In this document: positions 1-64,000 of the stretch, piece by piece
Position numbering within the stretch: position 1 is the first letter of the stretch
Layout of the letters: every line of letters starts with the position of its first letter
From: Streptomyces sp. NBC_00569
GTDB taxonomy: Bacteria; Actinomycetota; Actinomycetes; Streptomycetales; Streptomycetaceae
Assembly: GCF_036345255.1 (NCBI RefSeq)
Contig: NZ_CP107783.1
Coordinates: forward strand, 6,680,001 to 6,744,000
Reading direction: 5' to 3'
DNA length: 64,000 nucleotides
Notes under the pieces: model-generated
Databases searched by the model: none
Seen by the model: the letters and a program-made list of their open reading frames with translations, nothing else
Told to the model about the DNA's origin: nothing
Position numbers and translations under genes: made by a program

Positions 1-531
1 CAGCCCTACGAGGCCGCGGCGACCCGCGCGTCCGCCGCGGGCCCCGCCCTCACCCTGCGCAACCCCGTGTACGCCACCGAGCGCGAGCTACTCAAACTCG
101 CCCTCCAGCGGCCCGAGTTGGTCTCCCCGGCCTTCGACGCGTACGGCGTGGACGAGTTCACCGCCGCCCCGTACGCCGCGGTGCGCGAGGCGATCATCGA
201 GGCGGGCGGCGCCGACCTCGGCACCCAGGACCCGCAGGCATATCTCGTACGGGTACGGGAGGCGGCCCCCGACGACGCGGTGCGCGCCATGGTCACCGAG
301 CTCGCCGTCGAGGCCATCCTGCGCAGATCCGTCGACGAGGTCTACGCGGGCCAGCAGCTCGTCGCCGTGCGCCGCCGTGCCGTCGACCGGCGCATCCGGG
401 ACGTGCAGGGCTCCCTGACCCGTCTGGGCTCGCACAGTGACCCGGCGCGCCTGTCCGCCGTCCAGGAGGAGCTGATGGTCCTCCAGCGCTACGACAGGGC
501 TCTGCAGGACCTCGGCGCGCAGGCGCTCTGA
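1..531 (+). CDS. dnaG: DNA primase DnaG, C-terminal part (5' end outside window)
   Basis: Frame 1 is open from base 1 to the TGA at 529-531, giving 176 residues of a protein whose start lies outside the window. The visible part is mainly helical and charged. It matches the helicase-binding C-terminal domain of bacterial primase (blocks such as [15 protein letters not shown] and the closing [14 protein letters not shown]). DnaG makes RNA primers for the replisome, and this domain contacts DnaB. Its neighbour, a principal-type sigma factor, repeats the classic dnaG-rpoD order. The catalytic TOPRIM domain cannot be seen, so the name rests on the C-terminal domain and context. Confidence 0.85.
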
Positions 532-856
532 GCGCTCGGTCCCCGACGGCCCGGGACGAGGTCCGCCCGGCCGGTTTCGTCCCGCCGCGCAGGGGCAGGC
601 GTCGTGCACGGTAACCGAGCGGTCACGCACCGGACTCAAAAAGTCACCGCACGCCCCTCGTGGCGGCGTTGTGTCGTACAGCACACTGGGTCCGGTGCCT
701 GAGTCCTCGGAGCGCGGCCGGAACCCCGACAAGGGGTCCGACACCCCCGCGGTTCCGCCTAACGCGTACGGGACGGACAGCGGTGTGGCCGCCGTCGCCG
801 ATCCCGGTGTACCCCTGCCGCACGCCTCAGCAGCGATCACCTTGGAGGTCGCCCCC

Positions 857-2080
857 GTGCAGACCCAGACCCTCAGTCAGACCGGTGCCGCGCGTCAGAG
901 CGCCCAGGGCACCCCCGCGCCGGACACGGACGCGGAGCCGCTTCCGGCCGTCCCCCAGCAGCGGGGACCGGAGAACCATCCGGACTCCGACCCGCCCGGC
1001 GATCCCGCCGACACCCCACAGCCGGCCGACACGGCCGAGCTGCCGGAGCCGGAGTCGGATCCGGAACGGCGGGAAGCCGGCCCCCGACCGCCCGTCGCCC
1101 TCCTCCTCGACACCGTGGACGCCGAGACTCCCGAGCCCCCGCCCTCGCGCGGCCGCACCGACACCGGCGGCCCCTCCTCGGACCTCTTCCGCCAGTACCT
1201 GCGCGAGATCGGACGGATCCCGCTGCTCACGGCCGCGGAGGAGGTCGACCTGGCCCGCAAGGTCGAGGCCGGTCTGTTCGCCGAGGAGAAGCTGACGGGC
1301 ACCCCGGACCCGGACTCCCAGCTCGCCATCGACCTCGACAGACTCGTCGTGATGGGCCGGATGGCCAAGCGCCGCCTCATCGAGGCCAACCTGCGCCTCG
1401 TCGTCTCGGTAGCCAAGCGCTACGTGGGCCGCGGCCTGACCATGCTGGACCTGGTCCAGGAGGGAAACCTCGGCCTGATCAGGGCGGTCGAGAAGTTCGA
1501 CTACGCCCGCGGCTACAAGTTCTCGACGTACGCCACCTGGTGGATCCGGCAGGCCATGTCACGCGCCCTCGCCGACCAGGCCCGCACGATCCGCGTCCCG
1601 GTCCACGTGGTCGAGCTGATCAACCGGGTCGTGCGCGTGCAGCGCCGCATGCTCCAGGAACGCGGCTACGAACCCACGCCCGAAGAGGTCGCCGACCACC
1701 TCGACCTGCCGCCCGAGCGGGTCAGCGAAGTCCTGCGCCTGGCCCAGGAACCGGTGTCGCTGCACGCTCCCGTGGGCGAGGAGGACGACGTCGCGCTGGG
1801 CGACCTGATCGAGGACGGCGACGCGACGTCCCCCGTCGAGTCGGCCGCGTTCCTCCTCCTGCGCGAACACCTGGAGGCGGTCCTCTCCACCCTCGGCGAA
1901 CGCGAACGCAAGGTGGTCCAGCTCCGTTACGGCCTGGCGGACGGCCGCCCCCGCACACTGGAGGAGATCGGCCGCATATTCGGGGTGACCCGGGAACGCA
2001 TCCGCCAGATCGAGTCCAAGACCCTGAACAAACTCAGGGACCACGCTTTCGCGGACCAGCTGAGGGGCTACTTGGACTGA
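857..2080 (+). CDS. hrdA: Principal-type (group 1/2) sigma-70 factor, HrdA-like
   Basis: This 407-residue sigma factor directs RNA polymerase to housekeeping-type promoters. Region 1.2 begins near residue 106 ([14 protein letters not shown]). Region 2 starts near residue 173 and has the core-binding and -10 recognition stretch ([19 protein letters not shown], then [11 protein letters not shown]). Region 4 ends the protein with the -35 helix-turn-helix (residues ~367-388, [20 protein letters not shown]). The frame is open back to a GTG at 671, but that codon has no ribosome site. GTG 857 has GGAGG nine bases upstream and gives the usual short, acidic, proline-rich N-terminus. Its place next to dnaG matches hrdA of S. 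coelicolor; the family is certain, the exact paralogue less so. Confidence 0.9.
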
Positions 2081-2085
2081 GGGCG

Positions 2086-2103
2086 GCGCCCCGTAAGGGG
2101 CGC
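2086..2103. terminator. Hairpin after the sigma gene
   Basis: GCGCCCC and GGGGCGC form a 7-bp stem around a GTAA loop, six bases after the sigma stop. There is no T-run, and the right arm overlaps the first copy of the intergenic repeat, so it may be part of that repeat rather than a dedicated terminator. Confidence 0.45.
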
Positions 2104-2172
2104 GGGGAACGGCGCGCTCAACCCCACGGCCCGCAGCCGGACCATCGGGGGCGCGGGGAACTGCGCACTCAG
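2097..2172. repeat. Two copies of the Streptomyces intergenic GGGGCGCGGGGAAC repeat
   Basis: Copy 1 (2097-2121) and copy 2 (2148-2172) share the core GGGGCGCGGGGAAC followed by (g/t)GCGC(g/a)CTCA. From general knowledge, this core is scattered through intergenic regions of many Streptomyces genomes. Here both copies lie in the space between the convergent sigma and ABC exporter genes. Function is unknown; a role in transcript ends is a guess. Confidence 0.7.
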
Positions 2173-2220
2173 CTCAGCCACGAACGACCCGCACGCAGAA
2201 CCCCGCCCCCCAAGACGCGC

Positions 2221-4146
2221 CTACTCCACCTCCGCCACGGCCTGCGCGAACTGAGCCTCGTACAGCCGCTCGTACGCCCCGCCCGCGGCGCGCAGCGCGT
2301 CGTGGGTGCCCTGCTCCACGATGTCCCCGCTCTCCATCACCAGGATGGTGTCGGCGTCGCGGATCGTGGACAGCCGGTGAGCGATGACGAAGCTGGTCCG
2401 CCCGTGGGCGAGCCGCGCCATCGCCTTCTGGATGAGCACCTCGGTACGGGTGTCGACGGAGCTCGTCGCCTCGTCGAGGACGAGTATCACCGGGTCCGAG
2501 AGGAACGCGCGCGCGATGGTGATGAGCTGCTTCTCACCGGCGCTGACCCCCGACCCCTCGTCGTCGATCACGGTGTCGTAGCCCTCGGGCAGCGTCCGGA
2601 TGAACCGGTCCGCGTGGGCGGCCCGCGCCGCTTCCTCGATCTGCTCCCGGGTGACGTCCTTCGCCGCGCCGTACGCGATGTTGTCCGCGATCGTGCCGCC
2701 GAACAGCCACGTGTCCTGGAGGACCATGCCGATCCCGGAACGGAGTTCGTCGCGCGACATCTTCGCCACGTCGACCCCGTCGAGGGTGATGCGCCCGCCG
2801 GTGACCTCGTAGAAGCGGAGCAGCAGGTTGACCAGCGTCGTCTTTCCGGCGCCCGTCGGGCCGACGATGGCGACGGTGTGCCCCGGCTCCACGGCGAGGG
2901 ACAGGTCCTCGATGAGCGGCTTGTCCTGCTCGTAGCGGAAGGACACGTTCTCGAACTCGACGAGCCCGCGCAGCAGATCGGGCTTCTCGCCCGGCACCGG
3001 GTCGGCCTCCTGCTCGTCCGCGTCGAGCAGTTCGAAGATCCGCTCGGCCGAGGCGACGCCCGACTGCACCAGGTTCGCCATCGAGGCGACCTGCGTCAGC
3101 GGCATGGAGAACTGCCGCGAGTACTGGATGAACGCCTGGACGTCACCGATCGACAGCGAACCCGAGGCGACCCGCAGGCCACCCACCACGGCGACCAGCA
3201 CATAGTTGAGGTTCGACACGAAGAACATCAGCGGCTGCATCATCCCGCTGTTGAACTGTGCCTTGAACCCGGCCTCGTAGAGCGCGTCGTTCTGCTCGGC
3301 GAACGCCTTGGCCGACTCCTCCTGGCGCCCGAAGACCTTCACCAGGTTGTGGCCGGTGTACATCTCCTCGATGTGCGCGTTCAGCTTGCCGGTGGTCTTC
3401 CACTGCTGCACGAACTGCGGCTGCGACCGCTTGCCGACCCGCGTCGCGATCAGGAACGACAGCGGCACCGTCACCAGTGCCACCAGCGCGAGCAGCGGCG
3501 AGATCCAGAACATCATCACCAGCACACCGATGATGGTGAGCAGCGAGTTGATGAGCTGGCCCATCGTCTGCTGGAGCGTCTGCCCGATGTTGTCGATGTC
3601 GTTCGTGGCGCGGCTGAGGACCTCACCGCGCTGGCGCTTGTCGAAGTACGACAGCGGAAGGCGCGACAGCTTCGCCTGGATGTCCTCGCGCATCCGGAAG
3701 ACGGTCTTGTTGAGCGCCAGGTTGGACAGCCGCGTCGCCACGGCCATCAGCAGACCGGCCCCCAGGAAGGTGCACAGGGCGAGCCCGAGCACGGAGCCCA
3801 CGGCCCCGAAGTCGATGCCCTGGCCGGGCGTGAAGTCGATCCCGGAGAGCATGTCGGCGACCCCGGAGTCACCCTTGGCCCGCATCGCCTCGATGACCTG
3901 CGCCTTGCTGCTCCCGGCGGGCATCTGACGCCCGATGATGCCCGCGAAGACCAGGTCGGTCGCCCGGCCCAGGATCTTCGGGCCCAGCACCGACAGGCCC
4001 ACACTCAGGACGACACACGCGACCATCGCGTACATCGTCGTCTTCTCGGGCTTGAACTGCCTGATGAGCCGCTTGCCCGAGCCCTTGAAGTCCATCGAAC
4101 GCTGGTCGGGGCCCCCGGCCATCATCCGCCCGCCTGGCCCCGCCAT
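2221..4146 (-). CDS. ABC exporter half-transporter, consensus ATPase subunit
   Basis: This 641-residue protein has an exporter-type six-helix membrane domain (roughly residues 30-360) and a C-terminal ATPase. Walker A is GPTGAGKTT (about residue 435), Walker B is VLDEATSSVD with the catalytic Glu intact, and the H-loop IAHRLST is present. The signature is SAGEK rather than SGGQ. The upstream partner has the opposite pattern (good signature, Asp in place of the catalytic Glu), so the pair should form a heterodimer with one active and one degenerate site, as in TM287/288. The start ATG overlaps the partner's stop as TGATG, which implies translational coupling. The substrate is unknown; multidrug or lipid export is typical of the family. 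Confidence 0.92.
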   Translation of the reverse strand: MAGPGGRMMAGGPDQRSMDFKGSGKRLIRQFKPEKTTMYAMVACVVLSVGLSVLGPKILGRATDLVFAGIIGRQMPAGSSKAQVIEAMRAKGDSGVADMLSGIDFTPGQGIDFGAVGSVLGLALCTFLGAGLLMAVATRLSNLALNKTVFRMREDIQAKLSRLPLSYFDKRQRGEVLSRATNDIDNIGQTLQQTMGQLINSLLTIIGVLVMMFWISPLLALVALVTVPLSFLIATRVGKRSQPQFVQQWKTTGKLNAHIEEMYTGHNLVKVFGRQEESAKAFAEQNDALYEAGFKAQFNSGMMQPLMFFVSNLNYVLVAVVGGLRVASGSLSIGDVQAFIQYSRQFSMPLTQVASMANLVQSGVASAERIFELLDADEQEADPVPGEKPDLLRGLVEFENVSFRYEQDKPLIEDLSLAVEPGHTVAIVGPTGAGKTTLVNLLLRFYEVTGGRITLDGVDVAKMSRDELRSGIGMVLQDTWLFGGTIADNIAYGAAKDVTREQIEEAARAAHADRFIRTLPEGYDTVIDDEGSGVSAGEKQLITIARAFLSDPVILVLDEATSSVDTRTEVLIQKAMARLAHGRTSFVIAHRLSTIRDADTILVMESGDIVEQGTHDALRAAGGAYERLYEAQFAQAVAEVE

Positions 4147-5906
4147 CAGGCCGCCTCCGCTTCCGTCAGCTGGGAGAGAACGATCTCCCGGTATGTCGCA
4201 TTGCCGTCCATCAGCTCGTGATGGGTGCCCGTGCCCACGACATGGCCCTCGTCGAGGACCACGATGCGGTCCGCGTCGCGGATGGTGGAGACCCGCTGGG
4301 CCACGATCACCACGGTCGCCTCGGAGGTCTCGTGACCCAGCGCGGCCCGCAGCGCGGCGTCCGTCGCGTAGTCGAGCGCGGAGAACGAGTCGTCGAAGAG
4401 ATAGATCTCGGGCCGCTGCACCAGCGTCCGCGCGATCGCGAGCCGCTGGCGCTGTCCGCCGGACACATTGGTGCCGCCCTGCGAGATCGGGGAGTCGAGC
4501 CCGTTCTCCAGCTTCTTCACGAAGTCCTTGGCCTGCGCCACCTCCAGGGCGTGCCACAGCTCTTCGTCGGTCGCGTCCGGATTGCCGTACCGCAGATTCG
4601 TCGCGACCGTGCCCGCGAAGAGGTACGGCTTCTGCGGCACGAGCCCGACGGTCCTGGCGAGCAGCGCGGGGTCGATGGTGCGCACGTCGACACCGTCCAC
4701 CAGAACCTCGCCGTCCGTCGCGTCGAACAGGCGCGGCACCAGGCCGAGAAGGGTGGACTTGCCGCTGCCGGTCGAGCCGATGACGGCGGTCGTCTCGCCG
4801 GGGCGCGCGGTGACCTGGATGGCCTTGAGCACGGGTTCCTCGGCGCCCGGGTAGCGGAAGCCCGCGTCCCGGATCTCCAGGTGGCCGTGGCTGCGCAGCT
4901 CCCGCACCGGCGAGGCCGGTGGCACGACGCTGGACTCGGTGGAGAGGACCTCCTGGATGCGCTCGGCGCAGACCTCGGCGCGCGGCACCATCATGAACAT
5001 GAAGGTGGCCATCATGACGCTCATCACGATCTGCATCAGATAGGCGAGGAACGCGGTGAGCGCGCCGATCTGCATGCCGCCGCTGTCGATGCGGTGCGCG
5101 CCGAACCAGACGACGGCGATCGACGAGATGTTCACCACGGTCATGACGATCGGGAACATCAGCGCGAGGAGCTTGCCGGTGCCGAGGGAGACCTCGGTCA
5201 GATCGGCGTTGGCCTCGCGGAAGCGATCCTTCTCGTAGCCGTCGCGCACGAAGGCGCGGATGACGCGGTTGCCGGTGATCTGCTCGCGCAGCACCCGGTT
5301 CACCGTGTCGAGCCGCACCTGCATGGTGCGGAACAGCGGCCGCAGGCGGCGCACGATCAGACTGACGCTGATCCCGAGGACCGGGACCACGGCGAGCAGC
5401 ACGCCCGACAGGGGCACGTCCTGGCCCAGCGCCATGACGATGCCGCCGACACACATGATCGGCGCCGACACCATCAGCGTGAACGTCATGAGCGTGAGCA
5501 TCTGGACCTGCTGCACGTCGTTCGTCGTGCGGGTGATCAGGGACGGCGCCCCGAACTGGCCCATCTCGCGCGCCGAGAAGGACTGCACGCGGTCGAACAC
5601 GGAGGCCCGGACGTCCCGTCCGAGCGCGGCCGCGGTGCGGGCGCCGTAGAACACGGCGCCGATGTTGCAGACCATCTGGACCACGGTGATCGCGATCATG
5701 ATGGCGCCGAACGTCAGGATGTAGCCCGTGTCCCCCTTCACGACACCGTTGTCAATGATGTCCGCGTTGAGGGTGGGCAGATAGAGCGACGCGCAGGTCT
5801 GCAGGAACTGCAGCAGTACGAGCACGCCGATGGGTTTCTTGTACGGACCGAGGTAGGTCCGCAGGAGTCGTATGAGCACGCTCGGTCTCTCGAAGTCGGC
5901 CGTCAT
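4146..5906 (-). CDS. ABC exporter half-transporter, degenerate-site subunit
   Basis: This 586-residue partner of the next gene is the first of the two-gene operon. An N-terminal six-helix membrane domain is followed by an ATPase with Walker A GSTGSGKST (near 377) and a canonical signature VSGGQRQR. Walker B ends LFDDSFSALD, so position 506 is Asp where the catalytic Glu is expected. This is typical of one half of a heterodimeric exporter. A stop codon lies two codons upstream of ATG 5906 and no ribosome site is visible, so translation may start on a very short leader. Confidence 0.9.
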   Translation of the reverse strand: MTADFERPSVLIRLLRTYLGPYKKPIGVLVLLQFLQTCASLYLPTLNADIIDNGVVKGDTGYILTFGAIMIAITVVQMVCNIGAVFYGARTAAALGRDVRASVFDRVQSFSAREMGQFGAPSLITRTTNDVQQVQMLTLMTFTLMVSAPIMCVGGIVMALGQDVPLSGVLLAVVPVLGISVSLIVRRLRPLFRTMQVRLDTVNRVLREQITGNRVIRAFVRDGYEKDRFREANADLTEVSLGTGKLLALMFPIVMTVVNISSIAVVWFGAHRIDSGGMQIGALTAFLAYLMQIVMSVMMATFMFMMVPRAEVCAERIQEVLSTESSVVPPASPVRELRSHGHLEIRDAGFRYPGAEEPVLKAIQVTARPGETTAVIGSTGSGKSTLLGLVPRLFDATDGEVLVDGVDVRTIDPALLARTVGLVPQKPYLFAGTVATNLRYGNPDATDEELWHALEVAQAKDFVKKLENGLDSPISQGGTNVSGGQRQRLAIARTLVQRPEIYLFDDSFSALDYATDAALRAALGHETSEATVVIVAQRVSTIRDADRIVVLDEGHVVGTGTHHELMDGNATYREIVLSQLTEAEAA

Positions 5907-6014
5907 GAGGGGTCATTGGTGCACGACCCTCATCGTCCGACACTCCACCCGTGTTACCTCAACCGATTTAGCCAAGAGCCCGCCAAGAAACCCACGTGGA
6001 GCGGGACGAAACGG

Positions 6015-7454
6015 TCAAGCGCCTACGGAATTGAAGGCTCCGGGGTGCGTCTGCTCCCGTACGGCGGTGAACTGCTGCCGCACCGCCTGCCCGACGGGCA
6101 GCTCCTCGCCCGGCTCCAGAACCTGCGCCGCCGCGCCCTGCCACTGCGGCAGCTGCCCGTTCAGCGCCCACGCGGCCTGCCGCGCCGCACCGAGGGCCGC
6201 GTAGTCCGCGGGCTGCGGCACCACGACCTGCGTCCCGAACAGCATCGGCGCCGCGGCCTGCACCGCCGGCAGCTCGGCCGCCGCCCCGAGCAGGAAGATC
6301 CGCCGCACCTCGACCCCCCGCCCGCGCAGTACGTCCATGGCGTCCCCGAGCCCGCACAGCATGCCCTCGAACGCGGCCCGCGCGAGATGCTCCGGCTTCA
6401 TCGACTCCCGCCGCAGCCCGCTCAGGGTGCCCGCGGTGTGCGGCAGATTCGGCGTCTTCTCGCCCTCCAGATACGGCAGCATGACCAGGCCGTGCGACCC
6501 GGGAGTCGACTTCATCGCCAGGTCGGACAGCTCCTCGATCCCGGAGAGCCCGAGCATGTCGGCCGTACCGCGAAGGGCCCGCACCGCATTGAGCGTATGG
6601 ACGACGGGCAGATGCATACCGGTCGCGTCGGCGAGGGAGGTGATCATCCCGGACGGATCGGCCAGCGCCTCGTGGTGCACCGCCATGACCGAACCCGAGG
6701 CCCCGAGCGACACCACGGCGTCGCCCTGGCGCACCCCGAGCCCGAACGCCGCGGCCATCGTCTCGCCCGTACCGGCCGAGATGATCAGCCCCTCCGGAGT
6801 GGTGCCCGCCGCGTCCCCCGGTCCGAGCACCTCCGGCAGCATCGCCTGGTGCCCGAGTGCCAGCTCGACCAGGTCAGGACGGTACGCGCCGCTCGCCGCC
6901 GACCAGTAGCCGGTGCCCGAGGCCCCGCCCCGGTCGGTGGTGCGCCGCGAGGGCCGGCCGAGGAGCTGCCACACCAGCCAGTCGTGGGCCTGGAGCACGA
7001 GCGCGACCCGCTGTGCGGCCTCCGGCTCGTTCCTCGCCAGCCACCGCAGCTTCGTCACCGGATGCATGGCCTGCGGCACACATCCGACGGCCTGGGCCCA
7101 CGCCTCACGCCCGCCGAGCCGGTCGATGAGATCCGCGGCCGCGGCCTGCGTCCGCTTGTCGCCCCCGGGCATCGCGGGCCGCACGGTGCTGCCCTGCGAG
7201 TCGAGCGGCACCAGCGCGTTCTGCTGCGCGGAGACCCCGATCGCCTGGACGCCTTCGAGCAGCCCGCCGCCCGCGGCCTCGCCGAGCGAGAGGAGCCACG
7301 CCTGTGGATCGACATCGGCGGGACGGCCACCGCCCTCGCCGGATTCGAGCGGGTGCGGGGCATAGCCCTGCTTGAGCACGGCACCGGAGTCCGCGTCACA
7401 GACCACGATCCGAGTGAAATCGGGCGAACTGTCCAGCCCGGCGACTATCCCCAT
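6015..7454 (-). CDS. FGGY-family carbohydrate kinase, xylulokinase-like
   Basis: The 479-residue protein has the two-lobed FGGY kinase fold. It opens with the phosphate-1 motif (GIVAGLDSS, matching the catalytic-lobe Asp of XylB). In the C-terminal lobe are VVSLGASGSV and a long helical stretch with HLARAAFEGML. The segment that in E. coli XylB reads GGGDNAA with the catalytic Asp233 reads AGTGETMAA here, so Glu231 replaces that Asp. The adenosine loop is GAAAELP instead of the usual GGGA. It is probably a sugar kinase by descent but may have altered activity. ATG 7454 was chosen; an in-frame GTG at 7472 is possible. It is divergent from no gene and stands alone. Confidence 0.8.
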   Translation of the reverse strand: MGIVAGLDSSPDFTRIVVCDADSGAVLKQGYAPHPLESGEGGGRPADVDPQAWLLSLGEAAGGGLLEGVQAIGVSAQQNALVPLDSQGSTVRPAMPGGDKRTQAAAADLIDRLGGREAWAQAVGCVPQAMHPVTKLRWLARNEPEAAQRVALVLQAHDWLVWQLLGRPSRRTTDRGGASGTGYWSAASGAYRPDLVELALGHQAMLPEVLGPGDAAGTTPEGLIISAGTGETMAAAFGLGVRQGDAVVSLGASGSVMAVHHEALADPSGMITSLADATGMHLPVVHTLNAVRALRGTADMLGLSGIEELSDLAMKSTPGSHGLVMLPYLEGEKTPNLPHTAGTLSGLRRESMKPEHLARAAFEGMLCGLGDAMDVLRGRGVEVRRIFLLGAAAELPAVQAAAPMLFGTQVVVPQPADYAALGAARQAAWALNGQLPQWQGAAAQVLEPGEELPVGQAVRQQFTAVREQTHPGAFNSVGA

Positions 7455-7539
7455 GACTGAATTCTGCCGCACTCCGCGACGGCCCCGTCCCGCGGGCCGG
7501 GGCCGGGCGGGAGACCCGCTTTCGCCGGGGCCGTGGGGC

Positions 7540-7848
7540 TCAGGTGTTGCTGGTGCCCCAGTCGTCCTCGAAGCCGTTGTTGCCCTGGCCGCGCTCCCGC
7601 AGCGAGCGCACCCGGCCGGCCACCGAATCGGGGACCCGGCTCTCGACCTTCTCGCTCACCGAGTGCAGCGCCTTGCCCGCGATCTGACGCGTCTGCTGGG
7701 CCGCCGACTCCGCCGTGTTCCGGACGGCGGGGTTCTGCGTGAACTCGCGCGCGGACTTCTTCAGCTGCTCGTACCGCTCGCGTCCGGCCCGGGTCCCGAG
7801 TACGTACCCCAGGGCCAGACCGGCGACGAATGTGAGCCGGTAGCGCAT
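7540..7848 (-). CDS. YtxH-like small membrane-anchored protein
   Basis: This 102-residue protein has one N-terminal hydrophobic segment (MRYRLTFVAGLALGYVLGTR) with the glycine/RAG pattern of YtxH-type proteins. A long amphipathic helix with coiled-coil character follows (ERYEQLKKSAREF, then AAQQTRQIAGKAL). The tail is acidic. ATG 7848 has GAAGGG eight bases upstream; a GTG three codons earlier has its ribosome site fused to the start and is less likely. The role is unknown; YtxH relatives are often linked to envelope stress. Confidence 0.75.
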   Translation of the reverse strand: MRYRLTFVAGLALGYVLGTRAGRERYEQLKKSAREFTQNPAVRNTAESAAQQTRQIAGKALHSVSEKVESRVPDSVAGRVRSLRERGQGNNGFEDDWGTSNT

Positions 7849-7984
7849 GGCTGCCACCCTTCCCTTGTGATCACCGGGGGAACCGATTGGCGGAGCACCC
7901 CCCTGCTTGCGCTAATGTATGTGTCGCAGCGAGCGCACGCCCCCTGGCGAGTGCCAAGGTAGGTGCGTTCGATGCACGAGACAT

Positions 7985-8057
7985 TCCCCTGTAGCTCAAT
8001 TGGCAGAGCAGCCGACTGTTAATCGGCAGGTTACTGGTTCGAGTCCAGTCGGGGGAG
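7985..8057 (+). tRNA. tRNA-Asn (anticodon GTT)
   Basis: The acceptor stem TCCCCTG/CGGGGGA, the D-loop AGCTCAATTGGCAGAGC, the anticodon loop CTGTTAA and the T-arm GGTTCGAGTCC all fold normally over 73 nt with discriminator G. CCA is not encoded. A second, nearly identical Asn tRNA follows five bases later, so the two are probably cut from one transcript. Confidence 0.97.
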
Positions 8058-8062
8058 CTCGA

Positions 8063-8135
8063 TCTCCTGTAGCTCAATTGGCAGAGCAGCCGGCTGTTAA
8101 CCGGCAGGTTACTGGTTCGAGTCCAGTCGGGAGAG
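8063..8135 (+). tRNA. tRNA-Asn (anticodon GTT), second copy
   Basis: The 73-nt cloverleaf has acceptor stem TCTCCTG/CGGGAGA. It differs from the first copy only in the acceptor stem and one compensated pair in the anticodon stem (GCCGGC/GCCGGC region). The paired changes show both copies are kept functional. Confidence 0.97.
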
Positions 8136-8145
8136 CTGACGGACA

Positions 8146-8174
8146 AGACCCCCGGGAAGTCCCGGGGGTCTTTT
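8146..8174 (+). terminator. Intrinsic terminator of the tRNA-Asn pair
   Basis: An 11-bp perfect stem (AGACCCCCGGG / CCCGGGGGTCT) with an AAGT loop is followed by TTTT. It lies eleven bases after the second tRNA and should end the tRNA-Asn transcript. Confidence 0.9.
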
Positions 8175-8320
8175 CGTGTCGTCTTCTTCGCCAGGCGGAA
8201 CCGTATGCGGGCGCGCGGAGTCCTCCACCCTGAGCAAGGCCGACCATCCGGAGCAGGAGATCGTATGAGCGGCTATGCTGCGGCAGACGGCGCGCACACA
8301 TGTACGCGCCACGCCGAAAC

Positions 8321-8394
8321 GGGGCGGTAGCTCAGCCGGTTAGAGCAGCGGACTCATAATCCGTCGGCCGTGGGTTCGAGTCCCACCCGCCCCA
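8321..8394 (+). tRNA. tRNA with CAT anticodon (elongator Met or lysidine-modified Ile2)
   Basis: The 74-nt cloverleaf has acceptor stem GGGGCGG/CCGCCCC, anticodon loop CTCATAA and discriminator A. Met elongator and Ile2 tRNAs share this anticodon, and I cannot separate them by eye. It is not the initiator, since the first acceptor pair is a normal G-C. Its 3' end borders the accessory island and an integrase remnant, so it is the likely attachment site. Confidence 0.93.
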
Positions 8395-8663
8395 CCTCAG
8401 CAAAAACGATGTGGCCAGGGGAAACGCCACATCTCACGGTAGCGCGACGGGGGCGTTCGCCACGCGAACGCCACACCGTTGAGCCGCACGCTCTCCTGCA
8501 TGGCTTCGATTGAGCCAAACCCCAGGAACACCGGAGACCCCTCATGCGCAGTCGTTCGGCGTAGTGGCGGCTCCGCTGCACGGCCTGTTCTGCAGCAACG
8601 CGCGGTCGGCTGTTGATGCTGATCCGGGCTCTGCGTGACTCCCGTCCGTGCGCGCACACGCGA
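8395..8663. other. No gene seen; junction between tRNA and integrase remnant
   Basis: This 269-base stretch begins at the tRNA 3' end. No frame has a credible protein, and minus-strand open frames here read partly through the tRNA. It probably holds the left attachment core and the lost 5' part of the integrase gene. Confidence 0.5.
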
Positions 8664-9369
8664 CTGCCCAAAGCCGGCGACACCGAGGACGACGAGGTCT
8701 TCCTGGACCCCGAGGAACACGCGCTGTTGAAGCGCAGGTGCGCGTCGACGCGGTCGACATCATTGACGGCCTCGGGAGCACTGGCCTGAGGTGGGGTGAA
8801 ATGACCGCGCTGCGACCGCGGGACTTTATATGCGTCTCGCAGCGGCCCGCTCCCGTGTGCAGCGTGCTCGGAAACGACGTGGCGAGGGCGGGACCTTCCT
8901 CGGTGTGCCCCAAGACCAAGAAGTCCCGCCGGACTCCGGTCCTCACACCTGAGCAGGTCGAGCTCTTCCAGCGCCTGTGCAAGGGCCGGCAGTCCACGGG
9001 CCTGATCTTCACTGCACCGGAGGTCGGGGTGCGGCACTCGGCGTCGTCCACGCCCACCGGTGGAAGCCTGCCTCGGACGCTGTCGACGCCGTCGGTCTGA
9101 CGAAGCGTCCGAGAATTCACGACCTCCGCCATGCTCACGCGTCCCGGCTGATCGCCGGCAGGGTTCCGCTGCCTGTCCTTCAGGCGCGTCTCGGGCGCGA
9201 GTCGATTGCCACGACCGTCGATCGGTACGGACACCGGCAGTTGCATACCCACGACGAACCCTCGCCTATGACAGGGGTGTGGGCACGCCTCCATCGGGCC
9301 TCAAAAGGTCTGACTGTCAGGTCTGACTGTTCGAGGCATGGAGGGCTTGAGCGACGACAACACGGATGA
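8664..9369 (+). pseudogene. Tyrosine recombinase (phage/ICE-type integrase), frameshifted and 5'-truncated
   Basis: Three frames carry consecutive pieces of one integrase. Frame 3 from 8664 has DEVFLDPEEHALLKR. Frame 2 from about 8740 has IIDGLGSTGLRWGEMTALR, the box I region with the first catalytic Arg. Frame 1 from about 9060 has GLTKRPRIHDLRHAHAS (box II HxxR) and LGRESIATTVDRYGH, which carries the final His and the Tyr nucleophile region. At least two frameshifts (near 8740 and 9040-9060) and a missing N-terminus make it inactive. Its place just after a tRNA 3' end is typical of integrative elements, and it marks the island's origin. Confidence 0.88.
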
Positions 9370-9696
9370 CCTCTGCCCGTGAAGCGCTCGTGGACGACCG
9401 GTCAGGTCCGTGGGCAACGGCGCGCCACGCGGTACCTACGACACGGCACCAGGAAATTTGAGCAGCTGACGGCGAGTCGCCGGACAGGACTCACGAGACG
9501 TCAACTGTCCTGTAAATGAAGGGCAATTGAGAGTTGGCGAACACCCCGTAGCCGACGGGCGCCCCCGCCGGATACGGCCACACGGCTTAATTTTCGGATT
9601 TTCAGCACGTCCGATAAGTGACGAATGGTGTGATTTCTGTATCTTCTTTCACAGAGCGGCTGTCCGGCCGATCTCTCCGAGAAGGAAGAAACTGAC

Positions 9697-10251
9697 ATGA
9701 GCAAGCGTTCTATTGCTGTCACCGCGGCCATCGCGGGCGCTGCAGCTCTTGCCGCCACCGGCATCAACTACGCCGCTGCTGCCGGCACGGAGGCGGCTCC
9801 GGCTGCTCCGGCTGTTCGTCAGGCGGCTGCTCCCGCGGCGGCGCCCCTCGGTGGCGACTCCGGCCAGGGCAAGGAGAAGGAAGGCAACTACAACAAGGGC
9901 GGCTACCACTACAAGGGTCGGATCCAGTTCAACGAGCGTTCCTACTCGGCCGAGACGGACGGCTGCATCACCGTGGTGAGCGGTCTGGGCGCGCGCAGCT
10001 TCAACGTCCGCAACGACAGCTGGAAGACGGTTGAGGTCTTCCGTGGTGCGACCTGCGACAACGGGGCTCCCGTGGCCACGGTCGGACCGTGGAGCAGCAG
10101 CACCAGCGTCCACCCCTTCAAGGTCCGTGGCGGCGTGTTCGTCAAGAACGGTGTTGTGGGCAGCTTCCGTGTGGTCCACGACTTCCGTGGCGGCAAGGGT
10201 GGCTACGGCGGCGGCTACGGCGGTGGCGACCACGGCGGCGGCAACTGGTAG
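9697..10251 (+). CDS. Small secreted glycine-rich protein, paralogue 1
   Basis: I do not recognise a family. The 184-residue product starts with a clear Sec signal peptide (MSKRSIAVTAAIAGAAALAA, cleavage probably after an Ala near 28-29). A low-complexity Ala/Pro linker and a charged patch (GQGKEKEGNYNKGGYHYKG) follow. Then comes a probably beta-rich domain with only two cysteines (DGCITVV and GATCDNG), likely one disulfide, and a C-terminal GGYGGGYGGG tail ending in W. ATG 9697 has GAAGGAAG upstream. The paralogue at 12919 is about 90 percent identical. Export outside the cell is supported; function is unknown. A surface or matrix protein is one possibility. Confidence 0.85.
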   Translation: MSKRSIAVTAAIAGAAALAATGINYAAAAGTEAAPAAPAVRQAAAPAAAPLGGDSGQGKEKEGNYNKGGYHYKGRIQFNERSYSAETDGCITVVSGLGARSFNVRNDSWKTVEVFRGATCDNGAPVATVGPWSSSTSVHPFKVRGGVFVKNGVVGSFRVVHDFRGGKGGYGGGYGGGDHGGGNW

Positions 10252-10274
10252 TACCTGCCGCCGGAATAGTTGAG

Positions 10275-10303
10275 GCCCCGGCCCGTCGGAATCGGGCCGG
10301 GGC
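10275..10303 (+). terminator. Hairpin after secreted protein 1
   Basis: GCCCCGGCCCG and CGGGCCGGGGC form an 11-bp perfect stem with a 7-base loop, 24 bases after the stop. There is no T-run, as is common in high-GC actinobacteria. The same hairpin follows the paralogue. Confidence 0.75.
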
Positions 10304-10453
10304 AGTCAACTAGTTTAACCCAGCCGGGCACGCAACGCCCGAAATGGCTTAATGCGGGCACGGATCGCTTCGCGCCCCGTGCCCGCATGAAGGTCATTTC
10401 GGGCGCTCCCCGGGCCACGCCGCGCTTCATCGAAGACGCGTCGAGGCAGTGCC

Positions 10454-10800
10454 GGTTCGCGGCACCGCCTCGAGATGGGCTCGTGGGCGGTCCCGGAACT
10501 TTGCCTGCCCGGAGCCGGATCTCCCATCGCAGACCCGACCGGGCAGTTTTGTTGGGATCACCTCTTCGGTGACATGCTCGATGGAGAGTGCGCTCTGAGG
10601 CTGAGCCGATGCTGTCGCCGCGGAGCCGGAAGTTTCGTAGATTCACTCGGCGCCCTACGACATCACGCTCGTGCGGGTTCAGCCGGGACGGACGCTTCAG
10701 CAGACGCTTGACCACCTCGACGCCGGCTTCGATCCCGATGCGGAGCTGCCCCGGCTCCGACGCACATGTGGAGTCCGGCCGGGTAGACCGTGGCTGTCTG
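10454..10800. other. No gene seen between duplicated unit 1 and the IS remnant
   Basis: All six frames are short or of shadow composition, and nothing resembles a known protein. The sequence is less GC-biased at third positions than the core genes, consistent with decayed accessory DNA. Confidence 0.4.
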
Positions 10801-10814
10801 CTCATGGCGGGTGG

Positions 10815-11600
10815 GGTTGGCCCCGCCATTGCCTGAGCCGGTTGATGCACCGTTCGACGGTGTTGCGCTGCTTGTACGCCCAGCGGTCGAAGGCAGTTGG
10901 CCTGCGTCCTGCCGGCCGCGACGCAGTCTGTGGCCACGCTGATCCGCCGGTACCGGGATCACCGTCCGGATACCGCTTTAGCGCAGGTGGTCGTGGGTCG
11001 CGCGGGAAGAGTGCGCCTTGTCGGCCAGGATCATGTCCGGTCTTGTGCGGAGCCGCCCCTGCTGCCGGGGCGCGCGTGAGCGGCTCATGGCGTCGGTAGG
11101 GACGGGCGCATCGCCGGCCTGTCCGGCGGGGAGAACGAATGCCAGTGGTCGGAGCGGCTGTCGGCGGCGAGGTGGATCTTCGTGGTCGGTCCGCCGCGGG
11201 ATCGGTCGATGGCGTGGGCGTCGGGTTCGTCGGCCGGGGCCCTTTTTTGTGGGCCCCGGCCGAATGCTGGTGAGCGCGCACGATCGTGGAGTCCACTGAG
11301 ACGGCCCGGTCGGGGCTCCGTCGGCGTCGGTCTGAGCCATCAGCGCAGTGAAGACCCGCTCCCAGGCGCCGTCCACGGCGCACATGCGCAACCGGGTGCA
11401 GCCCCTTGCCGGTTGCCGCATCCCTCCGGCAGGCGAACCCGCTGAACCCCGGTCTGGAACGTGAAGGCGATCGCGTCCGTCCTCTCCCGGTGGTCACGCC
11501 ACCGGCCACTACGCTTCGGTGTCCGGTCCGGGAGCAACAGCTCGATCCGCCCACTGGGCATCGGTCAACGACACACCGGACGACCGACCGGATGGTCTCA
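10815..11600 (-). pseudogene. IS5-family transposase, broken by several frameshifts
   Basis: Pieces of one DDE transposase are read on the minus strand in at least three frames. In order they are: VSLTDAQWADR near 11570-11542, LLPDRTPKRSGRWRDHR and AIAFTFQTGVQRVRLPE around 11535-11420, FTALMAQTDADG, VSVDSTIVRAHQHSAGA (first catalytic Asp region, near 11290), PLAFVLPAGQAGDAP, DMILADKAHSSRATHDHL (second Asp), and AFDRWAYKQRNTVERCINR (catalytic Glu region) ending near 10815. No frame is intact for more than about a third of the gene. Terminal inverted repeats were not found. It lies between the two copies of the duplicated unit. Confidence 0.85.
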
Positions 11601-12619
11601 ACGAAACCGCCGAGGCCGAGTCAGTGGCGGTCATGCCGTGGATCCAGGCCGAACGCCCTTCGTGGGCGGCGGGCTGTGAATCGGCTCGGCCGCACCGGGT
11701 GCCAGTTGGGTCCCGTGATCGCGCGCCCACCCGCCGCTTGCCGTCGTCACATCCGCCTCACCAAATGTTTCCGATGCAGGAACGTTTTGACCTGCGACAC
11801 ACCGGAGCGTCCGCCGTTCACCTGATGTGATGACCCGTCAGGTAGGTCGTCAGTCGCCCGTCGCCGGCCCGGACAGTCGGCGATCAAGCCGTTGGGCGCA
11901 ACCTCCGTCACCCGGCTCGGGGGAGGCCCCCGAGCCGGTCGAGCGGGTCATTGCTGACGCTGCCCCTGGCGCCTCAGGGGGAGAGGGCTGGGGCTTGAGG
12001 CCTTGAGTGTGCCGCCACCCCCTCCAGGTCGGCCAGGGTGTACTCAAGGGTGCGTTCATGGGCGCGCCAGGCCGGTGCGCACACGGTGTTCTGACCGAAT
12101 CCGCCCCTTCTTCCGGCCCTTCCTCCCCCTTCCCGCTCCTTCCGTTCCTTCAGTTCGCTCAGTTCCTTCCGTGCTGTCGGTCCCATCGGCCCACGCGTCG
12201 GCTGCCCTGCTTCGCCGCGGGTTCCCGACAGTCGCCCCGCGACGGGTTCGCCGCCGAGAGCTGCGCCTGCCCGGACAGGGCTTCGCGCGCGCCATGGAGG
12301 GTGTCCGGAGAACGGCGGATCGGACGAGGCGGCGCTCTCCCTCATCCAGGAAGAGGGGTGCCGTCGACATCGGCATCGGGGACGGCGTGTCGCGAACGGG
12401 GTCGGTCTACGTGGTGACGGCCGTGGCCGTCGAAGACGCCCGGCACGTCCTGGGCGCTCTGGATGTTCTGAGGATCTCGGGCGGCGACGGTGGCAACGCC
12501 GGTGACCAGGGCGACGGCGCGGGGGCCAGGGGCCGGCTTGGCGTGTCGTCGAGCTGTAGACCCCGGACGAGGCTGCCGCCCTCAAGCGCGGTCTCTGTGG
12601 CGTCGGCGAGCCTCGCCCC
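11601..12619. other. No convincing gene; contains a pyrimidine-rich tract
   Basis: About 1 kb lacks a credible coding frame. Open frames on both strands have arginine/proline-rich shadow composition. A pyrimidine tract at about 12108-12176 is built from imperfect CCTTC/GTTCCTTC steps. A minus-strand frame through it gives a charged, repetitive peptide with ELKERKERE that may be incidental. Confidence 0.4.
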
Positions 12620-12918
12620 GACCGGCAGGAGCCGCGAGCGACGGCGCGCCACGCGGAGACTGCGACACGGCATCAGAAGTTTGAGCAGTTGTCGGCGAGT
12701 CGCCGGGTGAGGCTTACGAGACGTCAACTGACCCGCAAACAAGGGCAATTGGGGGCCGATGTGGATGCCGCTGCCGACTGGCGACTTTGCGGGCATACGG
12801 CCACACGGCTTATTTCTCGCATTTTCAGCCTGTCTGATAAGTGACGAATGGTGTGATTTCTGTATCTTCATTCACAGAGCGGCTGTCCGGCCGATCTCTC
12901 CGAAAGGAAGAAACTGAC

Positions 12919-13491
12919 ATGAGCAAGCGTTCCATCGCTGTCACCGCCGCCATTGCGGGCGCTGCAGCCCTTGCCGCCACCGGCATCAACTATGCCGCTG
13001 CTGCCGGCACGGAGGCGGCTCCGGCTGCGGCTCCGGCTGTTCGTCAGGCGGCTGCTCCCGCGGCGGCGCCCCTCGGTGGCGACTCCGGCCAGGGCAAGGA
13101 GAAGGAAGGCAACTACAACAAGGGCGGCTACCACTACGAGGGTCGGATCCAGATCAACGAGCGGTCTTACGCGGCCGGCTCGGACGGCTGCATCACCATC
13201 GTCAGCGGTCTGGGTGCGAACAGCTTCAACGTCCGCAACGACAGCTGGAAGACGGTTGAGGTCTTCCGCGGTGCGACCTGCGACAACGGGGCTCCCGTGG
13301 CCACGGTCGGACCGTGGAGCACCAGCAACAGCGTCTCGCCCCACAGGGTCCGCGGCGGCGTCTTCGTCAAGCACGGCGTCGTAGGCAGCTTCCGTGTGGT
13401 CCACGACTTCCGTGGTGGCAAGGGTGGCTACGGCGGCGGCTACGGCGGCGGCGGCTACGGCGGCGGCGACCGCGGTGGCAACGACTGGTAG
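12919..13491 (+). CDS. Small secreted glycine-rich protein, paralogue 2
   Basis: This 190-residue paralogue of the protein at 9697 has the same Sec signal peptide, Ala/Pro linker, KEKEGNYNKGGYHYEG patch, two cysteines (DGCITIV, GATCDNG) and GGY tail. Differences cluster in the middle (QINERSYAAGSDG versus QFNERSYSAETDG) and at WSTSNSVSPHR. The frame runs back to 12841, but ATG 12919 has AAAGGAAG upstream, matching the other copy and starting the signal peptide. Strong protein conservation beside drifting flanks suggests both genes are under selection. Function is unknown. Confidence 0.85.
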   Translation: MSKRSIAVTAAIAGAAALAATGINYAAAAGTEAAPAAAPAVRQAAAPAAAPLGGDSGQGKEKEGNYNKGGYHYEGRIQINERSYAAGSDGCITIVSGLGANSFNVRNDSWKTVEVFRGATCDNGAPVATVGPWSTSNSVSPHRVRGGVFVKHGVVGSFRVVHDFRGGKGGYGGGYGGGGYGGGDRGGNDW

Positions 13492-13514
13492 AACCTGCCG
13501 CCGGAACAGTTGAG

Positions 13515-13543
13515 GCCCCGGCCCGTCGGAATCGGGCCGGGGC
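13515..13543 (+). terminator. Hairpin after secreted protein 2
   Basis: The 11-bp stem is identical to the one after paralogue 1 (GCCCCGGCCCG/CGGGCCGGGGC), again 24 bases after the stop and again without a T-run. Confidence 0.75.
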
Positions 13544-13694
13544 GGTCAACGAAAGTTTAACCCAGCCGGGCACGCCGCGCCCGAGATGGCTTAATGCTGG
13601 TACGGACCACCTCACGTCCGTGCGCGCATGAGGGTGATTTCGGGCGCTCCCCTGGGCATGTCGCGCTTCGTCGAAGGCGCGTCGAGGTATGTCC

Positions 13695-14097
13695 AGTTCT
13701 TCCGGCTCGATCGAGGTCTGACACAGGGCCTCGATCGAGCCGGCCGAATCGGGATGCCTCACAAGGGTCCGGCCGCTTGAAGGCTTCGTGTCGTTCCATG
13801 CGACGTGCTCGCCGGAAACGTGCAGATGTCTTCAGGCAGTCGTGGGCGCGGGCACATACCCGCACCAGCGTGTGGATCCTTGGAAAGTCAAATGTCAACG
13901 TCACGTCGGCTGCCGTCGGTCATGTCGCACATTCCGTATACGGACGGGGGTATACGAACGGCGCCATGGCCGACCAGCCGCACACCGCAGTGAGTGGGAT
14001 TGCCGACCGTGCACGGGCTGAGCGTTCGCCAGGCCGTGGACCGCCTTGCTCCGTCGATCCGTGCCGCCGAATCCGCCCCTTTGGACTCGAGGGATGC
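13695..14097. other. No gene seen; upstream region of the two-helix membrane protein
   Basis: The frame of the downstream gene is open through much of this stretch, but its composition is shadow-like and it lacks a ribosome site. An AT-richer part near 13880-13960 (TATACGGACGGGGGTATACG) could hold the promoter, and GTATACGGACGGGGGTATAC is itself a short inverted repeat. Confidence 0.4.
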
Positions 14098-15018
14098 ATG
14101 AAAATGCCGCAGAGCTCGCTCAGTAAACCGAAGAATCCGGCCGACGCAGCGATCTCGCAAAGACTTGAAGAGACCATCGAAAGCTCCGAGTACTGGGCAA
14201 GGAGGATGCCGCGCGAAGCCCTCCGCCTGGTGCGTAAGGAGCGTCTCTGCGGCGTCGCCGCGGGAGGTGTCAGCCTCCTCACCGGCCTTCTGGCCTGGCC
14301 TCTGGTCGCCGAGTCCTCGATGCTCACGGCGCAGGTCCTCATCTCCGGGCTGTCGGGTCTGGCGGCGCTGGCCATCGCCGCCCCCTATGCGAGCGGCCTG
14401 AGTGACCGCGGCGAGGACTCCATCAAGCTGGGCAGTGCGTACGGGGAAATGCATCGCGAACTCCTGCGCGGCAGGGAGCGGCTCCACGAGGGATTCGAGA
14501 AGGACACGCCTCAACTGCCGGGTTTCTACCAGCAGTTCGACTACATCGAAGAGCGCAGGGACTCCCTCGGTATTCGCCCCGTTCCCTCAAGGGTGAGCGC
14601 ATCCGGTGCTCCGCCGGCCGGCGAGTTCGGGCGGCGGGAGCAGGCCGTTCCGATCGCATCGGGAAGGAATTCGGGGAGTTCCGCACCCGCGGCACCGGTG
14701 AGCAGCGCTCGTACAGTCGTCGTGGATCAGGACGCGGTCGCCACGCTCATCTATCTCGTGGCCAATCAGTTGGCGTCGCAGGATCAGGTTTCGACAGCGG
14801 CATTCGCTCGTCGCCCCTCTTCGCTTCAGCCCGAGATCTGCGAGCAGAGTTCGACAGGGCGCCTCGAACAGCATTGGCAGCCCGCTTTGCCGTTCGACAC
14901 CTCACGTAGTGCGGACTCGGTCGGGCGTGACGAAAACCGCCTCATGGAAACGTCTCAGGCGCTTCTCTCGAAGCTGTCCGGTCCGGCGGGGCCACTGCGA
15001 CGATTCAGCCGTTCATGA
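14098..15018 (+). CDS. Two-helix membrane protein with SLATT-like layout
   Basis: The 306-residue protein begins with a polar helix (residues ~15-50, ending LRLVRKERLCG). Two close hydrophobic helices follow (GVAAGGVSLLTGLLAWPLV near 55-73 and AQVLISGLSGLAALAIAAP near 80-100). Then comes a long amphipathic helix (DSIKLGSAYGEMHRELLRG). Two adjacent membrane helices between cytosolic helices is the layout of SLATT/DUF4231 domains, which are predicted pore-forming effectors in bacterial conflict systems. The C-terminal 150 residues are Ser/Ala-rich and unrecognised. No nucleotide sensor or cyclase is nearby. ATG 14098 has GAGGGA upstream; ATG 14104 is an alternative. Assignment is by topology only. 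Confidence 0.65.
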   Translation: MKMPQSSLSKPKNPADAAISQRLEETIESSEYWARRMPREALRLVRKERLCGVAAGGVSLLTGLLAWPLVAESSMLTAQVLISGLSGLAALAIAAPYASGLSDRGEDSIKLGSAYGEMHRELLRGRERLHEGFEKDTPQLPGFYQQFDYIEERRDSLGIRPVPSRVSASGAPPAGEFGRREQAVPIASGRNSGSSAPAAPVSSARTVVVDQDAVATLIYLVANQLASQDQVSTAAFARRPSSLQPEICEQSSTGRLEQHWQPALPFDTSRSADSVGRDENRLMETSQALLSKLSGPAGPLRRFSRS

Positions 15019-15024
15019 CGGTGG

Positions 15025-15060
15025 GGCCGGCCCCGCACGACGATTCGTGCGGGGCCGGCC
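15025..15060 (+). terminator. Strong hairpin after the two-helix protein
   Basis: GGCCGGCCCCGCACGA and its exact complement form a 16-bp perfect stem with a CGAT loop, six bases after the stop codon. No T-run follows. Confidence 0.85.
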
Positions 15061-15591
15061 GGATGGTGGGCCTCTCCTGAGCATGATCTTTGAGGTCCGC
15101 CGTCGGACGGCAGGACGAAATCGATCACTCGGTTCGGTAACACGGCGCGAGGCGGCCAAGGGGCGGGTGAGGTGATCGGCTCGGGCTCCGGGGTGGGATT
15201 CCCTGCACCGGCAGCGCCCGCGCATCGAGGGGACACAGCCAGCCGATCGGCTGAGCGGAAATGCCCGGCGCGCCCTTGCATCCGTCACACACAGTGGTTC
15301 GGCCCGACTGAACCGAGCGGTGTGTGCGGCCTGGCGAGCCACCGGGTGATGAGACGGTCCCGGGAGCCGTATCCGTGGGCGAACCCGCTTGGTGGGCATG
15401 GCACATGGGACGCGCGACCGTGACGGACGGACGGCGCCGCAGGCAGCCGGGCACTCGGACAGGCCGTTCCCCGGCACCGGTCGCGGCGCGGCCTCGCGGC
15501 ACTGTCGATGTGTCCCGTCACGCGAACAGCGCAACGTTCCCGCCGAAGCCCACGCGCGCGGGATCGGCCGGCCCGTAGCACCGTTCGCCGT
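15061..15591. other. No gene seen
   Basis: No frame on either strand has a start, ribosome site and convincing composition. This is non-coding or decayed island DNA between the two-helix protein and a 70-residue conserved-type protein. Confidence 0.4.
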
Positions 15592-15804
15592 ATGGACTCC
15601 ACTCCGATCGTCGTGCACCCGCCCATCCCCACCGGGGGCCGGCAGGTAGCGATCCAGGGACACGTCGCCGGGATCGCCCGATGTGATGCCGACGTCGTCG
15701 AATTCCTCTGTCAGGCCGGCGTGACGGTGCACAGCGCTCTCCTCGACGACGAGACATGGGTGAAGTGGCAGGGAGGGCGAGCCCACCACTACGCGGCACG
15801 GTGA
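15592..15804 (+). CDS. Small hypothetical protein of a Streptomyces-type family
   Basis: The 70-residue product starts MDSTPIVVHPPIPTGGRQV and ends WVKWQGGRAHHYAAR. This pattern (Val/Pro start, TGGR, a central helix with an acidic patch DADVVEFLCQAG, closing W-x-GGR-H-Y) resembles short conserved hypothetical proteins that I associate with Streptomyces. No function is known. The reading frame continues upstream, but that part has shadow composition. ATG 15592 lacks a strong ribosome site, so the start is uncertain. Confidence 0.6.
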   Translation: MDSTPIVVHPPIPTGGRQVAIQGHVAGIARCDADVVEFLCQAGVTVHSALLDDETWVKWQGGRAHHYAAR

Positions 15805-16310
15805 ACAACGTGGACCCGCCAAGGGCAAGCGCGTTTCCCGCACTCTTCGGTCATGGCCCTCCGTGTGTGCGGAGGTGAGCCGCGCCATGCCGGCCGTCGT
15901 GGCTCCCGACGGCTTGCTCGCCGCCGGCCTTCGCCGCCGGGCTGATCGGCACCGGTCGGCGCATTCCTCTGACGGCTGTGGTGGTGCCGGTCCGTTGCGT
16001 GGGGGCCCGGACTCTTTGGTGATCTCTGCCTCGCCGCGACCCGCGGAACGGTCGGTGGTCCTCCTCGACTGTGGCCACCGGGCCGGCCCCGATGTCCGTG
16101 CGTCGCGGGGCATCCGTGGGCTGCCCGCGGCCGACCGCCCGCGCACCGGCCCTGGGGCTCGGTGCGCGTGACGGTGAACCTGCTCGCCCGCGGGAGGGCG
16201 ACTTCGCGCCGGGGGATCAGCTCCCGCTGTGCCCGGACGGCGTGACCAGGTCCGCGACACACAGGATCGAAGGACGCCGTCCCCGCGCCGCGTCGGCCCG
16301 GTCGCTGCAA
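15805..16310. other. No gene seen; right end of the accessory island
   Basis: About 500 bases between the 70-residue protein and the convergent mbl stop contain only shadow-type frames. No direct repeat of the CAT-tRNA 3' end was found here, so a right attachment site is not visible. Confidence 0.4.
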
Positions 16311-17348
16311 TCAGCGGGCCACCGGGGTGAGGGTGAGGGGCTGGACCTTGCCCTCCAGCATCGCGCCGAGGCCGAGGACCGCGCAGACGTCCGGGCGCTC
16401 GGCGATACTGACCGGCACTCCCGTGGCGTCGCGGAGCATCTGGTCGAAACCGGGCAGCAGGGCGCTGCCGCCGACCATCATGATGCCGCGGTCCGCGAGG
16501 TCGGCCACCAGGTCGGGCGGGCAGTCCCGCAGGACCTTGCCGATGCCGTCGAGGACGGCGGTCAGCGGGGTGTGGATCGCGTGGCGCACGGCCGCCGTGT
16601 CCACGTGCACCGAGCGGGCCAGGCCCGTCGCCACGTCCCGGCCGTGGATCTCCGTCGACTCCGGGCCGTGCGGGGTGAGGCCGTTGCCGCTGAGGGCGAT
16701 CTGCAGCGGACGTACGGACTGCGACGGGAGCATCAGTTCGTGGTGCTGGCGCAGGTGCTGCACCACCGCGTGGTCGATGGCGTCGCCGCCGACCGGGATG
16801 CGCTCGGCGGTCACGATCGAGCCCAGGGAGAGAACGGCGATCTGCGTCGTGGCCGCCCCGCACACGATGATCATCGTGCCTTCGGGGCGCTCGACGGGCA
16901 GGCCGCAGCCGACGGCGGCGGCGATGAGGGTGTCGACGAGTTCGACGCGGCGCGCGCCGAGTCCGACCATGGTCTCGACGGCGGCGCGCTGCGCGAGCGG
17001 GTCGGCGTCGTGCGGGGTGCAGGCGGCGGCGCGCAGCCGGGGCTTGCGGCGCAGCGTGCGGCGCAGCTTCTCGCCGATGAGGTGGCGCAGCATGCGCTGG
17101 GCCATGTCGATGTCGACGACGGTGCCGCCGGAGACGGGGCGCATGACGCGGATGTAGTCGGGAGTGCGGCCCGTCATCCGCTCGGCGAGCTCACCGACCG
17201 CGATCAGGGCACCGGTGCGGGTGTTGACGGCGGCGGCGCTCGGCTCGTCGACGACGAGGCCCGCGCCCTTCACGAACACCCGGGTCCGCGCGGCCCCCAG
17301 GTCGACGGCGAGATGGCAGCGGCGCAACTGCTCCAGACTGACGGTCAT
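16311..17348 (-). CDS. mbl: MreB-like actin homologue Mbl
   Basis: The 345-residue protein has the actin/Hsp70 ATPase fold. The phosphate-1 loop is LAVDLGAARTRVFV (residues ~13-26), the phosphate-2 region is MIIVCGAATTQIAV, and the adenosine motif is IMMVGGSALLPGF. It is close in length to MreB but diverged: DLGAART replaces the usual DLGTxNT, and several loops are shorter. In Streptomyces the Mbl paralogue acts with MreB in spore-wall thickening. ATG 17348 has GGGAGG upstream. Its position (dnaG, hrdA, ABC pair, kinase, then mbl) matches S. coelicolor synteny, which supports the name and shows that the preceding island is an insertion. Confidence 0.88.
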   Translation of the reverse strand: MTVSLEQLRRCHLAVDLGAARTRVFVKGAGLVVDEPSAAAVNTRTGALIAVGELAERMTGRTPDYIRVMRPVSGGTVVDIDMAQRMLRHLIGEKLRRTLRRKPRLRAAACTPHDADPLAQRAAVETMVGLGARRVELVDTLIAAAVGCGLPVERPEGTMIIVCGAATTQIAVLSLGSIVTAERIPVGGDAIDHAVVQHLRQHHELMLPSQSVRPLQIALSGNGLTPHGPESTEIHGRDVATGLARSVHVDTAAVRHAIHTPLTAVLDGIGKVLRDCPPDLVADLADRGIMMVGGSALLPGFDQMLRDATGVPVSIAERPDVCAVLGLGAMLEGKVQPLTLTPVAR

Positions 17349-17500
17349 GGCAGATCCTCCCGAGAGCGCAGACCGTGACGGGTCGTCAACTGACGGCCCT
17401 TCTGAAATCCTGCGGCGGGGCGGCGCCGGGCGCGCGCTGGAATGAGCCGGGCGGGGTTCCGCCGGACGGGTGGTCTTGCCGGGCGTTGTTAGCATCCCGT

Positions 17501-18832
17501 GTGACCAGCACCCCCTCCTCGCCGGACCAGGCAGACGCTTCCGAGACCCCCGCGATATCGGCTCTCGCACCGGTGAAGGGCCCCGAGCCGGGGGGTCGCC
17601 GCCGGATTCTCGCCGATCTCACCCCGCTGCGTATCTCCGTCGACTACCGGCGCCTGTGGGTCGGCAACACGGTGTCCTGGACGGGCCAGGCGATGACGGC
17701 GCTCGCGGTGTCCCTCCAGGTGTACGACATCACGCGCTCCAGCTTCTCCGTGGGCCTCGTCGGCCTGTTCTCGCTGGTCCCGCTGGTCGTCTTCGGCCTC
17801 TACGGGGGTGCCATCGCGGACACGATGGACCGGCGCAAGCTCGGCCTGTACAGCGCGTCCGGCTCGTGCGCGCTGTCCGTGGCACTGGCCGTCGCGGCGC
17901 TCGCCGGCTATCACCGGGTGTGGCTGCTCTACGCGGTCGTGTCCCTCCAGGCGGTGTGCGGGGCGCTCAACTCCCCGGCGCGCACGTCGATGATCCCGCG
18001 CCTGCTGCCGCCGGAACACCTGCCGGCGGCGAACGCGCTCGGCTCCATGACGACCACGGCCGGCACCCTCATCGGCCCCATGCTGGGCGGCGTCGTGGTC
18101 GGCCTGTGGGGCTACCAGACGGCGTACCTGATCGACGCGGTCGCCTTCTCGGCGGCTCTGTACGCGATGTGGCGGCTGCCGGCGATGCTGCCGGACGGGC
18201 CGGAGGGGGAGCGGCGCAAGCGGGCCTCCGTGGTGGACGGCCTGCGGTTCCTGGCCGGGCGGCCCAACCTCCGGATGACCTTCTTCTCGGACATGTGCGC
18301 GATGGTCCTCGCGTATCCGCGGGCGTTGTACCCGGCCGTCGCGCTGCTCTGGTACGGCGGCGACGCGCGGACCACCGGCCTGCTCGTCGCCGCTCCCGCG
18401 GTGGGCGCGCTGCTGGGCGGGGTGTTCTCCGGCTGGCTCGGCCGCGTGCACCGGCACGGCCTGGCGATCGTGATCGCCGTGTGCGGGTGGGGCCTCGCCA
18501 TCGCCGTCTTCGGCCTGACCAGAGACCTCTGGCTCGGCCTCTTCTTCCTCGCGCTCGCCGGCTGCGCGGACACGGTCTCGATGGTCTTCCGCGGCACGAT
18601 GCTCCAGGTCGCGGCCCCCGACGAGATGCGCGGCCGCCTCCAGGGCGTCTTCATCGTGGTCGTGGCGGGCGGCCCTCGCCTCGGCGACTTCGTCGCGGGC
18701 TCGACGGCCGACCTCACGTCCCCCACGGTCGCGATCACGGGCGGCGGCACGGCGTGCGTGGTGGCGGTCCTGCTCCTCGCTCTGAAATGGCGCAAGTTCC
18801 TGAACTACGACGCCCGGAAGCCGACGGCGTGA
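17501..18832 (+). CDS. MFS exporter, EntS-like
   Basis: The 443-residue protein has a hydrophilic N-terminus of about 50 residues and then about twelve membrane helices. The early motif DYRRLWVGNTVSWTGQAMT and the loop ADTMDRRKL are typical of the EntS/enterobactin-exporter branch of the major facilitator superfamily. The substrate is unknown; siderophores or drugs are usual. GTG 17501 was chosen. TAGCAT lies six bases before it, in the position of a -10 box for a leaderless transcript, and no ribosome site is visible. The gene is divergent from mbl. Confidence 0.85.
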   Translation: MTSTPSSPDQADASETPAISALAPVKGPEPGGRRRILADLTPLRISVDYRRLWVGNTVSWTGQAMTALAVSLQVYDITRSSFSVGLVGLFSLVPLVVFGLYGGAIADTMDRRKLGLYSASGSCALSVALAVAALAGYHRVWLLYAVVSLQAVCGALNSPARTSMIPRLLPPEHLPAANALGSMTTTAGTLIGPMLGGVVVGLWGYQTAYLIDAVAFSAALYAMWRLPAMLPDGPEGERRKRASVVDGLRFLAGRPNLRMTFFSDMCAMVLAYPRALYPAVALLWYGGDARTTGLLVAAPAVGALLGGVFSGWLGRVHRHGLAIVIAVCGWGLAIAVFGLTRDLWLGLFFLALAGCADTVSMVFRGTMLQVAAPDEMRGRLQGVFIVVVAGGPRLGDFVAGSTADLTSPTVAITGGGTACVVAVLLLALKWRKFLNYDARKPTA

Positions 18833-18908
18833 GGGCCCTCGGAGTCCCCTGCGTGGAGCCTCCCGTGGCCTGAGGGGCGTCAGCGGTGCAGGGCGTCGAG
18901 GAGGTCTG

Positions 18909-19076
18909 TCAGGTTGCGGACCAGGTGGCGGGCGCCGGGCACGCGACCGTGACGGGCGTGGCGCCGCTGTCCGCGATCACATGGGCGCAGGTCCTGACCT
19001 TGCGCCCGGTCACCAGGAAGCCGGCCCCGATCTGGCGGCCGCACTCGATCCTGGCGTGCCGGCGCGCGCTGTTCAC
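18909..19076 (-). pseudogene. Trypsin-like protease remnant of a Trypco conflict module
   Basis: From GTG 19076 the frame reads RIECGRQIGAGFLVTGRKV and then RTCAHVIADSGATPVTV. This is the start of a trypsin-fold protease: GAGFLV, then the catalytic His in CAHV. It then stops after about 55 residues. In another frame the DNA continues as GARHLVRNLTDLLDALHR and a stop (near 18884), which looks like the end of a larger effector protein. The middle, with the Asp and Ser of the triad, is gone, so an internal deletion is likely. The GTG overlaps the upstream gene's stop as GTGA, so the two were once coupled. Confidence 0.7.
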
Positions 19077-19417
19077 GTGCTGTCCGTGGTCGCGCGGTCG
19101 GTCGCCGACCAGTTGAGCTTCACCACCGGATGGCCCTCGGCCGTGCCCTTGGCGATCACCGCGCCCGCCTCGGCGGACATCTTCACGCCGAACTCGATCT
19201 CCACGCCGTCCGGCTCGAGCGGCCCCTCGCGAAAGACCCGCAGCGCCGACTCGGCTGCCGAGCGCGCCCCCTCGAGCGCCGACTCGAACCTGCCGACCGC
19301 CTGCGCCGTGGGAAGGCCCCCGCGCGAGACGAGCCGTACCCCGGACCCTGTCTCGTCGGACGCCTCGAAGGCGACGGGCGCGCCGTCCTCGGTCTCGTAC
19401 CCCACCCGACCGTCCAT
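19073..19417 (-). CDS. CU044_2847-type (trypsin-co-occurring domain) protein
   Basis: The 114-residue protein has the pattern of the CU044_2847/Trypco1 family. It has a short beta start with a glycine turn, SRGGLPTAQAVGRFESALEGA, a helix SAAESALRVFRE, and EIEFGVKMSAEAGAVIAKG, which is the family's most typical block. These domains occur next to trypsin-like proteases in actinobacterial NTP-dependent conflict systems. Here the protease partner overlaps the stop but is decayed, so this gene may be an orphan. ATG 19417 is preceded by GGGGGCGG. Confidence 0.75.
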   Translation of the reverse strand: MDGRVGYETEDGAPVAFEASDETGSGVRLVSRGGLPTAQAVGRFESALEGARSAAESALRVFREGPLEPDGVEIEFGVKMSAEAGAVIAKGTAEGHPVVKLNWSATDRATTDST

Positions 19418-19685
19418 GCCGCCCCCGCGAAACCGGTCGAAACGTGTGGCACACGCCTGACGTCAATGCAGCCGAGGGGAGTTGGGGCTGTCAGCCGCAC
19501 CCGGAGGCCGGCACCGGCACGGCGTCCGGATCGCGTCAGGATCGGGACCGGACCGCTCCCTGGCGGGAAGGCGCCAGGGCAGCTTCCCGCCAGGTCCCGT
19601 CAATGTCGCCGTAACAGTGGGCACTTCACACTCTTCGCAGTGCTCGGGTAACACCCCGACCCGAGGCTCGAGAAGAGAGGCAACG

Positions 19686-22600
19686 ATGACCAGAGGACCA
19701 GCGAGACGGGGCGCGGCCCTGCTGTCGGCCGGGCTCGCGCTAGCGCTGCTTCCGGGCGGGCAGGCCGTCGCCGGTGACACCACCACCCCGGCGGACCACG
19801 CCACCACGCCCGCCGCCCGCGCCGCTCACACAGTGACCCTGGTGACCGGCGACAAGGTGACCGTCACCGACCTCGGCGGCGACAAGAAGGCCGTCACCGT
19901 CGACCGCGCGAAGGGCGCGACCGGCGCCGTCAGGACCCAGGTGAGTGACGGGAAGATCACCGTCGTCCCCGACGAGGCGCGCCCCTACCTCGCGGCCGGA
20001 ACGCTGGACGCGCGGCTCTTCGACGTGAGTGAGCTGATACGTCAGGGCCTGTCCGACACCAAGGCCGACGCGACCCCGCTCATCGTGTCGTACAGCGGGA
20101 AGAGTGCCCGCTCCGCGGCGCGCACCCCGAAGGGCGCCGACCGGACCCGCTCGCTCGCCAGCATCGGCGGCGCCGCCGTGGACGCCGGCAAGGGCCGCAC
20201 GTTCTGGAACGCCGTGACCGCCCCCGAGGGCAAGGACTTCGCCGACGGCATCGGCAAGATCTGGCTCGACGGCCGCGTCAAGGCCGACATGGCCGAGAGC
20301 AACGAGCAGATCGGCACCCCGAAGGCCTGGGAGGCCGGGCTCACCGGCAAGGGCGTCAAGGTCGCCGTCCTCGACACCGGCTACGACGCCACGCACCCCG
20401 ACCTCGCGTCCCGCGTCACCGAGTCCAAGTCCTTCATCGAGGGCCAGGAGGTCGCGGACCGCAACGGCCACGGCACCCACGTCACCTCGACCGTGGGCGG
20501 CAGCGGCGCCGCCTCCGACGGCAAGGAGAAGGGCGTCGCCCCCGACGCGACCCTCGCCGTCGGCAAGGTCCTCAGCAACGAGGGCTCGGGCAGCGAGTCG
20601 CAGATCATCGCCGGTATGGAGTGGGCCGCCAAGGACATCCACGCCAAGGTCGTCTCGATGAGCCTCGGTTCGTCCGAGGCCAGCGACGGCACCGACCCGA
20701 TGGCCGCCGCCGTGAACTCGCTGTCCAAGGAGACCGGCGCCCTCTTCGTCATCGCCGCGGGCAACGCCGGCGCCCCCGGCTCCATCGGCTCGCCCGGCGC
20801 CGCCGACTCCGCCCTCACCATCGGCGCCGTCGACTCCTCCGACCAGGCCGCCTACTTCACCAGCAAGGGCCCCCGCTCCGGGGACAACGGACTCAAGCCC
20901 GACCTGTCCGCGCCCGGCGTCGACATCCTCGCCGCCCGCTCCTCGCTGGTCTCCGGCAGCGGCCCGTACACCACCATGAGCGGTACGTCGATGGCGACGC
21001 CGCACGTCGCCGGCGTCGCGGCCCTGCTCGCGCAGAAGCACCCCGACTGGACGGGCGCGCAGCTCAAGGACGGGCTGATGTCGACGTCCGAGGAGCTCGC
21101 CGACTCCGCCTACGACCTGGGCTCGGGGCGCGTCAGCGTGCCCGACGCCGTGACCGCGGACGTCACCGCGACCGGCAGCGCGGATCTCGGCTTCTACAAG
21201 TGGCCGTACGAGAGCAACAAGCCGGTCACGAAGACGGTCACCTACAGCAACTCCTCCGACAGCGCCGTGGAGCTGACGCTGGCGGCGGAGGGCGCGCCGG
21301 ACGGCGTCGTCTCGCTCGCCGACAGCAAGCTGACCGTGCCCGCGCACGGCACCGCCTCCACGACCGTGACCGGTGACGGCGCCAAGGCCGCCGTCGGCAA
21401 CACCAGTGGACGGATCGTCGCGTCCGTGGCCGGGAAGCCCGTCGCGCACACCGCGTTCGGCATGGTCAAGGAGGAGGAGCGGTACACGCTCACCGTCCAT
21501 GTGAAGGACCGGGACGGCGCCGCGACGGCCGCGTACCTCGGCGTGCAGCAGTTCGCCGCGAACACCGACCCGTTCCCCGCCACGGTCGGTGACTCCGGCA
21601 CCCTCCAGCTGCGTCTGAAGCCGGGCTCGTACTACGTCGAGTCCTACCTCGACGTGCGCGGCAGCCACGGCAAGGACTCCCTCGGACTCGGCTACCTCGC
21701 CGACCCCTCGATCAAGCTCGACCGTGACCGCGAGATCACCCTCGACGGACGGCAGTTGAAGGAGGTCAAGGCCGACGTCGGCCGGACCACCGAGACCCGC
21801 CACCTCCTCATGGAGGCCGACCGGAAGGCGGGCGGCGCCGACTACATGAGCGCGGTCCAGCTGCCCATCAAGTACGACAGCATCTTCGCGGCGCCCACCC
21901 CCAAGGTCACCGACGGGTCCTTCGAGTACCGCACCGTGTGGCGCCTCGGGAAGCCCATGCTTCAGGTGGACGGCCTCCGTGAGGCCGTCGTCCAGCCCGG
22001 CGCGACCCTGGCCGAGGGCCGCAGCAGGCTCGCGGTCGTGGACGCCGGCGCCGGCGCACCCGCCGACTACGTGGGCAAGAACGTGCGCGGCAAGGCCGTC
22101 CTCGTGCGGCGCACCGACGCGCTCACCCCGGTCGAACTCGCCCAGGCCGCGCAGGACGCGGGCGCCAAGGCGCTGTTCGTCACCGACGGAGCCGCGGGCC
22201 GGCTCAACGCATGGTTCGGCACGGACGACTACACCGACAGGCCGTTCCAGATCGCCACGGTCGACGCCGCGGACGGCGCGAAGCTCGCGGCGGACGCCAA
22301 GGCGGGCCGCAGCGTCACGATGACGGGCACCCGCAACACACCGTGGGTGTACGACCTCACCGACGAGCACAAGGGCGCGGTCCCGGGCGGCGACCTGACC
22401 TACCGGCCGGGCAAGTCCGAACTCGCGGTCCTGGACGCCAAGTTCCACGCCGTGAAGCCCCAGGAGGGCGGCGAGTTCCGCTACTCGATCACCGACACCT
22501 TCCCCATCGGCATCGGCTTCCTGCAGAAGATCGACTACCCGGCCGAGCGCACCGACTACGTCTCCACCGGCACCGGCCAGAAGTGGCACGAGTCCGTCCA

Positions 22601-23360
22601 GACGGGCCCGACCGACCTGGAGCAGCGCAGCGGCCTCATCACGTACAAGGGCGGCACCCACAAGGAGCTCGACTGGTTCAAGCCGGTCTGGCACCCGTGG
22701 CTGGGCACCGGTCTCGGCTGGGGCCAGCAGCGCTCCGGCAACACCCTCCAATTCAATGTGCCTGGCTGGGGCGACTCCGGCCCCGACCACACCGGCTTCG
22801 GTGACGTGTGGAGCGACACCTCCCAGACGCAGAACTCCGAGGTGTACGTCGACGGGGTGCTCAAGGACCGCAAGAAGAGCTCCGGCGTGTACGTGTGGGA
22901 CGCCGACCCGGCCGAGCACACCTACAAGGTCGTCACCGACACGACGCTCGACCCCGCGCGCTGGAAGCTCTCCACGAAGGGCCACTCCGAGTGGACGTTC
23001 AAGTCCGCCGAGACCCCCGACGACCGGTGGACGTTCCTGCCGCTGCTCAACCTCGGCTTCGACGTCGACACCGACCTTGCGGGCAATGTGCGCGGCGGAC
23101 ACCGGATCCCCGTCGGGATCAGCTCCGAGTACGTCAAGGGCGCCCCGGACACCGGGAAGATCGGTGGCGGCACCCTCGAGGTCTCGTACGACGACGGCAA
23201 GACCTGGACGAAGGTCGCGCTCGACGGGCACGGCGCGTCGTGGAAGGGCACGCTGAAGGTGCCGGGCGACGCGGAGTACGTGTCGCTGCGCGCCTCGGCG
23301 AGCGACGACCGGGGTGGCAAGGTCACCCAGGAGATCATCCGGGCGGTGGGGGTCAAGTAG
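19686..23360 (+). CDS. Large secreted S8 subtilisin-like protease with PA domain
   Basis: The 1224-residue protein has a Sec signal peptide (cleavage near AVAG, residue ~29), a propeptide to about 210, and a subtilisin domain with Asp230 (VAVLDTGYDATHPDL), His262 (NGHGTHV) and Ser435 (SGTSMATPHVAG). A protease-associated domain lies near 790-880 (VGKNVRGKAVLV, then AGAKALFVTDG). The C-terminal 300 residues are beta-rich and probably form Ig-like or binding modules. This is the typical layout of large extracellular Streptomyces proteases that break down protein during growth and development. The frame runs back to 19482, but ATG 19686 has AAGAGAGG upstream and starts the signal peptide. Confidence 0.92.
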   Translation: MTRGPARRGAALLSAGLALALLPGGQAVAGDTTTPADHATTPAARAAHTVTLVTGDKVTVTDLGGDKKAVTVDRAKGATGAVRTQVSDGKITVVPDEARPYLAAGTLDARLFDVSELIRQGLSDTKADATPLIVSYSGKSARSAARTPKGADRTRSLASIGGAAVDAGKGRTFWNAVTAPEGKDFADGIGKIWLDGRVKADMAESNEQIGTPKAWEAGLTGKGVKVAVLDTGYDATHPDLASRVTESKSFIEGQEVADRNGHGTHVTSTVGGSGAASDGKEKGVAPDATLAVGKVLSNEGSGSESQIIAGMEWAAKDIHAKVVSMSLGSSEASDGTDPMAAAVNSLSKETGALFVIAAGNAGAPGSIGSPGAADSALTIGAVDSSDQAAYFTSKGPRSGDNGLKPDLSAPGVDILAARSSLVSGSGPYTTMSGTSMATPHVAGVAALLAQKHPDWTGAQLKDGLMSTSEELADSAYDLGSGRVSVPDAVTADVTATGSADLGFYKWPYESNKPVTKTVTYSNSSDSAVELTLAAEGAPDGVVSLADSKLTVPAHGTASTTVTGDGAKAAVGNTSGRIVASVAGKPVAHTAFGMVKEEERYTLTVHVKDRDGAATAAYLGVQQFAANTDPFPATVGDSGTLQLRLKPGSYYVESYLDVRGSHGKDSLGLGYLADPSIKLDRDREITLDGRQLKEVKADVGRTTETRHLLMEADRKAGGADYMSAVQLPIKYDSIFAAPTPKVTDGSFEYRTVWRLGKPMLQVDGLREAVVQPGATLAEGRSRLAVVDAGAGAPADYVGKNVRGKAVLVRRTDALTPVELAQAAQDAGAKALFVTDGAAGRLNAWFGTDDYTDRPFQIATVDAADGAKLAADAKAGRSVTMTGTRNTPWVYDLTDEHKGAVPGGDLTYRPGKSELAVLDAKFHAVKPQEGGEFRYSITDTFPIGIGFLQKIDYPAERTDYVSTGTGQKWHESVQTGPTDLEQRSGLITYKGGTHKELDWFKPVWHPWLGTGLGWGQQRSGNTLQFNVPGWGDSGPDHTGFGDVWSDTSQTQNSEVYVDGVLKDRKKSSGVYVWDADPAEHTYKVVTDTTLDPARWKLSTKGHSEWTFKSAETPDDRWTFLPLLNLGFDVDTDLAGNVRGGHRIPVGISSEYVKGAPDTGKIGGGTLEVSYDDGKTWTKVALDGHGASWKGTLKVPGDAEYVSLRASASDDRGGKVTQEIIRAVGVK

Positions 23361-23560
23361 CCCATCCGGTAGGGATGTTCTGACCTGTACGGGTGCACCG
23401 GCCCTGTACGGATGTCTGACCGAAGGCCCGGCGCGGCAACCAGCTGCGCCGGGCCTTCGCGTGCGTCTCGGCACCCTGGACGTCCACCTAGTGATACGCC
23501 CCTGTCCGCCATACGGGAACGCCCTTGTGGGGGTGCTGTGGCCGCGGACAGGATGCCTGC

Positions 23561-23671
23561 ATGGCTCCGGTACCCGTCTCGCGCGTGCTCGTCTCGCGCC
23601 GCCACGTGGATCTTCTGCGTGTGTCGACGATGCTCTGTCCGGCCGCTTCCGGCACCGACGCCCTTTCCTGA
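23561..23671 (+). CDS. Cys-type putative leader peptide before the flavin monooxygenase
   Basis: A 36-residue reading frame contains SRRHVDLLRVSTMLC. This matches the short actinobacterial leader peptides with the pattern SRRHVDLxR followed by one Cys, which lie in front of sulfur-assimilation genes. It ends 112 bases before the monooxygenase start. The DNA after it has GGGAGG-CTT-CCTCCC and a G/C-rich stretch that could form alternative hairpins. Ribosome stalling at the Cys codon when cysteine is scarce is the likely mechanism, by analogy. Confidence 0.75.
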   Translation: MAPVPVSRVLVSRRHVDLLRVSTMLCPAASGTDALS

Positions 23672-23783
23672 GGCGCTCCGGGGAGGCTTCCTCCCGCCCC
23701 GCCCGTGTCCTTCGAGCCGCTCCGGCGGCCCCGCGTCCGTTCCCGCAGTAGTCCACGCCCCGCGCGATTCCCGAGGTGTCTTC

Positions 23784-24656
23784 ATGCCCGAGAACCACCC
23801 TCTGCTGCACTGGTGTCTGCCGGCCCGGCGGCCGGCCGACATCGACTCGCTGGCCCCCACGGCCCTGGCCGCGGAGCGCGCCGGGTTCGACTCGCTCTCG
23901 ATGCCGGCCGGCGGCCCCGACCCGTGGGCGCTCGCGTCCGGGCTCTGTCGACGCACCGAAAGGATCGGCTTCCTCGTCGCGCTGCCCGCCGGCGGCGCGG
24001 GCCCCACCGTCATCGCCCAACAGGCCGACGCGTTCCGCCGGTTCGCGGGTGGCCGCCTCAGGCTCGACGTCGGCGCGCACGGCGCCGGGCTGGCCCACGA
24101 CCAGCGCTATGGGCGCACCGACGAGGTGATGGCCGTCGTGCGCGACCTGCTCGACGGCAGGCGTATCGACTTCCAGGGCGAGCATGTGCAGGTCGAGGGC
24201 GCCCAGTTGAGCGACCCGGCCGTCGAGCATCCGGTGCCGCTCTACTTCGGGGGCGAATCCCCGGCCGCCGACGGCATCGCGGCCCGGCGGGCCGATGTGC
24301 GGCTGGTGAGGAGCGCGCCGCCGGCCGTCGTGGCGGAGCGCGTGGCCCGCGCGCGGGACCGCAATCCGCGGCTGCGGTACGGGCTCCGCCTGCGTCTGGT
24401 GGGCCGCGCCGAGGCGTCCGAGGCATGGGACGCGGCTGACCGGATCCTGGACGACCACAGGAGCGGATCGGCGGGGGACGCGGTCGTCGGTACGTACGAC
24501 GAGGTGGCACGGCGGCTGTTCGCCTACCGGGAGCTCGGCATCGACGAGTTCGTCCTCCACGGCTGTACGGGTCCCGGCGAGCCGGCCCGCGTCGCCGGCG
24601 AGATCCTTCCGCGGCTGCGTGCCCTCACGGACGCGGCCGCGGTGTGCGGGGCGTGA
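23784..24656 (+). CDS. LLM-class flavin-dependent monooxygenase (SsuD/luciferase type)
   Basis: The 290-residue protein has the luciferase-like TIM barrel: an N-terminal strand LLHWCLP, ALAAERAGFDSLSMP, TERIGFLVALPAG, QQADAFRRFAGGRLRLDVG and the C-terminal YDEVARRLFAYRELGIDEFVLHG. These enzymes use reduced flavin, often to release sulfite from sulfonates. The Cys-type leader peptide upstream fits a sulfur role. No transporter or flavin reductase is adjacent, so the substrate is open. ATG 23784 has CGAGG upstream; the frame extends further up but with shadow composition. Confidence 0.85.
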   Translation: MPENHPLLHWCLPARRPADIDSLAPTALAAERAGFDSLSMPAGGPDPWALASGLCRRTERIGFLVALPAGGAGPTVIAQQADAFRRFAGGRLRLDVGAHGAGLAHDQRYGRTDEVMAVVRDLLDGRRIDFQGEHVQVEGAQLSDPAVEHPVPLYFGGESPAADGIAARRADVRLVRSAPPAVVAERVARARDRNPRLRYGLRLRLVGRAEASEAWDAADRILDDHRSGSAGDAVVGTYDEVARRLFAYRELGIDEFVLHGCTGPGEPARVAGEILPRLRALTDAAAVCGA

Positions 24657-24662
24657 CGCGCG

Positions 24663-24709
24663 GCGGCGGCGCCGCCTCCCCGTGGGACCGGGGGAGACGG
24701 CGCCGCCGC
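24663..24709. terminator. Bidirectional terminator hairpin
   Basis: A 12-bp outer stem (24663-24674 with 24698-24709) continues into a 6-bp inner stem (CTCCCC/GGGGAG). It lies between the convergent monooxygenase and the 19-residue peptide gene and can serve both. Confidence 0.85.
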
Positions 24710-24741
24710 GGTTGACTCCGCGTGACCTGCGCGGTCCGGCG

Positions 24742-24801
24742 TCAGACGAGCCAGCCGACGAAGTGGGCGAGGCCGGCGAGGATGTCGGTGATCAGGTTCA
24801 T
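24742..24801 (-). CDS. 19-residue hydrophobic peptide (candidate)
   Basis: A minus-strand frame encodes MNLITDILAGLAHFVGWLV. It is a single amphipathic/hydrophobic helix with an aromatic end, like small membrane peptides or type I toxins. AGGAG lies eleven bases before the ATG, and a strong hairpin follows its stop. A 230-base non-coding leader lies upstream. It is too short for composition tests, so conservation would decide. Confidence 0.5.
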   Translation of the reverse strand: MNLITDILAGLAHFVGWLV

Positions 24802-25038
24802 GGTGGCGCGTTCTCCTAGCGGTGTTGCATGTGTGGGACCAACTCCCCGGCCACGTATGGGACATGGACCGGATCGGCAATTACGGTCTGCAGCCCGTTG
24901 CTTGCGCACCGTAAGCATCGTTGGTCACCGACGCCTCATGCAATTCCTGGCGACACGATCACCTGTTCCAGGGAACAACTGCTCCCCTGTTCGTATTTGC
25001 GAGACCTCGTGATGCCCCTTCGGGCCGCGCGGAGTTAC

Positions 25039-26391
25039 TCACGGCGCCGTCCCCGCGATGCCGCGCACCACGCCCAGATCCACCAAGTCCTGTGGCCTGA
25101 GATGGAGTTGGTCGGCCGTCACGTCCGTCTCGTCCGGGTCGCGCTTGAGGATCGCGGCGGCGAGTTCGGGCGCGATGACGGAGAAGTAGCTGTCCGGCGT
25201 CGCCCAGGTGTTCTCCGGTGCGGCCAGTGCGAGCGCCCCGCCCGAGCCGCCCTCGCCCACGACCAGCGTGGTGACGGGGACCGGCGACGCGGCGAGCGCC
25301 GTGAACAGGTCCGCGATGGCGGCGCCCGCCCCGGACCGCTCCGCCTCCGCGTCGTTGGCCGCGCCCGGCGTGTCCACCAGTGTCAGCACGGGCACACCGA
25401 GCCGCCCGGCGAGCCGTACCAGGCGCGCCGCCGTCCGGTAGCCGGCCGGCCGGGTCGCCGTGCCGAGCTGTGCGGCGTACGCGACCGTCCTGCCGTCCCG
25501 CGCGCTCTCCCCGAAGCCGCACAGCACACCGTCGTCGGTGCCGCCGCAGCGGTCGCCGCCGACCGTGACCCGGGACGTGAAGTAGGAGTCCAAGTAGGCG
25601 TCCGCGCGCGGTCGTTCAGTCGCACGGGCGCGGCGGACGGCGTCGCGGCCCGTGGCGGGCAGATCGCCGCGGCCGAGCGCGTACGGGACCGGGGCGGGTT
25701 CGTCGGACGGGCGTGTGAGCAGCCGCAGCCATGCGGCGAGGGTCCCCGCCAGGTCGTCATGGCGCACCACTGCGTCGACCGCGCCGGCCACGAACTGGCC
25801 ATGCGCCGAGTACGCCGCCGGGTCCGCGTCCGCGGGCCTCACGCGCGAGCCCGCGAAGCCCACCTGCGCCGCATCGAGCGCCAGGATCACGTCGGCGCCC
25901 GCGCCGAGCGTCGCCCAGCCGCCGCCCGTCGTCGGGTCGCGCAGGACCGCCACCTGGGCCAGGCCGGCCTCCCGAGTGAGCGCCGACTGCCGTGCCACGC
26001 GCTGGAGTTGGGCCAGCGCCCGCATGCCCTCCTGCATCCGGCTGCCGCCCGTCGCGACCAGGGGCACGACGGGGAGCCGGTGTGCGCGGGCGAACGTGTA
26101 CGCGGCCTCTATGCGGTCGCCGGTGCGCTCGCCGAGCGAGCCGCCGAGGAAGCCGAACTCGAAGGAGACCAGTACGGCCCTGGTCCCGCCGACCGACGCC
26201 GTCCCGCACACCACGGACTCGGCCTCGCCGGTGCGGGCGGTGGCCCGTGCCCGCGCCGCGTCGTAGCCGTCCCAGGAGAGCGGCCCGTCGGGCGCGTACG
26301 TGCCCTGGGGGGCGGGCAGTTCGGTGAAGGTGCCGGGGTCGGTGACGGCGGCGAGGGCCTCGCGGGCGGAGAGCCGCACGGTGTCAGCCAC
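25039..26391 (-). CDS. Fused acyl-CoA carboxyltransferase (alpha+beta) of the malonate locus
   Basis: The 450-residue protein joins two crotonase-like carboxyltransferase halves. The N-terminal half has FEFGFLGGSLGERTGDRIEAA and VATGGSRMQEGMRAL. The C-terminal half has TLVDTPGAANDAEAERSG and VVGEGGSGGALALA, both CoA/oxyanion-hole motifs. It resembles AccD/AccA or malonate decarboxylase beta/gamma subunits but lacks the AccD zinc finger. It starts with GTG and overlaps the end of matB by eight bases, so they form one operon. A role in handling the malonyl-CoA made by MatB is inferred. No biotin carboxylase or carrier is nearby. Confidence 0.82.
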   Translation of the reverse strand: MADTVRLSAREALAAVTDPGTFTELPAPQGTYAPDGPLSWDGYDAARARATARTGEAESVVCGTASVGGTRAVLVSFEFGFLGGSLGERTGDRIEAAYTFARAHRLPVVPLVATGGSRMQEGMRALAQLQRVARQSALTREAGLAQVAVLRDPTTGGGWATLGAGADVILALDAAQVGFAGSRVRPADADPAAYSAHGQFVAGAVDAVVRHDDLAGTLAAWLRLLTRPSDEPAPVPYALGRGDLPATGRDAVRRARATERPRADAYLDSYFTSRVTVGGDRCGGTDDGVLCGFGESARDGRTVAYAAQLGTATRPAGYRTAARLVRLAGRLGVPVLTLVDTPGAANDAEAERSGAGAAIADLFTALAASPVPVTTLVVGEGGSGGALALAAPENTWATPDSYFSVIAPELAAAILKRDPDETDVTADQLHLRPQDLVDLGVVRGIAGTAP

Positions 26392-27841
26392 GGGGGAGCG
26401 CCCGCTTCATGATCTTGCCCATGTCGTTGCGGGGCAGCGCGTCCAGACAGCGCACCACGCGCGGGCGCTTGTGCGGGGCGAGACGGTCGGCGACATGCGA
26501 GGCCAGTTCGTCCGCCGCCGGGGGGTGCTCGGCGTCGGCCGGGACGATCCAGGCCACGATGCGCTCGCCGAGGTCGTCGTCGGGCTCACCGGTGACAGCG
26601 GCCTCGCTCACCCCGGGGTGCTCCAGGAGCGCGTTCTCGATCTCACCCGCGCCGATCTTGTAGCCGCCGCTCTTGATGAGGTCGGTGGCCTTGCGGCCCA
26701 CGATGCGGACGTAGCCGTCCGGGTCGCGGACCGCCATGTCGCCGGTGCGGAACCAGCCGCCCTCGGCGAACGCGCCGGCCGTCGCCTCGGGCCGGTTCAG
26801 ATACTCGGTGAAGAGGTTCGGGCCCCTGACCTGGATCTCGCCGACCGCCTCCGGGTCACCGGCCGGGATCTCCGTGACGCCGTCCTCCTCCACGAGCCGC
26901 ACCGAGACGCCGGGCAGCGGCACGCCGACCGTTCCCGCCCGCGCCTCGCCGTCCGCCCGCACGCTCGTGTTCATCAGGGTCTCCGTCATCCCGTACCGCT
27001 CGATGACGCGGCGGCCCGTCGCGGCGGCGATCCGCTCGTGGTCGTGCACGGGCAGTGCCGCGGATCCGGACACCAGGAGCCGCGCCCCGGACAGGGCCTT
27101 CGCCAGCTCCGGCTCGGCGGGCAGCGCCTCGGCGATGCGGTGGTACATCGTCGGCACCCCGAACAGCATGGTCGCGCCGCTGCCCAGTTCGCGCGCCACG
27201 CCCTCCGTGCTGAACCGGCCCAGGTGGCGCACCGATCCGCCGCGGCGCAGCGGGCCGAGGATGCCCAGGATCAGGCCGTGCACGTGGAACAGCGGCAGGC
27301 CGTGCACCAGGACGTCGTCGCCGGTCCACTCCCAGGCGTCCTGGAGCGCGTCCAGGGTCGAGGTGACCGCGCGGCGCGGCAGGACCGCGCCCTTGGGCGG
27401 GCCCGTCGTGCCGGAGGTGTAGACGACGAACGCGGGCGCCGACGCGTCCGGCTCGGGCCACTCGCGGGCCGGGCCCGACGCGGCAGCCGTGTCGATGTCC
27501 GTGCCGACGAACGTCAAGCCGCCCAGCGCGTCGGGGAGTTCGGTCCCGGGCGCGGCGAGCACGACGTCCGGGGCGCTGTCGGCCACGATGTGCGCCAGCT
27601 CGCCGCTGCCGGACTTCGGGTTGAGCGGGACGGCGAGCACGCCCGCGAGCAGCGCCGCGACGACGCCGACGGCGGTCTCCAGGGTGGGCGTCGCCCACAC
27701 GGCGGCCCGGCTCGCGCCCTCGAGGCGTGCGGCCAGGGCTCCGGCCGCCGAGGCCAGCTCCCCGTAGGTGAGGGAGCGGTCGCCGAAGCGCAGGGCGGGG
27801 CGGTCGGGGTCGTGGGCCAGGGCGGGGAAGAGCAGGGACAC
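26384..27841 (-). CDS. matB: Malonyl-CoA/methylmalonyl-CoA synthetase MatB
   Basis: The 485-residue ANL-family ligase has the P-loop YTSGTTGPPKGAVLPRR, the substrate segment GLPLFHVHGLILGILGPL, YGMTETLMNTSVRADGE, GYVRIVGRKATDLIKSGGYK, and the C-terminal lysine motif NDMGKIMKRAL. As I recall it, this matches S. coelicolor MatB almost word for word. That enzyme activates malonate and methylmalonate with ATP and CoA and supplies polyketide extender units. GTG 27841 has AGGAG eight bases upstream; the longer frame runs into the operator region. It is divergent from the GntR gene and shares its control region. Confidence 0.92.
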   Translation of the reverse strand: MSLLFPALAHDPDRPALRFGDRSLTYGELASAAGALAARLEGASRAAVWATPTLETAVGVVAALLAGVLAVPLNPKSGSGELAHIVADSAPDVVLAAPGTELPDALGGLTFVGTDIDTAAASGPAREWPEPDASAPAFVVYTSGTTGPPKGAVLPRRAVTSTLDALQDAWEWTGDDVLVHGLPLFHVHGLILGILGPLRRGGSVRHLGRFSTEGVARELGSGATMLFGVPTMYHRIAEALPAEPELAKALSGARLLVSGSAALPVHDHERIAAATGRRVIERYGMTETLMNTSVRADGEARAGTVGVPLPGVSVRLVEEDGVTEIPAGDPEAVGEIQVRGPNLFTEYLNRPEATAGAFAEGGWFRTGDMAVRDPDGYVRIVGRKATDLIKSGGYKIGAGEIENALLEHPGVSEAAVTGEPDDDLGERIVAWIVPADAEHPPAADELASHVADRLAPHKRPRVVRCLDALPRNDMGKIMKRALPRG

Positions 27842-27883
27842 GGGTGGCGCTCCTAGCGGCGGTCGACGTGACGGCAGTGGACA

Positions 27884-27898
27884 AGTGGCTGAACCAAT
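27884..27898 (+). promoter_or_regulatory. GntR-type operator, copy 1
   Basis: AGTGGCTGAACCAAT lies 43 bases upstream of the matB start. Its core TGGctgaaCCA is a near-palindrome of the TGG-N5-CCA kind bound by FCD-type GntR regulators. An exact reverse complement occurs at 27940-27954. Confidence 0.8.
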
Positions 27899-27939
27899 GT
27901 GGGGGTGCCGTCGCCCGTACGTCAAGGATGCGCCCGAAT

Positions 27940-27954
27940 ATTGGTTCAGCCACT
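27940..27954 (-). promoter_or_regulatory. GntR-type operator, copy 2 (inverted)
   Basis: ATTGGTTCAGCCACT is the exact reverse complement of copy 1, 55 bases before the GntR start codon. The pair sits symmetrically between the divergent genes, so each promoter has its own operator. Autoregulation plus control of matB is inferred. Confidence 0.8.
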
Positions 27955-28008
27955 GGGCCATTTCTCCGGTCCGCTGTTACGCTGCAGAAGCCCAGGGAGG
28001 AGGGCCCC

Positions 28009-28719
28009 ATGACCGACGCACTGCGGCCGATGACGGCCAGGCCGCGCCTGTACGAGCAGGTCCTCGACCGGCTGCGCGCCTACGTCGCCGAGGGCGGCCT
28101 GCGCGCCGGTGACCGCCTCCCGCCCGAGCGCGACCTGGCCGCCCGCCTCGGAGTGAGCCGCGCCTCCGTGAAGCAGGCCATCGTCGTCCTGGAGGTCCAG
28201 GGACTGGTGGAGGCCCGGCACGGCGGCGGCACGTACCTCATGCGCGACAGCCTCGACGCGGAGCCCGTCGAGCGCATGGTGGAGCGCAGGCGCCGGCTGC
28301 CCGATGTCCTGGAGGCCCGCGAGGCGATGGAGACCAAGCTCGCCGAGCTGGCCGCAGAACGCCGCACCGACGAGGACCTCACCGCACTCCACAAGGCGCT
28401 CGACCGCATGGCGGCCGACATCGAGGACGGCGGCCACGGCGTGGAGGGCGACCGGCTCTTCCACGCGGCCGTCACCGCGGCCGCCCACAGCGCGCTCCTC
28501 GCGGAGTTCATGCGGTCCATCGCCGACCAGGTCACCGAGTCCCGCACCGAGTCCCTGCGCCAGCCGCGCCGCCCCGCCCGCTCCCTCGCCCAGCACCGGG
28601 CGATCCTCGAAGCGATCGAGACGGGCCGCCCCGCCCAGGCCGCGACGGCGATGCGCCGGCATGTACGGACCGTGGCGAAGGTACGGCTCCTGGACTGGGA
28701 CCCGGACGAGGGCGAGTAG
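28009..28719 (+). CDS. GntR/FCD-family regulator of the malonate locus (MatR-like)
   Basis: The 236-residue protein has an N-terminal winged helix (LYEQVLDRLRAYV, RLPPERDLAARLGVSR, VLEVQGLVEARHGGGTYL; residues ~14-80) and a C-terminal FCD ligand domain with LFHAAVTAAAH and a closing MRRHV that carries metal-binding His. In rhizobia the malonate matABC genes are controlled by a GntR regulator, MatR; the divergence from matB suggests the same here. ATG 28009 has GGGAGGAGGG upstream. Confidence 0.88.
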   Translation: MTDALRPMTARPRLYEQVLDRLRAYVAEGGLRAGDRLPPERDLAARLGVSRASVKQAIVVLEVQGLVEARHGGGTYLMRDSLDAEPVERMVERRRRLPDVLEAREAMETKLAELAAERRTDEDLTALHKALDRMAADIEDGGHGVEGDRLFHAAVTAAAHSALLAEFMRSIADQVTESRTESLRQPRRPARSLAQHRAILEAIETGRPAQAATAMRRHVRTVAKVRLLDWDPDEGE

Positions 28720-28791
28720 CCGCTGCCTGCCAGGGGGGTTGTTAGCCTGCGGAGCGCTCTTCGTACGACCCTACCGACGCATGGAGTTCCC

Positions 28792-29694
28792 GTGGCAGAC
28801 GCCCCCTACGGCAGCACGAACCGGATCGCCCTGGTCACCAGCCGGCCCGGCATCGAGATCGACGGGGACCTGCCGCTGCTCGTGAAGGCGCTGAGCGAGC
28901 GGGGCGCCGAGGCCGAGACCGTGTTCTGGGACGACCCCGAGGTCGACTGGGCCTCGTTCGACCTCGCCGTCATCCGCTCCACCTGGGACTACAGCTGGCG
29001 CACCGCCGAGTTCGTCGCGTGGGCCGAGCGGTGCTCGGCGCTCACCCGGCTCGCCAACCCGGTGGACGTCGTGCGCTGGAACACCGACAAGCGGTACCTG
29101 GGTGAACTGGCCGGCCGCGAGGTGCCCGTCGTCCCCACCCGCTACTTCGCGCCGGGCGACACCCCCGAGCTGCCCGCCGACCGTGAGTTCGTGATCAAGC
29201 CGACCGCGGGCGCGGGCGCCCGGTTCGCCGCGCGTTACCGGCCCGCCGAGAGCGACACCGCGCTGCGCCAGCTGGCACGCATGCACGACGCGGGCCTCAC
29301 CGCGATGATCCAGCCCTACGTCACGGACATCGACGTCACCGGCGAGCGTGCCGTCGTCTTCTGCGGCGGACGCTTCCTGCACGCCGTCCGCAAGGGCGCC
29401 GTCCTCGCCGAGGGCGTCGCCTACGACGCGCACAAGACGCCCCACCCGGCGCTGGAGCCCTGGGAGCCCACGGCCGCCGAACTCGACGTGGCGAAGCGGG
29501 CGCTGGCCGCCGTGCCGGGCGCCCCCGAGCTGCTCTACGCGCGCGTCGACCTGGTCGACGGGAACGACGGGAAGCCGTGCGTCATGGAGCTGGAGCTTGT
29601 CGAACCCAACCTGTTCCTCGGAACGGTCCACCCCGGTTCCCTGCCCGTCGTGGCCGACGCGATCATCGAGGTGGCGGCCGGCGTCAGCCGGTGA
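28792..29694 (+). CDS. ATP-grasp enzyme of unknown substrate
   Basis: The 300-residue protein has an ATP-grasp layout. It has an N-terminal Rossmann-like part (RIALVTSRPG, AVIRSTWDYSWR), the central ATP-binding lysine segment (REFVIKPTAGAGARFAARY) and the C-terminal metal-binding stretch VMELELVEPNLFLG. The early STWDY motif is found in the RimK/DcsG-like branch, which joins amino or carboxylate groups at ATP cost. GTG 28792 follows GGAG; TTAGCC at 28741 may be a -10 box. It stands alone, so the substrate cannot be inferred. Confidence 0.8.
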   Translation: MADAPYGSTNRIALVTSRPGIEIDGDLPLLVKALSERGAEAETVFWDDPEVDWASFDLAVIRSTWDYSWRTAEFVAWAERCSALTRLANPVDVVRWNTDKRYLGELAGREVPVVPTRYFAPGDTPELPADREFVIKPTAGAGARFAARYRPAESDTALRQLARMHDAGLTAMIQPYVTDIDVTGERAVVFCGGRFLHAVRKGAVLAEGVAYDAHKTPHPALEPWEPTAAELDVAKRALAAVPGAPELLYARVDLVDGNDGKPCVMELELVEPNLFLGTVHPGSLPVVADAIIEVAAGVSR

Positions 29695-30292
29695 GCGTCC
29701 AGCGCTGGAGCAGCCCGTAGGTGAACTCCGCCCTGACGTCCCGAAGCGTCCCCTCCGCGTCCGGCGCCGCGAAGGCGAGGCCCCAGCGCGTGGGGGCCGA
29801 GCCCTCCAGCGGGCGGGCCGGCGGAAACGCCTCGGACACCTCGTCCACGGTGCAGGACCAGGGGACGAGGTCGTCGAGGGTGCGGAGCGTGGGCGCGGGC
29901 GTACCGGGGGCCCGGACCAGCCACTCGTTCCACACCGCGCCGTTCGGGCCGGCCAGCGCCTCGAAGAGCAGACCGGGCCAGAGCGGCACTCGCCACTGGA
30001 GGGCCTCGCAGGTCAGGTCCCCGATCTGCCGGGTGACGGTCTGTTCGGGGGCGCCGAGGAGTGAGCGGTACAGGGACCGCGTGGTGAGCGGGCCCCTCAC
30101 ATGGCGCCTGGCCTGGTAGCGGCGGTTCGCCTCCCGCATCTGCGCCACCGACGCGCCGAGTTCCCGGCGCGCGTCCTCCACCAGCTCCGGGTTGTGGTCC
30201 GCCATGCGGCGCAGCAGGACCAGCTGGAAGTCGGTGACCGTGAAGGGCTCACCGGTGGGGGCGGGCCTGCGTCGCGCTGACATACGGTCCAT
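29684..30292 (-). CDS. Conserved-type hypothetical protein, 202 residues
   Basis: I do not recognise a family. The protein is soluble and mixed alpha/beta, with an arginine-rich helical N-terminal half (MREANRRYQARRHVRG, LYRSLLGAPEQTVTR) and a tryptophan-rich second half (CEALQWRVPLWPGLLFEALAG, AVWNEWLVRAPG, YGLLQRWTL). Codon use is typical of the core genes. It converges with the ATP-grasp gene and overlaps it by 11 bases. ATG 30283 is an alternative start; neither has a strong ribosome site. Confidence 0.65.
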   Translation of the reverse strand: MDRMSARRRPAPTGEPFTVTDFQLVLLRRMADHNPELVEDARRELGASVAQMREANRRYQARRHVRGPLTTRSLYRSLLGAPEQTVTRQIGDLTCEALQWRVPLWPGLLFEALAGPNGAVWNEWLVRAPGTPAPTLRTLDDLVPWSCTVDEVSEAFPPARPLEGSAPTRWGLAFAAPDAEGTLRDVRAEFTYGLLQRWTLTG

Positions 30293-30315
30293 GGTCGCGC
30301 ACGGCGGCCGCGCCG

Positions 30316-30546
30316 TCAGGGCGACATCCGATCGAGCAGCCGCTCGTGCTCGTCCTCCGGGACCTGCTCGCCCGACGAGGGCAGGAGCTGGGGGATGCCG
30401 TCGACGATCGGGTAGCGGCGCCGCAGCCGGGGGTTGTAGAGCGCCTCGCCCGACAGGAGGGCGTCCTCCCCGGGCGGGAGGAGGTGCAGCGGGCCCTTGT
30501 CGAGCGGACAGGCCAGGATCCTGAGCAGCGGGTCATCGGGCTTCAC
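30316..30546 (-). CDS. Trm112-like small protein lacking most zinc cysteines
   Basis: The 76-residue protein has the Trm112/UPF0434 pattern (LLRILACPLDKGPLHL, then RRRYPIVDGIPQLLP). Trm112 proteins usually have CxxC zinc pairs and activate methyltransferases. Here only one Cys remains, so the zinc site is lost. GTG 30546 has AAGGAG ten bases upstream, inside the end of the transporter gene, which it overlaps by 14 bases. Its place last in a block with two methyltransferases is suggestive. Confidence 0.8.
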   Translation of the reverse strand: MKPDDPLLRILACPLDKGPLHLLPPGEDALLSGEALYNPRLRRRYPIVDGIPQLLPSSGEQVPEDEHERLLDRMSP

Positions 30547-31480
30547 GGTGGGTCAACTCCTTGGCGGGCGAGGGTGGTGGGGGCGGCTGGTCGTCGTGCT
30601 TCGGCATGAGGAGCAGGACGGACACGGCGAGGACCGTGCCGGTCAGGCGCAGCGCCAGGGGCACCGGCTCGCGCGGCAGTGGCTCGCCGAACGCGAGTGT
30701 GCCGAGCACGGCCGTGAACAGGCACGTCACCGTCGAGCACACCGGCACGATGAGGGAGGCGCGGCACCGCTGGAGCGCCGCCTGCGACATGACGAGCCCG
30801 AACCCGCCCGTGCACAGCAGTAGATAGGGGTAGGGCGAGGTCAGCAGGTGCAGCGCGGCCGCGCCGAGCCGGTCCGTGGTCAGATATCCGGCCACCCCCT
30901 TGATGGCCAGCGAGCTCACGCCGTAGAGCAGGCCCACCGCGACCCCGTACTCGACGCCGGCCGTCGGGAGGCGGTGCCGGCGGCGCGTTCTGCGCTCGGC
31001 GAGGCCGTACAGGAGGAGCCCCGCCGCGAGCGTCGGCACGCACACTCCGAGGATCAGCGCGGCGGGTGCGCCCTTGCTGACGGTGTCGCTTCCCTGGCGC
31101 AGGGACAGTACGACCATGAGGAGCGCGGCGAGGATCGCGCCGATCGCGTACCGCTCCCGGCCCGTCGTGCGTTCCCCGAGGAGGGCCGAGGACAGGAGCA
31201 GCAGGAGGACGAGGCCGGAGACGAAGATGGCCTGCGCGGCGGCGATGGGAAGTGTTCTGTAGACCGCGAGCTGTGCCCCGAATCCGGCGGCCAGGGCCAG
31301 GGAGCCGCCGAGCCACAGGGGGCTGCCGGCGACGAGGCGCACCAGATGGGCCGGGCGGCGCACACTGACCTGAGGCAGCGCGGCGAGTGCCCGCTTCTCC
31401 AGGACGAACCCGGTGCTGTAGAGGACGTTCGCGAGCAGCGCCGCGCCGACACCCCACCACATGGCGGTCATCCCGCTCAC
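30533..31480 (-). CDS. DMT/EamA-type membrane transporter
   Basis: The 315-residue protein has about nine to ten hydrophobic helices in two repeats (first MWWGVGAALLANVLYSTGFVL, second VEYGVAVGLLYGVSSLAIKG), as in the drug/metabolite transporter superfamily. The C-terminal tail is proline-rich and polar. Its GTG start overlaps the upstream methyltransferase stop as GTGA. In an envelope glycan operon such a protein could flip a lipid-linked sugar, as ArnE/F-type DMT proteins do. This is inference only. Confidence 0.8.
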   Translation of the reverse strand: MSGMTAMWWGVGAALLANVLYSTGFVLEKRALAALPQVSVRRPAHLVRLVAGSPLWLGGSLALAAGFGAQLAVYRTLPIAAAQAIFVSGLVLLLLLSSALLGERTTGRERYAIGAILAALLMVVLSLRQGSDTVSKGAPAALILGVCVPTLAAGLLLYGLAERRTRRRHRLPTAGVEYGVAVGLLYGVSSLAIKGVAGYLTTDRLGAAALHLLTSPYPYLLLCTGGFGLVMSQAALQRCRASLIVPVCSTVTCLFTAVLGTLAFGEPLPREPVPLALRLTGTVLAVSVLLLMPKHDDQPPPPPSPAKELTHREAR

Positions 31481-32208
31481 GTCTTCCTGGCGTGCAGCAG
31501 GAGGATCGAGGAGAGGGACGGCGCCGCGCAGGCGAGCCGGTCCAGGGGGCGCAGCGGGCGCGGCACCCCGTGGAAGGGCGCGCCCGTGACCCGTACGACG
31601 TCGAAGCCCGCGGCCGCCACGAACGAGCGCAGCGCGCGGGCCGTGTACAGCCGCAGATGGCCCACGACCTCGGTGCCCGGGCGGCCGTGCACCCCGCGCA
31701 GGCTGACCTCGGAGAAGACGGGCTGCACCCCGGCGAGCAGCAGCGCCCGGTTGTACCAGGCGGCGAGGTTCGGCGTGGACAGCATGAGATGGCCGCCGGG
31801 GCGCAGGATCCGGCGGATCTCGTCGAGCGCGGCATCCGGGTCGACGAGGTGCTCGATCACCTCGCTGAACAGGACGGCGTCGGCGGATCCCGCCGCGAAC
31901 GGCAGCCCGCTCGCGGTGAGTTCACCGCGCACCACGTCCGGGATGCGGGCCCTGGCCCGCTTGAGGGCGTCCTGCGACCAGTCGACGCCGACGATGCGGT
32001 GGCCCGCGAGGAGCGGCGCCGCGGTGGCCGCGGCCTGTCCGTCGCCGCAGCCGATGTCGACGACCGTGGCGGGGAAGGGCGCGGGCCGGCCGAGCGCGGC
32101 GGCCAGCGCGCGGGCCTGGCGGTGGGAGCGCTGTTCGCCGGAGGCGACCGGGGTGGCCGGGTCCTCGTAGAAGTCCCGCAGTCCGGGCGGGGCGGACGTG
32201 GTCGTCAT
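31477..32208 (-). CDS. Class I SAM-dependent methyltransferase
   Basis: The 243-residue enzyme has motif I ATVVDIGCGDGQAAA (residues ~47-60), the acidic loop IVGVDWSQDALK, and SADAVLFSEVIEHLVDPDAAL followed by ILRPGGHLMLSTPN. These are standard for UbiE/methyltransferase-11 proteins acting on small molecules or sugars. It is coupled by 4-base overlaps on both sides (ATGA with the acyltransferase, GTGA with the transporter). Confidence 0.87.
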   Translation of the reverse strand: MTTTSAPPGLRDFYEDPATPVASGEQRSHRQARALAAALGRPAPFPATVVDIGCGDGQAAATAAPLLAGHRIVGVDWSQDALKRARARIPDVVRGELTASGLPFAAGSADAVLFSEVIEHLVDPDAALDEIRRILRPGGHLMLSTPNLAAWYNRALLLAGVQPVFSEVSLRGVHGRPGTEVVGHLRLYTARALRSFVAAAGFDVVRVTGAPFHGVPRPLRPLDRLACAAPSLSSILLLHARKT

Positions 32209-33503
32209 GGCGTCGCCTCCTGCGTCGCGTGCAGGTAGTGCTCGAACAGGTCCCGCAGCCGGTCGCCGTCACCCGGCCCGAGCAGGGTGCGTGACCAGCG
32301 CAGGGCGAGGTGCAGCCGGCCGGCCGTGGACGCGGTCGTCACGGTCAGGCCGCGCGGCATGCGCGCGGGGGCCGAGAACCAGACGGCGTGGGCGCGGCCC
32401 GCGTCACCGAAGTCGAGCGGGTAGGGGACGCGGCCGATGTTGCTGAGCAGCGTGGTCGACGTCCAGGGTGCGGCGGCCCTGCGCAGCCCGCGGGTGACCG
32501 CGGCGCGCCAGGCGACCGGGGCGAGCGGGGCGGTGAGGAGGGCGGCGCCGTGACCGAGCTGGGGCCGGTCGAGGGCCTTGAGCGCCCTGGTGCGGACCGA
32601 GGTGCGGTGCAGCAGGAGCGGAATGCCGGTGGCCGTCAACTCCGCCGGTTCGAAGGTGACTTCGACGAGCCGGGTGCCGTTGCCGATGGGCATGTCCGCG
32701 CCCCGGGGCCGGTCGTCCACCGGCATCGTGATGCGCAGGGGACGCGGGCGCGCGCCGTGCTCCCTGTTCCAGTGCGTGATCATCAGGGCGGTGGCGGCCA
32801 TGAGCTGGTCGTTGACGGTGTACGGGGCGCCGGCGGGCCGGTGCGGCACGGGCAGGTCCGCGACCAGGAGGCCGTTACCGGGCGAGAGGGCGGGTGAGGT
32901 GTCGGGGGTGCCGGGCGCGACGCGGGCGGGCGGGGTCCACGGCGAGGGCCCGCGCAGGGCGGGCCCCGGCGCCCCGGGCGGCGCCCGGTGGGGCGCCGGC
33001 GCGCCGGGGGCGTCGTCGTGGTCCCCGTAGATCTCGGCCGCCGTCGCGAGGACGCGCAGACAGGCCGGGCCGTCCAGAGCGGTGTGGTTGATCGTGAGGA
33101 ACAGGACCGCGGCACCGTCCTCCCGCTCCCGCAACACCTCCAGACGGATCGGCGGCGACGCGGTCAGCGGCGGGGCGTGCGTCAGCGCGCGCGTCCTGGC
33201 CCTCTTGAGCGCGTCCGGTCCCGGCGGCGGGAAGGTGACCACGTCCACATCGGGGCCGCGGGTCAGCTCCCACTCGTAGCGCCGCCGGTACCAGGGGCCC
33301 GCCGCCTCCCGCATCAGGATGCGCGGATGGCGGCGCAGCGCCTCGGCGAAGGCGGCCGTCAGCCTGGCGGGGTCCGGGGCGCCCGGCAGGTGGACCTCGA
33401 TGTGGACGGTCTCCGGCTCCTCGTCCTGGAGACAGTGCCGGGCGACCTCGTCGACCACGGGAAACGGGACGCGCCGCGGCGCGACGGGGGCCGGCACGCT
33501 CAT
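32205..33503 (-). CDS. Condensation-domain-like acyltransferase (HxxxDG)
   Basis: The 432-residue protein has the two-lobed chloramphenicol-acetyltransferase/condensation fold. The catalytic motif is NHTALDG (HxxxDG, near residue 135). A second-lobe block has LLSNIGRVPYPLDFGDAG, comparable to the DFGWG-type structural motif. Relatives are PapA-type acyltransferases that esterify envelope lipids or sugars. ATG 33503 overlaps the upstream glycosyltransferase stop (ATGA), so it belongs to the glycan operon. An acyl decoration of the glycan is inferred. Confidence 0.82.
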   Translation of the reverse strand: MSVPAPVAPRRVPFPVVDEVARHCLQDEEPETVHIEVHLPGAPDPARLTAAFAEALRRHPRILMREAAGPWYRRRYEWELTRGPDVDVVTFPPPGPDALKRARTRALTHAPPLTASPPIRLEVLREREDGAAVLFLTINHTALDGPACLRVLATAAEIYGDHDDAPGAPAPHRAPPGAPGPALRGPSPWTPPARVAPGTPDTSPALSPGNGLLVADLPVPHRPAGAPYTVNDQLMAATALMITHWNREHGARPRPLRITMPVDDRPRGADMPIGNGTRLVEVTFEPAELTATGIPLLLHRTSVRTRALKALDRPQLGHGAALLTAPLAPVAWRAAVTRGLRRAAAPWTSTTLLSNIGRVPYPLDFGDAGRAHAVWFSAPARMPRGLTVTTASTAGRLHLALRWSRTLLGPGDGDRLRDLFEHYLHATQEATP

Positions 33504-36500
33504 GCCGATCCTTCCTGTGAGGGGCCGCCGGGCGGCCGCGGCGGATCGGCCGGGGTCCTCGCCGGCCCGCGAGTGGTCGTCAGAGCGGCGAACAGGGCCA
33601 CCAGCGCGAGGAGTTGGGCCGCCGGGCCGAAGGCGCCCGCGGACGACCGGGACGGCTCGCCGGCTCCCACCGCGGCGGCGATGCCCGCACCCGCCATCGC
33701 CAGGAACGCGATCGGGACGAGGAGCGCGTGCCGCCGCCACGCCACGAGCGCGAGCGCCGGGACGAGCAGCGCGAGCGGACCCGCGATCACCGCGCCGACC
33801 AGGGTGAGTGCCACCGTGCCGAGCAGCAGCCCGGGCGGCGGGGCGGGCGGCGTCGCGTCGGTGTTTGCGGCGCGCCGCCGGAAGAGGGCGATCCCGGCCA
33901 GCGCGAGCACGCCCGCGGCCCCGCCGAACAGCCCCGCCTCGTACGTCCGCGCCGGTTCGTAGCTCAGCTGCACGGTGCCGCCCGCGCCCTGGGGGACGAG
34001 GAAGCCCTGCTGCCAGCCGTCCAGGCGCAGCGGGGTCAACTCCTTGCCGTCGAGGGTCGCCTTCCAGCCGTCGTTGGCGTTCTCGTACGTCGTCAGATAG
34101 GTGGCGGGGCCGGAGCCGATGGTCACCTCCTTGCGGTCGCCGAGCCAGTCGCGGATGCGCAGGGCGCGGCCGGCGGGCGGGGTGGTGGTGGGTGCGTCGG
34201 TGCGGGTGAGGGTGGCGTCGGTCAGGCGGAGGGGGCCCTTGTCCTGTGGTGCCTCCAGGGTGTGCGTGCCGGCGGGGAGAGGCAGCGACGTGGGGGCCCG
34301 CCCGCACAGGGTGACGGCGATGGGGCGGCGTTCCACGAGGTCCCTGACCGTTCCCTTCGCGCCGGTCCGGTGACGTGTGCCGTCGACCGTGACGTCCGGG
34401 CCCTTGCCGCACGGCAGGCTGAACGTGCGGGTGGGGGACGGCTGCGGGGTGCGGTACTGGTCGAGCGCCGGGAGGTACGCCTCCGTCAGGCCGACCGGCA
34501 GTTGCAGATCGGCGTCCGCCACCGGGTTGTGGACGGTGAGGGGGGCCGTCGCGGTGACGGTGATGTCCAGGCGGTCCGTGGTGATCGGGTCGAAGCGGGC
34601 CACGCCGTTCTCGTCGACGCCCGCCACGGCCGCCCCGTCCGGCGAACTGATCTCGATCTTCTCTGGGCGGGTGGAGAGGCCGCCGGCGGCGGCGAGTACG
34701 ACTTCTCCCACCGGCTGCTTGTCCGGCCAGCGCAGATGGATGGTGGGCCGGTCGCCCGCGATCCACGCCGTGGTCAGGTCGCCGTCCGTGAGATTGCGGG
34801 CCGACAGGTCGCCGCCGAGCGCGGACGTGGAGTCCGCGGTGGCCGTGACGCGATGGCGCTGCTCGGGCGCCACCTCGTAGAGGAGCTTGTCGAACGCGTC
34901 GCCCGGAGCGGGCCGCGCGCTCGCCCCGAGGGTGTACGTGCCGCCTTCGGCGGTCGTGAACAAGCGCCCGAGGTTCGGCTCCGCGGTGGTCACGTGGAAG
35001 CTGAACTGCTGCGCGTCCGTGGAGTCCTGGGGCAGCCGGAGCAGCCGGGTCACCTGGACGCCCGGGATGTCGACGGCCAAGAAGCCCGCGCCCGCGAGAC
35101 CTGTGTGCCCCGCCTGCGCGCCCAGGATCGTGATCCGCAGCCAACTGCTGTCGCCCGCAGGCGCCTTGACGGTCTGACGCTCGCCGTTCGGCTGAAGGGC
35201 CGAGGTGGCCGAGCCCGTTTCCGTCTGTACGCGGATCCGGGTCGGCGCGGCCCTGACTCCCTCCTGCGGCAGGGGAGTCACCTGGAGCGTGCCGGGCACG
35301 GGTGTCTTCGAGGAGAACGCGATCCGCAGCCACTGCCCGTCGGGCGTGCCCGGTGTGCCCTCCGCCCACGCCGTGTCGGGGTTCCCGTCGAACGCGTTCA
35401 CCGGGTCGTACTGCGGCAGGTGGAACAGCCAGTTCCCGCTCGACGACGCCGTGACCTGCGCCGCGCCGCGCAGCACGGCGGTCGTCTGATGGCGGACCCC
35501 GTCGCCCGGCAGGATCTGCCGTGGCTTCGCCCCCGGGTCCTGCGTGCTGCCCGGGGAGTTCCGCTCGGTCGGCGTGTACGTGTACGAGGTGTTGGATCCG
35601 ACCAGGCCGAAGCGGGTGTCGGCGCGGCGAAGGCCGTCACCGGCCGTGCGCAGCGCGGGCGTACCGATGCCCGGGTGGTTGTCGCCGGTGAGGACGGTGG
35701 GCCTGCCGCGCATCGCCGGGTCGGCGGACAGCGGCAGGAGCGACTCGGGGCCGCCGCTGACCTCCGCGGTGCCGGAGACCGGCAGCAGGGCGGCCTGCCC
35801 GGGACGCCGCGCGGAGCCGGGCGCGTAGATCTCCACCGCTCGCTGGCGCGGATAGAGCCCCTCGACCTGGAGCGGGGTGCCGTCGGCGATGCGGCCGCCG
35901 GTCGTGACGGGCCCGAACCCGGTGACGCGCCGGTACCCGGACTCCTCCAGGGTGCGCTTGACGGTCGCGGTCGGTACGTAGCCCAGCTGGTCGGGGTCGA
36001 GGTCGTTGCGTACGACGACGAAGTGCAGTCCCGCCCGGCTCAAGTAGTCCTGGAGGCCGGGGACTTCACCGCCGGTGGTCAGGGCCTGCTCGACGGCGTC
36101 GAGGGCGCGGCGGTTGCCGGGTGTGCCGAACGGGACGTAGTCGCGCTGCGCCCAGCGCGAGTCGGCGAGGACGTCGAGGGGCTGGTCGATGGGGGAGCCC
36201 CAGGTGTAGATGCCGTGCGCGGTGGCGGGCACGACGAGGGCGCGCGAGTCGGGCGAGCGCTCCTTCAGCCAGTGCGCCGTCGTGTCCCAGTACGCGGGCA
36301 GGGAGCGGAACGAACCCGGTTGCAGGATCGAGCCGTTGAGGTACGGCCAGGCGAGACCCGGCAGGATCAGGACCGCCGCCAGGAGGGGCGCGTACCGGCG
36401 GTGGCGCAGGGGGCGGGCGCCGCGCGGCTCGGCCGCGACCGCCGTCACGTGCATCAGCCCGAAGGCGAGGGCGAGCCCGAGGCCGGTCTGGAACTTGTAG

Positions 36501-37627
36501 ATGTTGCGGAACGGGACCAGGCCGCCGTTCAGCCAGGACTGCACCGTGGAGTGGAAGGGTGCGCCGAGCGCGCCCCCGTACCCCGCGAGGGTGATCAGCG
36601 CGACCGTGAGGACCGTCAGGACGAGCCAGCGGCGTTCGGGCAGATCGCGGCGGGCGAGCCCCGCGAGCCCGAAGGCCGCCGCGAGCGCCGACCCGACGAC
36701 GGTCACGGCCGCCGTCGCGACCGTCCAGCCCGCGGGCAGCCAGGCCTCGCCGAAGTGCAGGTACGCCACCCAGTTCCCGGCGCCGCGCAGGGACTCGGCG
36801 GCCGACATGGTGCCCGTCGTGGTCTGCGAAGTCTCCACGTACGGAAGGAAGTTCTCGCCGTACACGCCCAGGAGGAGCAGCGGCAGGATCCACCAGGCCG
36901 TCGCGAGGATCACCGACGGGGTCCACCACGCGATCAGCTTGCGGCGGCGCGGGCCCGCCGGGCGGGAGAGGAGATAGAGACCCACCGGGAGGAGGGAGGC
37001 GAGAGTGGCCGCCGCGTTCACCCCGCCCATGAACGGGACGAGGAGCGCCGAGCGCGTCGCCGCGACGCGCGCGCTCGTGCGGTCGTTCGTGAGCGGCAGC
37101 AGCACCCACGGCAGGAACGCGCCCGGCAGGGCGGCCGCCGACGTCGAGCCGACGACGATCGTGAACGCCGGCCACAGCGCGTAGGCCACCGCGCCGAGCA
37201 GCCGGGTCCGGGGGCTGCCGATCCTCAGGCGCTCCGCGAGACGCAGGGCACCCCAGAACGCCACCGTCACGATGATCGACAGCCACAGGCGCTCGGCCAG
37301 CCACACCGGCAGATGCGTCAGCCGCGCGAGCCCGTAGTAGGGCAGCATCGGGAACGAGTAGCCGACGTACTGGTCGAAGATCCCGCCGAAGCCCGCCCGG
37401 TCGTGCCACAGGTCGCCCAGGTCCGTGAGGAACTTCCACGGGTCGAGCGCGACACCCAGCTTCGTGTCGAACGTCATGCGCCCGGGCGACACCGCCACGA
37501 ACAGCGCGAACAGCGTCGCCCAGAAGGCCAGCAGCCAGCGCCGCGAGCGCGGCCCCCGCCCGTGTCCTGGACGGGAGGGGGCGGGGCGGGCCGCCGCCGG
37601 GGGCGGCGCCTGGACCGTGCTCGTCAT
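33500..37627 (-). CDS. AftD-like alpha-(1->3)-arabinofuranosyltransferase (GT-C)
   Basis: This very large membrane protein (1375 residues) has about ten N-terminal helices (to residue ~450) with the acidic GT-C loop (SPGRMTFDTKLGVALDPW). A long extracellular part carries two discoidin-like carbohydrate-binding modules, NAFDGNPDTAW near 745 and NLTDGDLTTAW near 945. Three or four C-terminal helices (from ~1236) follow. This is the AftD/DUF3367 architecture. In mycobacteria AftD branches arabinan in the cell wall. Streptomyces lack mycobacterial arabinogalactan, so the acceptor is unknown. ATG 37627 overlaps the upstream stop as ATGA; GTG 37636 is possible. Confidence 0.88.
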   Translation of the reverse strand: MTSTVQAPPPAAARPAPSRPGHGRGPRSRRWLLAFWATLFALFVAVSPGRMTFDTKLGVALDPWKFLTDLGDLWHDRAGFGGIFDQYVGYSFPMLPYYGLARLTHLPVWLAERLWLSIIVTVAFWGALRLAERLRIGSPRTRLLGAVAYALWPAFTIVVGSTSAAALPGAFLPWVLLPLTNDRTSARVAATRSALLVPFMGGVNAAATLASLLPVGLYLLSRPAGPRRRKLIAWWTPSVILATAWWILPLLLLGVYGENFLPYVETSQTTTGTMSAAESLRGAGNWVAYLHFGEAWLPAGWTVATAAVTVVGSALAAAFGLAGLARRDLPERRWLVLTVLTVALITLAGYGGALGAPFHSTVQSWLNGGLVPFRNIYKFQTGLGLALAFGLMHVTAVAAEPRGARPLRHRRYAPLLAAVLILPGLAWPYLNGSILQPGSFRSLPAYWDTTAHWLKERSPDSRALVVPATAHGIYTWGSPIDQPLDVLADSRWAQRDYVPFGTPGNRRALDAVEQALTTGGEVPGLQDYLSRAGLHFVVVRNDLDPDQLGYVPTATVKRTLEESGYRRVTGFGPVTTGGRIADGTPLQVEGLYPRQRAVEIYAPGSARRPGQAALLPVSGTAEVSGGPESLLPLSADPAMRGRPTVLTGDNHPGIGTPALRTAGDGLRRADTRFGLVGSNTSYTYTPTERNSPGSTQDPGAKPRQILPGDGVRHQTTAVLRGAAQVTASSSGNWLFHLPQYDPVNAFDGNPDTAWAEGTPGTPDGQWLRIAFSSKTPVPGTLQVTPLPQEGVRAAPTRIRVQTETGSATSALQPNGERQTVKAPAGDSSWLRITILGAQAGHTGLAGAGFLAVDIPGVQVTRLLRLPQDSTDAQQFSFHVTTAEPNLGRLFTTAEGGTYTLGASARPAPGDAFDKLLYEVAPEQRHRVTATADSTSALGGDLSARNLTDGDLTTAWIAGDRPTIHLRWPDKQPVGEVVLAAAGGLSTRPEKIEISSPDGAAVAGVDENGVARFDPITTDRLDITVTATAPLTVHNPVADADLQLPVGLTEAYLPALDQYRTPQPSPTRTFSLPCGKGPDVTVDGTRHRTGAKGTVRDLVERRPIAVTLCGRAPTSLPLPAGTHTLEAPQDKGPLRLTDATLTRTDAPTTTPPAGRALRIRDWLGDRKEVTIGSGPATYLTTYENANDGWKATLDGKELTPLRLDGWQQGFLVPQGAGGTVQLSYEPARTYEAGLFGGAAGVLALAGIALFRRRAANTDATPPAPPPGLLLGTVALTLVGAVIAGPLALLVPALALVAWRRHALLVPIAFLAMAGAGIAAAVGAGEPSRSSAGAFGPAAQLLALVALFAALTTTRGPARTPADPPRPPGGPSQEGSA

Positions 37628-38373
37628 GGAGAACACCGCCGGAGGATGAGGAGGAGGTTCCAGGTGGCGAACTCGCGCACGCCCGGCACCTTCGCGACGG
37701 TCGCCGCGAGGAACGGCCAGTAGCGGGAGCGCGCGGAGACGACGGTGATGTCGTCACGGGCCCTGACCTGGCGCAGCGTCGGACCGATGTGATGCGCGAA
37801 GAGGTTCTCGCCGAGCGTGTGCTTGGGCGGCCTGCCCGTACGCCGCTGGTAGCGGGCGCGGGCCCGGTCGGCGCCCAGGTAGTGCCAGGGTGCCCATTCG
37901 TGACCGCCCCACGGGGAGAGCCAGTTGGTGAACGAGAGATAGACGATCCCGCCGGGCCGCGTCACCCGGACCAGCTCGCTGAGGAACGTCTGTGGGTCGT
38001 CCACGTGCTCCAGGACGTTCGAGGAGAACGTGACATCGGCCGCGCCCTCCGCGAGCGGCAGCAGATAGCCGTCCGCCACGACAGCGGGCGCGGCCGGCCG
38101 CGCGCCCAGCTCCCGCGCGTCGGGCTCGAAGAGGAAGCCGTGCGCGCCGCGCCGCCTGAACTCCCGGGTGAAGTAGCCGGACCCGCCGCCCACATCGACG
38201 ACGATCTTCCCCGCGACACCCCCGCAGACCGCCTCGACCTGGTCGGCGGCGTCGCGGGCCAGCAGGGAGTAGCAGGTCTCGGGGTCCCGCTGTTCGCGCA
38301 GGAACGCGCGGAACAGGGCGAGCGAGCGGCGGAGCGACGGGTCGGGCGGGGACGTGCGTGTCGAGTGCGTCAT
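37624..38373 (-). CDS. Class I SAM-dependent methyltransferase
   Basis: The 249-residue enzyme has motif I IVVDVGGGSGYFTREF (residues ~57-72), FLFEPDARELG, ADVTFSSNVLEHVDDPQTFL and VTRPGGIVYLSFTNW. A later region with PWGGHEWAPWHYLG is typical of actinobacterial envelope methyltransferases that sit beside glycosyltransferases. It overlaps both neighbours by four bases (ATGA) and is made with them. Confidence 0.87.
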   Translation of the reverse strand: MTHSTRTSPPDPSLRRSLALFRAFLREQRDPETCYSLLARDAADQVEAVCGGVAGKIVVDVGGGSGYFTREFRRRGAHGFLFEPDARELGARPAAPAVVADGYLLPLAEGAADVTFSSNVLEHVDDPQTFLSELVRVTRPGGIVYLSFTNWLSPWGGHEWAPWHYLGADRARARYQRRTGRPPKHTLGENLFAHHIGPTLRQVRARDDITVVSARSRYWPFLAATVAKVPGVREFATWNLLLILRRCSP

Positions 38374-39521
38374 GGCGCGGGGCTCCTCACCGCCTCGGCG
38401 GCCACGGCTCTGAACTGCCGCACCGTGTGCGCCCAGCGGAAGGCCGCGGCGCGCTCCTCGGCGGCCTTGCCCATCAGCCGGCGCCGCTGGCCGGACAGGG
38501 CCAGCGCGCACCAGGCCGCCGCGAACGACGACTCGCCGCGTGCGAGAAGCCCCGTGACGCCGTCCTCGACGGAGTCGCGCAGCCCCGGCACGTCGAAACC
38601 GATCGCCGGGGTCCCGCGCGCGGCGGCCTCCGTGACGACCAGGCCCCACCCCTCCACGGCGGAGGGGTGCAGCAGCAGCCATGCCTCGCACAGCAGCCGG
38701 TTCTTCTCGGCCTCGGAGACATGACCCATGAACTCGACGCCGGGGCCGGCGAGTTGTTCGAGCCGGTCCCGCTCGGGTCCGTCGCCGACGATGAGGAGCC
38801 GGCCGCCGGTGACCGGCCGCACCCGCTCCCACAGGCGCAGCAGCAGATCGATCCGCTTGTACTCGACGAGCCGGCCCATCGCGAGGAAGAGCGGCTCACG
38901 GGAGCGGTCCGCGCGCGGGCCCGGCTCCTCGACGCCGTTGTGGACGACGCGGATGCGTTCGCGTTCGACGCCGAGTGCCCGCAGCGCGGTGGCCGTCGAC
39001 GGCGAGACGGCCACCAGCAGACCGCGGCGCTCGGCGCCGGACAGCGCCCAGTGCTCCAGACGTCGCCCGAGCCGCGCGGCCGGCGCGAGCGGCCCGCCGA
39101 AGCGCATGCGCCACAGATCGGTGTGGACGTGGTTGACCAGGCGCAGCGTCGGGCCGCGGTGCCACAGCGGCGCCAGATACGGCATGCCGTTGCACACCTC
39201 CACGAGCAGGTCGCAGTCGCCGACCTGGCGGGCGAACGCGGAGCGCGCCCGCAGGTAGTGGCCGAGGTCGCCGCCGGCCGACACGACGCGGTAGTCACGG
39301 AACGCGGCGGGCCCGCCGCACAGCAGCGTCACCTCGTGGCCCAGGCGGGTCAGCCCGTCGGCCAGCCGGTCGACGAGGAGTTCGGAGCCGCCCGCGGCCG
39401 GGTTGCCGAGGTCGCGGTGGGCGAGGAAGACGATCCGGCGCGGCGGCGGGGGAAGCGCCGGGTGGGGACGTGCGTCGCCCGGGTGGGGCGTGCGCAGGGG
39501 GGTGGGCACGTGCTGGGGCAT
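38370..39521 (-). CDS. GT4-family glycosyltransferase
   Basis: The 383-residue GT-B enzyme has an N-terminal RIVFLAHRDLGNPAAGGSELL (donor-independent lobe). In the C-terminal lobe are LFLAMGRLVEYKRIDLLLRLWE, LLIVGDGPERDRLEQLA and the GT4 EX7E region HPSAVEGWGLVVTEAAARGTP. It probably adds the first sugars on a lipid carrier on the inner face of the membrane. The frame extends to 39752, but ATG 39521 has GGAG seven bases upstream. It is the first gene of the overlapping five-gene run. Confidence 0.9.
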   Translation of the reverse strand: MPQHVPTPLRTPHPGDARPHPALPPPPRRIVFLAHRDLGNPAAGGSELLVDRLADGLTRLGHEVTLLCGGPAAFRDYRVVSAGGDLGHYLRARSAFARQVGDCDLLVEVCNGMPYLAPLWHRGPTLRLVNHVHTDLWRMRFGGPLAPAARLGRRLEHWALSGAERRGLLVAVSPSTATALRALGVERERIRVVHNGVEEPGPRADRSREPLFLAMGRLVEYKRIDLLLRLWERVRPVTGGRLLIVGDGPERDRLEQLAGPGVEFMGHVSEAEKNRLLCEAWLLLHPSAVEGWGLVVTEAAARGTPAIGFDVPGLRDSVEDGVTGLLARGESSFAAAWCALALSGQRRRLMGKAAEERAAAFRWAHTVRQFRAVAAEAVRSPAP

Positions 39522-39792
39522 GGGTGCTCCAACTCGTCTCGGGGTGCGGAACTGTGTGGGGGGACTCGCGCGGAGCATTCGGGGACGACGCCTTTGCGGA
39601 CGCCGTTGCGGGGACTGGCTCAGGCTGCGGAACGGGGTGCCGGGGCGGCGGTTACGAAGGAGCTGTGCCGGGGCTGTGCGGGGGCCGTGCGTGAACTGTG
39701 CGGGGGGTGGGGTGGGACAGTTTTCGCCGAGCTGTTCGATGCGGCTACTCACCGAGGTGACAAATTCTCAGCTTTCCAGAGCTGACGTCTCA

Positions 39793-40803
39793 TCACATCG
39801 TGGAGGGTTCCAGCACTGTTGGGGACGAATCGGGATTCGACGGTTCGCTCCCGTCCGTACCGCCCCGTCCGCCCCTGCTCCGTACGACGAACACGGCACC
39901 CAGTGCCGCGAGCACCAGGCCGGCCGCGCCGGCCCCGAGCGGGAGCGTCGTGCCGAGAAGGCGGAGCCGGCCGCTGTCGTCGCCGGCGAGAGCTACCTGC
40001 TGCCGCTGCGTGGCCGGGGTGAACGCGATGCGCTCGCTGTCCAGGAGCACCACCGCGTCCTTCGCCGCACCGGGGGCGCGCAGCGTCTTGCGCGGGCCGA
40101 TCGCGGCGTAGACGATCCGGCCCGTCCTCGGATCGGCGACCAGCTCGATGCCGTGGTTCGCGTACCACTCCTCGGCAAGGACCTGATTCCGCTTCGGCTG
40201 TCCCACGATCGTCCCGGGCACCAGGCGTGACCCGGTCCTCGTGGCGGGGACGGTGCCGGTGAAGCGGTAGCCCTCGTAGCCCTGGATCCTCTTCGTGCCC
40301 CGGTAGGAGAGCGTGACCGTCGCGCCGAGCGTGTTGTCCCACCAGCGGTAGGCGCGCTTGTGCACGTCGAAGGGGAACTTGAGGTAGGCCTCGCCCTCGA
40401 AGGACGGCTGCTCACCGCAGCAGTGCACCGGCGCGTTGGTCCTGCGGTCGGTGACCCAGCGCTCCAGGGTCCACTGGAGCGCGTCGTGCGGGTCCGCCGC
40501 GGGCAGCGACGCGTCGGTGTCGACGGACGTGGACACGTCCCACACCGCCCGGCCGCTCTTCTCGGACGCGGCCACGTCGCCGCGCACCTGGCGCGTGACG
40601 GTGATCCGCCGGTCGTGCACGGTCTTCACCGCGCCGGTGTCGAAGTAGCTTCCGGTTCCGGTGAACACGGTCGTCGTGTCGACGTCGACGGGGGTGCGTT
40701 CGGCGCGTGGCTCGACGTACCACGCGAGCAGCGGGGCCAGGGCGAGCAGGAACGCGCCGAGACCCAGGGTGAGCAGGGAGAAAGGTGAGACGGTTCGACG
40801 CAT
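39793..40803 (-). CDS. DUF3068 (PorA-type) membrane-anchored protein
   Basis: The 336-residue protein has an N-terminal membrane helix (FSLLTLGLGAFLLALAPLLAWYV), an extracytoplasmic beta-rich domain with paired cysteines (VHCCGEQ), WWDNTLGATVTL and YEGYRFTGTVPA, and a C-terminal helix (GAAGLVLAALGAVFVV) before a polar tail. This is the DUF3068 layout of actinobacterial envelope proteins. ATG 40803 has AGGAG six bases upstream. It lies 271 bases ahead of the glycosyltransferase operon on the same strand and probably serves the same surface glycan. Confidence 0.85.
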   Translation of the reverse strand: MRRTVSPFSLLTLGLGAFLLALAPLLAWYVEPRAERTPVDVDTTTVFTGTGSYFDTGAVKTVHDRRITVTRQVRGDVAASEKSGRAVWDVSTSVDTDASLPAADPHDALQWTLERWVTDRRTNAPVHCCGEQPSFEGEAYLKFPFDVHKRAYRWWDNTLGATVTLSYRGTKRIQGYEGYRFTGTVPATRTGSRLVPGTIVGQPKRNQVLAEEWYANHGIELVADPRTGRIVYAAIGPRKTLRAPGAAKDAVVLLDSERIAFTPATQRQQVALAGDDSGRLRLLGTTLPLGAGAAGLVLAALGAVFVVRSRGGRGGTDGSEPSNPDSSPTVLEPSTM

Positions 40804-40991
40804 CCGGCACTCCTGGGGGTGGGGGAGGGAGGTCTGGTGCGGGCGCAACGCGGCTTTGGGCCGGGAACCGTAGGCGCACCCTTGACGGAGTGTCAATGCA
40901 TTGCAGAGACTGGGCACTTGCCGGAACGGGGCCCGGTACGCGCTGCGCACGGGTGGGGATTCGACCTCCAGAACGAGAGGCTGACCCTGCG

Positions 40992-41144
40992 ATGAACCGA
41001 CTGCTCGCCGCCGCCCTGACCGTCGCGGCAGGTGCCGTGCTCGCCCTCGGCGCCTCCCTGGGCGTCGTCGCCCTCCTGAACGCCACCCCGGACCAGCCGA
41101 ACGTGCCACTCGTGACGTACGAGACGGCCGGCCGGGAGCGCTGA
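40992..41144 (+). CDS. DUF2613-like single-helix membrane peptide
   Basis: The 50-residue protein is one membrane helix (LLAAALTVAAGAVLALGASLG, residues ~4-30) followed by a short external tail ending TYETAGRER. Size and pattern match the actinobacterial DUF2613 family. It is divergent from the DUF3068 gene and three bases ahead of the PucR regulator, so it is likely in one transcript with the latter. Confidence 0.75.
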   Translation: MNRLLAAALTVAAGAVLALGASLGVVALLNATPDQPNVPLVTYETAGRER

Positions 41145-41147
41145 GGA

Positions 41148-42440
41148 GTGCCCCCCGTTCCGTCCGGCGGCCCTGCCGCGCACAGTGCCGTGCGGCCCGA
41201 GCGCTCGGCCTGGCGCGATGTGCCCCGGCTCCAGGTGAAACGGTTCGCCGGGCTCGCGATGGCCGAGGCGCCCGCCCTCGCGGAGGACATCCTTCGGGAG
41301 ATCCGCCACGAATACCCCCACTTACCCCTCGTGCTCGACGAGTCCGGCGAGCCCATGGCGCTCGTCGGCATCCGCAGAGCCATCGAGGGCTTCGTGCAGT
41401 TCCAGCTCGCCGACGCGGAGGACCGGCCGCGCTCCCACCCGGCCGTCTTCCAGGAGTTCGGCCGCGGCCAGAGCCTGCACGGCCGCAGCCTCGACTCCCT
41501 CCAGGCCATGTACCGGCTCGGCGTACGCCTGGCCTGGCGCCGCCTCGCCGAGCTCGGCCAGCGGGCCCTCATCCCGCCGCCCGCCATGTACGAACTCGCC
41601 GAGGCGGGCTTCGAGTACCTCGACGGCCTCGTCGACCAGTCCGTACGCGGCTACGCAGAGGCCGCCGCCCGGCAGGCCGGCGAACGCCTGCGTCTCCAGC
41701 GCAAACTCATCGACCTGCTGCTCACCGAGCAGACCGGGCACGCCGACCACCCCGCACGCGGCGCCGCCGCTCCGCCCGACCCCGCGCGGGCCCTCGCCGA
41801 ACGGGCCGCGCGGATCGGCTGGCCCCTGCCCGGCCGGGTCTCCGTCGGAGTCCTCCTGCGCCCCGCGCGCGAAGCCGTCGCGCCCGCCGTCGGACAGGGC
41901 GTGCTCCTCGACATGGAGACCGAGCAGCCCCGCATGGTCGTGCCCGACCCCGACGCGGCGGGCCGCCCCGAACTCCTGCGCCGCGCCATGGCCGGCTGGT
42001 CCGGCGCGATCGGCCCGCCCGTGCCGCTGCCCGACGCGGCGAAGTCCCTGCGCTGGGCCGAAGCCGCGGTCCGGCTCGTGGAGCGCGGGCTGCTCCCGGC
42101 GGGCGAGGTGCTCCACTGCACCGAACACACCCAGGCCCTCGTGCTGCTCCAGCCCGAGGAACTCATCGACGACCTGTCGCGCCGCGCGCTCGCGCCCCTC
42201 GCCCACTGCGGCCCGACCCACGCCCGCCGCATGGCCGACACCCTCCTCGCCTGGCTGGAGACGCGCGGCGGCGCACCCGAGGTGGCCGCCCGTCTCGGCG
42301 TCCACCCGCAGACCGTCCGCTACCGGCTGCGCCAGATTCGCGAGCTGTGGGGCGACGAGATCGACGACCCGGACCGCCGCTTCGAGCTGGAACTGGTGCT
42401 GCGGGCACGGCGGTTGAGGGATCTGAGCGGCGGGCCGTGA
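41148..42440 (+). CDS. PucR-family transcriptional regulator
   Basis: The 430-residue protein has an N-terminal helical domain (RFAGLAMAEAPALAEDILREI, SLHGRSLDSLQAMYRLGVRLAWR) of the RsbR/GGDEF-like sensor type and a middle region with a degenerate cyclase-like fold. A C-terminal PucR HTH lies at about 370-425 (GGAPEVAARLGVHPQTVRYR and FELELVLRARRL). These regulators often control purine use, secondary metabolism or development. GTG 41148 has GGGAG ten bases upstream. The divergent envelope genes are possible targets. Confidence 0.87.
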   Translation: MPPVPSGGPAAHSAVRPERSAWRDVPRLQVKRFAGLAMAEAPALAEDILREIRHEYPHLPLVLDESGEPMALVGIRRAIEGFVQFQLADAEDRPRSHPAVFQEFGRGQSLHGRSLDSLQAMYRLGVRLAWRRLAELGQRALIPPPAMYELAEAGFEYLDGLVDQSVRGYAEAAARQAGERLRLQRKLIDLLLTEQTGHADHPARGAAAPPDPARALAERAARIGWPLPGRVSVGVLLRPAREAVAPAVGQGVLLDMETEQPRMVVPDPDAAGRPELLRRAMAGWSGAIGPPVPLPDAAKSLRWAEAAVRLVERGLLPAGEVLHCTEHTQALVLLQPEELIDDLSRRALAPLAHCGPTHARRMADTLLAWLETRGGAPEVAARLGVHPQTVRYRLRQIRELWGDEIDDPDRRFELELVLRARRLRDLSGGP

Positions 42441-42448
42441 CCGGCCCG

Positions 42449-43384
42449 TCAGTCCTTCCGCCGCCGGCGGGCCTGACGCACCTCGCGGTCGACCGCCCAC
42501 GGGTCCGACACCGGGCCCAGGTGCCCGAGCTTGTCGGGGTTGATCACCAGGCGGATCGTCTGGATCTGCCCGTCGAGCACGTCGAGGATGACGGTGTTGA
42601 GGACCCTGCCGTCCCGGTCGCGCAGGATCGCGCCCGGCTGACCGTTCATCTCGTGCGGCTCGGACGTCACGTCGATCCGGAACATCACGGGGAAGACCGA
42701 AGCCAGCAGCCGGGCCACGTTGCTCGCGCCCGCGACGGGCCTGGCGAGCTGCGGGGCGTTGCCGCCGCCGTCGCCGACCAGGGACACATCGGCGGCGAGG
42801 AGCTCTTGCAGGCCGTCGACGTCGCCCTCCCGCAGCGCGTCGAAGAACCGCGCCGCCAGTTGCTCCCGCTCCTGGCGGTCGGCCTCGAACCGGGGCCGGC
42901 CCGCGTCCATGTGGCGCCGCGCCCGCACCGCGAGCTGGCGGCACGCGGCCTCCGAGCGGTCCACGGCCGAGGCGATCTCGGGGAAGCCGAACGCGAACAC
43001 CTCCCGCAGCACGAAGACCGCCCGCTCCAGCGGGCTGAGCCGCTCCAGGAGCAGCAGCGCCGCCATGGACACCGAGTCGGCCAGCTCCGCCGAGCGCGCC
43101 GGATCCTCATAGGGGTCGGACAGGAGCGGCTCGGGGAACCACGGTCCGACGTAGGCCTCCCGCCGCACGCGGGCCGAGCCCAGCACGTCGATCGAGATCC
43201 GGGTGACCGTGGCCGACAGGAACGCCTTGGCCGACCTGGGCTGTGTCGTGGACGCCGCGAAGCGCAGCCACGTCTCCTGGACCGCGTCCTCGGCCTCGCT
43301 CACGCTGCCCAGGATGCGGTAGGCGATCGAGAACAGCAGCGGCCGCAGCTCCTCGAACTCCTCGAACTCCTCGACCCGTCTCAC
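42449..43384 (-). CDS. ECF41-group sigma factor (SigJ-like) with SnoaL-type C-terminal domain
   Basis: The 311-residue sigma factor has region 2 (LLFSIAYRILGSVSEAEDAVQE) and region 4 (LSPLERAVFVLREVFAFGF, then AACRQLAVRARRHM). A C-terminal NTF2/SnoaL-like domain replaces a separate anti-sigma factor. The ECF41 marks are present: GPWFPEPLL in the linker, VGDGGGN, and INPDKLGHL near the end. The C-terminal domain is known to tune activity in this group. GTG 43384 has AGGGAGG upstream. It lies 49 bases after an SDR gene that carries the matching promoter. Confidence 0.9.
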   Translation of the reverse strand: MRRVEEFEEFEELRPLLFSIAYRILGSVSEAEDAVQETWLRFAASTTQPRSAKAFLSATVTRISIDVLGSARVRREAYVGPWFPEPLLSDPYEDPARSAELADSVSMAALLLLERLSPLERAVFVLREVFAFGFPEIASAVDRSEAACRQLAVRARRHMDAGRPRFEADRQEREQLAARFFDALREGDVDGLQELLAADVSLVGDGGGNAPQLARPVAGASNVARLLASVFPVMFRIDVTSEPHEMNGQPGAILRDRDGRVLNTVILDVLDGQIQTIRLVINPDKLGHLGPVSDPWAVDREVRQARRRRKD

Positions 43385-43433
43385 GCAAGTTCCTCCCTGG
43401 CCCCGGTGGTGGAAAGCCCGCACGCGCAGAACA

Positions 43434-44177
43434 TCACCATGCGACGGGACCGAGGCGGTCGCTGAACGTTCCGGTCGGCCCGTCGACGTCGAGCAGTGCG
43501 AGCCGGACGATCGAGTCGGTGCCCTCGGTCACGGTCAGCGCGCCGGTGTGACCGTTCATGTCGGTGGCGGCGAACGTGCGGTTGGCGACCTCGCCGGGAG
43601 TGACGGCGTTGAACTTGATCCCCGGGAGCGCCTGCGCGTACCGCACGGTGAGCATGTTCAGTGCCGCCTTCGACGAGCTGTAACCGAGCTCGTGGATCTT
43701 CGAGAAGGGCTGCTCCGGGTCGGTCACGGTCGCGAAGGAACCGCCGGCGCTCGACACCATCACCACCCGCGGGTTCTCCGCCGCCCGAAGCAGGGGGAGG
43801 AACGCCTGCGTGACCCTGATCGGGCCGTACACATTGGTGTCGTAGACGGAGTGGATGTCGTCGGCCGTCGCGTCGGCGGGCGCGGTCCCCTTGCCCGGCG
43901 CTCCGGCGTTGTTGACGAGTACGTCCAGCCGTTCGGTGTGCTCGCGGACGAGTCGTACGGCCGCGGCCACCGACTCGTCCGAGGTCACGTCCAGCGGGAC
44001 CGTCACCACGTTCGCGCCACCGGCGGCCAGCTTGTCGGCGGCCGCCCGCCCGCGGCCCTCGTCGCGCGAGCCGAGAAAGACCGTCCAGCCCAGTTCCCCG
44101 AGCCGCCGGGCCGTCTCCAGGCCAAGTCCCTTGTTGGCGCCGGTGATGAGTACCGAGGTCTGCTCCGTGTTCGTCAT
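43434..44177 (-). CDS. Short-chain dehydrogenase/reductase, ECF41 target
   Basis: The 247-residue SDR has the NAD(P) motif TGANKGLGLETARRL (residues ~12-26), the NNAG motif (LVNNAGAPG), the catalytic Ser in MVSSAGGS and YSSSKAALN with Tyr/Lys. An oxidoreductase next to an ECF41 sigma gene is the standard ECF41 arrangement. ATG 44177 is only nine bases after the promoter's -10 element, so the message is probably leaderless. The substrate is unknown. Confidence 0.88.
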   Translation of the reverse strand: MTNTEQTSVLITGANKGLGLETARRLGELGWTVFLGSRDEGRGRAAADKLAAGGANVVTVPLDVTSDESVAAAVRLVREHTERLDVLVNNAGAPGKGTAPADATADDIHSVYDTNVYGPIRVTQAFLPLLRAAENPRVVMVSSAGGSFATVTDPEQPFSKIHELGYSSSKAALNMLTVRYAQALPGIKFNAVTPGEVANRTFAATDMNGHTGALTVTEGTDSIVRLALLDVDGPTGTFSDRLGPVAW

Positions 44178-44185
44178 GCCCCTAA

Positions 44186-44212
44186 GACGATCAGGCCCCC
44201 TCGGCTGTGACA
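44186..44212 (-). promoter_or_regulatory. ECF41-type promoter for the SDR-sigma operon
   Basis: Read on the minus strand, TGTCACA (44212-44206), a 16-base spacer and CGTC (44189-44186) match the known ECF41 promoter motif TGTCACA-N16-CGTC. It ends nine bases before the SDR start codon, so the sigma factor should drive its own operon. Confidence 0.85.
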
Positions 44213-44330
44213 CGCGTACGGGGGGTGTGAGCGCCGTCACAAGGTCGTGACCCGGTTCGCGGAGGCACCTGCGGGCCCATTGCCCGCTCAACACGGCTGT
44301 GAGTAGCCTATGTTCGTGATACCGACCGAC

Positions 44331-44347
44331 TGTTGAAATTTCGAACA
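44331..44347. promoter_or_regulatory. IclR-type operator before the IclR gene
   Basis: TGTTGAAATTTCGAACA is a near-palindrome with the same core as the sites at 46095, 46114, 60445 and 62698. It lies 19 bases before the IclR start codon, so the regulator probably controls itself. Confidence 0.75.
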
Positions 44348-44365
44348 TCAGAGAGGGGGCCGGCC

Positions 44366-45142
44366 ATGGGGCGACTCGTACCCGCCGTGACCCGGGCTCT
44401 CGACATACTCGAGCTGTTCCTGGACGGGGACGGCACGCTGTCCGCCCCGGACATCGTCCGCAAGCTCCAGCTGCCGCGCACCACCGTGCACGAGCTGGTG
44501 ACGACGCTGACCGCCCGCTCCTACCTCGTGACCGTCCCGGGTGAGCCCGGCCGCTACCGCCTGGGGGTGCGCCCCTATCAGCTGGGCAGCCGGTACGCGG
44601 AGCAGCTCGACCTCGCCGCCGAGGGCCAGCAGGTCGCCCGTGAGGTCGCCGAGACCTGCGACGAGACCGTGCACGTGGCGATCCTCGAGGACACCGACGT
44701 CATCTACATCGCGAAGGTCGACAGCACCCACGCCGTGCGGATGGTCTCCGCCGCGGGGCGCCGGCTGCCGGCGCACTGCACGTCCGTCGGCAAGATGCTC
44801 CTCGCCTCACTGCCGCAGCCCGAACTGGCGGCCCGCGTCCCCGACGACGCCGAGCTGGCGGCGATGACGGAGAACAGCATCACCGACCCCGCCCTCCTGC
44901 GCGAGGCCCTCGCCGGCATCCGGGAGCGCGGCGTCGCCGTCGAGAGCCGCGAGTCCAACCCGGACGTCAGCTGCGTCGCCGCCCCCGTGCGCGACCGTTC
45001 CGGACGGGTCGTCGCCGCGCTCTCCGTGTCGGTGCCGATGATCCGCTGGAGCGCGACCCGCGAGGACGAGCTGGCGCGGCTCGCCGTGAAGGGCGCCGCC
45101 GACCTGTCGGAGCGGCTCGGGTACCGGGGGGCCGGCCGATGA
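44366..45142 (+). CDS. IclR-family regulator of the sugar region
   Basis: The 258-residue protein has an N-terminal winged helix (LVPAVTRALDILELF, TLSAPDIVRKLQLPRTTVHEL; residues ~3-60) and a C-terminal IclR effector domain (VAILEDTDVIYIAKVDS, AHCTSVGKMLLASL, ESNPDVSCVAAPVRD). ATG 44366 has GAGAGGGGG upstream; a TTG further up lies inside the operator. It overlaps the lactonase gene as ATGA. A GTTCGA-type palindrome in front of it recurs at three other sugar promoters, so it is the likely regulator of both halves of the region. Confidence 0.9.
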   Translation: MGRLVPAVTRALDILELFLDGDGTLSAPDIVRKLQLPRTTVHELVTTLTARSYLVTVPGEPGRYRLGVRPYQLGSRYAEQLDLAAEGQQVAREVAETCDETVHVAILEDTDVIYIAKVDSTHAVRMVSAAGRRLPAHCTSVGKMLLASLPQPELAARVPDDAELAAMTENSITDPALLREALAGIRERGVAVESRESNPDVSCVAAPVRDRSGRVVAALSVSVPMIRWSATREDELARLAVKGAADLSERLGYRGAGR

Positions 45143-45987
45143 GGCCGGAGGTGGCCGTCCGTGCGGAGGCCACGCTCGGGGAGGGCCCCACCTGGGACGC
45201 GGAGGCCGGCCGGCTGATCTGGGTCGACATCCTCGGCAGCCGGGTCCACACCTACGACCCCGCGACCGGACGCCGCACGGTCATGGCCACCGAGCAGCAC
45301 GTCGGCGCGGCCAAGCCCCGGGCAGGCGGCGCGGGACTCGTCGTCAACCTCCGTGACGGCATCGGCCTGTACGGCCGCGGCGGCAGCGACTTCCGGTGGC
45401 TGCACCGCGACCCCGTGCCCGGGCGGCGCGGCAACGACGCGGCGATCGCCCCGGACGGCTCGCTCTGGGCGGGCAGTATGGCGTACGACGAGAGGCCGGG
45501 AGGCGGCAACCTCGTGCGGATCGCCGCCGACGGGACCGCGACGGAGATCCTCGGCGACGTCACGGTCAGCAACGGCACCGGCTGGAGCCCCGACGGCACG
45601 CTCATGTACTACGTCGACACCCCGACGCGGCGCATCGACGTCTTTGACGTCGATGGCCAACAGGTGCTGCAGCGACGTGAGTTCGCGGTCGTCGAGGAAT
45701 GTGCGGGCCATCCCGACGGGCTGACCGTCGACGCGGACGGCTGTGTGTGGGTCGCCCTCTGGGACGGCTCGGCGCTGCGCCGCTACACCCCGTCCGGCGT
45801 GCTCGACCGCGTCGTGGAGCTGCCCGTGAAGCGCCCGACCGCGTGCGCCTTCGGCGGCGCGGACCTCACCGACCTGTACGTCACGTCGGCCCGTGTCGGC
45901 CTCGACGCCCCGTCCCCGTACGCCGGTTCGCTGCTCGTGCTGCGCGACATGGGCCATGGGCTGGCGCAACCCGCGTTCGAGGGCTGA
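45139..45987 (+). CDS. SMP-30/gluconolactonase-type sugar lactonase
   Basis: The 282-residue beta-propeller has the metal-binding pattern of SMP-30/regucalcin: an early Glu (TLGEGPTWDAEAG), Asn in NGTGWSPDGTLMYYVDT, and Asp in HPDGLTVDADG. Such enzymes open aldonolactones, for example L-arabino- or galactono-lactone. Coupling to the IclR gene (ATGA) and the nearby arabinose genes suggests an oxidative pentose or galactose route. A perfect terminator follows. Confidence 0.88.
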   Translation: MRPEVAVRAEATLGEGPTWDAEAGRLIWVDILGSRVHTYDPATGRRTVMATEQHVGAAKPRAGGAGLVVNLRDGIGLYGRGGSDFRWLHRDPVPGRRGNDAAIAPDGSLWAGSMAYDERPGGGNLVRIAADGTATEILGDVTVSNGTGWSPDGTLMYYVDTPTRRIDVFDVDGQQVLQRREFAVVEECAGHPDGLTVDADGCVWVALWDGSALRRYTPSGVLDRVVELPVKRPTACAFGGADLTDLYVTSARVGLDAPSPYAGSLLVLRDMGHGLAQPAFEG

Positions 45988-46006
45988 GTACGGAGCGAGC
46001 GTCCGG

Positions 46007-46048
46007 AAGGTGCGGGACCCCCACGCCGGTGGGGGTCCCGCACCTTTG
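46007..46048 (+). terminator. Strong terminator after the lactonase gene
   Basis: An 18-bp perfect stem (46007-46024 with 46029-46046) with a GCCG loop and a short T stretch separates the iclR-lactonase operon from the ABC importer. Confidence 0.92.
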
Positions 46049-46094
46049 TGCTGCGCAACCCATTGACGTCGCCGCGTCCCGAACCTACGGTCCC

Positions 46095-46130
46095 GTTCGA
46101 AGTTACGAGCACCATTCGGTATATCGAACA
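46095..46130. promoter_or_regulatory. Two IclR-type sites before the ABC importer
   Basis: GTTCGAAGTTACGAGC (46095-46110) and ATTCGGTATATCGAACA (46114-46130) each resemble the GTTCGA-N4-TCGAAC palindrome. They lie 14-49 bases before the start of the sugar-binding protein gene. Confidence 0.7.
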
Positions 46131-46143
46131 GTAAGGGCAGGGA

Positions 46144-47502
46144 ATGGGACGACCTGGCCTGAACCGCAGGCAACTCCTCGCCGGACTCGGCGGGTTGACG
46201 GTGGCGGGCAGCTTCGGCTTCGCGGCGCTGGGTACGGGCGCCGATGCGCTCGCCTCCAGCGCCGGCACCCGCGTGCGCTACTGGAACCTCTTCAGCGGCG
46301 GCGACGGCTACAACATGATCGCGATGCTGAACAGCTTCCGTGAGGAGCACCCCGGCATCGACGTGAAGGACTCCACCCTCCAGTGGGGCAGCCCCTTCTA
46401 CACCAAGCTCGCCATGGCCGCGGCGGGCAACCGCGCACCCGACCTCGGCGTCATGCACCTCGGCCGCGTCACCGGGTTCTCGCCGGGCCGCCTCCTGGAC
46501 CCCTGGGACGTCGGCCTGCTCGCCAAGTACGGGGTGAAGGAAGCCGACTTCAACCCCGCGCTGTGGAAGCGCGCCGTCATCGACGGCAAGCTCTACGCCC
46601 TCCCGCTCGACATCCACGTCCAGCTCTGCTTCTACCGCAAGGACGTACTGAAGAAGGCGGGACTGCTCGGCGACGACGGGCGGATCGTGCCGGTCACGTC
46701 CACCGACGAGTGGTTCGACGTGCTCAAGAAGGCAAAGAAGGCCACGAAGAAGGGCCTGCAGACCATCGGCATGTGGGCCAACGACCAGAACTTCCAGTGG
46801 TGGTTCTTCGTCGCCTTCTACACCCAGCTCGGCGGCACCTGGTTCGACGCCACCAACTCTGAGGTCACCTTCGACACCGACAAGGCCACCCAGGTGCTGG
46901 AGTTCATGCGCCGGCACATCACCGACGGGTACTCCAACCCGAACTTCGCGGGAGCCGCCGGCGCCGAACAGTTCATCAACGGCTCTCCCTTCTGCTGGGA
47001 GGGCAACTGGTCCGTACCCGTGTTCTCCGGGGCCAAGGTCGAGTACGGCGCCACCCCGCTGCCGCCCGTCTTCGGCAAGCGGGCCACGCACGCCGAATCG
47101 CACTCCTTCGTCCTGCCGCACCAGGCCGACCGCGGCGGCGCCGCCAACGAGGGCGCCCACCAGCTCGCCGCGTACGTCGTCAGGCACGCCCGGCAGTGGG
47201 CGGCCGGCGGACACATCCCCGCCTACACGCCGACCTTGTCCACGGCCGCGTACAAGAAGCTCGAACCGCAGAACGAGTACGTCTCCGCGATGAACCACCA
47301 GGCCACCGAGCCGAAGGTGTGGTTCGCGGGCTCCACCGGCATCCTCGCCCAGCGCGTCGGCCCGATCGCCGCGTCCTCGATGCTGGGGTCCGCCAAGCCG
47401 GAGGCCGCCGCCCGCCGCATGAAGAGCACACTCGCCCAGCTCCTCGCCATGAAGAACCCCATGGACGGCAGAACCGCCGCGCAGGGAGGTGCGGTCGCAT
47501 GA
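46144..47502 (+). CDS. CUT1 ABC importer, sugar-binding protein with Tat signal
   Basis: The 452-residue protein has a twin-arginine signal (LNRRQLLAGLGGLTVAGSF) and then a family-1 solute-binding fold (VRYWNLFSGGDGYNMIAML, PDLGVMHLGRVTGF, LPLDIHVQLCFYRKDVLKKAG, SPFCWEGNWSVPVF). Tat export of such a protein is usual in Streptomyces. It is the first gene of a three-gene importer operon without its own ATPase; MsiK is the usual shared ATPase. Neighbours suggest arabinose or arabino-oligosaccharide uptake. Confidence 0.9.
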   Translation: MGRPGLNRRQLLAGLGGLTVAGSFGFAALGTGADALASSAGTRVRYWNLFSGGDGYNMIAMLNSFREEHPGIDVKDSTLQWGSPFYTKLAMAAAGNRAPDLGVMHLGRVTGFSPGRLLDPWDVGLLAKYGVKEADFNPALWKRAVIDGKLYALPLDIHVQLCFYRKDVLKKAGLLGDDGRIVPVTSTDEWFDVLKKAKKATKKGLQTIGMWANDQNFQWWFFVAFYTQLGGTWFDATNSEVTFDTDKATQVLEFMRRHITDGYSNPNFAGAAGAEQFINGSPFCWEGNWSVPVFSGAKVEYGATPLPPVFGKRATHAESHSFVLPHQADRGGAANEGAHQLAAYVVRHARQWAAGGHIPAYTPTLSTAAYKKLEPQNEYVSAMNHQATEPKVWFAGSTGILAQRVGPIAASSMLGSAKPEAAARRMKSTLAQLLAMKNPMDGRTAAQGGAVA

Positions 47503-48440
47503 CGACGACCAGCCCACAGACCGTCGTCGCGCCCGTCCGGGCGCGCACCACCGCCGGCAGCGCCGCGGTCCGCCGCAAGCAGGGCTTCCAGCACGGGGGC
47601 TGGTTCGTCGCCCCGTTCCTGGCCCTGTTCGCCCTGTTCGTGATCTGGCCGCTGTTGCGCGGCGTCTACCTCAGCTTCACGGACGCCAACATCTCCGGCG
47701 ACGGCGCGGGCTTCGTCGGCCTCGACAACTACCGCGAGGCCCTGCACGACCCCCTGATGTGGGACTCGCTCGGCCACAGCGCCTACTTCACGCTGCTGGT
47801 CGTGCCGTGCATCACGGTCCTCGCCTTCCTCCTCGCGATGCTCGCCCACCACATAGAACGCGGAAAGTGGCTGTGGCGGCTGTGCTTCTTCATGCCGTTC
47901 CTGCTGCCGTCGACCGTCGCGGGCAACCTGTGGCAGTGGCTGTTGAACCCCGGTACGGGCATGGTCAATTACGTCTTCGGCATCGAGACCCCGTGGCTGA
48001 CCGACAAGTCGTACGCGATGCTCGCCGTCGTCATCACCACGCTGTGGTGGACGGCCGGATTCAGCTTCCTGCTCTATCTCGCCGCCCTCCAGGGCGTCCC
48101 CGCGCACCTCTACGAGGCCGCGAAACTGGACGGCGCGAACGCCTGGCACCGCATGGTCCACATCACCCTGCCGATGCTGCGCAACATCACGGGCCTCGTC
48201 ATCGCCCTGCAGATCCTCGCCTCGCTCCAGGTCTTCGACCAGGCCGTCGTGATGCAGGACTTCGGTCCGGGGCCGGAGAACTCGACCCGGACCTTCGTGC
48301 AGTACACGCTCGAAGAGGGCTTCACCAGCTACCGCGTGGGCTACGCCTCCGCCATCTCCATCATCTTCTTCGTGATCATCGCGGCCGTCGCCCTCGCGCG
48401 GATGTGGCTGCTGCGCAACCGTGAGGAGGGCGCGCGATGA
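47499..48440 (+). CDS. CUT1 ABC importer, permease 1
   Basis: The 313-residue permease has six helices and a polar N-terminal tail. The EAA loop AAKLDGANAWHRMVHITLPML contacts the ATPase. It overlaps both neighbours by four bases (ATGA), so the importer components are made in step. Confidence 0.93.
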   Translation: MTTTSPQTVVAPVRARTTAGSAAVRRKQGFQHGGWFVAPFLALFALFVIWPLLRGVYLSFTDANISGDGAGFVGLDNYREALHDPLMWDSLGHSAYFTLLVVPCITVLAFLLAMLAHHIERGKWLWRLCFFMPFLLPSTVAGNLWQWLLNPGTGMVNYVFGIETPWLTDKSYAMLAVVITTLWWTAGFSFLLYLAALQGVPAHLYEAAKLDGANAWHRMVHITLPMLRNITGLVIALQILASLQVFDQAVVMQDFGPGPENSTRTFVQYTLEEGFTSYRVGYASAISIIFFVIIAAVALARMWLLRNREEGAR

Positions 48441-49306
48441 CCACCGACGCCGCGCAGATACGCATCAAGTTCCGTACCCGCAAGCCCTGGACGCCCAGCC
48501 AGATCGTGCTCACGCTGCTCGGCGTGGCCGTCTCCGCGGTCTTCCTGGCGCCGTTGGCCTGGGCCGTGCTCACCTCGCTGAAGTCGGAGACCGAGGCCGT
48601 CGAGGTGCCGACACACTGGCTGCCGAAGCAGTGGACGGGCCAGGCGTGGAAGGCCCTCTTCGAGACCGGCAACATCACCGACTGGTTCGTGAACTCGCTC
48701 GTCGTGTCCGTGTGCGTGACCGCCGTGGTGCTGCTGGTGAGCGGGCTCGCCGGATACGGCTTCGCCCGAACCGAGTTCAGGGGCAAGTCCGTCCTGATGG
48801 GCGTGGTCATGGCGGGCCTGATGGTCTCGCCCGCCGTCCTCGGCGTCCCCCTGTTCACCACCGTCCAGCAGATGGGGATGGTCGACACCTACTGGGGCAT
48901 GATCCTGCCGCAGTGCGCTCCGGCCGCGATGGTCTACATCCTCTACAAGTTCTTCCAGGGCGTCCCCAAGGAGCTGGAGGAGGCCGCTTTCATCGACGGA
49001 GCCGGACGCTGGCGGGTCTTCTTCACCATCGTCGTGCCGCTCGCCCGCCCTTCTCTCGCGGCGGTGGGCATCTTCACCTTCATCGCGTCGTGGAACAACT
49101 TCCTGTGGCCGTACATGGTCACCAACAACCCCGACCTGATGACCATGCCGAACGGCATCGCGACCGTCATGAACTCCTACGGGATCCAGTGGGCCCAGCT
49201 GATGGCCGGCGGCCTGATGGCGGGTCTGCCCCTGATCGTCGTCTTCGTCTTCTTCCAGCGCCAGATCGTGGCGGGCGTGGCCCACACGGGGCTGGCGGGA
49301 CAGTGA
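48437..49306 (+). CDS. CUT1 ABC importer, permease 2
   Basis: The 289-residue permease has six helices and the EAA loop AAFIDGAGRWRVFFTIVVPLA. The Pro-rich periplasmic PTHWLPKQW is typical of the MalG-type half. It is the last gene of the importer; the GH43 remnant begins immediately after. Confidence 0.93.
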   Translation: MTTDAAQIRIKFRTRKPWTPSQIVLTLLGVAVSAVFLAPLAWAVLTSLKSETEAVEVPTHWLPKQWTGQAWKALFETGNITDWFVNSLVVSVCVTAVVLLVSGLAGYGFARTEFRGKSVLMGVVMAGLMVSPAVLGVPLFTTVQQMGMVDTYWGMILPQCAPAAMVYILYKFFQGVPKELEEAAFIDGAGRWRVFFTIVVPLARPSLAAVGIFTFIASWNNFLWPYMVTNNPDLMTMPNGIATVMNSYGIQWAQLMAGGLMAGLPLIVVFVFFQRQIVAGVAHTGLAGQ

Positions 49307-49577
49307 GCGCGCGCACAGTGGGCAGACGCCTCGCGGCCCGTACGTGGACGAGGACGGCACCCCGCTCCTGGAGGGTGGCGGCACGCTGCTCCTCGCCGGG
49401 CACGGCCGGTTCGTCGGCACGGGGGGCGAGTCCGTCTTCCGCGACAAGGGGCGCGACGTACTCGCGTACCACTACTACGACGCCGGCGACTCCGGTACCC
49501 CCAAGCTCGGCCTCAACGAGCTGAGCTGGGGCAAGGACGGCCGGCCGACCGTCCGCCGGCTCGATCAACGTACGTAA
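49305..49577 (+). pseudogene. GH43 arabinanase, C-terminal remnant
   Basis: This short frame encodes GPYVDEDGTPLLEGGGTLLLA, then GHGRFVGTGGESVFRD and DVLAYHYYDAGDSGTPKLG. This is the last quarter of an endo-arabinanase-type GH43 enzyme. The N-terminal part, with the catalytic residues, is missing; the permease stop lies directly upstream. A deletion joined the importer operon to the enzyme's tail, so an intracellular or secreted arabinanase was probably once encoded here. Confidence 0.85.
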
Positions 49578-49597
49578 TCCCGAACCCTGAGGGAGAC

Positions 49598-51106
49598 ATG
49601 ACCCGCACCGCACGCTTCGCCCTCGACCCCGCCTTCACGGTCGGCACGGTCGACCCCCGGCTCTTCGGCTCCTTCGTGGAGCACCTGGGCCGCTGTGTCT
49701 ACACCGGCATCTTCGAGCCGGACCACCCCACCGCCGACGAGGCGGGCCTGCGTCAGGACGTTCTGGAACTGGTCCGTGAGCTCGGCGTCACCGTCATCCG
49801 CTATCCCGGTGGGAACTTCGTCTCCGGCTACAAGTGGGAGGACTCGGTCGGCCCTGCCGATGAGCGCCCGCGCCGCCTCGACCTGGCCTGGCGCACGACG
49901 GAGTCGAACCGCTTCGGTCTGTCCGAGTACATCGCGTTCCTGAAGAAGGTCGGCCCGCAGGCCGAGCCGATGATGGCGGTGAACCTCGGCACGCGCGGCG
50001 TCGCGGAGGCCATCGAACTCCAGGAGTACGCCAATCACCCGGCGGGCACGGAGCTGTCGGACCGCCGTATCGCCCATGGCGACAAGGACCCCTTCGGCAT
50101 CAGGCTCTGGTGCCTGGGCAATGAGATGGACGGGCCGTGGCAGACCGGCCACAAGACGGCCGAGGAGTACGGGCGGCTCGCCGCCGAGACGGCGCGTGCG
50201 ATGCGCCAGATCGACAAGGACGTCGAGCTGGTCGCCTGCGGCAGTTCGGGCCAGGGCATGGACACGTTCGCCGAGTGGGAGGCGACGGTCCTGCAGGAGA
50301 CCTACGACCTGGTCGACCACATCTCGCTCCACGCGTACTACGAGGAGCACGACGGCGACCGGGACTCCTTCCTCGCGTCGGCGGTGGACATGGAGTCGTT
50401 CATCGAGAACGTCGTCGCGACGTGCGATCACGTGGGCGCGCGCCTCAAGTCGAAGAAGAAGATCAACCTCTCCTTCGACGAGTGGAACGTCTGGTACATG
50501 TCGCGCACGGACGCCGAGGTCTCCGCCCTCGACTGGCCGGAGGCCCCCCGTCTCCTGGAGGACGTCTACTCGGTCACCGACGCGGTCGTCCTCGGTTCGC
50601 TCCTGATCGCCCTGCTCCGCCACGCGGACCGCGTCACGGTGGCCTGCCTGGCCCAACTCGTCAACGTCATCGCCCCGATCATGACCGAGCCCGGTGGCCC
50701 GGCCTGGCGCCAGACGACGTTCTTCCCGTTCGCGGCGGCGTCGCGGTTCGGGCGCGGCGAGGTCCTCGACGTACGCGTGTCAGGACCGACGTACGACACG
50801 AAGCGCCACGGCACCGCGGACCTGCTGCACGCCACGGCGGTCCGCGCGGAGGACGGCACGGTCACCGTCTTCGCGGTCAACCGCAGTCAGACGGAGTCCC
50901 TGCCGCTCCAAGTGGCCCTACACGGGATGGAGTTGGGTGAGGTCGTCGAACACTCGGTGCTCGCCGACGCCGACCCGGACGCCCGCAACACCCTCACGGA
51001 GCCGGAGCGCGTCGCGCCGCACGCGGGTTCGGGCGCGACCCTTGAGGACAGCACGCTCAAGGCGACCCTTGAGCCGCTGTCGTGGAATGTGATCCGGCTC
51101 GGGTGA
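49598..51106 (+). CDS. GH51 alpha-L-arabinofuranosidase
   Basis: The 502-residue enzyme has the GH51 barrel (TVIRYPGGNFVSGYKWEDSVG) with acid/base Glu176 in LGNEMDG and nucleophile Glu295 in FDEWNVWY. A C-terminal beta domain follows. It has no signal peptide, so it acts inside the cell on arabinose-containing oligosaccharides brought in by the importer. ATG 49598 has GGGAGA upstream. Confidence 0.93.
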   Translation: MTRTARFALDPAFTVGTVDPRLFGSFVEHLGRCVYTGIFEPDHPTADEAGLRQDVLELVRELGVTVIRYPGGNFVSGYKWEDSVGPADERPRRLDLAWRTTESNRFGLSEYIAFLKKVGPQAEPMMAVNLGTRGVAEAIELQEYANHPAGTELSDRRIAHGDKDPFGIRLWCLGNEMDGPWQTGHKTAEEYGRLAAETARAMRQIDKDVELVACGSSGQGMDTFAEWEATVLQETYDLVDHISLHAYYEEHDGDRDSFLASAVDMESFIENVVATCDHVGARLKSKKKINLSFDEWNVWYMSRTDAEVSALDWPEAPRLLEDVYSVTDAVVLGSLLIALLRHADRVTVACLAQLVNVIAPIMTEPGGPAWRQTTFFPFAAASRFGRGEVLDVRVSGPTYDTKRHGTADLLHATAVRAEDGTVTVFAVNRSQTESLPLQVALHGMELGEVVEHSVLADADPDARNTLTEPERVAPHAGSGATLEDSTLKATLEPLSWNVIRLG

Positions 51107-51120
51107 TCCACGGCGTCGGC

Positions 51121-51163
51121 CACGGAGTGGCCGGAGGGGACAGCGCCCTCCGGCCACTCCGTG
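51121..51163. terminator. Bidirectional terminator between GH51 and GH35 genes
   Basis: A 17-bp perfect stem (51121-51137 with 51147-51163) separates the convergent arabinofuranosidase and beta-galactosidase genes. Confidence 0.92.
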
Positions 51164-51178
51164 CCACTCAGGGGGTGG

Positions 51179-54121
51179 TTACACGCCCGGCGACGGAACC
51201 CCCCGCACCTCCACCCCGCCCGCCGCGCTCCCGAGGAGCTTCAGCTGCACGTCTCCCGGGCCCGCCGGGGTCGTGCCGTCGGCGAGGACGGCCAGGGCGA
51301 GGGTGTTGGAGCCGCGGGTGCGCAGGATGCCGTTCGGGACGGCGAACGTGTGCTGGGGGCCCACGTCGTTGATGTACTGGCCCATGTTCCAGCCGTTGAC
51401 GTAGAGCTGGACACGGTAGGCGTGGGCCGCGTCGTCCGTGAACGTGAGGCCGATCGAGGCGTCCACGTCGTGGTCGACGGCCAGCCGGAACGTGGTGCGG
51501 TACCAGGAGACCCCCTGGCGCACCGGGCCGTCGACCGGGAACGCGGCCCGCTCCCAGCCGCCGTCCGTGTCGAGATCGAGCCCCGGCAGGTGCCAGCCGT
51601 GCCGCTCCCCGTACAGACCGCCCGTGTTGAGCGGGCCGCGCACCGGGTCCGTGCCCGAAGCGCCCTGGATGCGCCAGGTCACGGCCGGATCCGCGCCCGT
51701 GAACGCCACCCCGGTCAGGCCGCGCGCCAACTTGTGCGAGTCCCGGGCGCCGCCGTCCTCGTCGTGCTGCATGCGGCGGACGAGGACCGAGAGGACATGG
51801 CCGCCGTCGGCGGTGCGCAGGTCGGCGGGCAGGGCGAAGGCCGCCGTCGCCGTCCACGTGCCCTGGGTGGACTGGGCCGACGTCGGCACCGGCATCCGGT
51901 GCGTGCCGAGAGGGCGGCCGTCGAGCCACGCCATCAGCAGGCCCTGGGTGCCGGTGGAGTACGCCAGGTTGACCGACTCGGCGCCACTCGCGTCGTCGAA
52001 CGAACCCCGGTACCAGACGTCGCCGTAGTGGAAGCCGTAGTCGTCGGCGAACAGGACGGGCCGGCCCGCGGGCACGGGCGTCGTCGAGTACGACGTCGCC
52101 TTGTCGGCGACGGTCCAGTCCGTGTCGTCGAAGTCCTGCTCCGACTCCGGGTTTTCGGCATGCTGCCGCCAGCCGGTGAGCGCGGGCAGCTGTACCTCCG
52201 GGACGCCCGGGAGCGCCCGCCCGGCGGCGAAGCTTCCGGAAAGAGTGGTGCGCGCATGGACCGGGCCGTGGTTCCAGGTGATCAGCTGCACGCCACGCGG
52301 CGCCCACACCTCCAGGTCGGCTTCCTCGATCGTGTCGCCCGTCAAGTGGAGCGTGGCGCCGTGGAGTTCGGCCCGGCGCAGCAGCGCGGGACCGCGGACG
52401 AGGACCGGGCCCGAAGGTGTGTCGTAGCGCCACAGCCGGGCGGACGTCTCGTCGTCCGCGAACATGACGAGGAGCGTGCCGCCCACCAACACCCGCACCA
52501 AGCCGCCCAGGTGGGTGGAGATGCGCAGGATTCCGTCCTCGTACGCCGTGGTGGCCGGCCCGTCGAGGACCGTGACCTCCGGCTCGTCCTCGTACGCGAA
52601 GGCCACCTCGGCCGGCTCTCCCGACCGGCCCGCGAACACCGCGACGTCCCGGCGCCCCGCGCTCAGCTGGATCATCGGCTGGACCGTCGAGTACGCCAGC
52701 TCCCGCTTCCCCAGAGCGGCCTCCGCCAGGACGAGCTTCGCGTCCTTCGCGCCGACCGTGACCTCCGCGCTCGCCGAGCCCACCGGCAGCGTCGATGTGA
52801 TCGACGCCGACGTGTCGTTGCGCAGGACGTAGACGTGCGCGCCCGTGTCGGGATTCGTCAGGTGGTAGACCTTCAGGGACGGGTCGGCGGCCGCCGTGTC
52901 CTGCGCCCGGTCCAGCTTCGCCAGGTCCGGCACGGAACGGAGCAGTTGGCCGATCTGGTGCATGGGCGTCAGCTTGGACGTGACATTGCGCGCCTCGTCG
53001 AGGGCCGCCCCGTAGTCGTACGACGTATAGACGACCGGCGCGGGGAGCCAGCCCCAGCTGGTGCCGCCGAACGTCATGTAGACGTTGTGGATCTTGATGC
53101 CGTTGGCGAGGTTGGTGAGGTAGAAGCGCCGCTCGTACGCCGCGTCGCGGGTGCGCCGCGACTCCTCGTATCCCTTGCCGGCGAACACGGCGCCGCCCCA
53201 CGGGTCGAACCAGCCGCCCCCGAACTCGGCCATCAGGCCAGGGGTGTCGGGGCTCGCCGTCGACCCACCCTTGGCGCCGCCCACACCGAAGTAGCCCCAG
53301 TCCGGCGGGTTGCCCGACGGCGACGGGTAGCCGTCGAATCCGTAGAGGTAGCGGCCGGACTCGTCACCCGTGCTGAACGAGCCCGGAGCCCAGTAGCCGT
53401 TGCGGCCCTTGTCGTTGTGGAACAGCGGGACGTCGATGCCGTCGGCGCGGACCTTCGCGTACAGGTGCGCCATGTAGTCCTTGCCGGCGGGGCTGGTCAC
53501 GTTCGAGGCGTACTCGTTCTCCAGCTCGTAGAGGACGACCGTGCCCTTGCCGCGCGTGTACTGGTACCGGGCGATGATCTCGTTCACGGCCGTCAAGTAC
53601 TCGTCCACGTGAGCCAGATAGTCGGGATCGGAGGTACGGGCCGTGCCCTTGGTGGCCGTCAGCCAGCCGGGGAATCCGCCCGCGTCGACCTCCGCGTTGA
53701 TGTAAGGGCCGGGGCGCGCGATGACGTAGAGACCCTCCTCGGCGGCTGTCTCCAGGAAGCGGCCGAGGTCGCGCACGCCCGTGAAGTCGTAGACGCCGGG
53801 GGATGGGGAGTGGAAATTCCACGCGACGTAGATGCTGACGGCGTTGTAGCCGTGCGCGCGCAGCTTCTGCAGCACGTCACGCCAGAGCGACGGGCTCGGC
53901 AGCCGGAACGGGTGCACCTCGCCCGACCACAGGACGACCCGGCTGCCGTCCACGAGCAGCGAGTACTTGTCGAAGGCGACGGTGTGCGTCCGCCCGTCGG
54001 CCTCGGGTACGGGGGTGGTCGCATCGTCGGGGGTGGCCGCGCCCGCCGTCGACAGCGGCAGGGAGAGGCTCGCCGCGGCCGTGGCGGCGAGCGAGGTGAA
54101 CGTACGCCTGCTGAGTTGCAA
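51179..54121 (-). CDS. GH35 beta-galactosidase, Tat-exported
   Basis: The 980-residue protein has a twin-arginine signal (LSRRTFTSLAATAAASLSL) and a GH35 barrel. The acid/base is Glu203 in ELENEY and the nucleophile is Glu299 in MAEFGGGW. Two or three beta-sandwich domains follow, including jelly-roll modules after residue ~560. It should cut beta-galactosides outside the cell. The start is a TTG with GGAG seven bases upstream; no ATG or GTG fits the signal peptide. It is the last gene of the galactose-type operon. Confidence 0.92.
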   Translation of the reverse strand: MQLSRRTFTSLAATAAASLSLPLSTAGAATPDDATTPVPEADGRTHTVAFDKYSLLVDGSRVVLWSGEVHPFRLPSPSLWRDVLQKLRAHGYNAVSIYVAWNFHSPSPGVYDFTGVRDLGRFLETAAEEGLYVIARPGPYINAEVDAGGFPGWLTATKGTARTSDPDYLAHVDEYLTAVNEIIARYQYTRGKGTVVLYELENEYASNVTSPAGKDYMAHLYAKVRADGIDVPLFHNDKGRNGYWAPGSFSTGDESGRYLYGFDGYPSPSGNPPDWGYFGVGGAKGGSTASPDTPGLMAEFGGGWFDPWGGAVFAGKGYEESRRTRDAAYERRFYLTNLANGIKIHNVYMTFGGTSWGWLPAPVVYTSYDYGAALDEARNVTSKLTPMHQIGQLLRSVPDLAKLDRAQDTAAADPSLKVYHLTNPDTGAHVYVLRNDTSASITSTLPVGSASAEVTVGAKDAKLVLAEAALGKRELAYSTVQPMIQLSAGRRDVAVFAGRSGEPAEVAFAYEDEPEVTVLDGPATTAYEDGILRISTHLGGLVRVLVGGTLLVMFADDETSARLWRYDTPSGPVLVRGPALLRRAELHGATLHLTGDTIEEADLEVWAPRGVQLITWNHGPVHARTTLSGSFAAGRALPGVPEVQLPALTGWRQHAENPESEQDFDDTDWTVADKATSYSTTPVPAGRPVLFADDYGFHYGDVWYRGSFDDASGAESVNLAYSTGTQGLLMAWLDGRPLGTHRMPVPTSAQSTQGTWTATAAFALPADLRTADGGHVLSVLVRRMQHDEDGGARDSHKLARGLTGVAFTGADPAVTWRIQGASGTDPVRGPLNTGGLYGERHGWHLPGLDLDTDGGWERAAFPVDGPVRQGVSWYRTTFRLAVDHDVDASIGLTFTDDAAHAYRVQLYVNGWNMGQYINDVGPQHTFAVPNGILRTRGSNTLALAVLADGTTPAGPGDVQLKLLGSAAGGVEVRGVPSPGV

Positions 54122-54175
54122 CTGACGTCTCCATAGGGCTCGGTGAGGTACGTGCGAAGGGGTGGAGGAAAGACA

Positions 54176-54210
54176 CCGGCCTCGCCCGTGGTGGTCACGG
54201 GCGGGGCCGG
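54176..54210 (-). terminator. Hairpin after the aldose epimerase gene
   Basis: A 15-bp stem (one G-T pair) with a GTGGT loop lies between the epimerase stop and the beta-galactosidase start. It may reduce read-through into the last gene. Confidence 0.8.
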
Positions 54211-54230
54211 GGGATGTGAGTGAGGGTCGG

Positions 54231-55388
54231 TCAGGCGCTGAACGAGTGCACCGTCGTCGTCCGGTACGTCTCGCCCGGGCGCAGAACCGTCGACGGGAAC
54301 GCCGGACGGTTCGGCGAGTCCGGGAAGTGCTGCGTCTCCAGGCACAGGCCGTCGCCCTGCCGGTAGGTGCGCCCGGAGGGGCCGGTGAGCGTGCCGTCGA
54401 GGAAGTTGCCCGAGTAGAACTGGACGCCCGGCTGATCCGTGGCGATCTTCAGAGTGCGGCCGGAGGACGGGTCGCGCAGCGTCGCGAAGTGCACGGGCCG
54501 CGCCGTGATCCCCTTGTCGAGGACCCAGTTGTGGTCGAAGCCCTTGGCCGTGATCAGCTGTGGGTGCGCGGTGCGGATGTCGCGGCCGATCGGCTTCGCG
54601 GAGCGGAAGTCGAACGGGGTTCCCGCGACCTTCGCCCGCTCACCGGTCGGGATGAGTCCCGAGTCGGTGGGCGTGTAACGGGAGGCGGCGAGGGTGAGTT
54701 CGTGGTCGTAGATGCCGCCGCTGCCCTCGCCCGCGAGGTTGTAGTACGTGTGGTTCGTCAGGTTCACGACGGTCGCCTTGTTCGTCGTCGCCTCGTAGTC
54801 GATGCGCCAGTCGCCGCTCGCCCCGAGGGTGTAGGTGACTGTCACCTTGAGCGTGCCCGGGTAGCCCATCTCGCCGTCGACCGACGTGTAGTGCAGCTTC
54901 AGGCCGACGTCGGAGCCGGAGGTGAAGTCCTCCGCGTCCCACACCCGCGTGTTGAAGCCCTTCGCCCCGCCGTGCAGGGAGTTGACCCCGTCGTTCACGG
55001 AGAGCTGGTACGTCGTGCCGTCGAGGGTGAACCGGCCGTTCGCGATGCGGTTGCCGTAGCGGCCGATCGTGGAACCGAAGAACGTGGTGCCGGTGACGTA
55101 GCCCTCGATGGTGTCATAGCCGAGGGAGACGTTCACGTACCGGCCGTGACGGTCCGGTATCTCCAGGGACTGGATGATGCCGCCGTAGGAGAGGACCTTC
55201 AGGCGGGTGCCGCCGTTCTCCAGGGACCAGCGGTAGATTCTCGTGCCGTCGGCGAGCTGTCCGAAGGGCTCCTTCACGGGCCTCCTGTTTCCCGAGGCGG
55301 AGGCTGAGGCGTGGGCTGTTCCGCCCAGAGCGGTGGCTGCCGAACCGGCGGCGGCCGATGCGAGGAGAGTACGTCTGCTCAGTTCCAT
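54231..55388 (-). CDS. Secreted aldose 1-epimerase (mutarotase)
   Basis: The 385-residue protein has a twin-arginine signal (ELSRRTLLASAAAGSAAT) and a galactose-mutarotase fold. Catalytic His residues lie in SLHGGAKGF and NLTNHTYYNL; the catalytic Glu lies in CLETQHFPDSPN. Export is unusual but known in Streptomyces. It would interconvert anomers of galactose or arabinose released by the beta-galactosidase before uptake. ATG 55388 has GAGGGAG upstream. Confidence 0.92.
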   Translation of the reverse strand: MELSRRTLLASAAAGSAATALGGTAHASASASGNRRPVKEPFGQLADGTRIYRWSLENGGTRLKVLSYGGIIQSLEIPDRHGRYVNVSLGYDTIEGYVTGTTFFGSTIGRYGNRIANGRFTLDGTTYQLSVNDGVNSLHGGAKGFNTRVWDAEDFTSGSDVGLKLHYTSVDGEMGYPGTLKVTVTYTLGASGDWRIDYEATTNKATVVNLTNHTYYNLAGEGSGGIYDHELTLAASRYTPTDSGLIPTGERAKVAGTPFDFRSAKPIGRDIRTAHPQLITAKGFDHNWVLDKGITARPVHFATLRDPSSGRTLKIATDQPGVQFYSGNFLDGTLTGPSGRTYRQGDGLCLETQHFPDSPNRPAFPSTVLRPGETYRTTTVHSFSA

Positions 55389-55446
55389 GTGCGGCTCCCT
55401 CAAAGGGTGGGCCTCGCCGGGCTTGGGCCGACGGGGCCGAGCTGAC

Positions 55447-56697
55447 TTACGAACCGACCTTGCGCTTGTTCCACACGTCGAAGCCGACCGCCGCGAGCAG
55501 GACCAGGCCCTTGATGACCTGCTGCCAGTCGGTGCCGACGCCGACGAGGTTCATGCCGTTGTTCAGGACGCCGAGCACGGTGCCGCCGATGATCGCGCCG
55601 AGCACCGTGCCGACGCCGCCACTCATCGACGCGCCGCCGATGAACGAGGCGGCGATCGCCTCGAGTTCGAAGTTGACGCCCGCCTTCGGCGATGCGGCGT
55701 TGAAGCGGGCCGCGAAGACCAGGCCCGCGAGCGCCGCCAGCATCCCCATGTTGAGGAAGACCGCGAAGGTGACCTTCTTGTCCCGGACGCCGGAGAGCTT
55801 CGCCGCCGGCAGGTTGCCGCCGATCGCGTACACATGGCGGCCGATCACCGCGTTGCGCATCACGTAGCCGAAGGCGACTAGGAGCACGGCCAGGACGATC
55901 AGGACCACGGGCGCGCCCTTGTAGCTGGCGAGCAGCAGGGTGAAGACGAGGACGGCGGCGACCAGCGCGGTGAGCTTCAGCGCGAAGAGCTTCGCGGGCA
56001 GCACGTCGAGTGCGTACTCCTGCTGGCGCTTGCGGTCGCGCACCTCCTGCCACACGACGAGGGCGATGAGTCCCAGGCCGAGGAGCAGGGTGAGGTTGTG
56101 GTAGTTGGTGTCGGGGCCGACCTCGGGCAGGAAGCCGTTGGCGACCTTCTGCAGCCCGTCGGGGAACGGGCCGAGCGTCTGCCCCTTGAGGAAGATCTCC
56201 GTCAGACCGCGGAAGAGCAGCATGCCGGCCAGGGTCACGATGAACGACGGTATGCCGAGGTAGGCGATGAAGAAGCCCTGCATGGCCCCCGCGACCGCGC
56301 CGACGGCGAGGACCACGAGCGCGGCCACCGGCCACGACCAGTGGTGCGTGACCATGAGCACCGCGGCGAGCGCCCCCGTGAACGCGGTGATGGAGCCGAC
56401 CGACAGGTCGATGTGGCCCGCGATGATGACGATCATCATGCCGATCGCCAGGATCAGGATGTAGCTGTTCTGCAGCACCAGGTTCGAGACGTTGCGCGGC
56501 AGCAGCAGGTCGCCGCCCGTCCAGACCTCGAAAAGGATCACGATCAGGCCGAGGGCGAAGAGCATCCCGTACTGCCGCATGTTGCGGCGCATGCCGTCGA
56601 TGATCAGCCGGCCGAGGCCGGCCGCGTGCCCGGTGTCTCCGGATTCCCTCGGGCCCGCGGCGCCGGCCGGTGACCCGGCCTTCAGGTTCGTGCTCAT
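55447..56697 (-). CDS. CUT2 ABC importer, permease (MmsB/XylH-like)
   Basis: The 416-residue permease has about ten helices. Key blocks are IIAGHIDLSVGSITAFTGA (typical of RbsC/XylH), LGIPSFIVTLAGMLLFRGLT and IAASFIGGASMSGGVGTVLGA. It is larger than RbsC and matches the XylH/MmsB type. It lies five bases after the ATPase gene's stop and forms one importer with the two upstream genes. Confidence 0.92.
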   Translation of the reverse strand: MSTNLKAGSPAGAAGPRESGDTGHAAGLGRLIIDGMRRNMRQYGMLFALGLIVILFEVWTGGDLLLPRNVSNLVLQNSYILILAIGMMIVIIAGHIDLSVGSITAFTGALAAVLMVTHHWSWPVAALVVLAVGAVAGAMQGFFIAYLGIPSFIVTLAGMLLFRGLTEIFLKGQTLGPFPDGLQKVANGFLPEVGPDTNYHNLTLLLGLGLIALVVWQEVRDRKRQQEYALDVLPAKLFALKLTALVAAVLVFTLLLASYKGAPVVLIVLAVLLVAFGYVMRNAVIGRHVYAIGGNLPAAKLSGVRDKKVTFAVFLNMGMLAALAGLVFAARFNAASPKAGVNFELEAIAASFIGGASMSGGVGTVLGAIIGGTVLGVLNNGMNLVGVGTDWQQVIKGLVLLAAVGFDVWNKRKVGS

Positions 56698-56702
56698 CCG
56701 TC

Positions 56703-58244
56703 CTACCTCTTGTCCTTGGTCATGTGCCGCATCAGCACTTCCTGGGTGGCCTCCGCTCGCGGGACCTCACCGGTGAGCCGTCCGGCCGACATCGTGTAGA
56801 TCCGGTCGCACATGCCGAGCAGCTCGGGCAGTTCGGAGGAGATGAAGACAACGGCCTTGCCCTCGGCGGCCAGTTGGTCGATCACCGTGTAGATCTCGTA
56901 CTTCGCACCCACGTCGATGCCGCGGGTCGGCTCGTCGAGGATCAGCACATCGGGCCCCGCGAAGATCCACTTGCTGAGGACGACCTTCTGCTGGTTGCCG
57001 CCGGAGAGCCGGCCCACGGGTTCGGAGACGTTGGGCGCCTTGATGTTCATGGACGTGCGGAAGCCCTCGGAGACCTTCCGCTCCTCGTGCTCGTCGACGA
57101 CCCCGCGCCGGGCGACCTTGCGCAGCGCGCTCAGCGAGATGTTGCGGTTGATGGAGTCGATGAGATTGAGGCCGTAGTGCTTGCGGTCCTCGGTGACGTA
57201 CGCGATGCCGTGACCGACCGCCTCGGGGACGGTGCGGGTGCGGATCTCGGTGCCGTCCTTGAGGACACTGCCGCCCGCGTACTTCCCGTAGGCCCGCCCG
57301 AACACGCTCATCGCGAGCTCCGTGCGGCCCGCGCCCATCAGCCCCGCGATGCCGACGATCTCCCCGCGGCGCACGTTCAGGGACACCGAGTCGACGACCT
57401 TGCGCTGCTGGTCGATGGGGTGGAAGACGGTCCAGTCGCGGATCTCGAGGGCCGGCGCCGCGGTGCGGTCCTGCGGGTGCGGGGTGCGCTCCGGGAAGCG
57501 GTGGTCGAGGTCGCGGCCGACCATGGCGCGGATGATCCGCTCCTCGGTCGTCTCCGCGGCCTTCACGTCGAGCGTCTCGATCGAGTGCCCGTCGCGGATG
57601 ACCGTCACGGAGTCCGCGACCCGGGCGATCTCGTTGAGCTTGTGCGAGATGATGATCGAGGTGATGCCCTGGCCCTTCAACTCCAGGATCAGATCGAGGA
57701 GTTTGCCGCTGTCCTCGTCGTTGAGCGCGGCCGTCGGCTCGTCGAGGATGAGCAGCTTCACCTCCTTCGACAGGGCCTTGGCGATCTCGACCAGTTGCTG
57801 CTTCCCGACGCCGATGTCGGCGACGCGGGTCTGCGGGTGCTCGTTCAGACCGACCCGCCGCAGCAGGTCCGTGGCGTGCTTGAGGGTCTCGCCCCAGCTG
57901 ATCACGCCCCGCGTGGCGTGCTCGTTGCCGAGGAAGATGTTCTCGGCGAGCGAGAGGTACGGCACCAGGGCGAGTTCCTGGTGGATGATCACGATGCCGC
58001 GCTTCTCGCTCGCCCCGATGTCCTTGAACCGGCACGGCTCGCCCTCGAAGAGGATCTCCCCCTCGTAACTGCCGTGCGGGTGAACGCCGCTGAGGACCTT
58101 CATCAGCGTCGACTTCCCTGCGCCGTTCTCCCCGCAGACGGCGTGGACCTCGCCCGCGCGCACGCTCAGAGAGACGTCCGCGAGCGCCTTGACGCCGGGA
58201 AAGGTCTTGACGATCGAGCGCATTTCCAGGACGGGTCCCGCCAT
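56703..58244 (-). CDS. CUT2 ABC importer, double ATPase (MmsA/XylG-like)
   Basis: The 513-residue protein has two ATPase domains. The first has Walker [13 protein letters not shown] and signature LSGG-like segments. The second has the degenerate Walker [13 protein letters not shown] usual in this family, then [14 protein letters not shown] and [12 protein letters not shown]. It powers sugar uptake with the adjacent permease and binding protein. Confidence 0.93.
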
Positions 58245-58287
58245 GGTCGTGCCTTTCTGCTCCGTGTGAACCGGTGGTGTGGGCGGG

Positions 58288-59397
58288 CTACTTGAGGTCG
58301 CTCGCCTTGATGTAGCCGGTGTCGATGAGCTCCTTCTGGTAGTTGCTCTTGTCGACGCTCACCGGCTGGAGCAGATAGGACGGCACGACCTTCTTGCCGT
58401 TGTTGTACGACGTGGTGTCGTTGACCTGCGGCTTCTTCCCCTTCAGCACCGCGTCGACCATGCTGGAGGCGACCTTGGCCAACTGCCGGGTGTCCTTGTA
58501 GACGGTCTGGGTCTGCTGGCCCGCGACGATCGACTTCACCGAGGCGACCTCGGCGTCCTGCCCGGTGACGACGGGCAACGGCTTGCTCGCCGAGCCGTAG
58601 TCGTCGGACTTGAGCGCCGACAGGATGCCGATCGAGATGCCGTCGTACGGGGAGAGGACGGCGTCCACCTTGGCCGAGGAGTACGACGAGGTGAGCAGGT
58701 CGTCCATGCGCTTCTGCGCGGTGCCGCCGTCCCAGCGCAGCGTCGTGACCTTGTTGAGCGCCGTCTGGCCGGACCGGACCACGAGCTGCTTCTTGTCGAT
58801 GTAGGGCTGGAGCACCTTCATCGCGCCGTTGAAGAAGTACTTGGTGTTGTTGTCGTCGTTCGAGCCGGCGAACAGCTCGATGTTGAAGGGCCCCTTCTTG
58901 GAGCCGTCCTTCAGACCCAGCTTCTCGGTGATGTACGTGCCCTGGAGCCGGCCGACCTTCTCGTTGTCGAAGGAGGCGTAGTAGTCGACGTAGGGGGAGT
59001 TGAGCAGGAGGCGGTCGTAGGAGATGACGGGGATGTGCGCGTCATGGGCCTCCTTGAGGACGTTGGAGAGCGCGTCGCCGTTGATCGCGGCGATGACCAG
59101 GGCGTCCACGCCCTGCGTGATCATGCCTTCGAGCTGCTGGACCTGCTGGTCGACGTCGTCCTCGCCGTACTGGAGGGTCGTCTTGTAGCCGGCCTTGTGC
59201 AGCGTGGTGACCATGTTCTTGCCGTCGGCTATCCAGCGCTCGGACGACTTGGTCGGCATGGCGATGCCGACGGTCATCTCCTTCTTGTCCTTCGATTCCT
59301 TGCTGCCGCCCTCACTGCTCTGCCCGCAGGCGGTCAGGGCGAGGGCGAGAGCGGCGGCTCCCGCCACGGCGGAAACGGCACTTCTGCGGTTGCGCAT
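58288..59397 (-). CDS. CUT2 ABC importer, sugar-binding lipoprotein (ChvE-like)
   Basis: The 369-residue protein has a lipobox (ALTAC, Cys24) and a family-4 periplasmic-binding fold ([50 protein letters not shown]). ChvE-type proteins bind galactose, arabinose, xylose and glucose. ATG 59397 has AAGGA nine bases upstream; an ATG two codons earlier is too close to it. Confidence 0.92.
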
Positions 59398-59451
59398 GGT
59401 CATCAGTCCTTGTCGGTCGCGTCGTGGGAGCGGAGACGTCAGCGGGATGGG

Positions 59452-60420
59452 TCAGTGGGAAGCGGTCAGCGGGAAACGGTCGAGAGTGCCCGGCAGCCGC
59501 GAGCCCAGCGGCGACATGCCGCCGTCCGCGCCGTGCCGGGCCAGCAGGTCGAGAGCGAGCCGGCCGCGGCGCACGCGCTCACGGGCGGTGTCGAGAGTGA
59601 CGTCGCGCAGGTGGGCGCCGTACGGGTAGATGGCGGGGGCTTTCGCGAGCCCGAACTTCAGGTACAGCGGCGCCCCGCGGCGGATCAGCTCCGCGATCTC
59701 GTACATCCGTACATAGCCGCCGAGGTCGTCCGGCGCCTCGACGTACAGGTCCATGGGTGCGGCGGAGACCCGGCGGATCTCGGTGAGATGAGCCGGTGTC
59801 AGGTCGCTCGGCACATTGAGCGAGTCGGCGCCGAGCCGCTCGAAGACGGCGTAGGAGGCCGGGTTGACCGGGCCGATGAGCGCGGACACCTTGAGCGTGG
59901 TGTCACCGGGGATCACCCCTTGCTCGCGCGCCCGGTGCAGCGTCCACAGCACGCCCTCGTCGGCGACGAGCAGGCATTTCACGCCCAGCTCCGTGGCCCG
60001 GACGGCGTCTTCCACGCAACCGGCGACGGCGTCGTGGCCGCGGGCGCGCAGGCCGGCGCCGTGCGAGTCGGTGCGCACGGAGGCGCCGGTGTCCCAGGTG
60101 CCGCGCGGGCCGGTGAACAGGCAGAGCTCGATGTCCCGCTCGGCGGCCGACTCGACCATCTCGGTGATCTCGGCGTCGGTGAGCATCCACACGCCGCTGC
60201 CCTGGCTGATCCGGTGGACCGGCACGTCGAGGCGCGAGGCCTCCTTGAGGACGACGGCCAGCGCCTCGGGGCCCTCGACCGAGGGGATCTCGGTGCGCCA
60301 GGTGCCGCCGTCGGGGAAGGCGTGCGGGGAGGTGTCGCTGTCGTCGGTACGGGGGGCGGACAGGCCCAGGGCCGCGAGGGCGGGTTCGCCGGGGCGGCGG
60401 GGAGAGGAGGAGTCGGTCAC
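59452..60420 (-). CDS. U32-like barrel protein in the sugar operon, function unknown
   Basis: The 322-residue protein looks like a TIM barrel. It has RLDVPVHRISQGSGVW, IELCLFTGPRGTWDTG, LGVKCLLVADEGVLW, LKVSALIGPVNPASY, ADSLNVPSDLTPAHL and APMDLYVEAPDDLGG, resembling the strand pattern of peptidase U32-like proteins. No catalytic residues are clear, and a protease role in this sugar operon is unlikely. It is the first gene after the GTTCGATATTTCGAAC operator, so it is controlled with the importer. An isomerase or aldolase-like role is possible. Confidence 0.6.
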   Translation of the reverse strand: MTDSSSPRRPGEPALAALGLSAPRTDDSDTSPHAFPDGGTWRTEIPSVEGPEALAVVLKEASRLDVPVHRISQGSGVWMLTDAEITEMVESAAERDIELCLFTGPRGTWDTGASVRTDSHGAGLRARGHDAVAGCVEDAVRATELGVKCLLVADEGVLWTLHRAREQGVIPGDTTLKVSALIGPVNPASYAVFERLGADSLNVPSDLTPAHLTEIRRVSAAPMDLYVEAPDDLGGYVRMYEIAELIRRGAPLYLKFGLAKAPAIYPYGAHLRDVTLDTARERVRRGRLALDLLARHGADGGMSPLGSRLPGTLDRFPLTASH

Positions 60421-60444
60421 GGGCAGTCCTTCACGTTCGGTGTT

Positions 60445-60460
60445 GTTCGATATTTCGAAC
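60445..60460. promoter_or_regulatory. IclR-type operator before the galactose/CUT2 operon
   Basis: GTTCGATATTTCGAAC is the best palindrome of the set (14 of 16 bases symmetric). It lies 25 bases before the start of the U32-like gene and should control the whole minus-strand operon down to the beta-galactosidase. Confidence 0.82.
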
Positions 60461-60513
60461 GAGGTTCGGATCGGTGGGTGCGGGCAGGCCCGGAACGTGC
60501 CGGGCGGCAGGAG

Positions 60514-61518
60514 CTAGGGGAGCAGCAGGACCTTGCCCACCTTGGGGCCACCGGATCCCACCAGCTCGATGGCGTCAGGGAACTGATCCAGCGGCAGCTC
60601 GTGCGTCACCAGCGGCAGCGGATCCAGGAGCCCCGCGCCGAAGACCCGCACGGCGTGCGCCCAGGCGGCCGGCGGCGCCCCGAACACGGTCCGCACCTCC
60701 AGCTGGCCCACGACGAGTCCGGTCGGATCGAGCCCCGCCGCGCCGGACGACGGGAGCCCGGTGAGGACGAGCCGCCCCCCGCGCCGCAGCAGCGACGCCG
60801 CGGTACGGGCCGAGTCCGCGGACCCGGCGGTCTCGATCACCACATCGAAGTCGCCGGGCAGCTCCTGGCCGGGCGTACGGAAGTCCGTCCCGCCGAACTC
60901 GCTCGCCAGGGCGGCCCGTTCGGGCCGGGTGTCGACGGTGAGGAGCACGGCGGGGGAGTTCGCCGCGAGGAACTGCACGGCGAGCATGCCGAGGGTGCCC
61001 GCGCCGACGACGGCGACCCGTTCGCCGGGCCGCGCGTCCGCCTTGAGCGTGGCCGCGGCGACGCAGGCCGCGGGTTCGAGCAGCGCGGCCGCCGTCAGGT
61101 CGGCGTCGTCCGGCAGGACGTGCAGGAGACGGGCGGGCAGGGTCAGCGTGGCGGCCATGGCGCCGGGTTGCGTGAACCCGGTCTCCTCGTACCCGGCCGT
61201 GCACAGCGTGGTCTCGCCGGCATGGCACCGGGCGCAGACCTGGCAGTTACGGAAACCCTCGCCGACGACCTTCCTGCCGACGAGCGACTGGGGGGCGCCC
61301 GGCCCGACGGCCTCGACGGTGCCGGACCACTCGTGGCCCGGAGTGAGCGGGTACCGCACGTACCCCTCGGGCCGGTTGCCCCGGTACACCTCGCGGTCGC
61401 TGCCGCAGATGCCCACGGCGTGCACGCGGACCAGCGCCTCGCCGGCGCCCGGCGGCGTCGGCTCGTGAGGAACGATCCGGTACGCGCCCGGCGCCTCGAC
61501 GACGACCGCGACGCTCAC
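60514..61518 (-). CDS. Zinc-dependent sugar/alcohol dehydrogenase
   Basis: The 334-residue medium-chain dehydrogenase has the catalytic zinc ligands in VGICGSD and PGHEWSG, a structural zinc set (CQVCARCHAGETTLC), and the NAD motif AVVGAGTLGMLAVQFL. Its GTG start overlaps the dehydratase stop as GTGA, so the pair is coupled. Oxidation of galactose or arabinose to the lactone, or of a later intermediate, is the likely task. Confidence 0.88.
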   Translation of the reverse strand: MSVAVVVEAPGAYRIVPHEPTPPGAGEALVRVHAVGICGSDREVYRGNRPEGYVRYPLTPGHEWSGTVEAVGPGAPQSLVGRKVVGEGFRNCQVCARCHAGETTLCTAGYEETGFTQPGAMAATLTLPARLLHVLPDDADLTAAALLEPAACVAAATLKADARPGERVAVVGAGTLGMLAVQFLAANSPAVLLTVDTRPERAALASEFGGTDFRTPGQELPGDFDVVIETAGSADSARTAASLLRRGGRLVLTGLPSSGAAGLDPTGLVVGQLEVRTVFGAPPAAWAHAVRVFGAGLLDPLPLVTHELPLDQFPDAIELVGSGGPKVGKVLLLP

Positions 61519-62678
61519 CGGGTTCCCTCCGGCCGGCGCTGCTCCCAGCCCTCCGCCCACAGGTCGAACCGCGCCTGCTGCTGCGGGAACTCGGCCGCCG
61601 CGTCCACGTCCAGCTCGACCCCGAGCCCCGGCGCGTGCGACAGCTCGAAGCACCCGGTCTCCGGATCGACCTGCGGCGCGCCCTTCACCACCTTCTTGAT
61701 GTCCGCGTCCGCGAAGTCGTTGAAGTGCTCAAGAACCTTGAAGTTCGGTGTGGTGAAGCCGACTTGGAGCGAGGCGGCGGTGAGCACGGGACCGCCCACG
61801 TTGTGCGGCGCGACCAGTACGTAGTGGGACTCCGCCGTCGCCGCCAGCTTCCGCGTCTCCCAGATGCCGCCGATGTGGCCGACGTCCGGCTGGATGATGT
61901 CCGCGGCCTGGCTCTCGAACAGCTCGCGGAACTCGATCCGGTCGTGGATCCGCTCACCCGTGGCGACCGGGATGTCCACCTTCGCGGCCACCTTCTCCAG
62001 CGCCTTGAGGTTCTCCGGCGGCACCGGCTCCTCCAGCCACGCGGGCTTGAAGGGAGCGAGATCGCGCGCCAGCCGGATGGCGGTGGAGGGCGAGAACCGG
62101 CCGTGCATCTCCAGCATCAGCTCGGCGTCGGGCCCGATCGCGTCGCGCACCGCCTCGATCAGCGACACGGCGTACAGACTCTGTTCGTGGTCCAGCTCGT
62201 AGTGCCCCGTCCCGAACGGGTCGATCTTCAGTGCCCGGTAGCCGCGCTCCATCACGGCCTGCGCCGCCTTGTGGTACGCCTCCGGGGTGCGCTCGGTGGT
62301 GTACCAGCCGTTCGCGTACGCCTTGACCCGGTCCGTCACCTTGCCGCCGAGCAGCTGCCACACCGGCACGCCCAGTGCCTTGCCCTTGATGTCCCAGCAG
62401 GCCATCTCGACGACCGCGATGCCGGACATCACGATCTCTCCGGCCCGTCCGTAGTCCCCGTACTTCATGCGCCGTACGAGGTCCTCGGCCGCGAACGGGT
62501 CGGAGCCGACGATGTGGTTGGCCTGAGCCTCCTTCAGATAGCCGACGAGCGCGTCGGTGTGGCCCAGCATCCGGGTCTCGCCGACCCCGGTGATCCCCTC
62601 GTCGGTGTGCACCTGGACGTAGGTCAGGTTGCGCCAAGGCGTCCCGACCACGTGTGTGCTGATTCCCGTGATGCGCAC
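61515..62678 (-). CDS. Enolase-superfamily sugar-acid dehydratase (galactonate dehydratase-like)
   Basis: The 387-residue mandelate-racemase-type enzyme has metal ligands Glu190 (MLEMHGRF), Glu216 (WLEEPVPPEN) and Glu242 (VATGERIHDR). Candidate catalytic residues are His192 and His292 (APHNVGG), and Asp265 lies in QPDVGHIGG. This is the GalD/DgoD acid-sugar dehydratase pattern, so D-galactonate or a related aldonate is the likely substrate. GTG 62678 has AGGGGG eight bases upstream. A longer start (ATG 62714) would begin inside the operator and is rejected. Confidence 0.88.
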   Translation of the reverse strand: MRITGISTHVVGTPWRNLTYVQVHTDEGITGVGETRMLGHTDALVGYLKEAQANHIVGSDPFAAEDLVRRMKYGDYGRAGEIVMSGIAVVEMACWDIKGKALGVPVWQLLGGKVTDRVKAYANGWYTTERTPEAYHKAAQAVMERGYRALKIDPFGTGHYELDHEQSLYAVSLIEAVRDAIGPDAELMLEMHGRFSPSTAIRLARDLAPFKPAWLEEPVPPENLKALEKVAAKVDIPVATGERIHDRIEFRELFESQAADIIQPDVGHIGGIWETRKLAATAESHYVLVAPHNVGGPVLTAASLQVGFTTPNFKVLEHFNDFADADIKKVVKGAPQVDPETGCFELSHAPGLGVELDVDAAAEFPQQQARFDLWAEGWEQRRPEGTR

Positions 62679-62697
62679 GGCAGTTGCCCCCTGCGAC

Positions 62698-62726
62698 GTT
62701 CGATATTTCGTCATGCGTTCGAAATC
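62698..62726. promoter_or_regulatory. Paired IclR-type sites before the dehydratase operon
   Basis: GTTCGATATTTCGTC (from 62698) and GTTCGAAATC (62717-62726) lie 20-48 bases before the dehydratase GTG. Both match the left half of the 60445 palindrome, one with a partly conserved right half. Confidence 0.7.
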
Positions 62727-62904
62727 TTGGCGTGACAGTAAGGAGGCGCGCGCGGGGTGTCAATGGTTCGCGCACCGGATCGCCCGGTGCGCCGTGCACA
62801 GAAGCCGTATGGAGGGTCAATTCTTTGGAACACGCGGTTGTGCACAGAACATTCACAGCACCGGCTTTTTCCGTTACCGGCGCGGCGCCTAGCCTCCATG
62901 CGTC

Positions 62905-63585
62905 ATGGATTACTGCCACCCGTGCCGAAGGCACCTCAACGGCGCCCTCGCCTGCCCTGGGTGCGGCACGCCCGCCGAAGCCTGCCGCGAGCACGCGGAG
63001 GCGCTCGCGGCGCAGGAGTCGGCCGAGAACGCCGACGCCTCCTACGCCGACGAACCCACGCACACCCGCCGCTCCCGCAGGGAACGCCGTGGGCGCGGCG
63101 CCCGCAGGGCCCACCGGCGCCGGCGCAACAAGATCGTGATCGCCGCCGCGGGGCTCGCCCTCGCCGCGGGCGGCCTCAGCTTCGCGGAACTCGGCACCGA
63201 GTCGTCGGCGGACGGCGACGGGCGGGGCTCGTCCACGTCGGCCGAGGAGGCCGCCGACCAGGAGGCGGAGGCCGCGGCGTCCTCGGCGGCCGCCACCCCG
63301 ACCGGCGCCGCCACGGCCGAGGCGGACCCGCAGGCGTCGAACGCCTCGGCGTCCCCCTCCCCGTCCGCGTCGGAGTCCAAGGACGCGAAGGGCGACAAGG
63401 ACAAGAAGGCGGGGGAGACGGAGGAGGGGACCGGAGGGCGCGCCACCTCGGTGCCCGCCGCCACCCCGACCCCGGACACCCCGGCCGGCCCCGGCACGCC
63501 CGCGCCCGGACCCTCCACGACACCGCCCCCGCCGCAGCCCGCCCCGACGAAGACGTGCGACCGCTTCCTGTGGTGGTGCACCTGA
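62905..63585 (+). CDS. CxxC zinc-ribbon-like, single-TM protein with long polar tail
   Basis: The 226-residue protein begins with cysteines in a zinc-ribbon-like pattern (CHPCRRHLNGALACPGCG). It continues with an acidic patch, a very basic patch (RRSRRERRGRGARRAHRRRR), one membrane helix (KIVIAAAGLALAAGGLSF, residues ~75-93), and a long Ala/Ser/Thr/Pro-rich external tail ending CDRFLWWCT with two more cysteines. I believe this is the SCO2400-type Streptomyces family of unknown function. TAGCCT lies ten bases before the ATG and there is no clear ribosome site, so it may be leaderless. Confidence 0.75.
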   Translation: MDYCHPCRRHLNGALACPGCGTPAEACREHAEALAAQESAENADASYADEPTHTRRSRRERRGRGARRAHRRRRNKIVIAAAGLALAAGGLSFAELGTESSADGDGRGSSTSAEEAADQEAEAAASSAAATPTGAATAEADPQASNASASPSPSASESKDAKGDKDKKAGETEEGTGGRATSVPAATPTPDTPAGPGTPAPGPSTTPPPPQPAPTKTCDRFLWWCT

Positions 63586-63657
63586 GGGTCGTGCCTTGCG
63601 ACCGCCGCCGTTCTCCTGACGGATGCCACGGTTTGTCGCCGTGAGCCACGGCCGGCG

Positions 63658-64000
63658 TCAGGCCGTGGTGTCGCCGTCCATCATCTTGGCGAGGAGCCTG
63701 CGCAGCGCGTCCCGCTCCTCGCCGGTCAGCGAGGCGATGGCGCCGCGAGCGAAGCCCAGGTTCCCCTGCACACCGCGCGCCATCCGTACGCCCTCTTCCG
63801 TCGGCGCGGCCAGTTTCACGCGCCGGTCGGCCGGGTCGGGGCGGCGCTCGACGAGGCCGCGCGCTTCCAGGCGGTCGACGAGCCCGGTGATGTTCGACGG
63901 CTCGCAGTTCACCTGCTGGGCTATGCGCCGCATGGGCATCGGCTCGCGGGAGAGCAGGTCGAGGACCCGCGCCTGCGCCGTGGTGAGCCCCTGGCCCCCG
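63658..64000 (-). CDS. MarR-family regulator, C-terminal part (5' end outside window)
   Basis: The frame runs out of the window at its 5' end. The visible 114 residues contain the winged helix (TTAQARVLDLLSREPMPMRRI, QQVNCEPSNITGLVDRLEARG, LVERRPDPADRRVKLAAPTEEG) and a C-terminal dimer helix (TGEERDALRRLLAKMM). MarR proteins repress efflux or catabolic genes in response to small phenolic ligands. An internal ATG at 63939 is not the start, because the helix-turn-helix begins upstream of it. Confidence 0.9.
   Translation of the reverse strand, partial: GGQGLTTAQARVLDLLSREPMPMRRIAQQVNCEPSNITGLVDRLEARGLVERRPDPADRRVKLAAPTEEGVRMARGVQGNLGFARGAIASLTGEERDALRRLLAKMMDGDTTA

Follow-up and report, generated by a model that had tools for sequence, protein, structure and literature searches.

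The closest described relatives of the locus analysed here are found in the Corynebacterineae, from which two papers (PMC7775120, PMC8698533) describe a set made up of PgfA/LmcA, a GT4 glycosyltransferase, MtrP and AftD. The set corresponds to the tmaT/pgfA locus together with aftD, that is, cg3161-cg3168 in C. glutamicum, and Rv0224c-Rv0228 and Rv0236c. According to PMC8698533 and PMC9678360, PgfA/LmcA and MtrP of these bacteria influence LM/LAM maturation and TMM acetylation. An interaction between Rv0227c and AftD in a bacterial two-hybrid test is reported in PMC6656915, and the AftD of PDB entry 6w98 comes from Mycobacterium abscessus (PMC8698533). A preliminary description of 64,000 nucleotides of Streptomyces DNA (hereafter the window), from a genome assembled as one 10.3-Mb contig, placed an AftD-like enzyme in a coupled operon and predicted a methylated, acylated, arabinose-containing surface glycan not described before. 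The literature search returned no description of the Streptomyces cassette among the matches listed; its core is not new, being the known Corynebacterineae set.

Organization of the cassette

All eight genes lie on the minus strand between 40803 and 30316, and their identities are established as follows. The first (39793..40803) codes for a 336-aa PgfA/DUF3068 protein (PgfA/LmcA-type, 'PorA'; envelope lipid handling), which scored 261 bits with PF11271 and 321 bits with the PgfA equivalog model NF053601 (cut-off 160) and has two hydrophobic stretches, at residues 8-26 and 282-300, in its hydropathy profile. After a gap of about 270 nt follows the GT4 glycosyltransferase (38370..39521; PF13692, PF00534, PF13439), which likely starts at the ATG at 39521, the longer ORF beginning at 39752. 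SAM methyltransferase 1 (MT1; 37624..38373; PF08241) is of the MtrP type, with 46% identity to the methyltransferase adjoining GT4 in locus L166 of family f4 (f4, f17, f18, f19, f26 and f33 are working codes of families), a protein taken to be MtrP from the gene order given in PMC7775120 and PMC8698533. The AftD-family GT-C glycosyltransferase (33500..37636; 1378 aa; PF11847, CBM_AftD, F5/8 type C) starts either at the GTG at 37636 or at the ATG at 37627, the latter giving a 4-nt overlap with MT1. The remaining genes code for an HxxxDG (HTALDG) condensation-type acyltransferase (ACYL; 32205..33503), recognized by its motif and a profile match, SAM methyltransferase 2 (MT2; 31477..32208; PF13489, PF08241), a DMT/EamA-type membrane transporter (30533..31480) and a Trm112-like small protein (30316..30546; PF03966), a possible methyltransferase partner. 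The transporter assignment is a weak family match that fell below both cut-offs (PF05653, 24.2 bits against 26.2; NF038012, 30.7 against 50). The Trm112-like protein passed PF03966 (41.7 bits, cut-off 22) and missed NF038101 (39.9 bits, cut-off 77).

The junctions were mostly of the overlapping kind that had been claimed, with four ATGA overlaps (GT4/MT1, MT1/AftD, AftD/ACYL and ACYL/MT2), a GTGA overlap at MT2/DMT and a 14-nt overlap at DMT/Trm112. A PucR-type regulator (41190..42440, plus strand; PF13556, 68 bits) is divergent from the cassette and is its probable controller. A pattern search for promoters and terminators found none. An acyl-CoA-ligase-type gene and a carboxyltransferase-type gene are located near the cassette. 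BLAST against AftD and phmmer against the PDB returned nothing for the 600-aa protein c6.

Both the Streptomyces cassette and the tmaT/pgfA locus bring PgfA/LmcA, GT4, an MtrP-type methyltransferase and AftD close together. All four have relatives by sequence in L126/L166, two loci of f4, at 25-46% identity, AftD being 30-33% identical to the f4 AftDs. Unlike the tmaT/pgfA locus, the cassette has neither an Acyl_transf_3 (TmaT-type) gene nor an MmpA gene adjoining it, and a search of the source genome for MmpA with one distant f4 query, run without a positive control, gave no match. The HxxxDG acyltransferase, the second methyltransferase, the DMT protein and the Trm112-like protein are extras of the Streptomyces cassette. 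The window ACYL protein alone had no Pfam and no NCBIfam match; a 14-sequence ACYL profile, however, matched NRPS condensation domains in the PDB at 3e-6, HTALDG was present in all 16 Streptomyces homologues examined, and the f18 homologue exceeded the PF00668 cut-off.

Conservation and spread

The best 80 of 201 AftD loci in named genomes were all from Streptomyces, in agreement with the genome type first proposed. Genes in the fetched stretches were called by a simple composition script that missed some of them; the AftD genes of L138, L140 and L142 were missed in this way and recovered by tblastn. The downstream half (ACYL, MT2, DMT and Trm112) was complete in 56/56 named Streptomyces loci. 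For the upstream half we counted the 71 loci with sufficient upstream contig, of which 67 were complete; GT4, MT1 and the regulator were present in every one and PgfA in 67. Gene order and content are thus kept across the named Streptomyces loci, which rules out an isolated or chance operon, and the set is nearly all-or-none. AftD itself is patchy in the genus (82/199 sampled genomes). In genome G491, matches to the regulator and to the full set of eight genes occur at each of two places, L180 and L182; an extra place in G441 (L181) also matches them all, and the PucR-type regulator adjoins the extra copies L180 and L181 as well. Unity and patchiness of the cassette are both established by these counts, and it apparently travels between strains as a unit. 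These findings support the view that the genes form a conserved cassette for an envelope glycan, joined by translational coupling and including an AftD-family enzyme.

A patchy, duplicated and nearly all-or-none distribution would also be expected of a secondary-metabolite glycolipid cluster outside the envelope pathway, and the condensation-type acyltransferase and the nearby ligase- and carboxyltransferase-type genes are in keeping with such a cluster. We consider this very improbable. PgfA is an envelope protein, no PKS or NRPS was seen among the partly annotated neighbours, and the survey of actinobacteria that the preliminary description had suggested showed that the core of envelope genes (GT4, MtrP, AftD and PgfA) occurs together in 14/18 loci from other families, with a gene of the polA or rpsA cluster within the stretch in 10 of the 18.

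The f18 loci depart from this arrangement. Neither of the two fetched has MT1 or PgfA nearby, so f18 may differ in function; only one has the acyltransferase. Both carry a GT2 directly upstream of AftD, and the nearest PDB entries to the GT2 of L132 are polyprenyl-phosphate sugar synthases (ArnC, 8e-13; Dpm1, 5e-11).

A divergent AftD

The window AftD scored 735 bits with PF11847, the AftD GT-C domain (cut-off 26), and matched PDB 6w98 at E=1e-134. Like the 6w98 protein it combines the GT-C domain with C-terminal carbohydrate-binding modules, F5/8 type C at residues 727-806 and CBM_AftD at 929-1053, both over cut-off. Unlike that protein it lies on a deep branch. In a quick tree of 40 sequences (midpoint root, SH-aLRT support only), 17 Streptomyces AftDs grouped with two f18 sequences (SH-aLRT 98) and stood apart from f4, the family of the AftD that scores 1894 bits against 6w98; they do not belong to the mycobacterial-type grouping. 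By sequence, then, the Streptomyces AftD is a deeply divergent branch.

The usual base of a GT-C enzyme is an acidic residue of the first loop. The DTKLD motif of that loop, as positioned in our own 40-sequence alignment, ends differently in Streptomyces: its fifth residue is Gly, at position 61, in the window and in 17/17 Streptomyces AftDs, and Asp in 23/23 others, an Asp at this place not being a published criterion. When 80 named loci were scanned for the pattern, 78 had Gly. A comparison of residues between DPA-positive and DPA-negative AftDs (DPA, decaprenylphosphoryl-arabinose) gave nothing clean that was donor-specific. This loss of the first-loop Asp would fit a different role, in which the cassette maintains or traffics an existing lipoglycan of the PIM/lipomannan or LTA type, rather than building a new one, and the AftD-like protein, perhaps catalysing weakly or not at all, serves PgfA mainly as a scaffold that binds glycan. 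The influence of PgfA/LmcA and MtrP on LM/LAM maturation and TMM acetylation (PMC8698533, PMC9678360) and the Rv0227c-AftD two-hybrid interaction (PMC6656915) lean the same way. We nevertheless judge a scaffold improbable: the D/E-T-K of the loop is retained in 40/40 AftDs, the Streptomyces form being D/E-TKLG, the GT-C domain (residues 1-700) is strongly conserved, with 73 positions at 95% identity or more across the 40 sequences, and a GT4, two methyltransferases and an acyltransferase come with the cassette itself.

The arabinose donor

Decaprenylphosphoryl-arabinose (DPA) would be the donor if the AftD-like enzyme were an arabinofuranosyltransferase. The source genome has a DPA locus with all five components together, a phosphoribosyltransferase, a PAP2 phosphatase, DprE1, DprE2 and a GtrA-domain protein, at about 4.386-4.391 Mb of G000:C1, yet 2.3 Mb from the cassette. 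DprE1 (680 bits, cut-off 500), DprE2 (384, cut-off 250) and the phosphoribosyltransferase (420, cut-off 207) all exceeded their curated cut-offs. No Emb arabinosyltransferase (PF04602) and no AftA priming enzyme (PF12250) was found in the source genome, the C. glutamicum controls being positive for both. Mycobacterial-type arabinogalactan made by the usual enzymes is thereby ruled out, as had been anticipated. A complete DPA locus without Emb or AftA raises the question of what these bacteria arabinosylate.

That the AftD-like enzyme draws on this locus to build an arabinose-containing surface glycan agrees with its family membership, with the complete locus and with several associations. Within the genus, genomes with AftD more often have the phosphoribosyltransferase as well (odds ratio 2.8, p=0.0009, kinship uncorrected), and a positive association likewise holds for AftD and DprE1 at class level (odds ratio 3.6). 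No more than 20 kb separates DprE1 from AftD in 19/35 genomes (15/30 in f17 and 4/5 in f26, one further f26 genome that was not placed being left out). The coupling, however, is imperfect. The phosphoribosyltransferase over cut-off is absent in 41/82 AftD-bearing Streptomyces, 12 of them single-contig genomes; conversely, AftD is absent in 31 of the 72 sampled Streptomyces with the transferase, the known form of which is missing from 127/199. DPA status changes at least four times on the tree among 14 Streptomyces AftDs, out of a maximum possible of five, three sequences from genomes with DprE1 but no transferase over cut-off being omitted. The neighbours of the DPA locus showed no clear difference between genomes with and without AftD (5 and 6), and in f18, which holds the nearest AftDs in the tree, DprE1 occurs in only 2/33 carriers. 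Together with the lack of Emb and AftA, these results make DPA-dependent arabinosylation by the cassette rather unlikely in our view. Gene content indicates that DPA is not obligatory for cassette carriers, unlike what holds for the 6w98 type; with half of the sampled carriers lacking the key donor gene, the sugar added may well not be arabinose. What speaks for the original arabinose proposal is the full precursor pathway in the same genome, outside the stretch from which the proposal was made; the presence of arabinose in the product is put in doubt.

Discussion

We tentatively favour, at just short of an even chance, the view that the cassette is a self-contained and mobile unit, present almost always whole or not at all, and that it makes a surface glycan anchored to a lipid, its AftD-like enzyme drawing on some polyprenyl-phosphate sugar that is widely available. 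GT4 would put a sugar onto a lipid acceptor in the cytoplasm. The glycolipid would be decorated by MT1 and MT2, assisted by the Trm112-like protein, and by the HxxxDG acyltransferase. The DMT protein may assist passage across the membrane. Outside, the AftD-like GT-C would extend the glycan from a polyprenyl-phosphate sugar while its carbohydrate-binding modules hold the product, and PgfA would handle the lipid part. None of the eight genes appears to make a donor, which must therefore be one found widely in Streptomyces; polyprenyl-phosphate mannose is the obvious candidate, argued from availability. Methylation and acylation of the glycan, as first predicted, can reasonably be inferred from the genes present. 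For the polyprenyl-phosphate-sugar reading we count the unity, extra copies and patchiness of the cassette, its imperfect coupling to DPA, the grouping of its AftD with f18, the GT2 next to AftD in the f18 loci and the Gly in the DTKLD motif. Against it we weighed the full DPA locus in the genome, the positive AftD-DPA associations, the AftD-DprE1 linkage in f17 and f26, and the gene content of the f18 loci, which may point to another function there.

A broader proposal, which we hold possible at somewhat less than an even chance, is that the cassette, mobile among Streptomyces, makes a glycolipid, methylated and acylated, that has not been described, its AftD subfamily having switched donor away from arabinose. 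On this proposal MtrP, MmpA, the TmaT-type acyltransferase, PgfA and AftD, known as a set for mycolate export and lipoglycans, would form an actinobacterial envelope module that predates mycolic acids and is often found near polA/rpsA. The DPA-less families (f19, f33 and others) are probably without mycolates.

AftD, PgfA, MtrP and MmpA take their names from work on mycolates and arabinan in mycobacteria and corynebacteria, where they have been studied. Their relatives recur as a block in DPA-less actinobacteria and in a Streptomyces cassette half of whose carriers are without the DPA transferase, which suggests a different original job. Streptomyces, harmless bacteria of the soil in which AftD is often naturally absent, are a place to ask which sugar AftD transfers and which lipid PgfA carries.

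Organization and distribution of the AftD cassette in Streptomyces

The eight genes, PgfA, GT4, MT1, AftD, ACYL, MT2, DMT and Trm112, were found where the preliminary description placed them, at 40803-30316 on the minus strand of a genome that forms a single contig of 10.3 Mb and carries the window at 6,680,001-6,744,000. They are coupled as described, the seven genes after PgfA being joined by four ATGA, one GTGA and one 14-nt overlap. The identity of AftD is certain (PF11847, 735 bits; PDB 6w98, 1e-134), as are those of PgfA, the DUF3068 protein (NF053601, 321 bits against a cut-off of 160), GT4 and the two methyltransferases. The Trm112-like protein scored above the Pfam cut-off and below that of NCBIfam, and the DMT assignment is weak, its score falling below the cut-off in both family models tried. 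A Pfam search with the acyltransferase ACYL itself gave no match; its HTALDG motif is conserved in all 16 homologues examined, a 14-sequence ACYL profile matches condensation domains in the PDB, and the homologue from family f18 exceeds the PF00668 cut-off.

The best 80 of 201 AftD relatives from named genomes all came from Streptomyces. ACYL, MT2, DMT and Trm112 were all present in each of the 56 loci whose sequence extends past the start of the AftD match by over 9 kb. Where more than 4.5 kb lay ahead of that start (71 loci), GT4, MT1 and a divergent PucR-type regulator were always found, and PgfA was found in 67, being missing in L031, L056, L063 and L083. The cassette is therefore a unit. 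It is patchy in the genus, since AftD occurs in just 82 of 199 sampled Streptomyces genomes. Complete sets of matches to the eight genes and the regulator occur at two sites in G491 (L180 and L182) and at an additional site in G441 (L181), and the 5.7 Mb genome G477 has the full set at L183, without a phosphoribosyltransferase for decaprenylphosphoryl-arabinose (DPA) among the matches listed. From the unity, the patchiness, the extra copies and the full set in G477 we infer that the cassette travels horizontally as a unit. A study of S. rimosus names aftD as one of the genes that recombine most often in that species (PMC6437091).

Genes for an IclR regulator, an SMP-30 lactonase, a sugar-binding protein and an alpha-L-arabinofuranosidase lie near the cassette at 44387-51106; IclR and lactonase genes were matched near it in 44 and 43 of the 80 Streptomyces loci. 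They probably serve the use of plant arabinose, without relation to AftD. The stretch at 8400-16300, preceded by three tRNA genes, has lower GC and few genes by a simple gene-calling script, and could be an inserted element.

The core module in other actinobacteria

Gene content was compared in 20 fetched loci, 18 from other families and 2 from Streptomyces. The core recurs: GT4, MT1, AftD and PgfA occur together in 14 of the 18. The exceptions are two f18 loci without MT1 and PgfA, an f20 locus without MT1, and the f4 locus L126, whose GT4 and MT1 lie outside the fetched stretch and were located in L166. The core is thus widespread. An Acyl_transf_3 protein relative is present in 13 of the 18 loci. 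Ten carry a gene of the polA-type or the rpsA-type cluster (Pfam identified a single member of each); 4 of them carry both, with the core between the two. Family f4 is mycobacterial in type, with an AftD that scores 1894 bits against 6w98; its order of AftD, Acyl_transf_3-type, PgfA, MmpA (NF053599, 665 bits), GT4 and methyltransferase, with other genes interspersed, matches that of the locus published for Corynebacterineae (PMC7775120, PMC8698533).

The polA/rpsA neighbourhood is the site of the AftD cluster in several other actinobacterial families, and the Streptomyces cassette would have left, or been copied from, this ancestral place. The window's own genome has a second PgfA (L095:7301-8302; NF053601, 326 bits), which lies between polA and rpsA. 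A conserved protein of ~600 aa near AftD (cluster c6, e.g. L136:15305-17119) occurs in 10 of the 20 fetched loci, with as many as three copies in one; Pfam, NCBIfam and PDB sequence searches with one member gave no match.

All 11 members of another cluster, c5, from families f9, f17, f19, f26, f27 and f33, score 311-469 bits with the MmpA equivalog model, above its cut-off of 210. For six of these loci the genome had neither DprE1 nor the phosphoribosyltransferase at the thresholds used; the MmpA-family proteins over the NCBI equivalog cut-off are encoded there at L130:13358-15364, L133:5386-7437, L135:13637-15316, L136:6064-7704, L137:6098-7756 and L141:14192-15874. MmpA homologues are said to be absent outside corynebacteria and mycobacteria (PMC8698533); judged by family models, these proteins of DPA-less genomes run against the restriction as that paper words it.

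Evidence for and against arabinose

The confirmed observation had been read as a methylated, acylated, arabinose-containing surface glycan, an interpretation that is supported in part. The window's own genome has a complete, compact DPA locus (G000:C1, ~4386337-4391157; L093:8338-13157) with a GtrA domain, the phosphoribosyltransferase (420 bits, cut-off 207), PAP2, DprE1 (680, cut-off 500) and DprE2 (384, cut-off 250), which speaks for arabinose. So does the proximity of DprE1 to AftD, less than 20 kb in 15 of 30 f17 genomes and 4 of 5 f26 genomes examined (one more f26 genome was unplaced). Emb and AftA are both absent from the window's own genome, in agreement with the earlier statement that Streptomyces have no mycobacterial arabinogalactan. 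The class sample comprised 394 genomes. With DprE1 scored at E below 1e-80, AftD had a strong match in 190 (193 at E below 0.001), spanning 14 families, and DprE1 was found in 136; both were present in 93, AftD only in 97, DprE1 only in 43 and neither in 161 (odds ratio 3.6), again in favour of arabinose. Among AftD carriers DprE1 was found in 35/35 for f4, which is likewise in favour, and in 6/29 for f26, 2/33 for f18, 0/14 for f19 and 0/6 for f33, which speaks against. Arabinogalactan genes are held to be confined to Corynebacteriales and related orders (PMC6194230), and the Streptomyces DPA locus and an AftD in 14 families exceed the confinement as described there.

Against arabinose, the coupling of AftD and DPA genes is loose within Streptomyces. 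Across the 199 genomes, AftD and a phosphoribosyltransferase over the cut-off occurred together in 41, AftD only in 41, the transferase only in 31 and neither in 86 (odds ratio 2.8, p=0.0009, without kinship correction). Of the 41 AftD-only genomes, 12 are single-contig, and four (G039, G457, G501, G562) have a weaker transferase relative of 160-169 bits. The class sample includes 40 Streptomyces, 17 of them AftD carriers; DprE1 occurs in 12 of these 17 and the transferase in 9 (association of AftD with DprE1, p=0.06). As 31 genomes have the transferase without AftD, another DPA user should exist. In G047, where the standard DPA genes are absent, a diverged DprE1/DprE2-like pair (L142:17700-19600; 30% and 29% identity) lies ~6 kb from AftD and is possibly an epimerase for another polyprenyl sugar.

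Features of the sequences also speak against arabinose. When 40 AftDs were placed in a tree by a quick method (SH-aLRT support only, midpoint root), all 17 Streptomyces sequences clustered with the two f18 sequences (SH-aLRT 98). DPA status changes at least four times, out of a maximum of five, among 14 of the Streptomyces sequences, a count that leaves out the three with DprE1 alone. At the fifth position of the DTKLD motif in the first loop, 17/17 Streptomyces AftDs have Gly and 23/23 others keep Asp, and a pattern scan of the best 80 named loci found Gly at this place in 78. Finally, a GT2 stands directly ahead of AftD in both f18 loci; the nearest PDB relatives of the L132 copy are ArnC and dolichol-phosphate mannose synthase, and it also matches a polyprenyl-phosphate GalNAc synthase model, far below the cut-off.

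Donor and proposed mechanism

A cassette that would travel as one block, and in which no gene looks devoted to making a donor, must depend on a donor that most recipients already have. DPA falls short of this in Streptomyces, since the transferase occurs in 72 of 199 genomes. Polyprenyl-phosphate mannose could in principle qualify; its synthase has been studied in S. coelicolor, in a paper that describes the donor as used in most Actinobacteria (PMC5882110).

Judged by gene family, GT4 would prime the glycan, the methyltransferases and the acyltransferase would methylate and acylate it, the DMT protein would transport it, AftD would extend it on the outside and PgfA would handle lipid. Mycobacterial PgfA is reported to interact with a TMM analogue, and its C. 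glutamicum relative to be required for LM/LAM synthesis (PMC9678360, PMC8698533, PMC6656915); the crystal structure of the M. smegmatis protein points to lipid binding (PMC8972800). Lipoteichoic acid is reported to have been obtained from S. hygroscopicus and S. coelicolor (PMC3196553), so the acceptor is not to be taken as lipomannan or LAM without more ado.

Among the matches listed, mainly from open-access literature, none dealt with what AftD, this cassette or the DPA genes do in Streptomyces. Arabinose is a less likely donor sugar than the name AftD suggests. The cassette is a remodelled form of an already known AftD-PgfA envelope module, and it is apparently mobile in Streptomyces.
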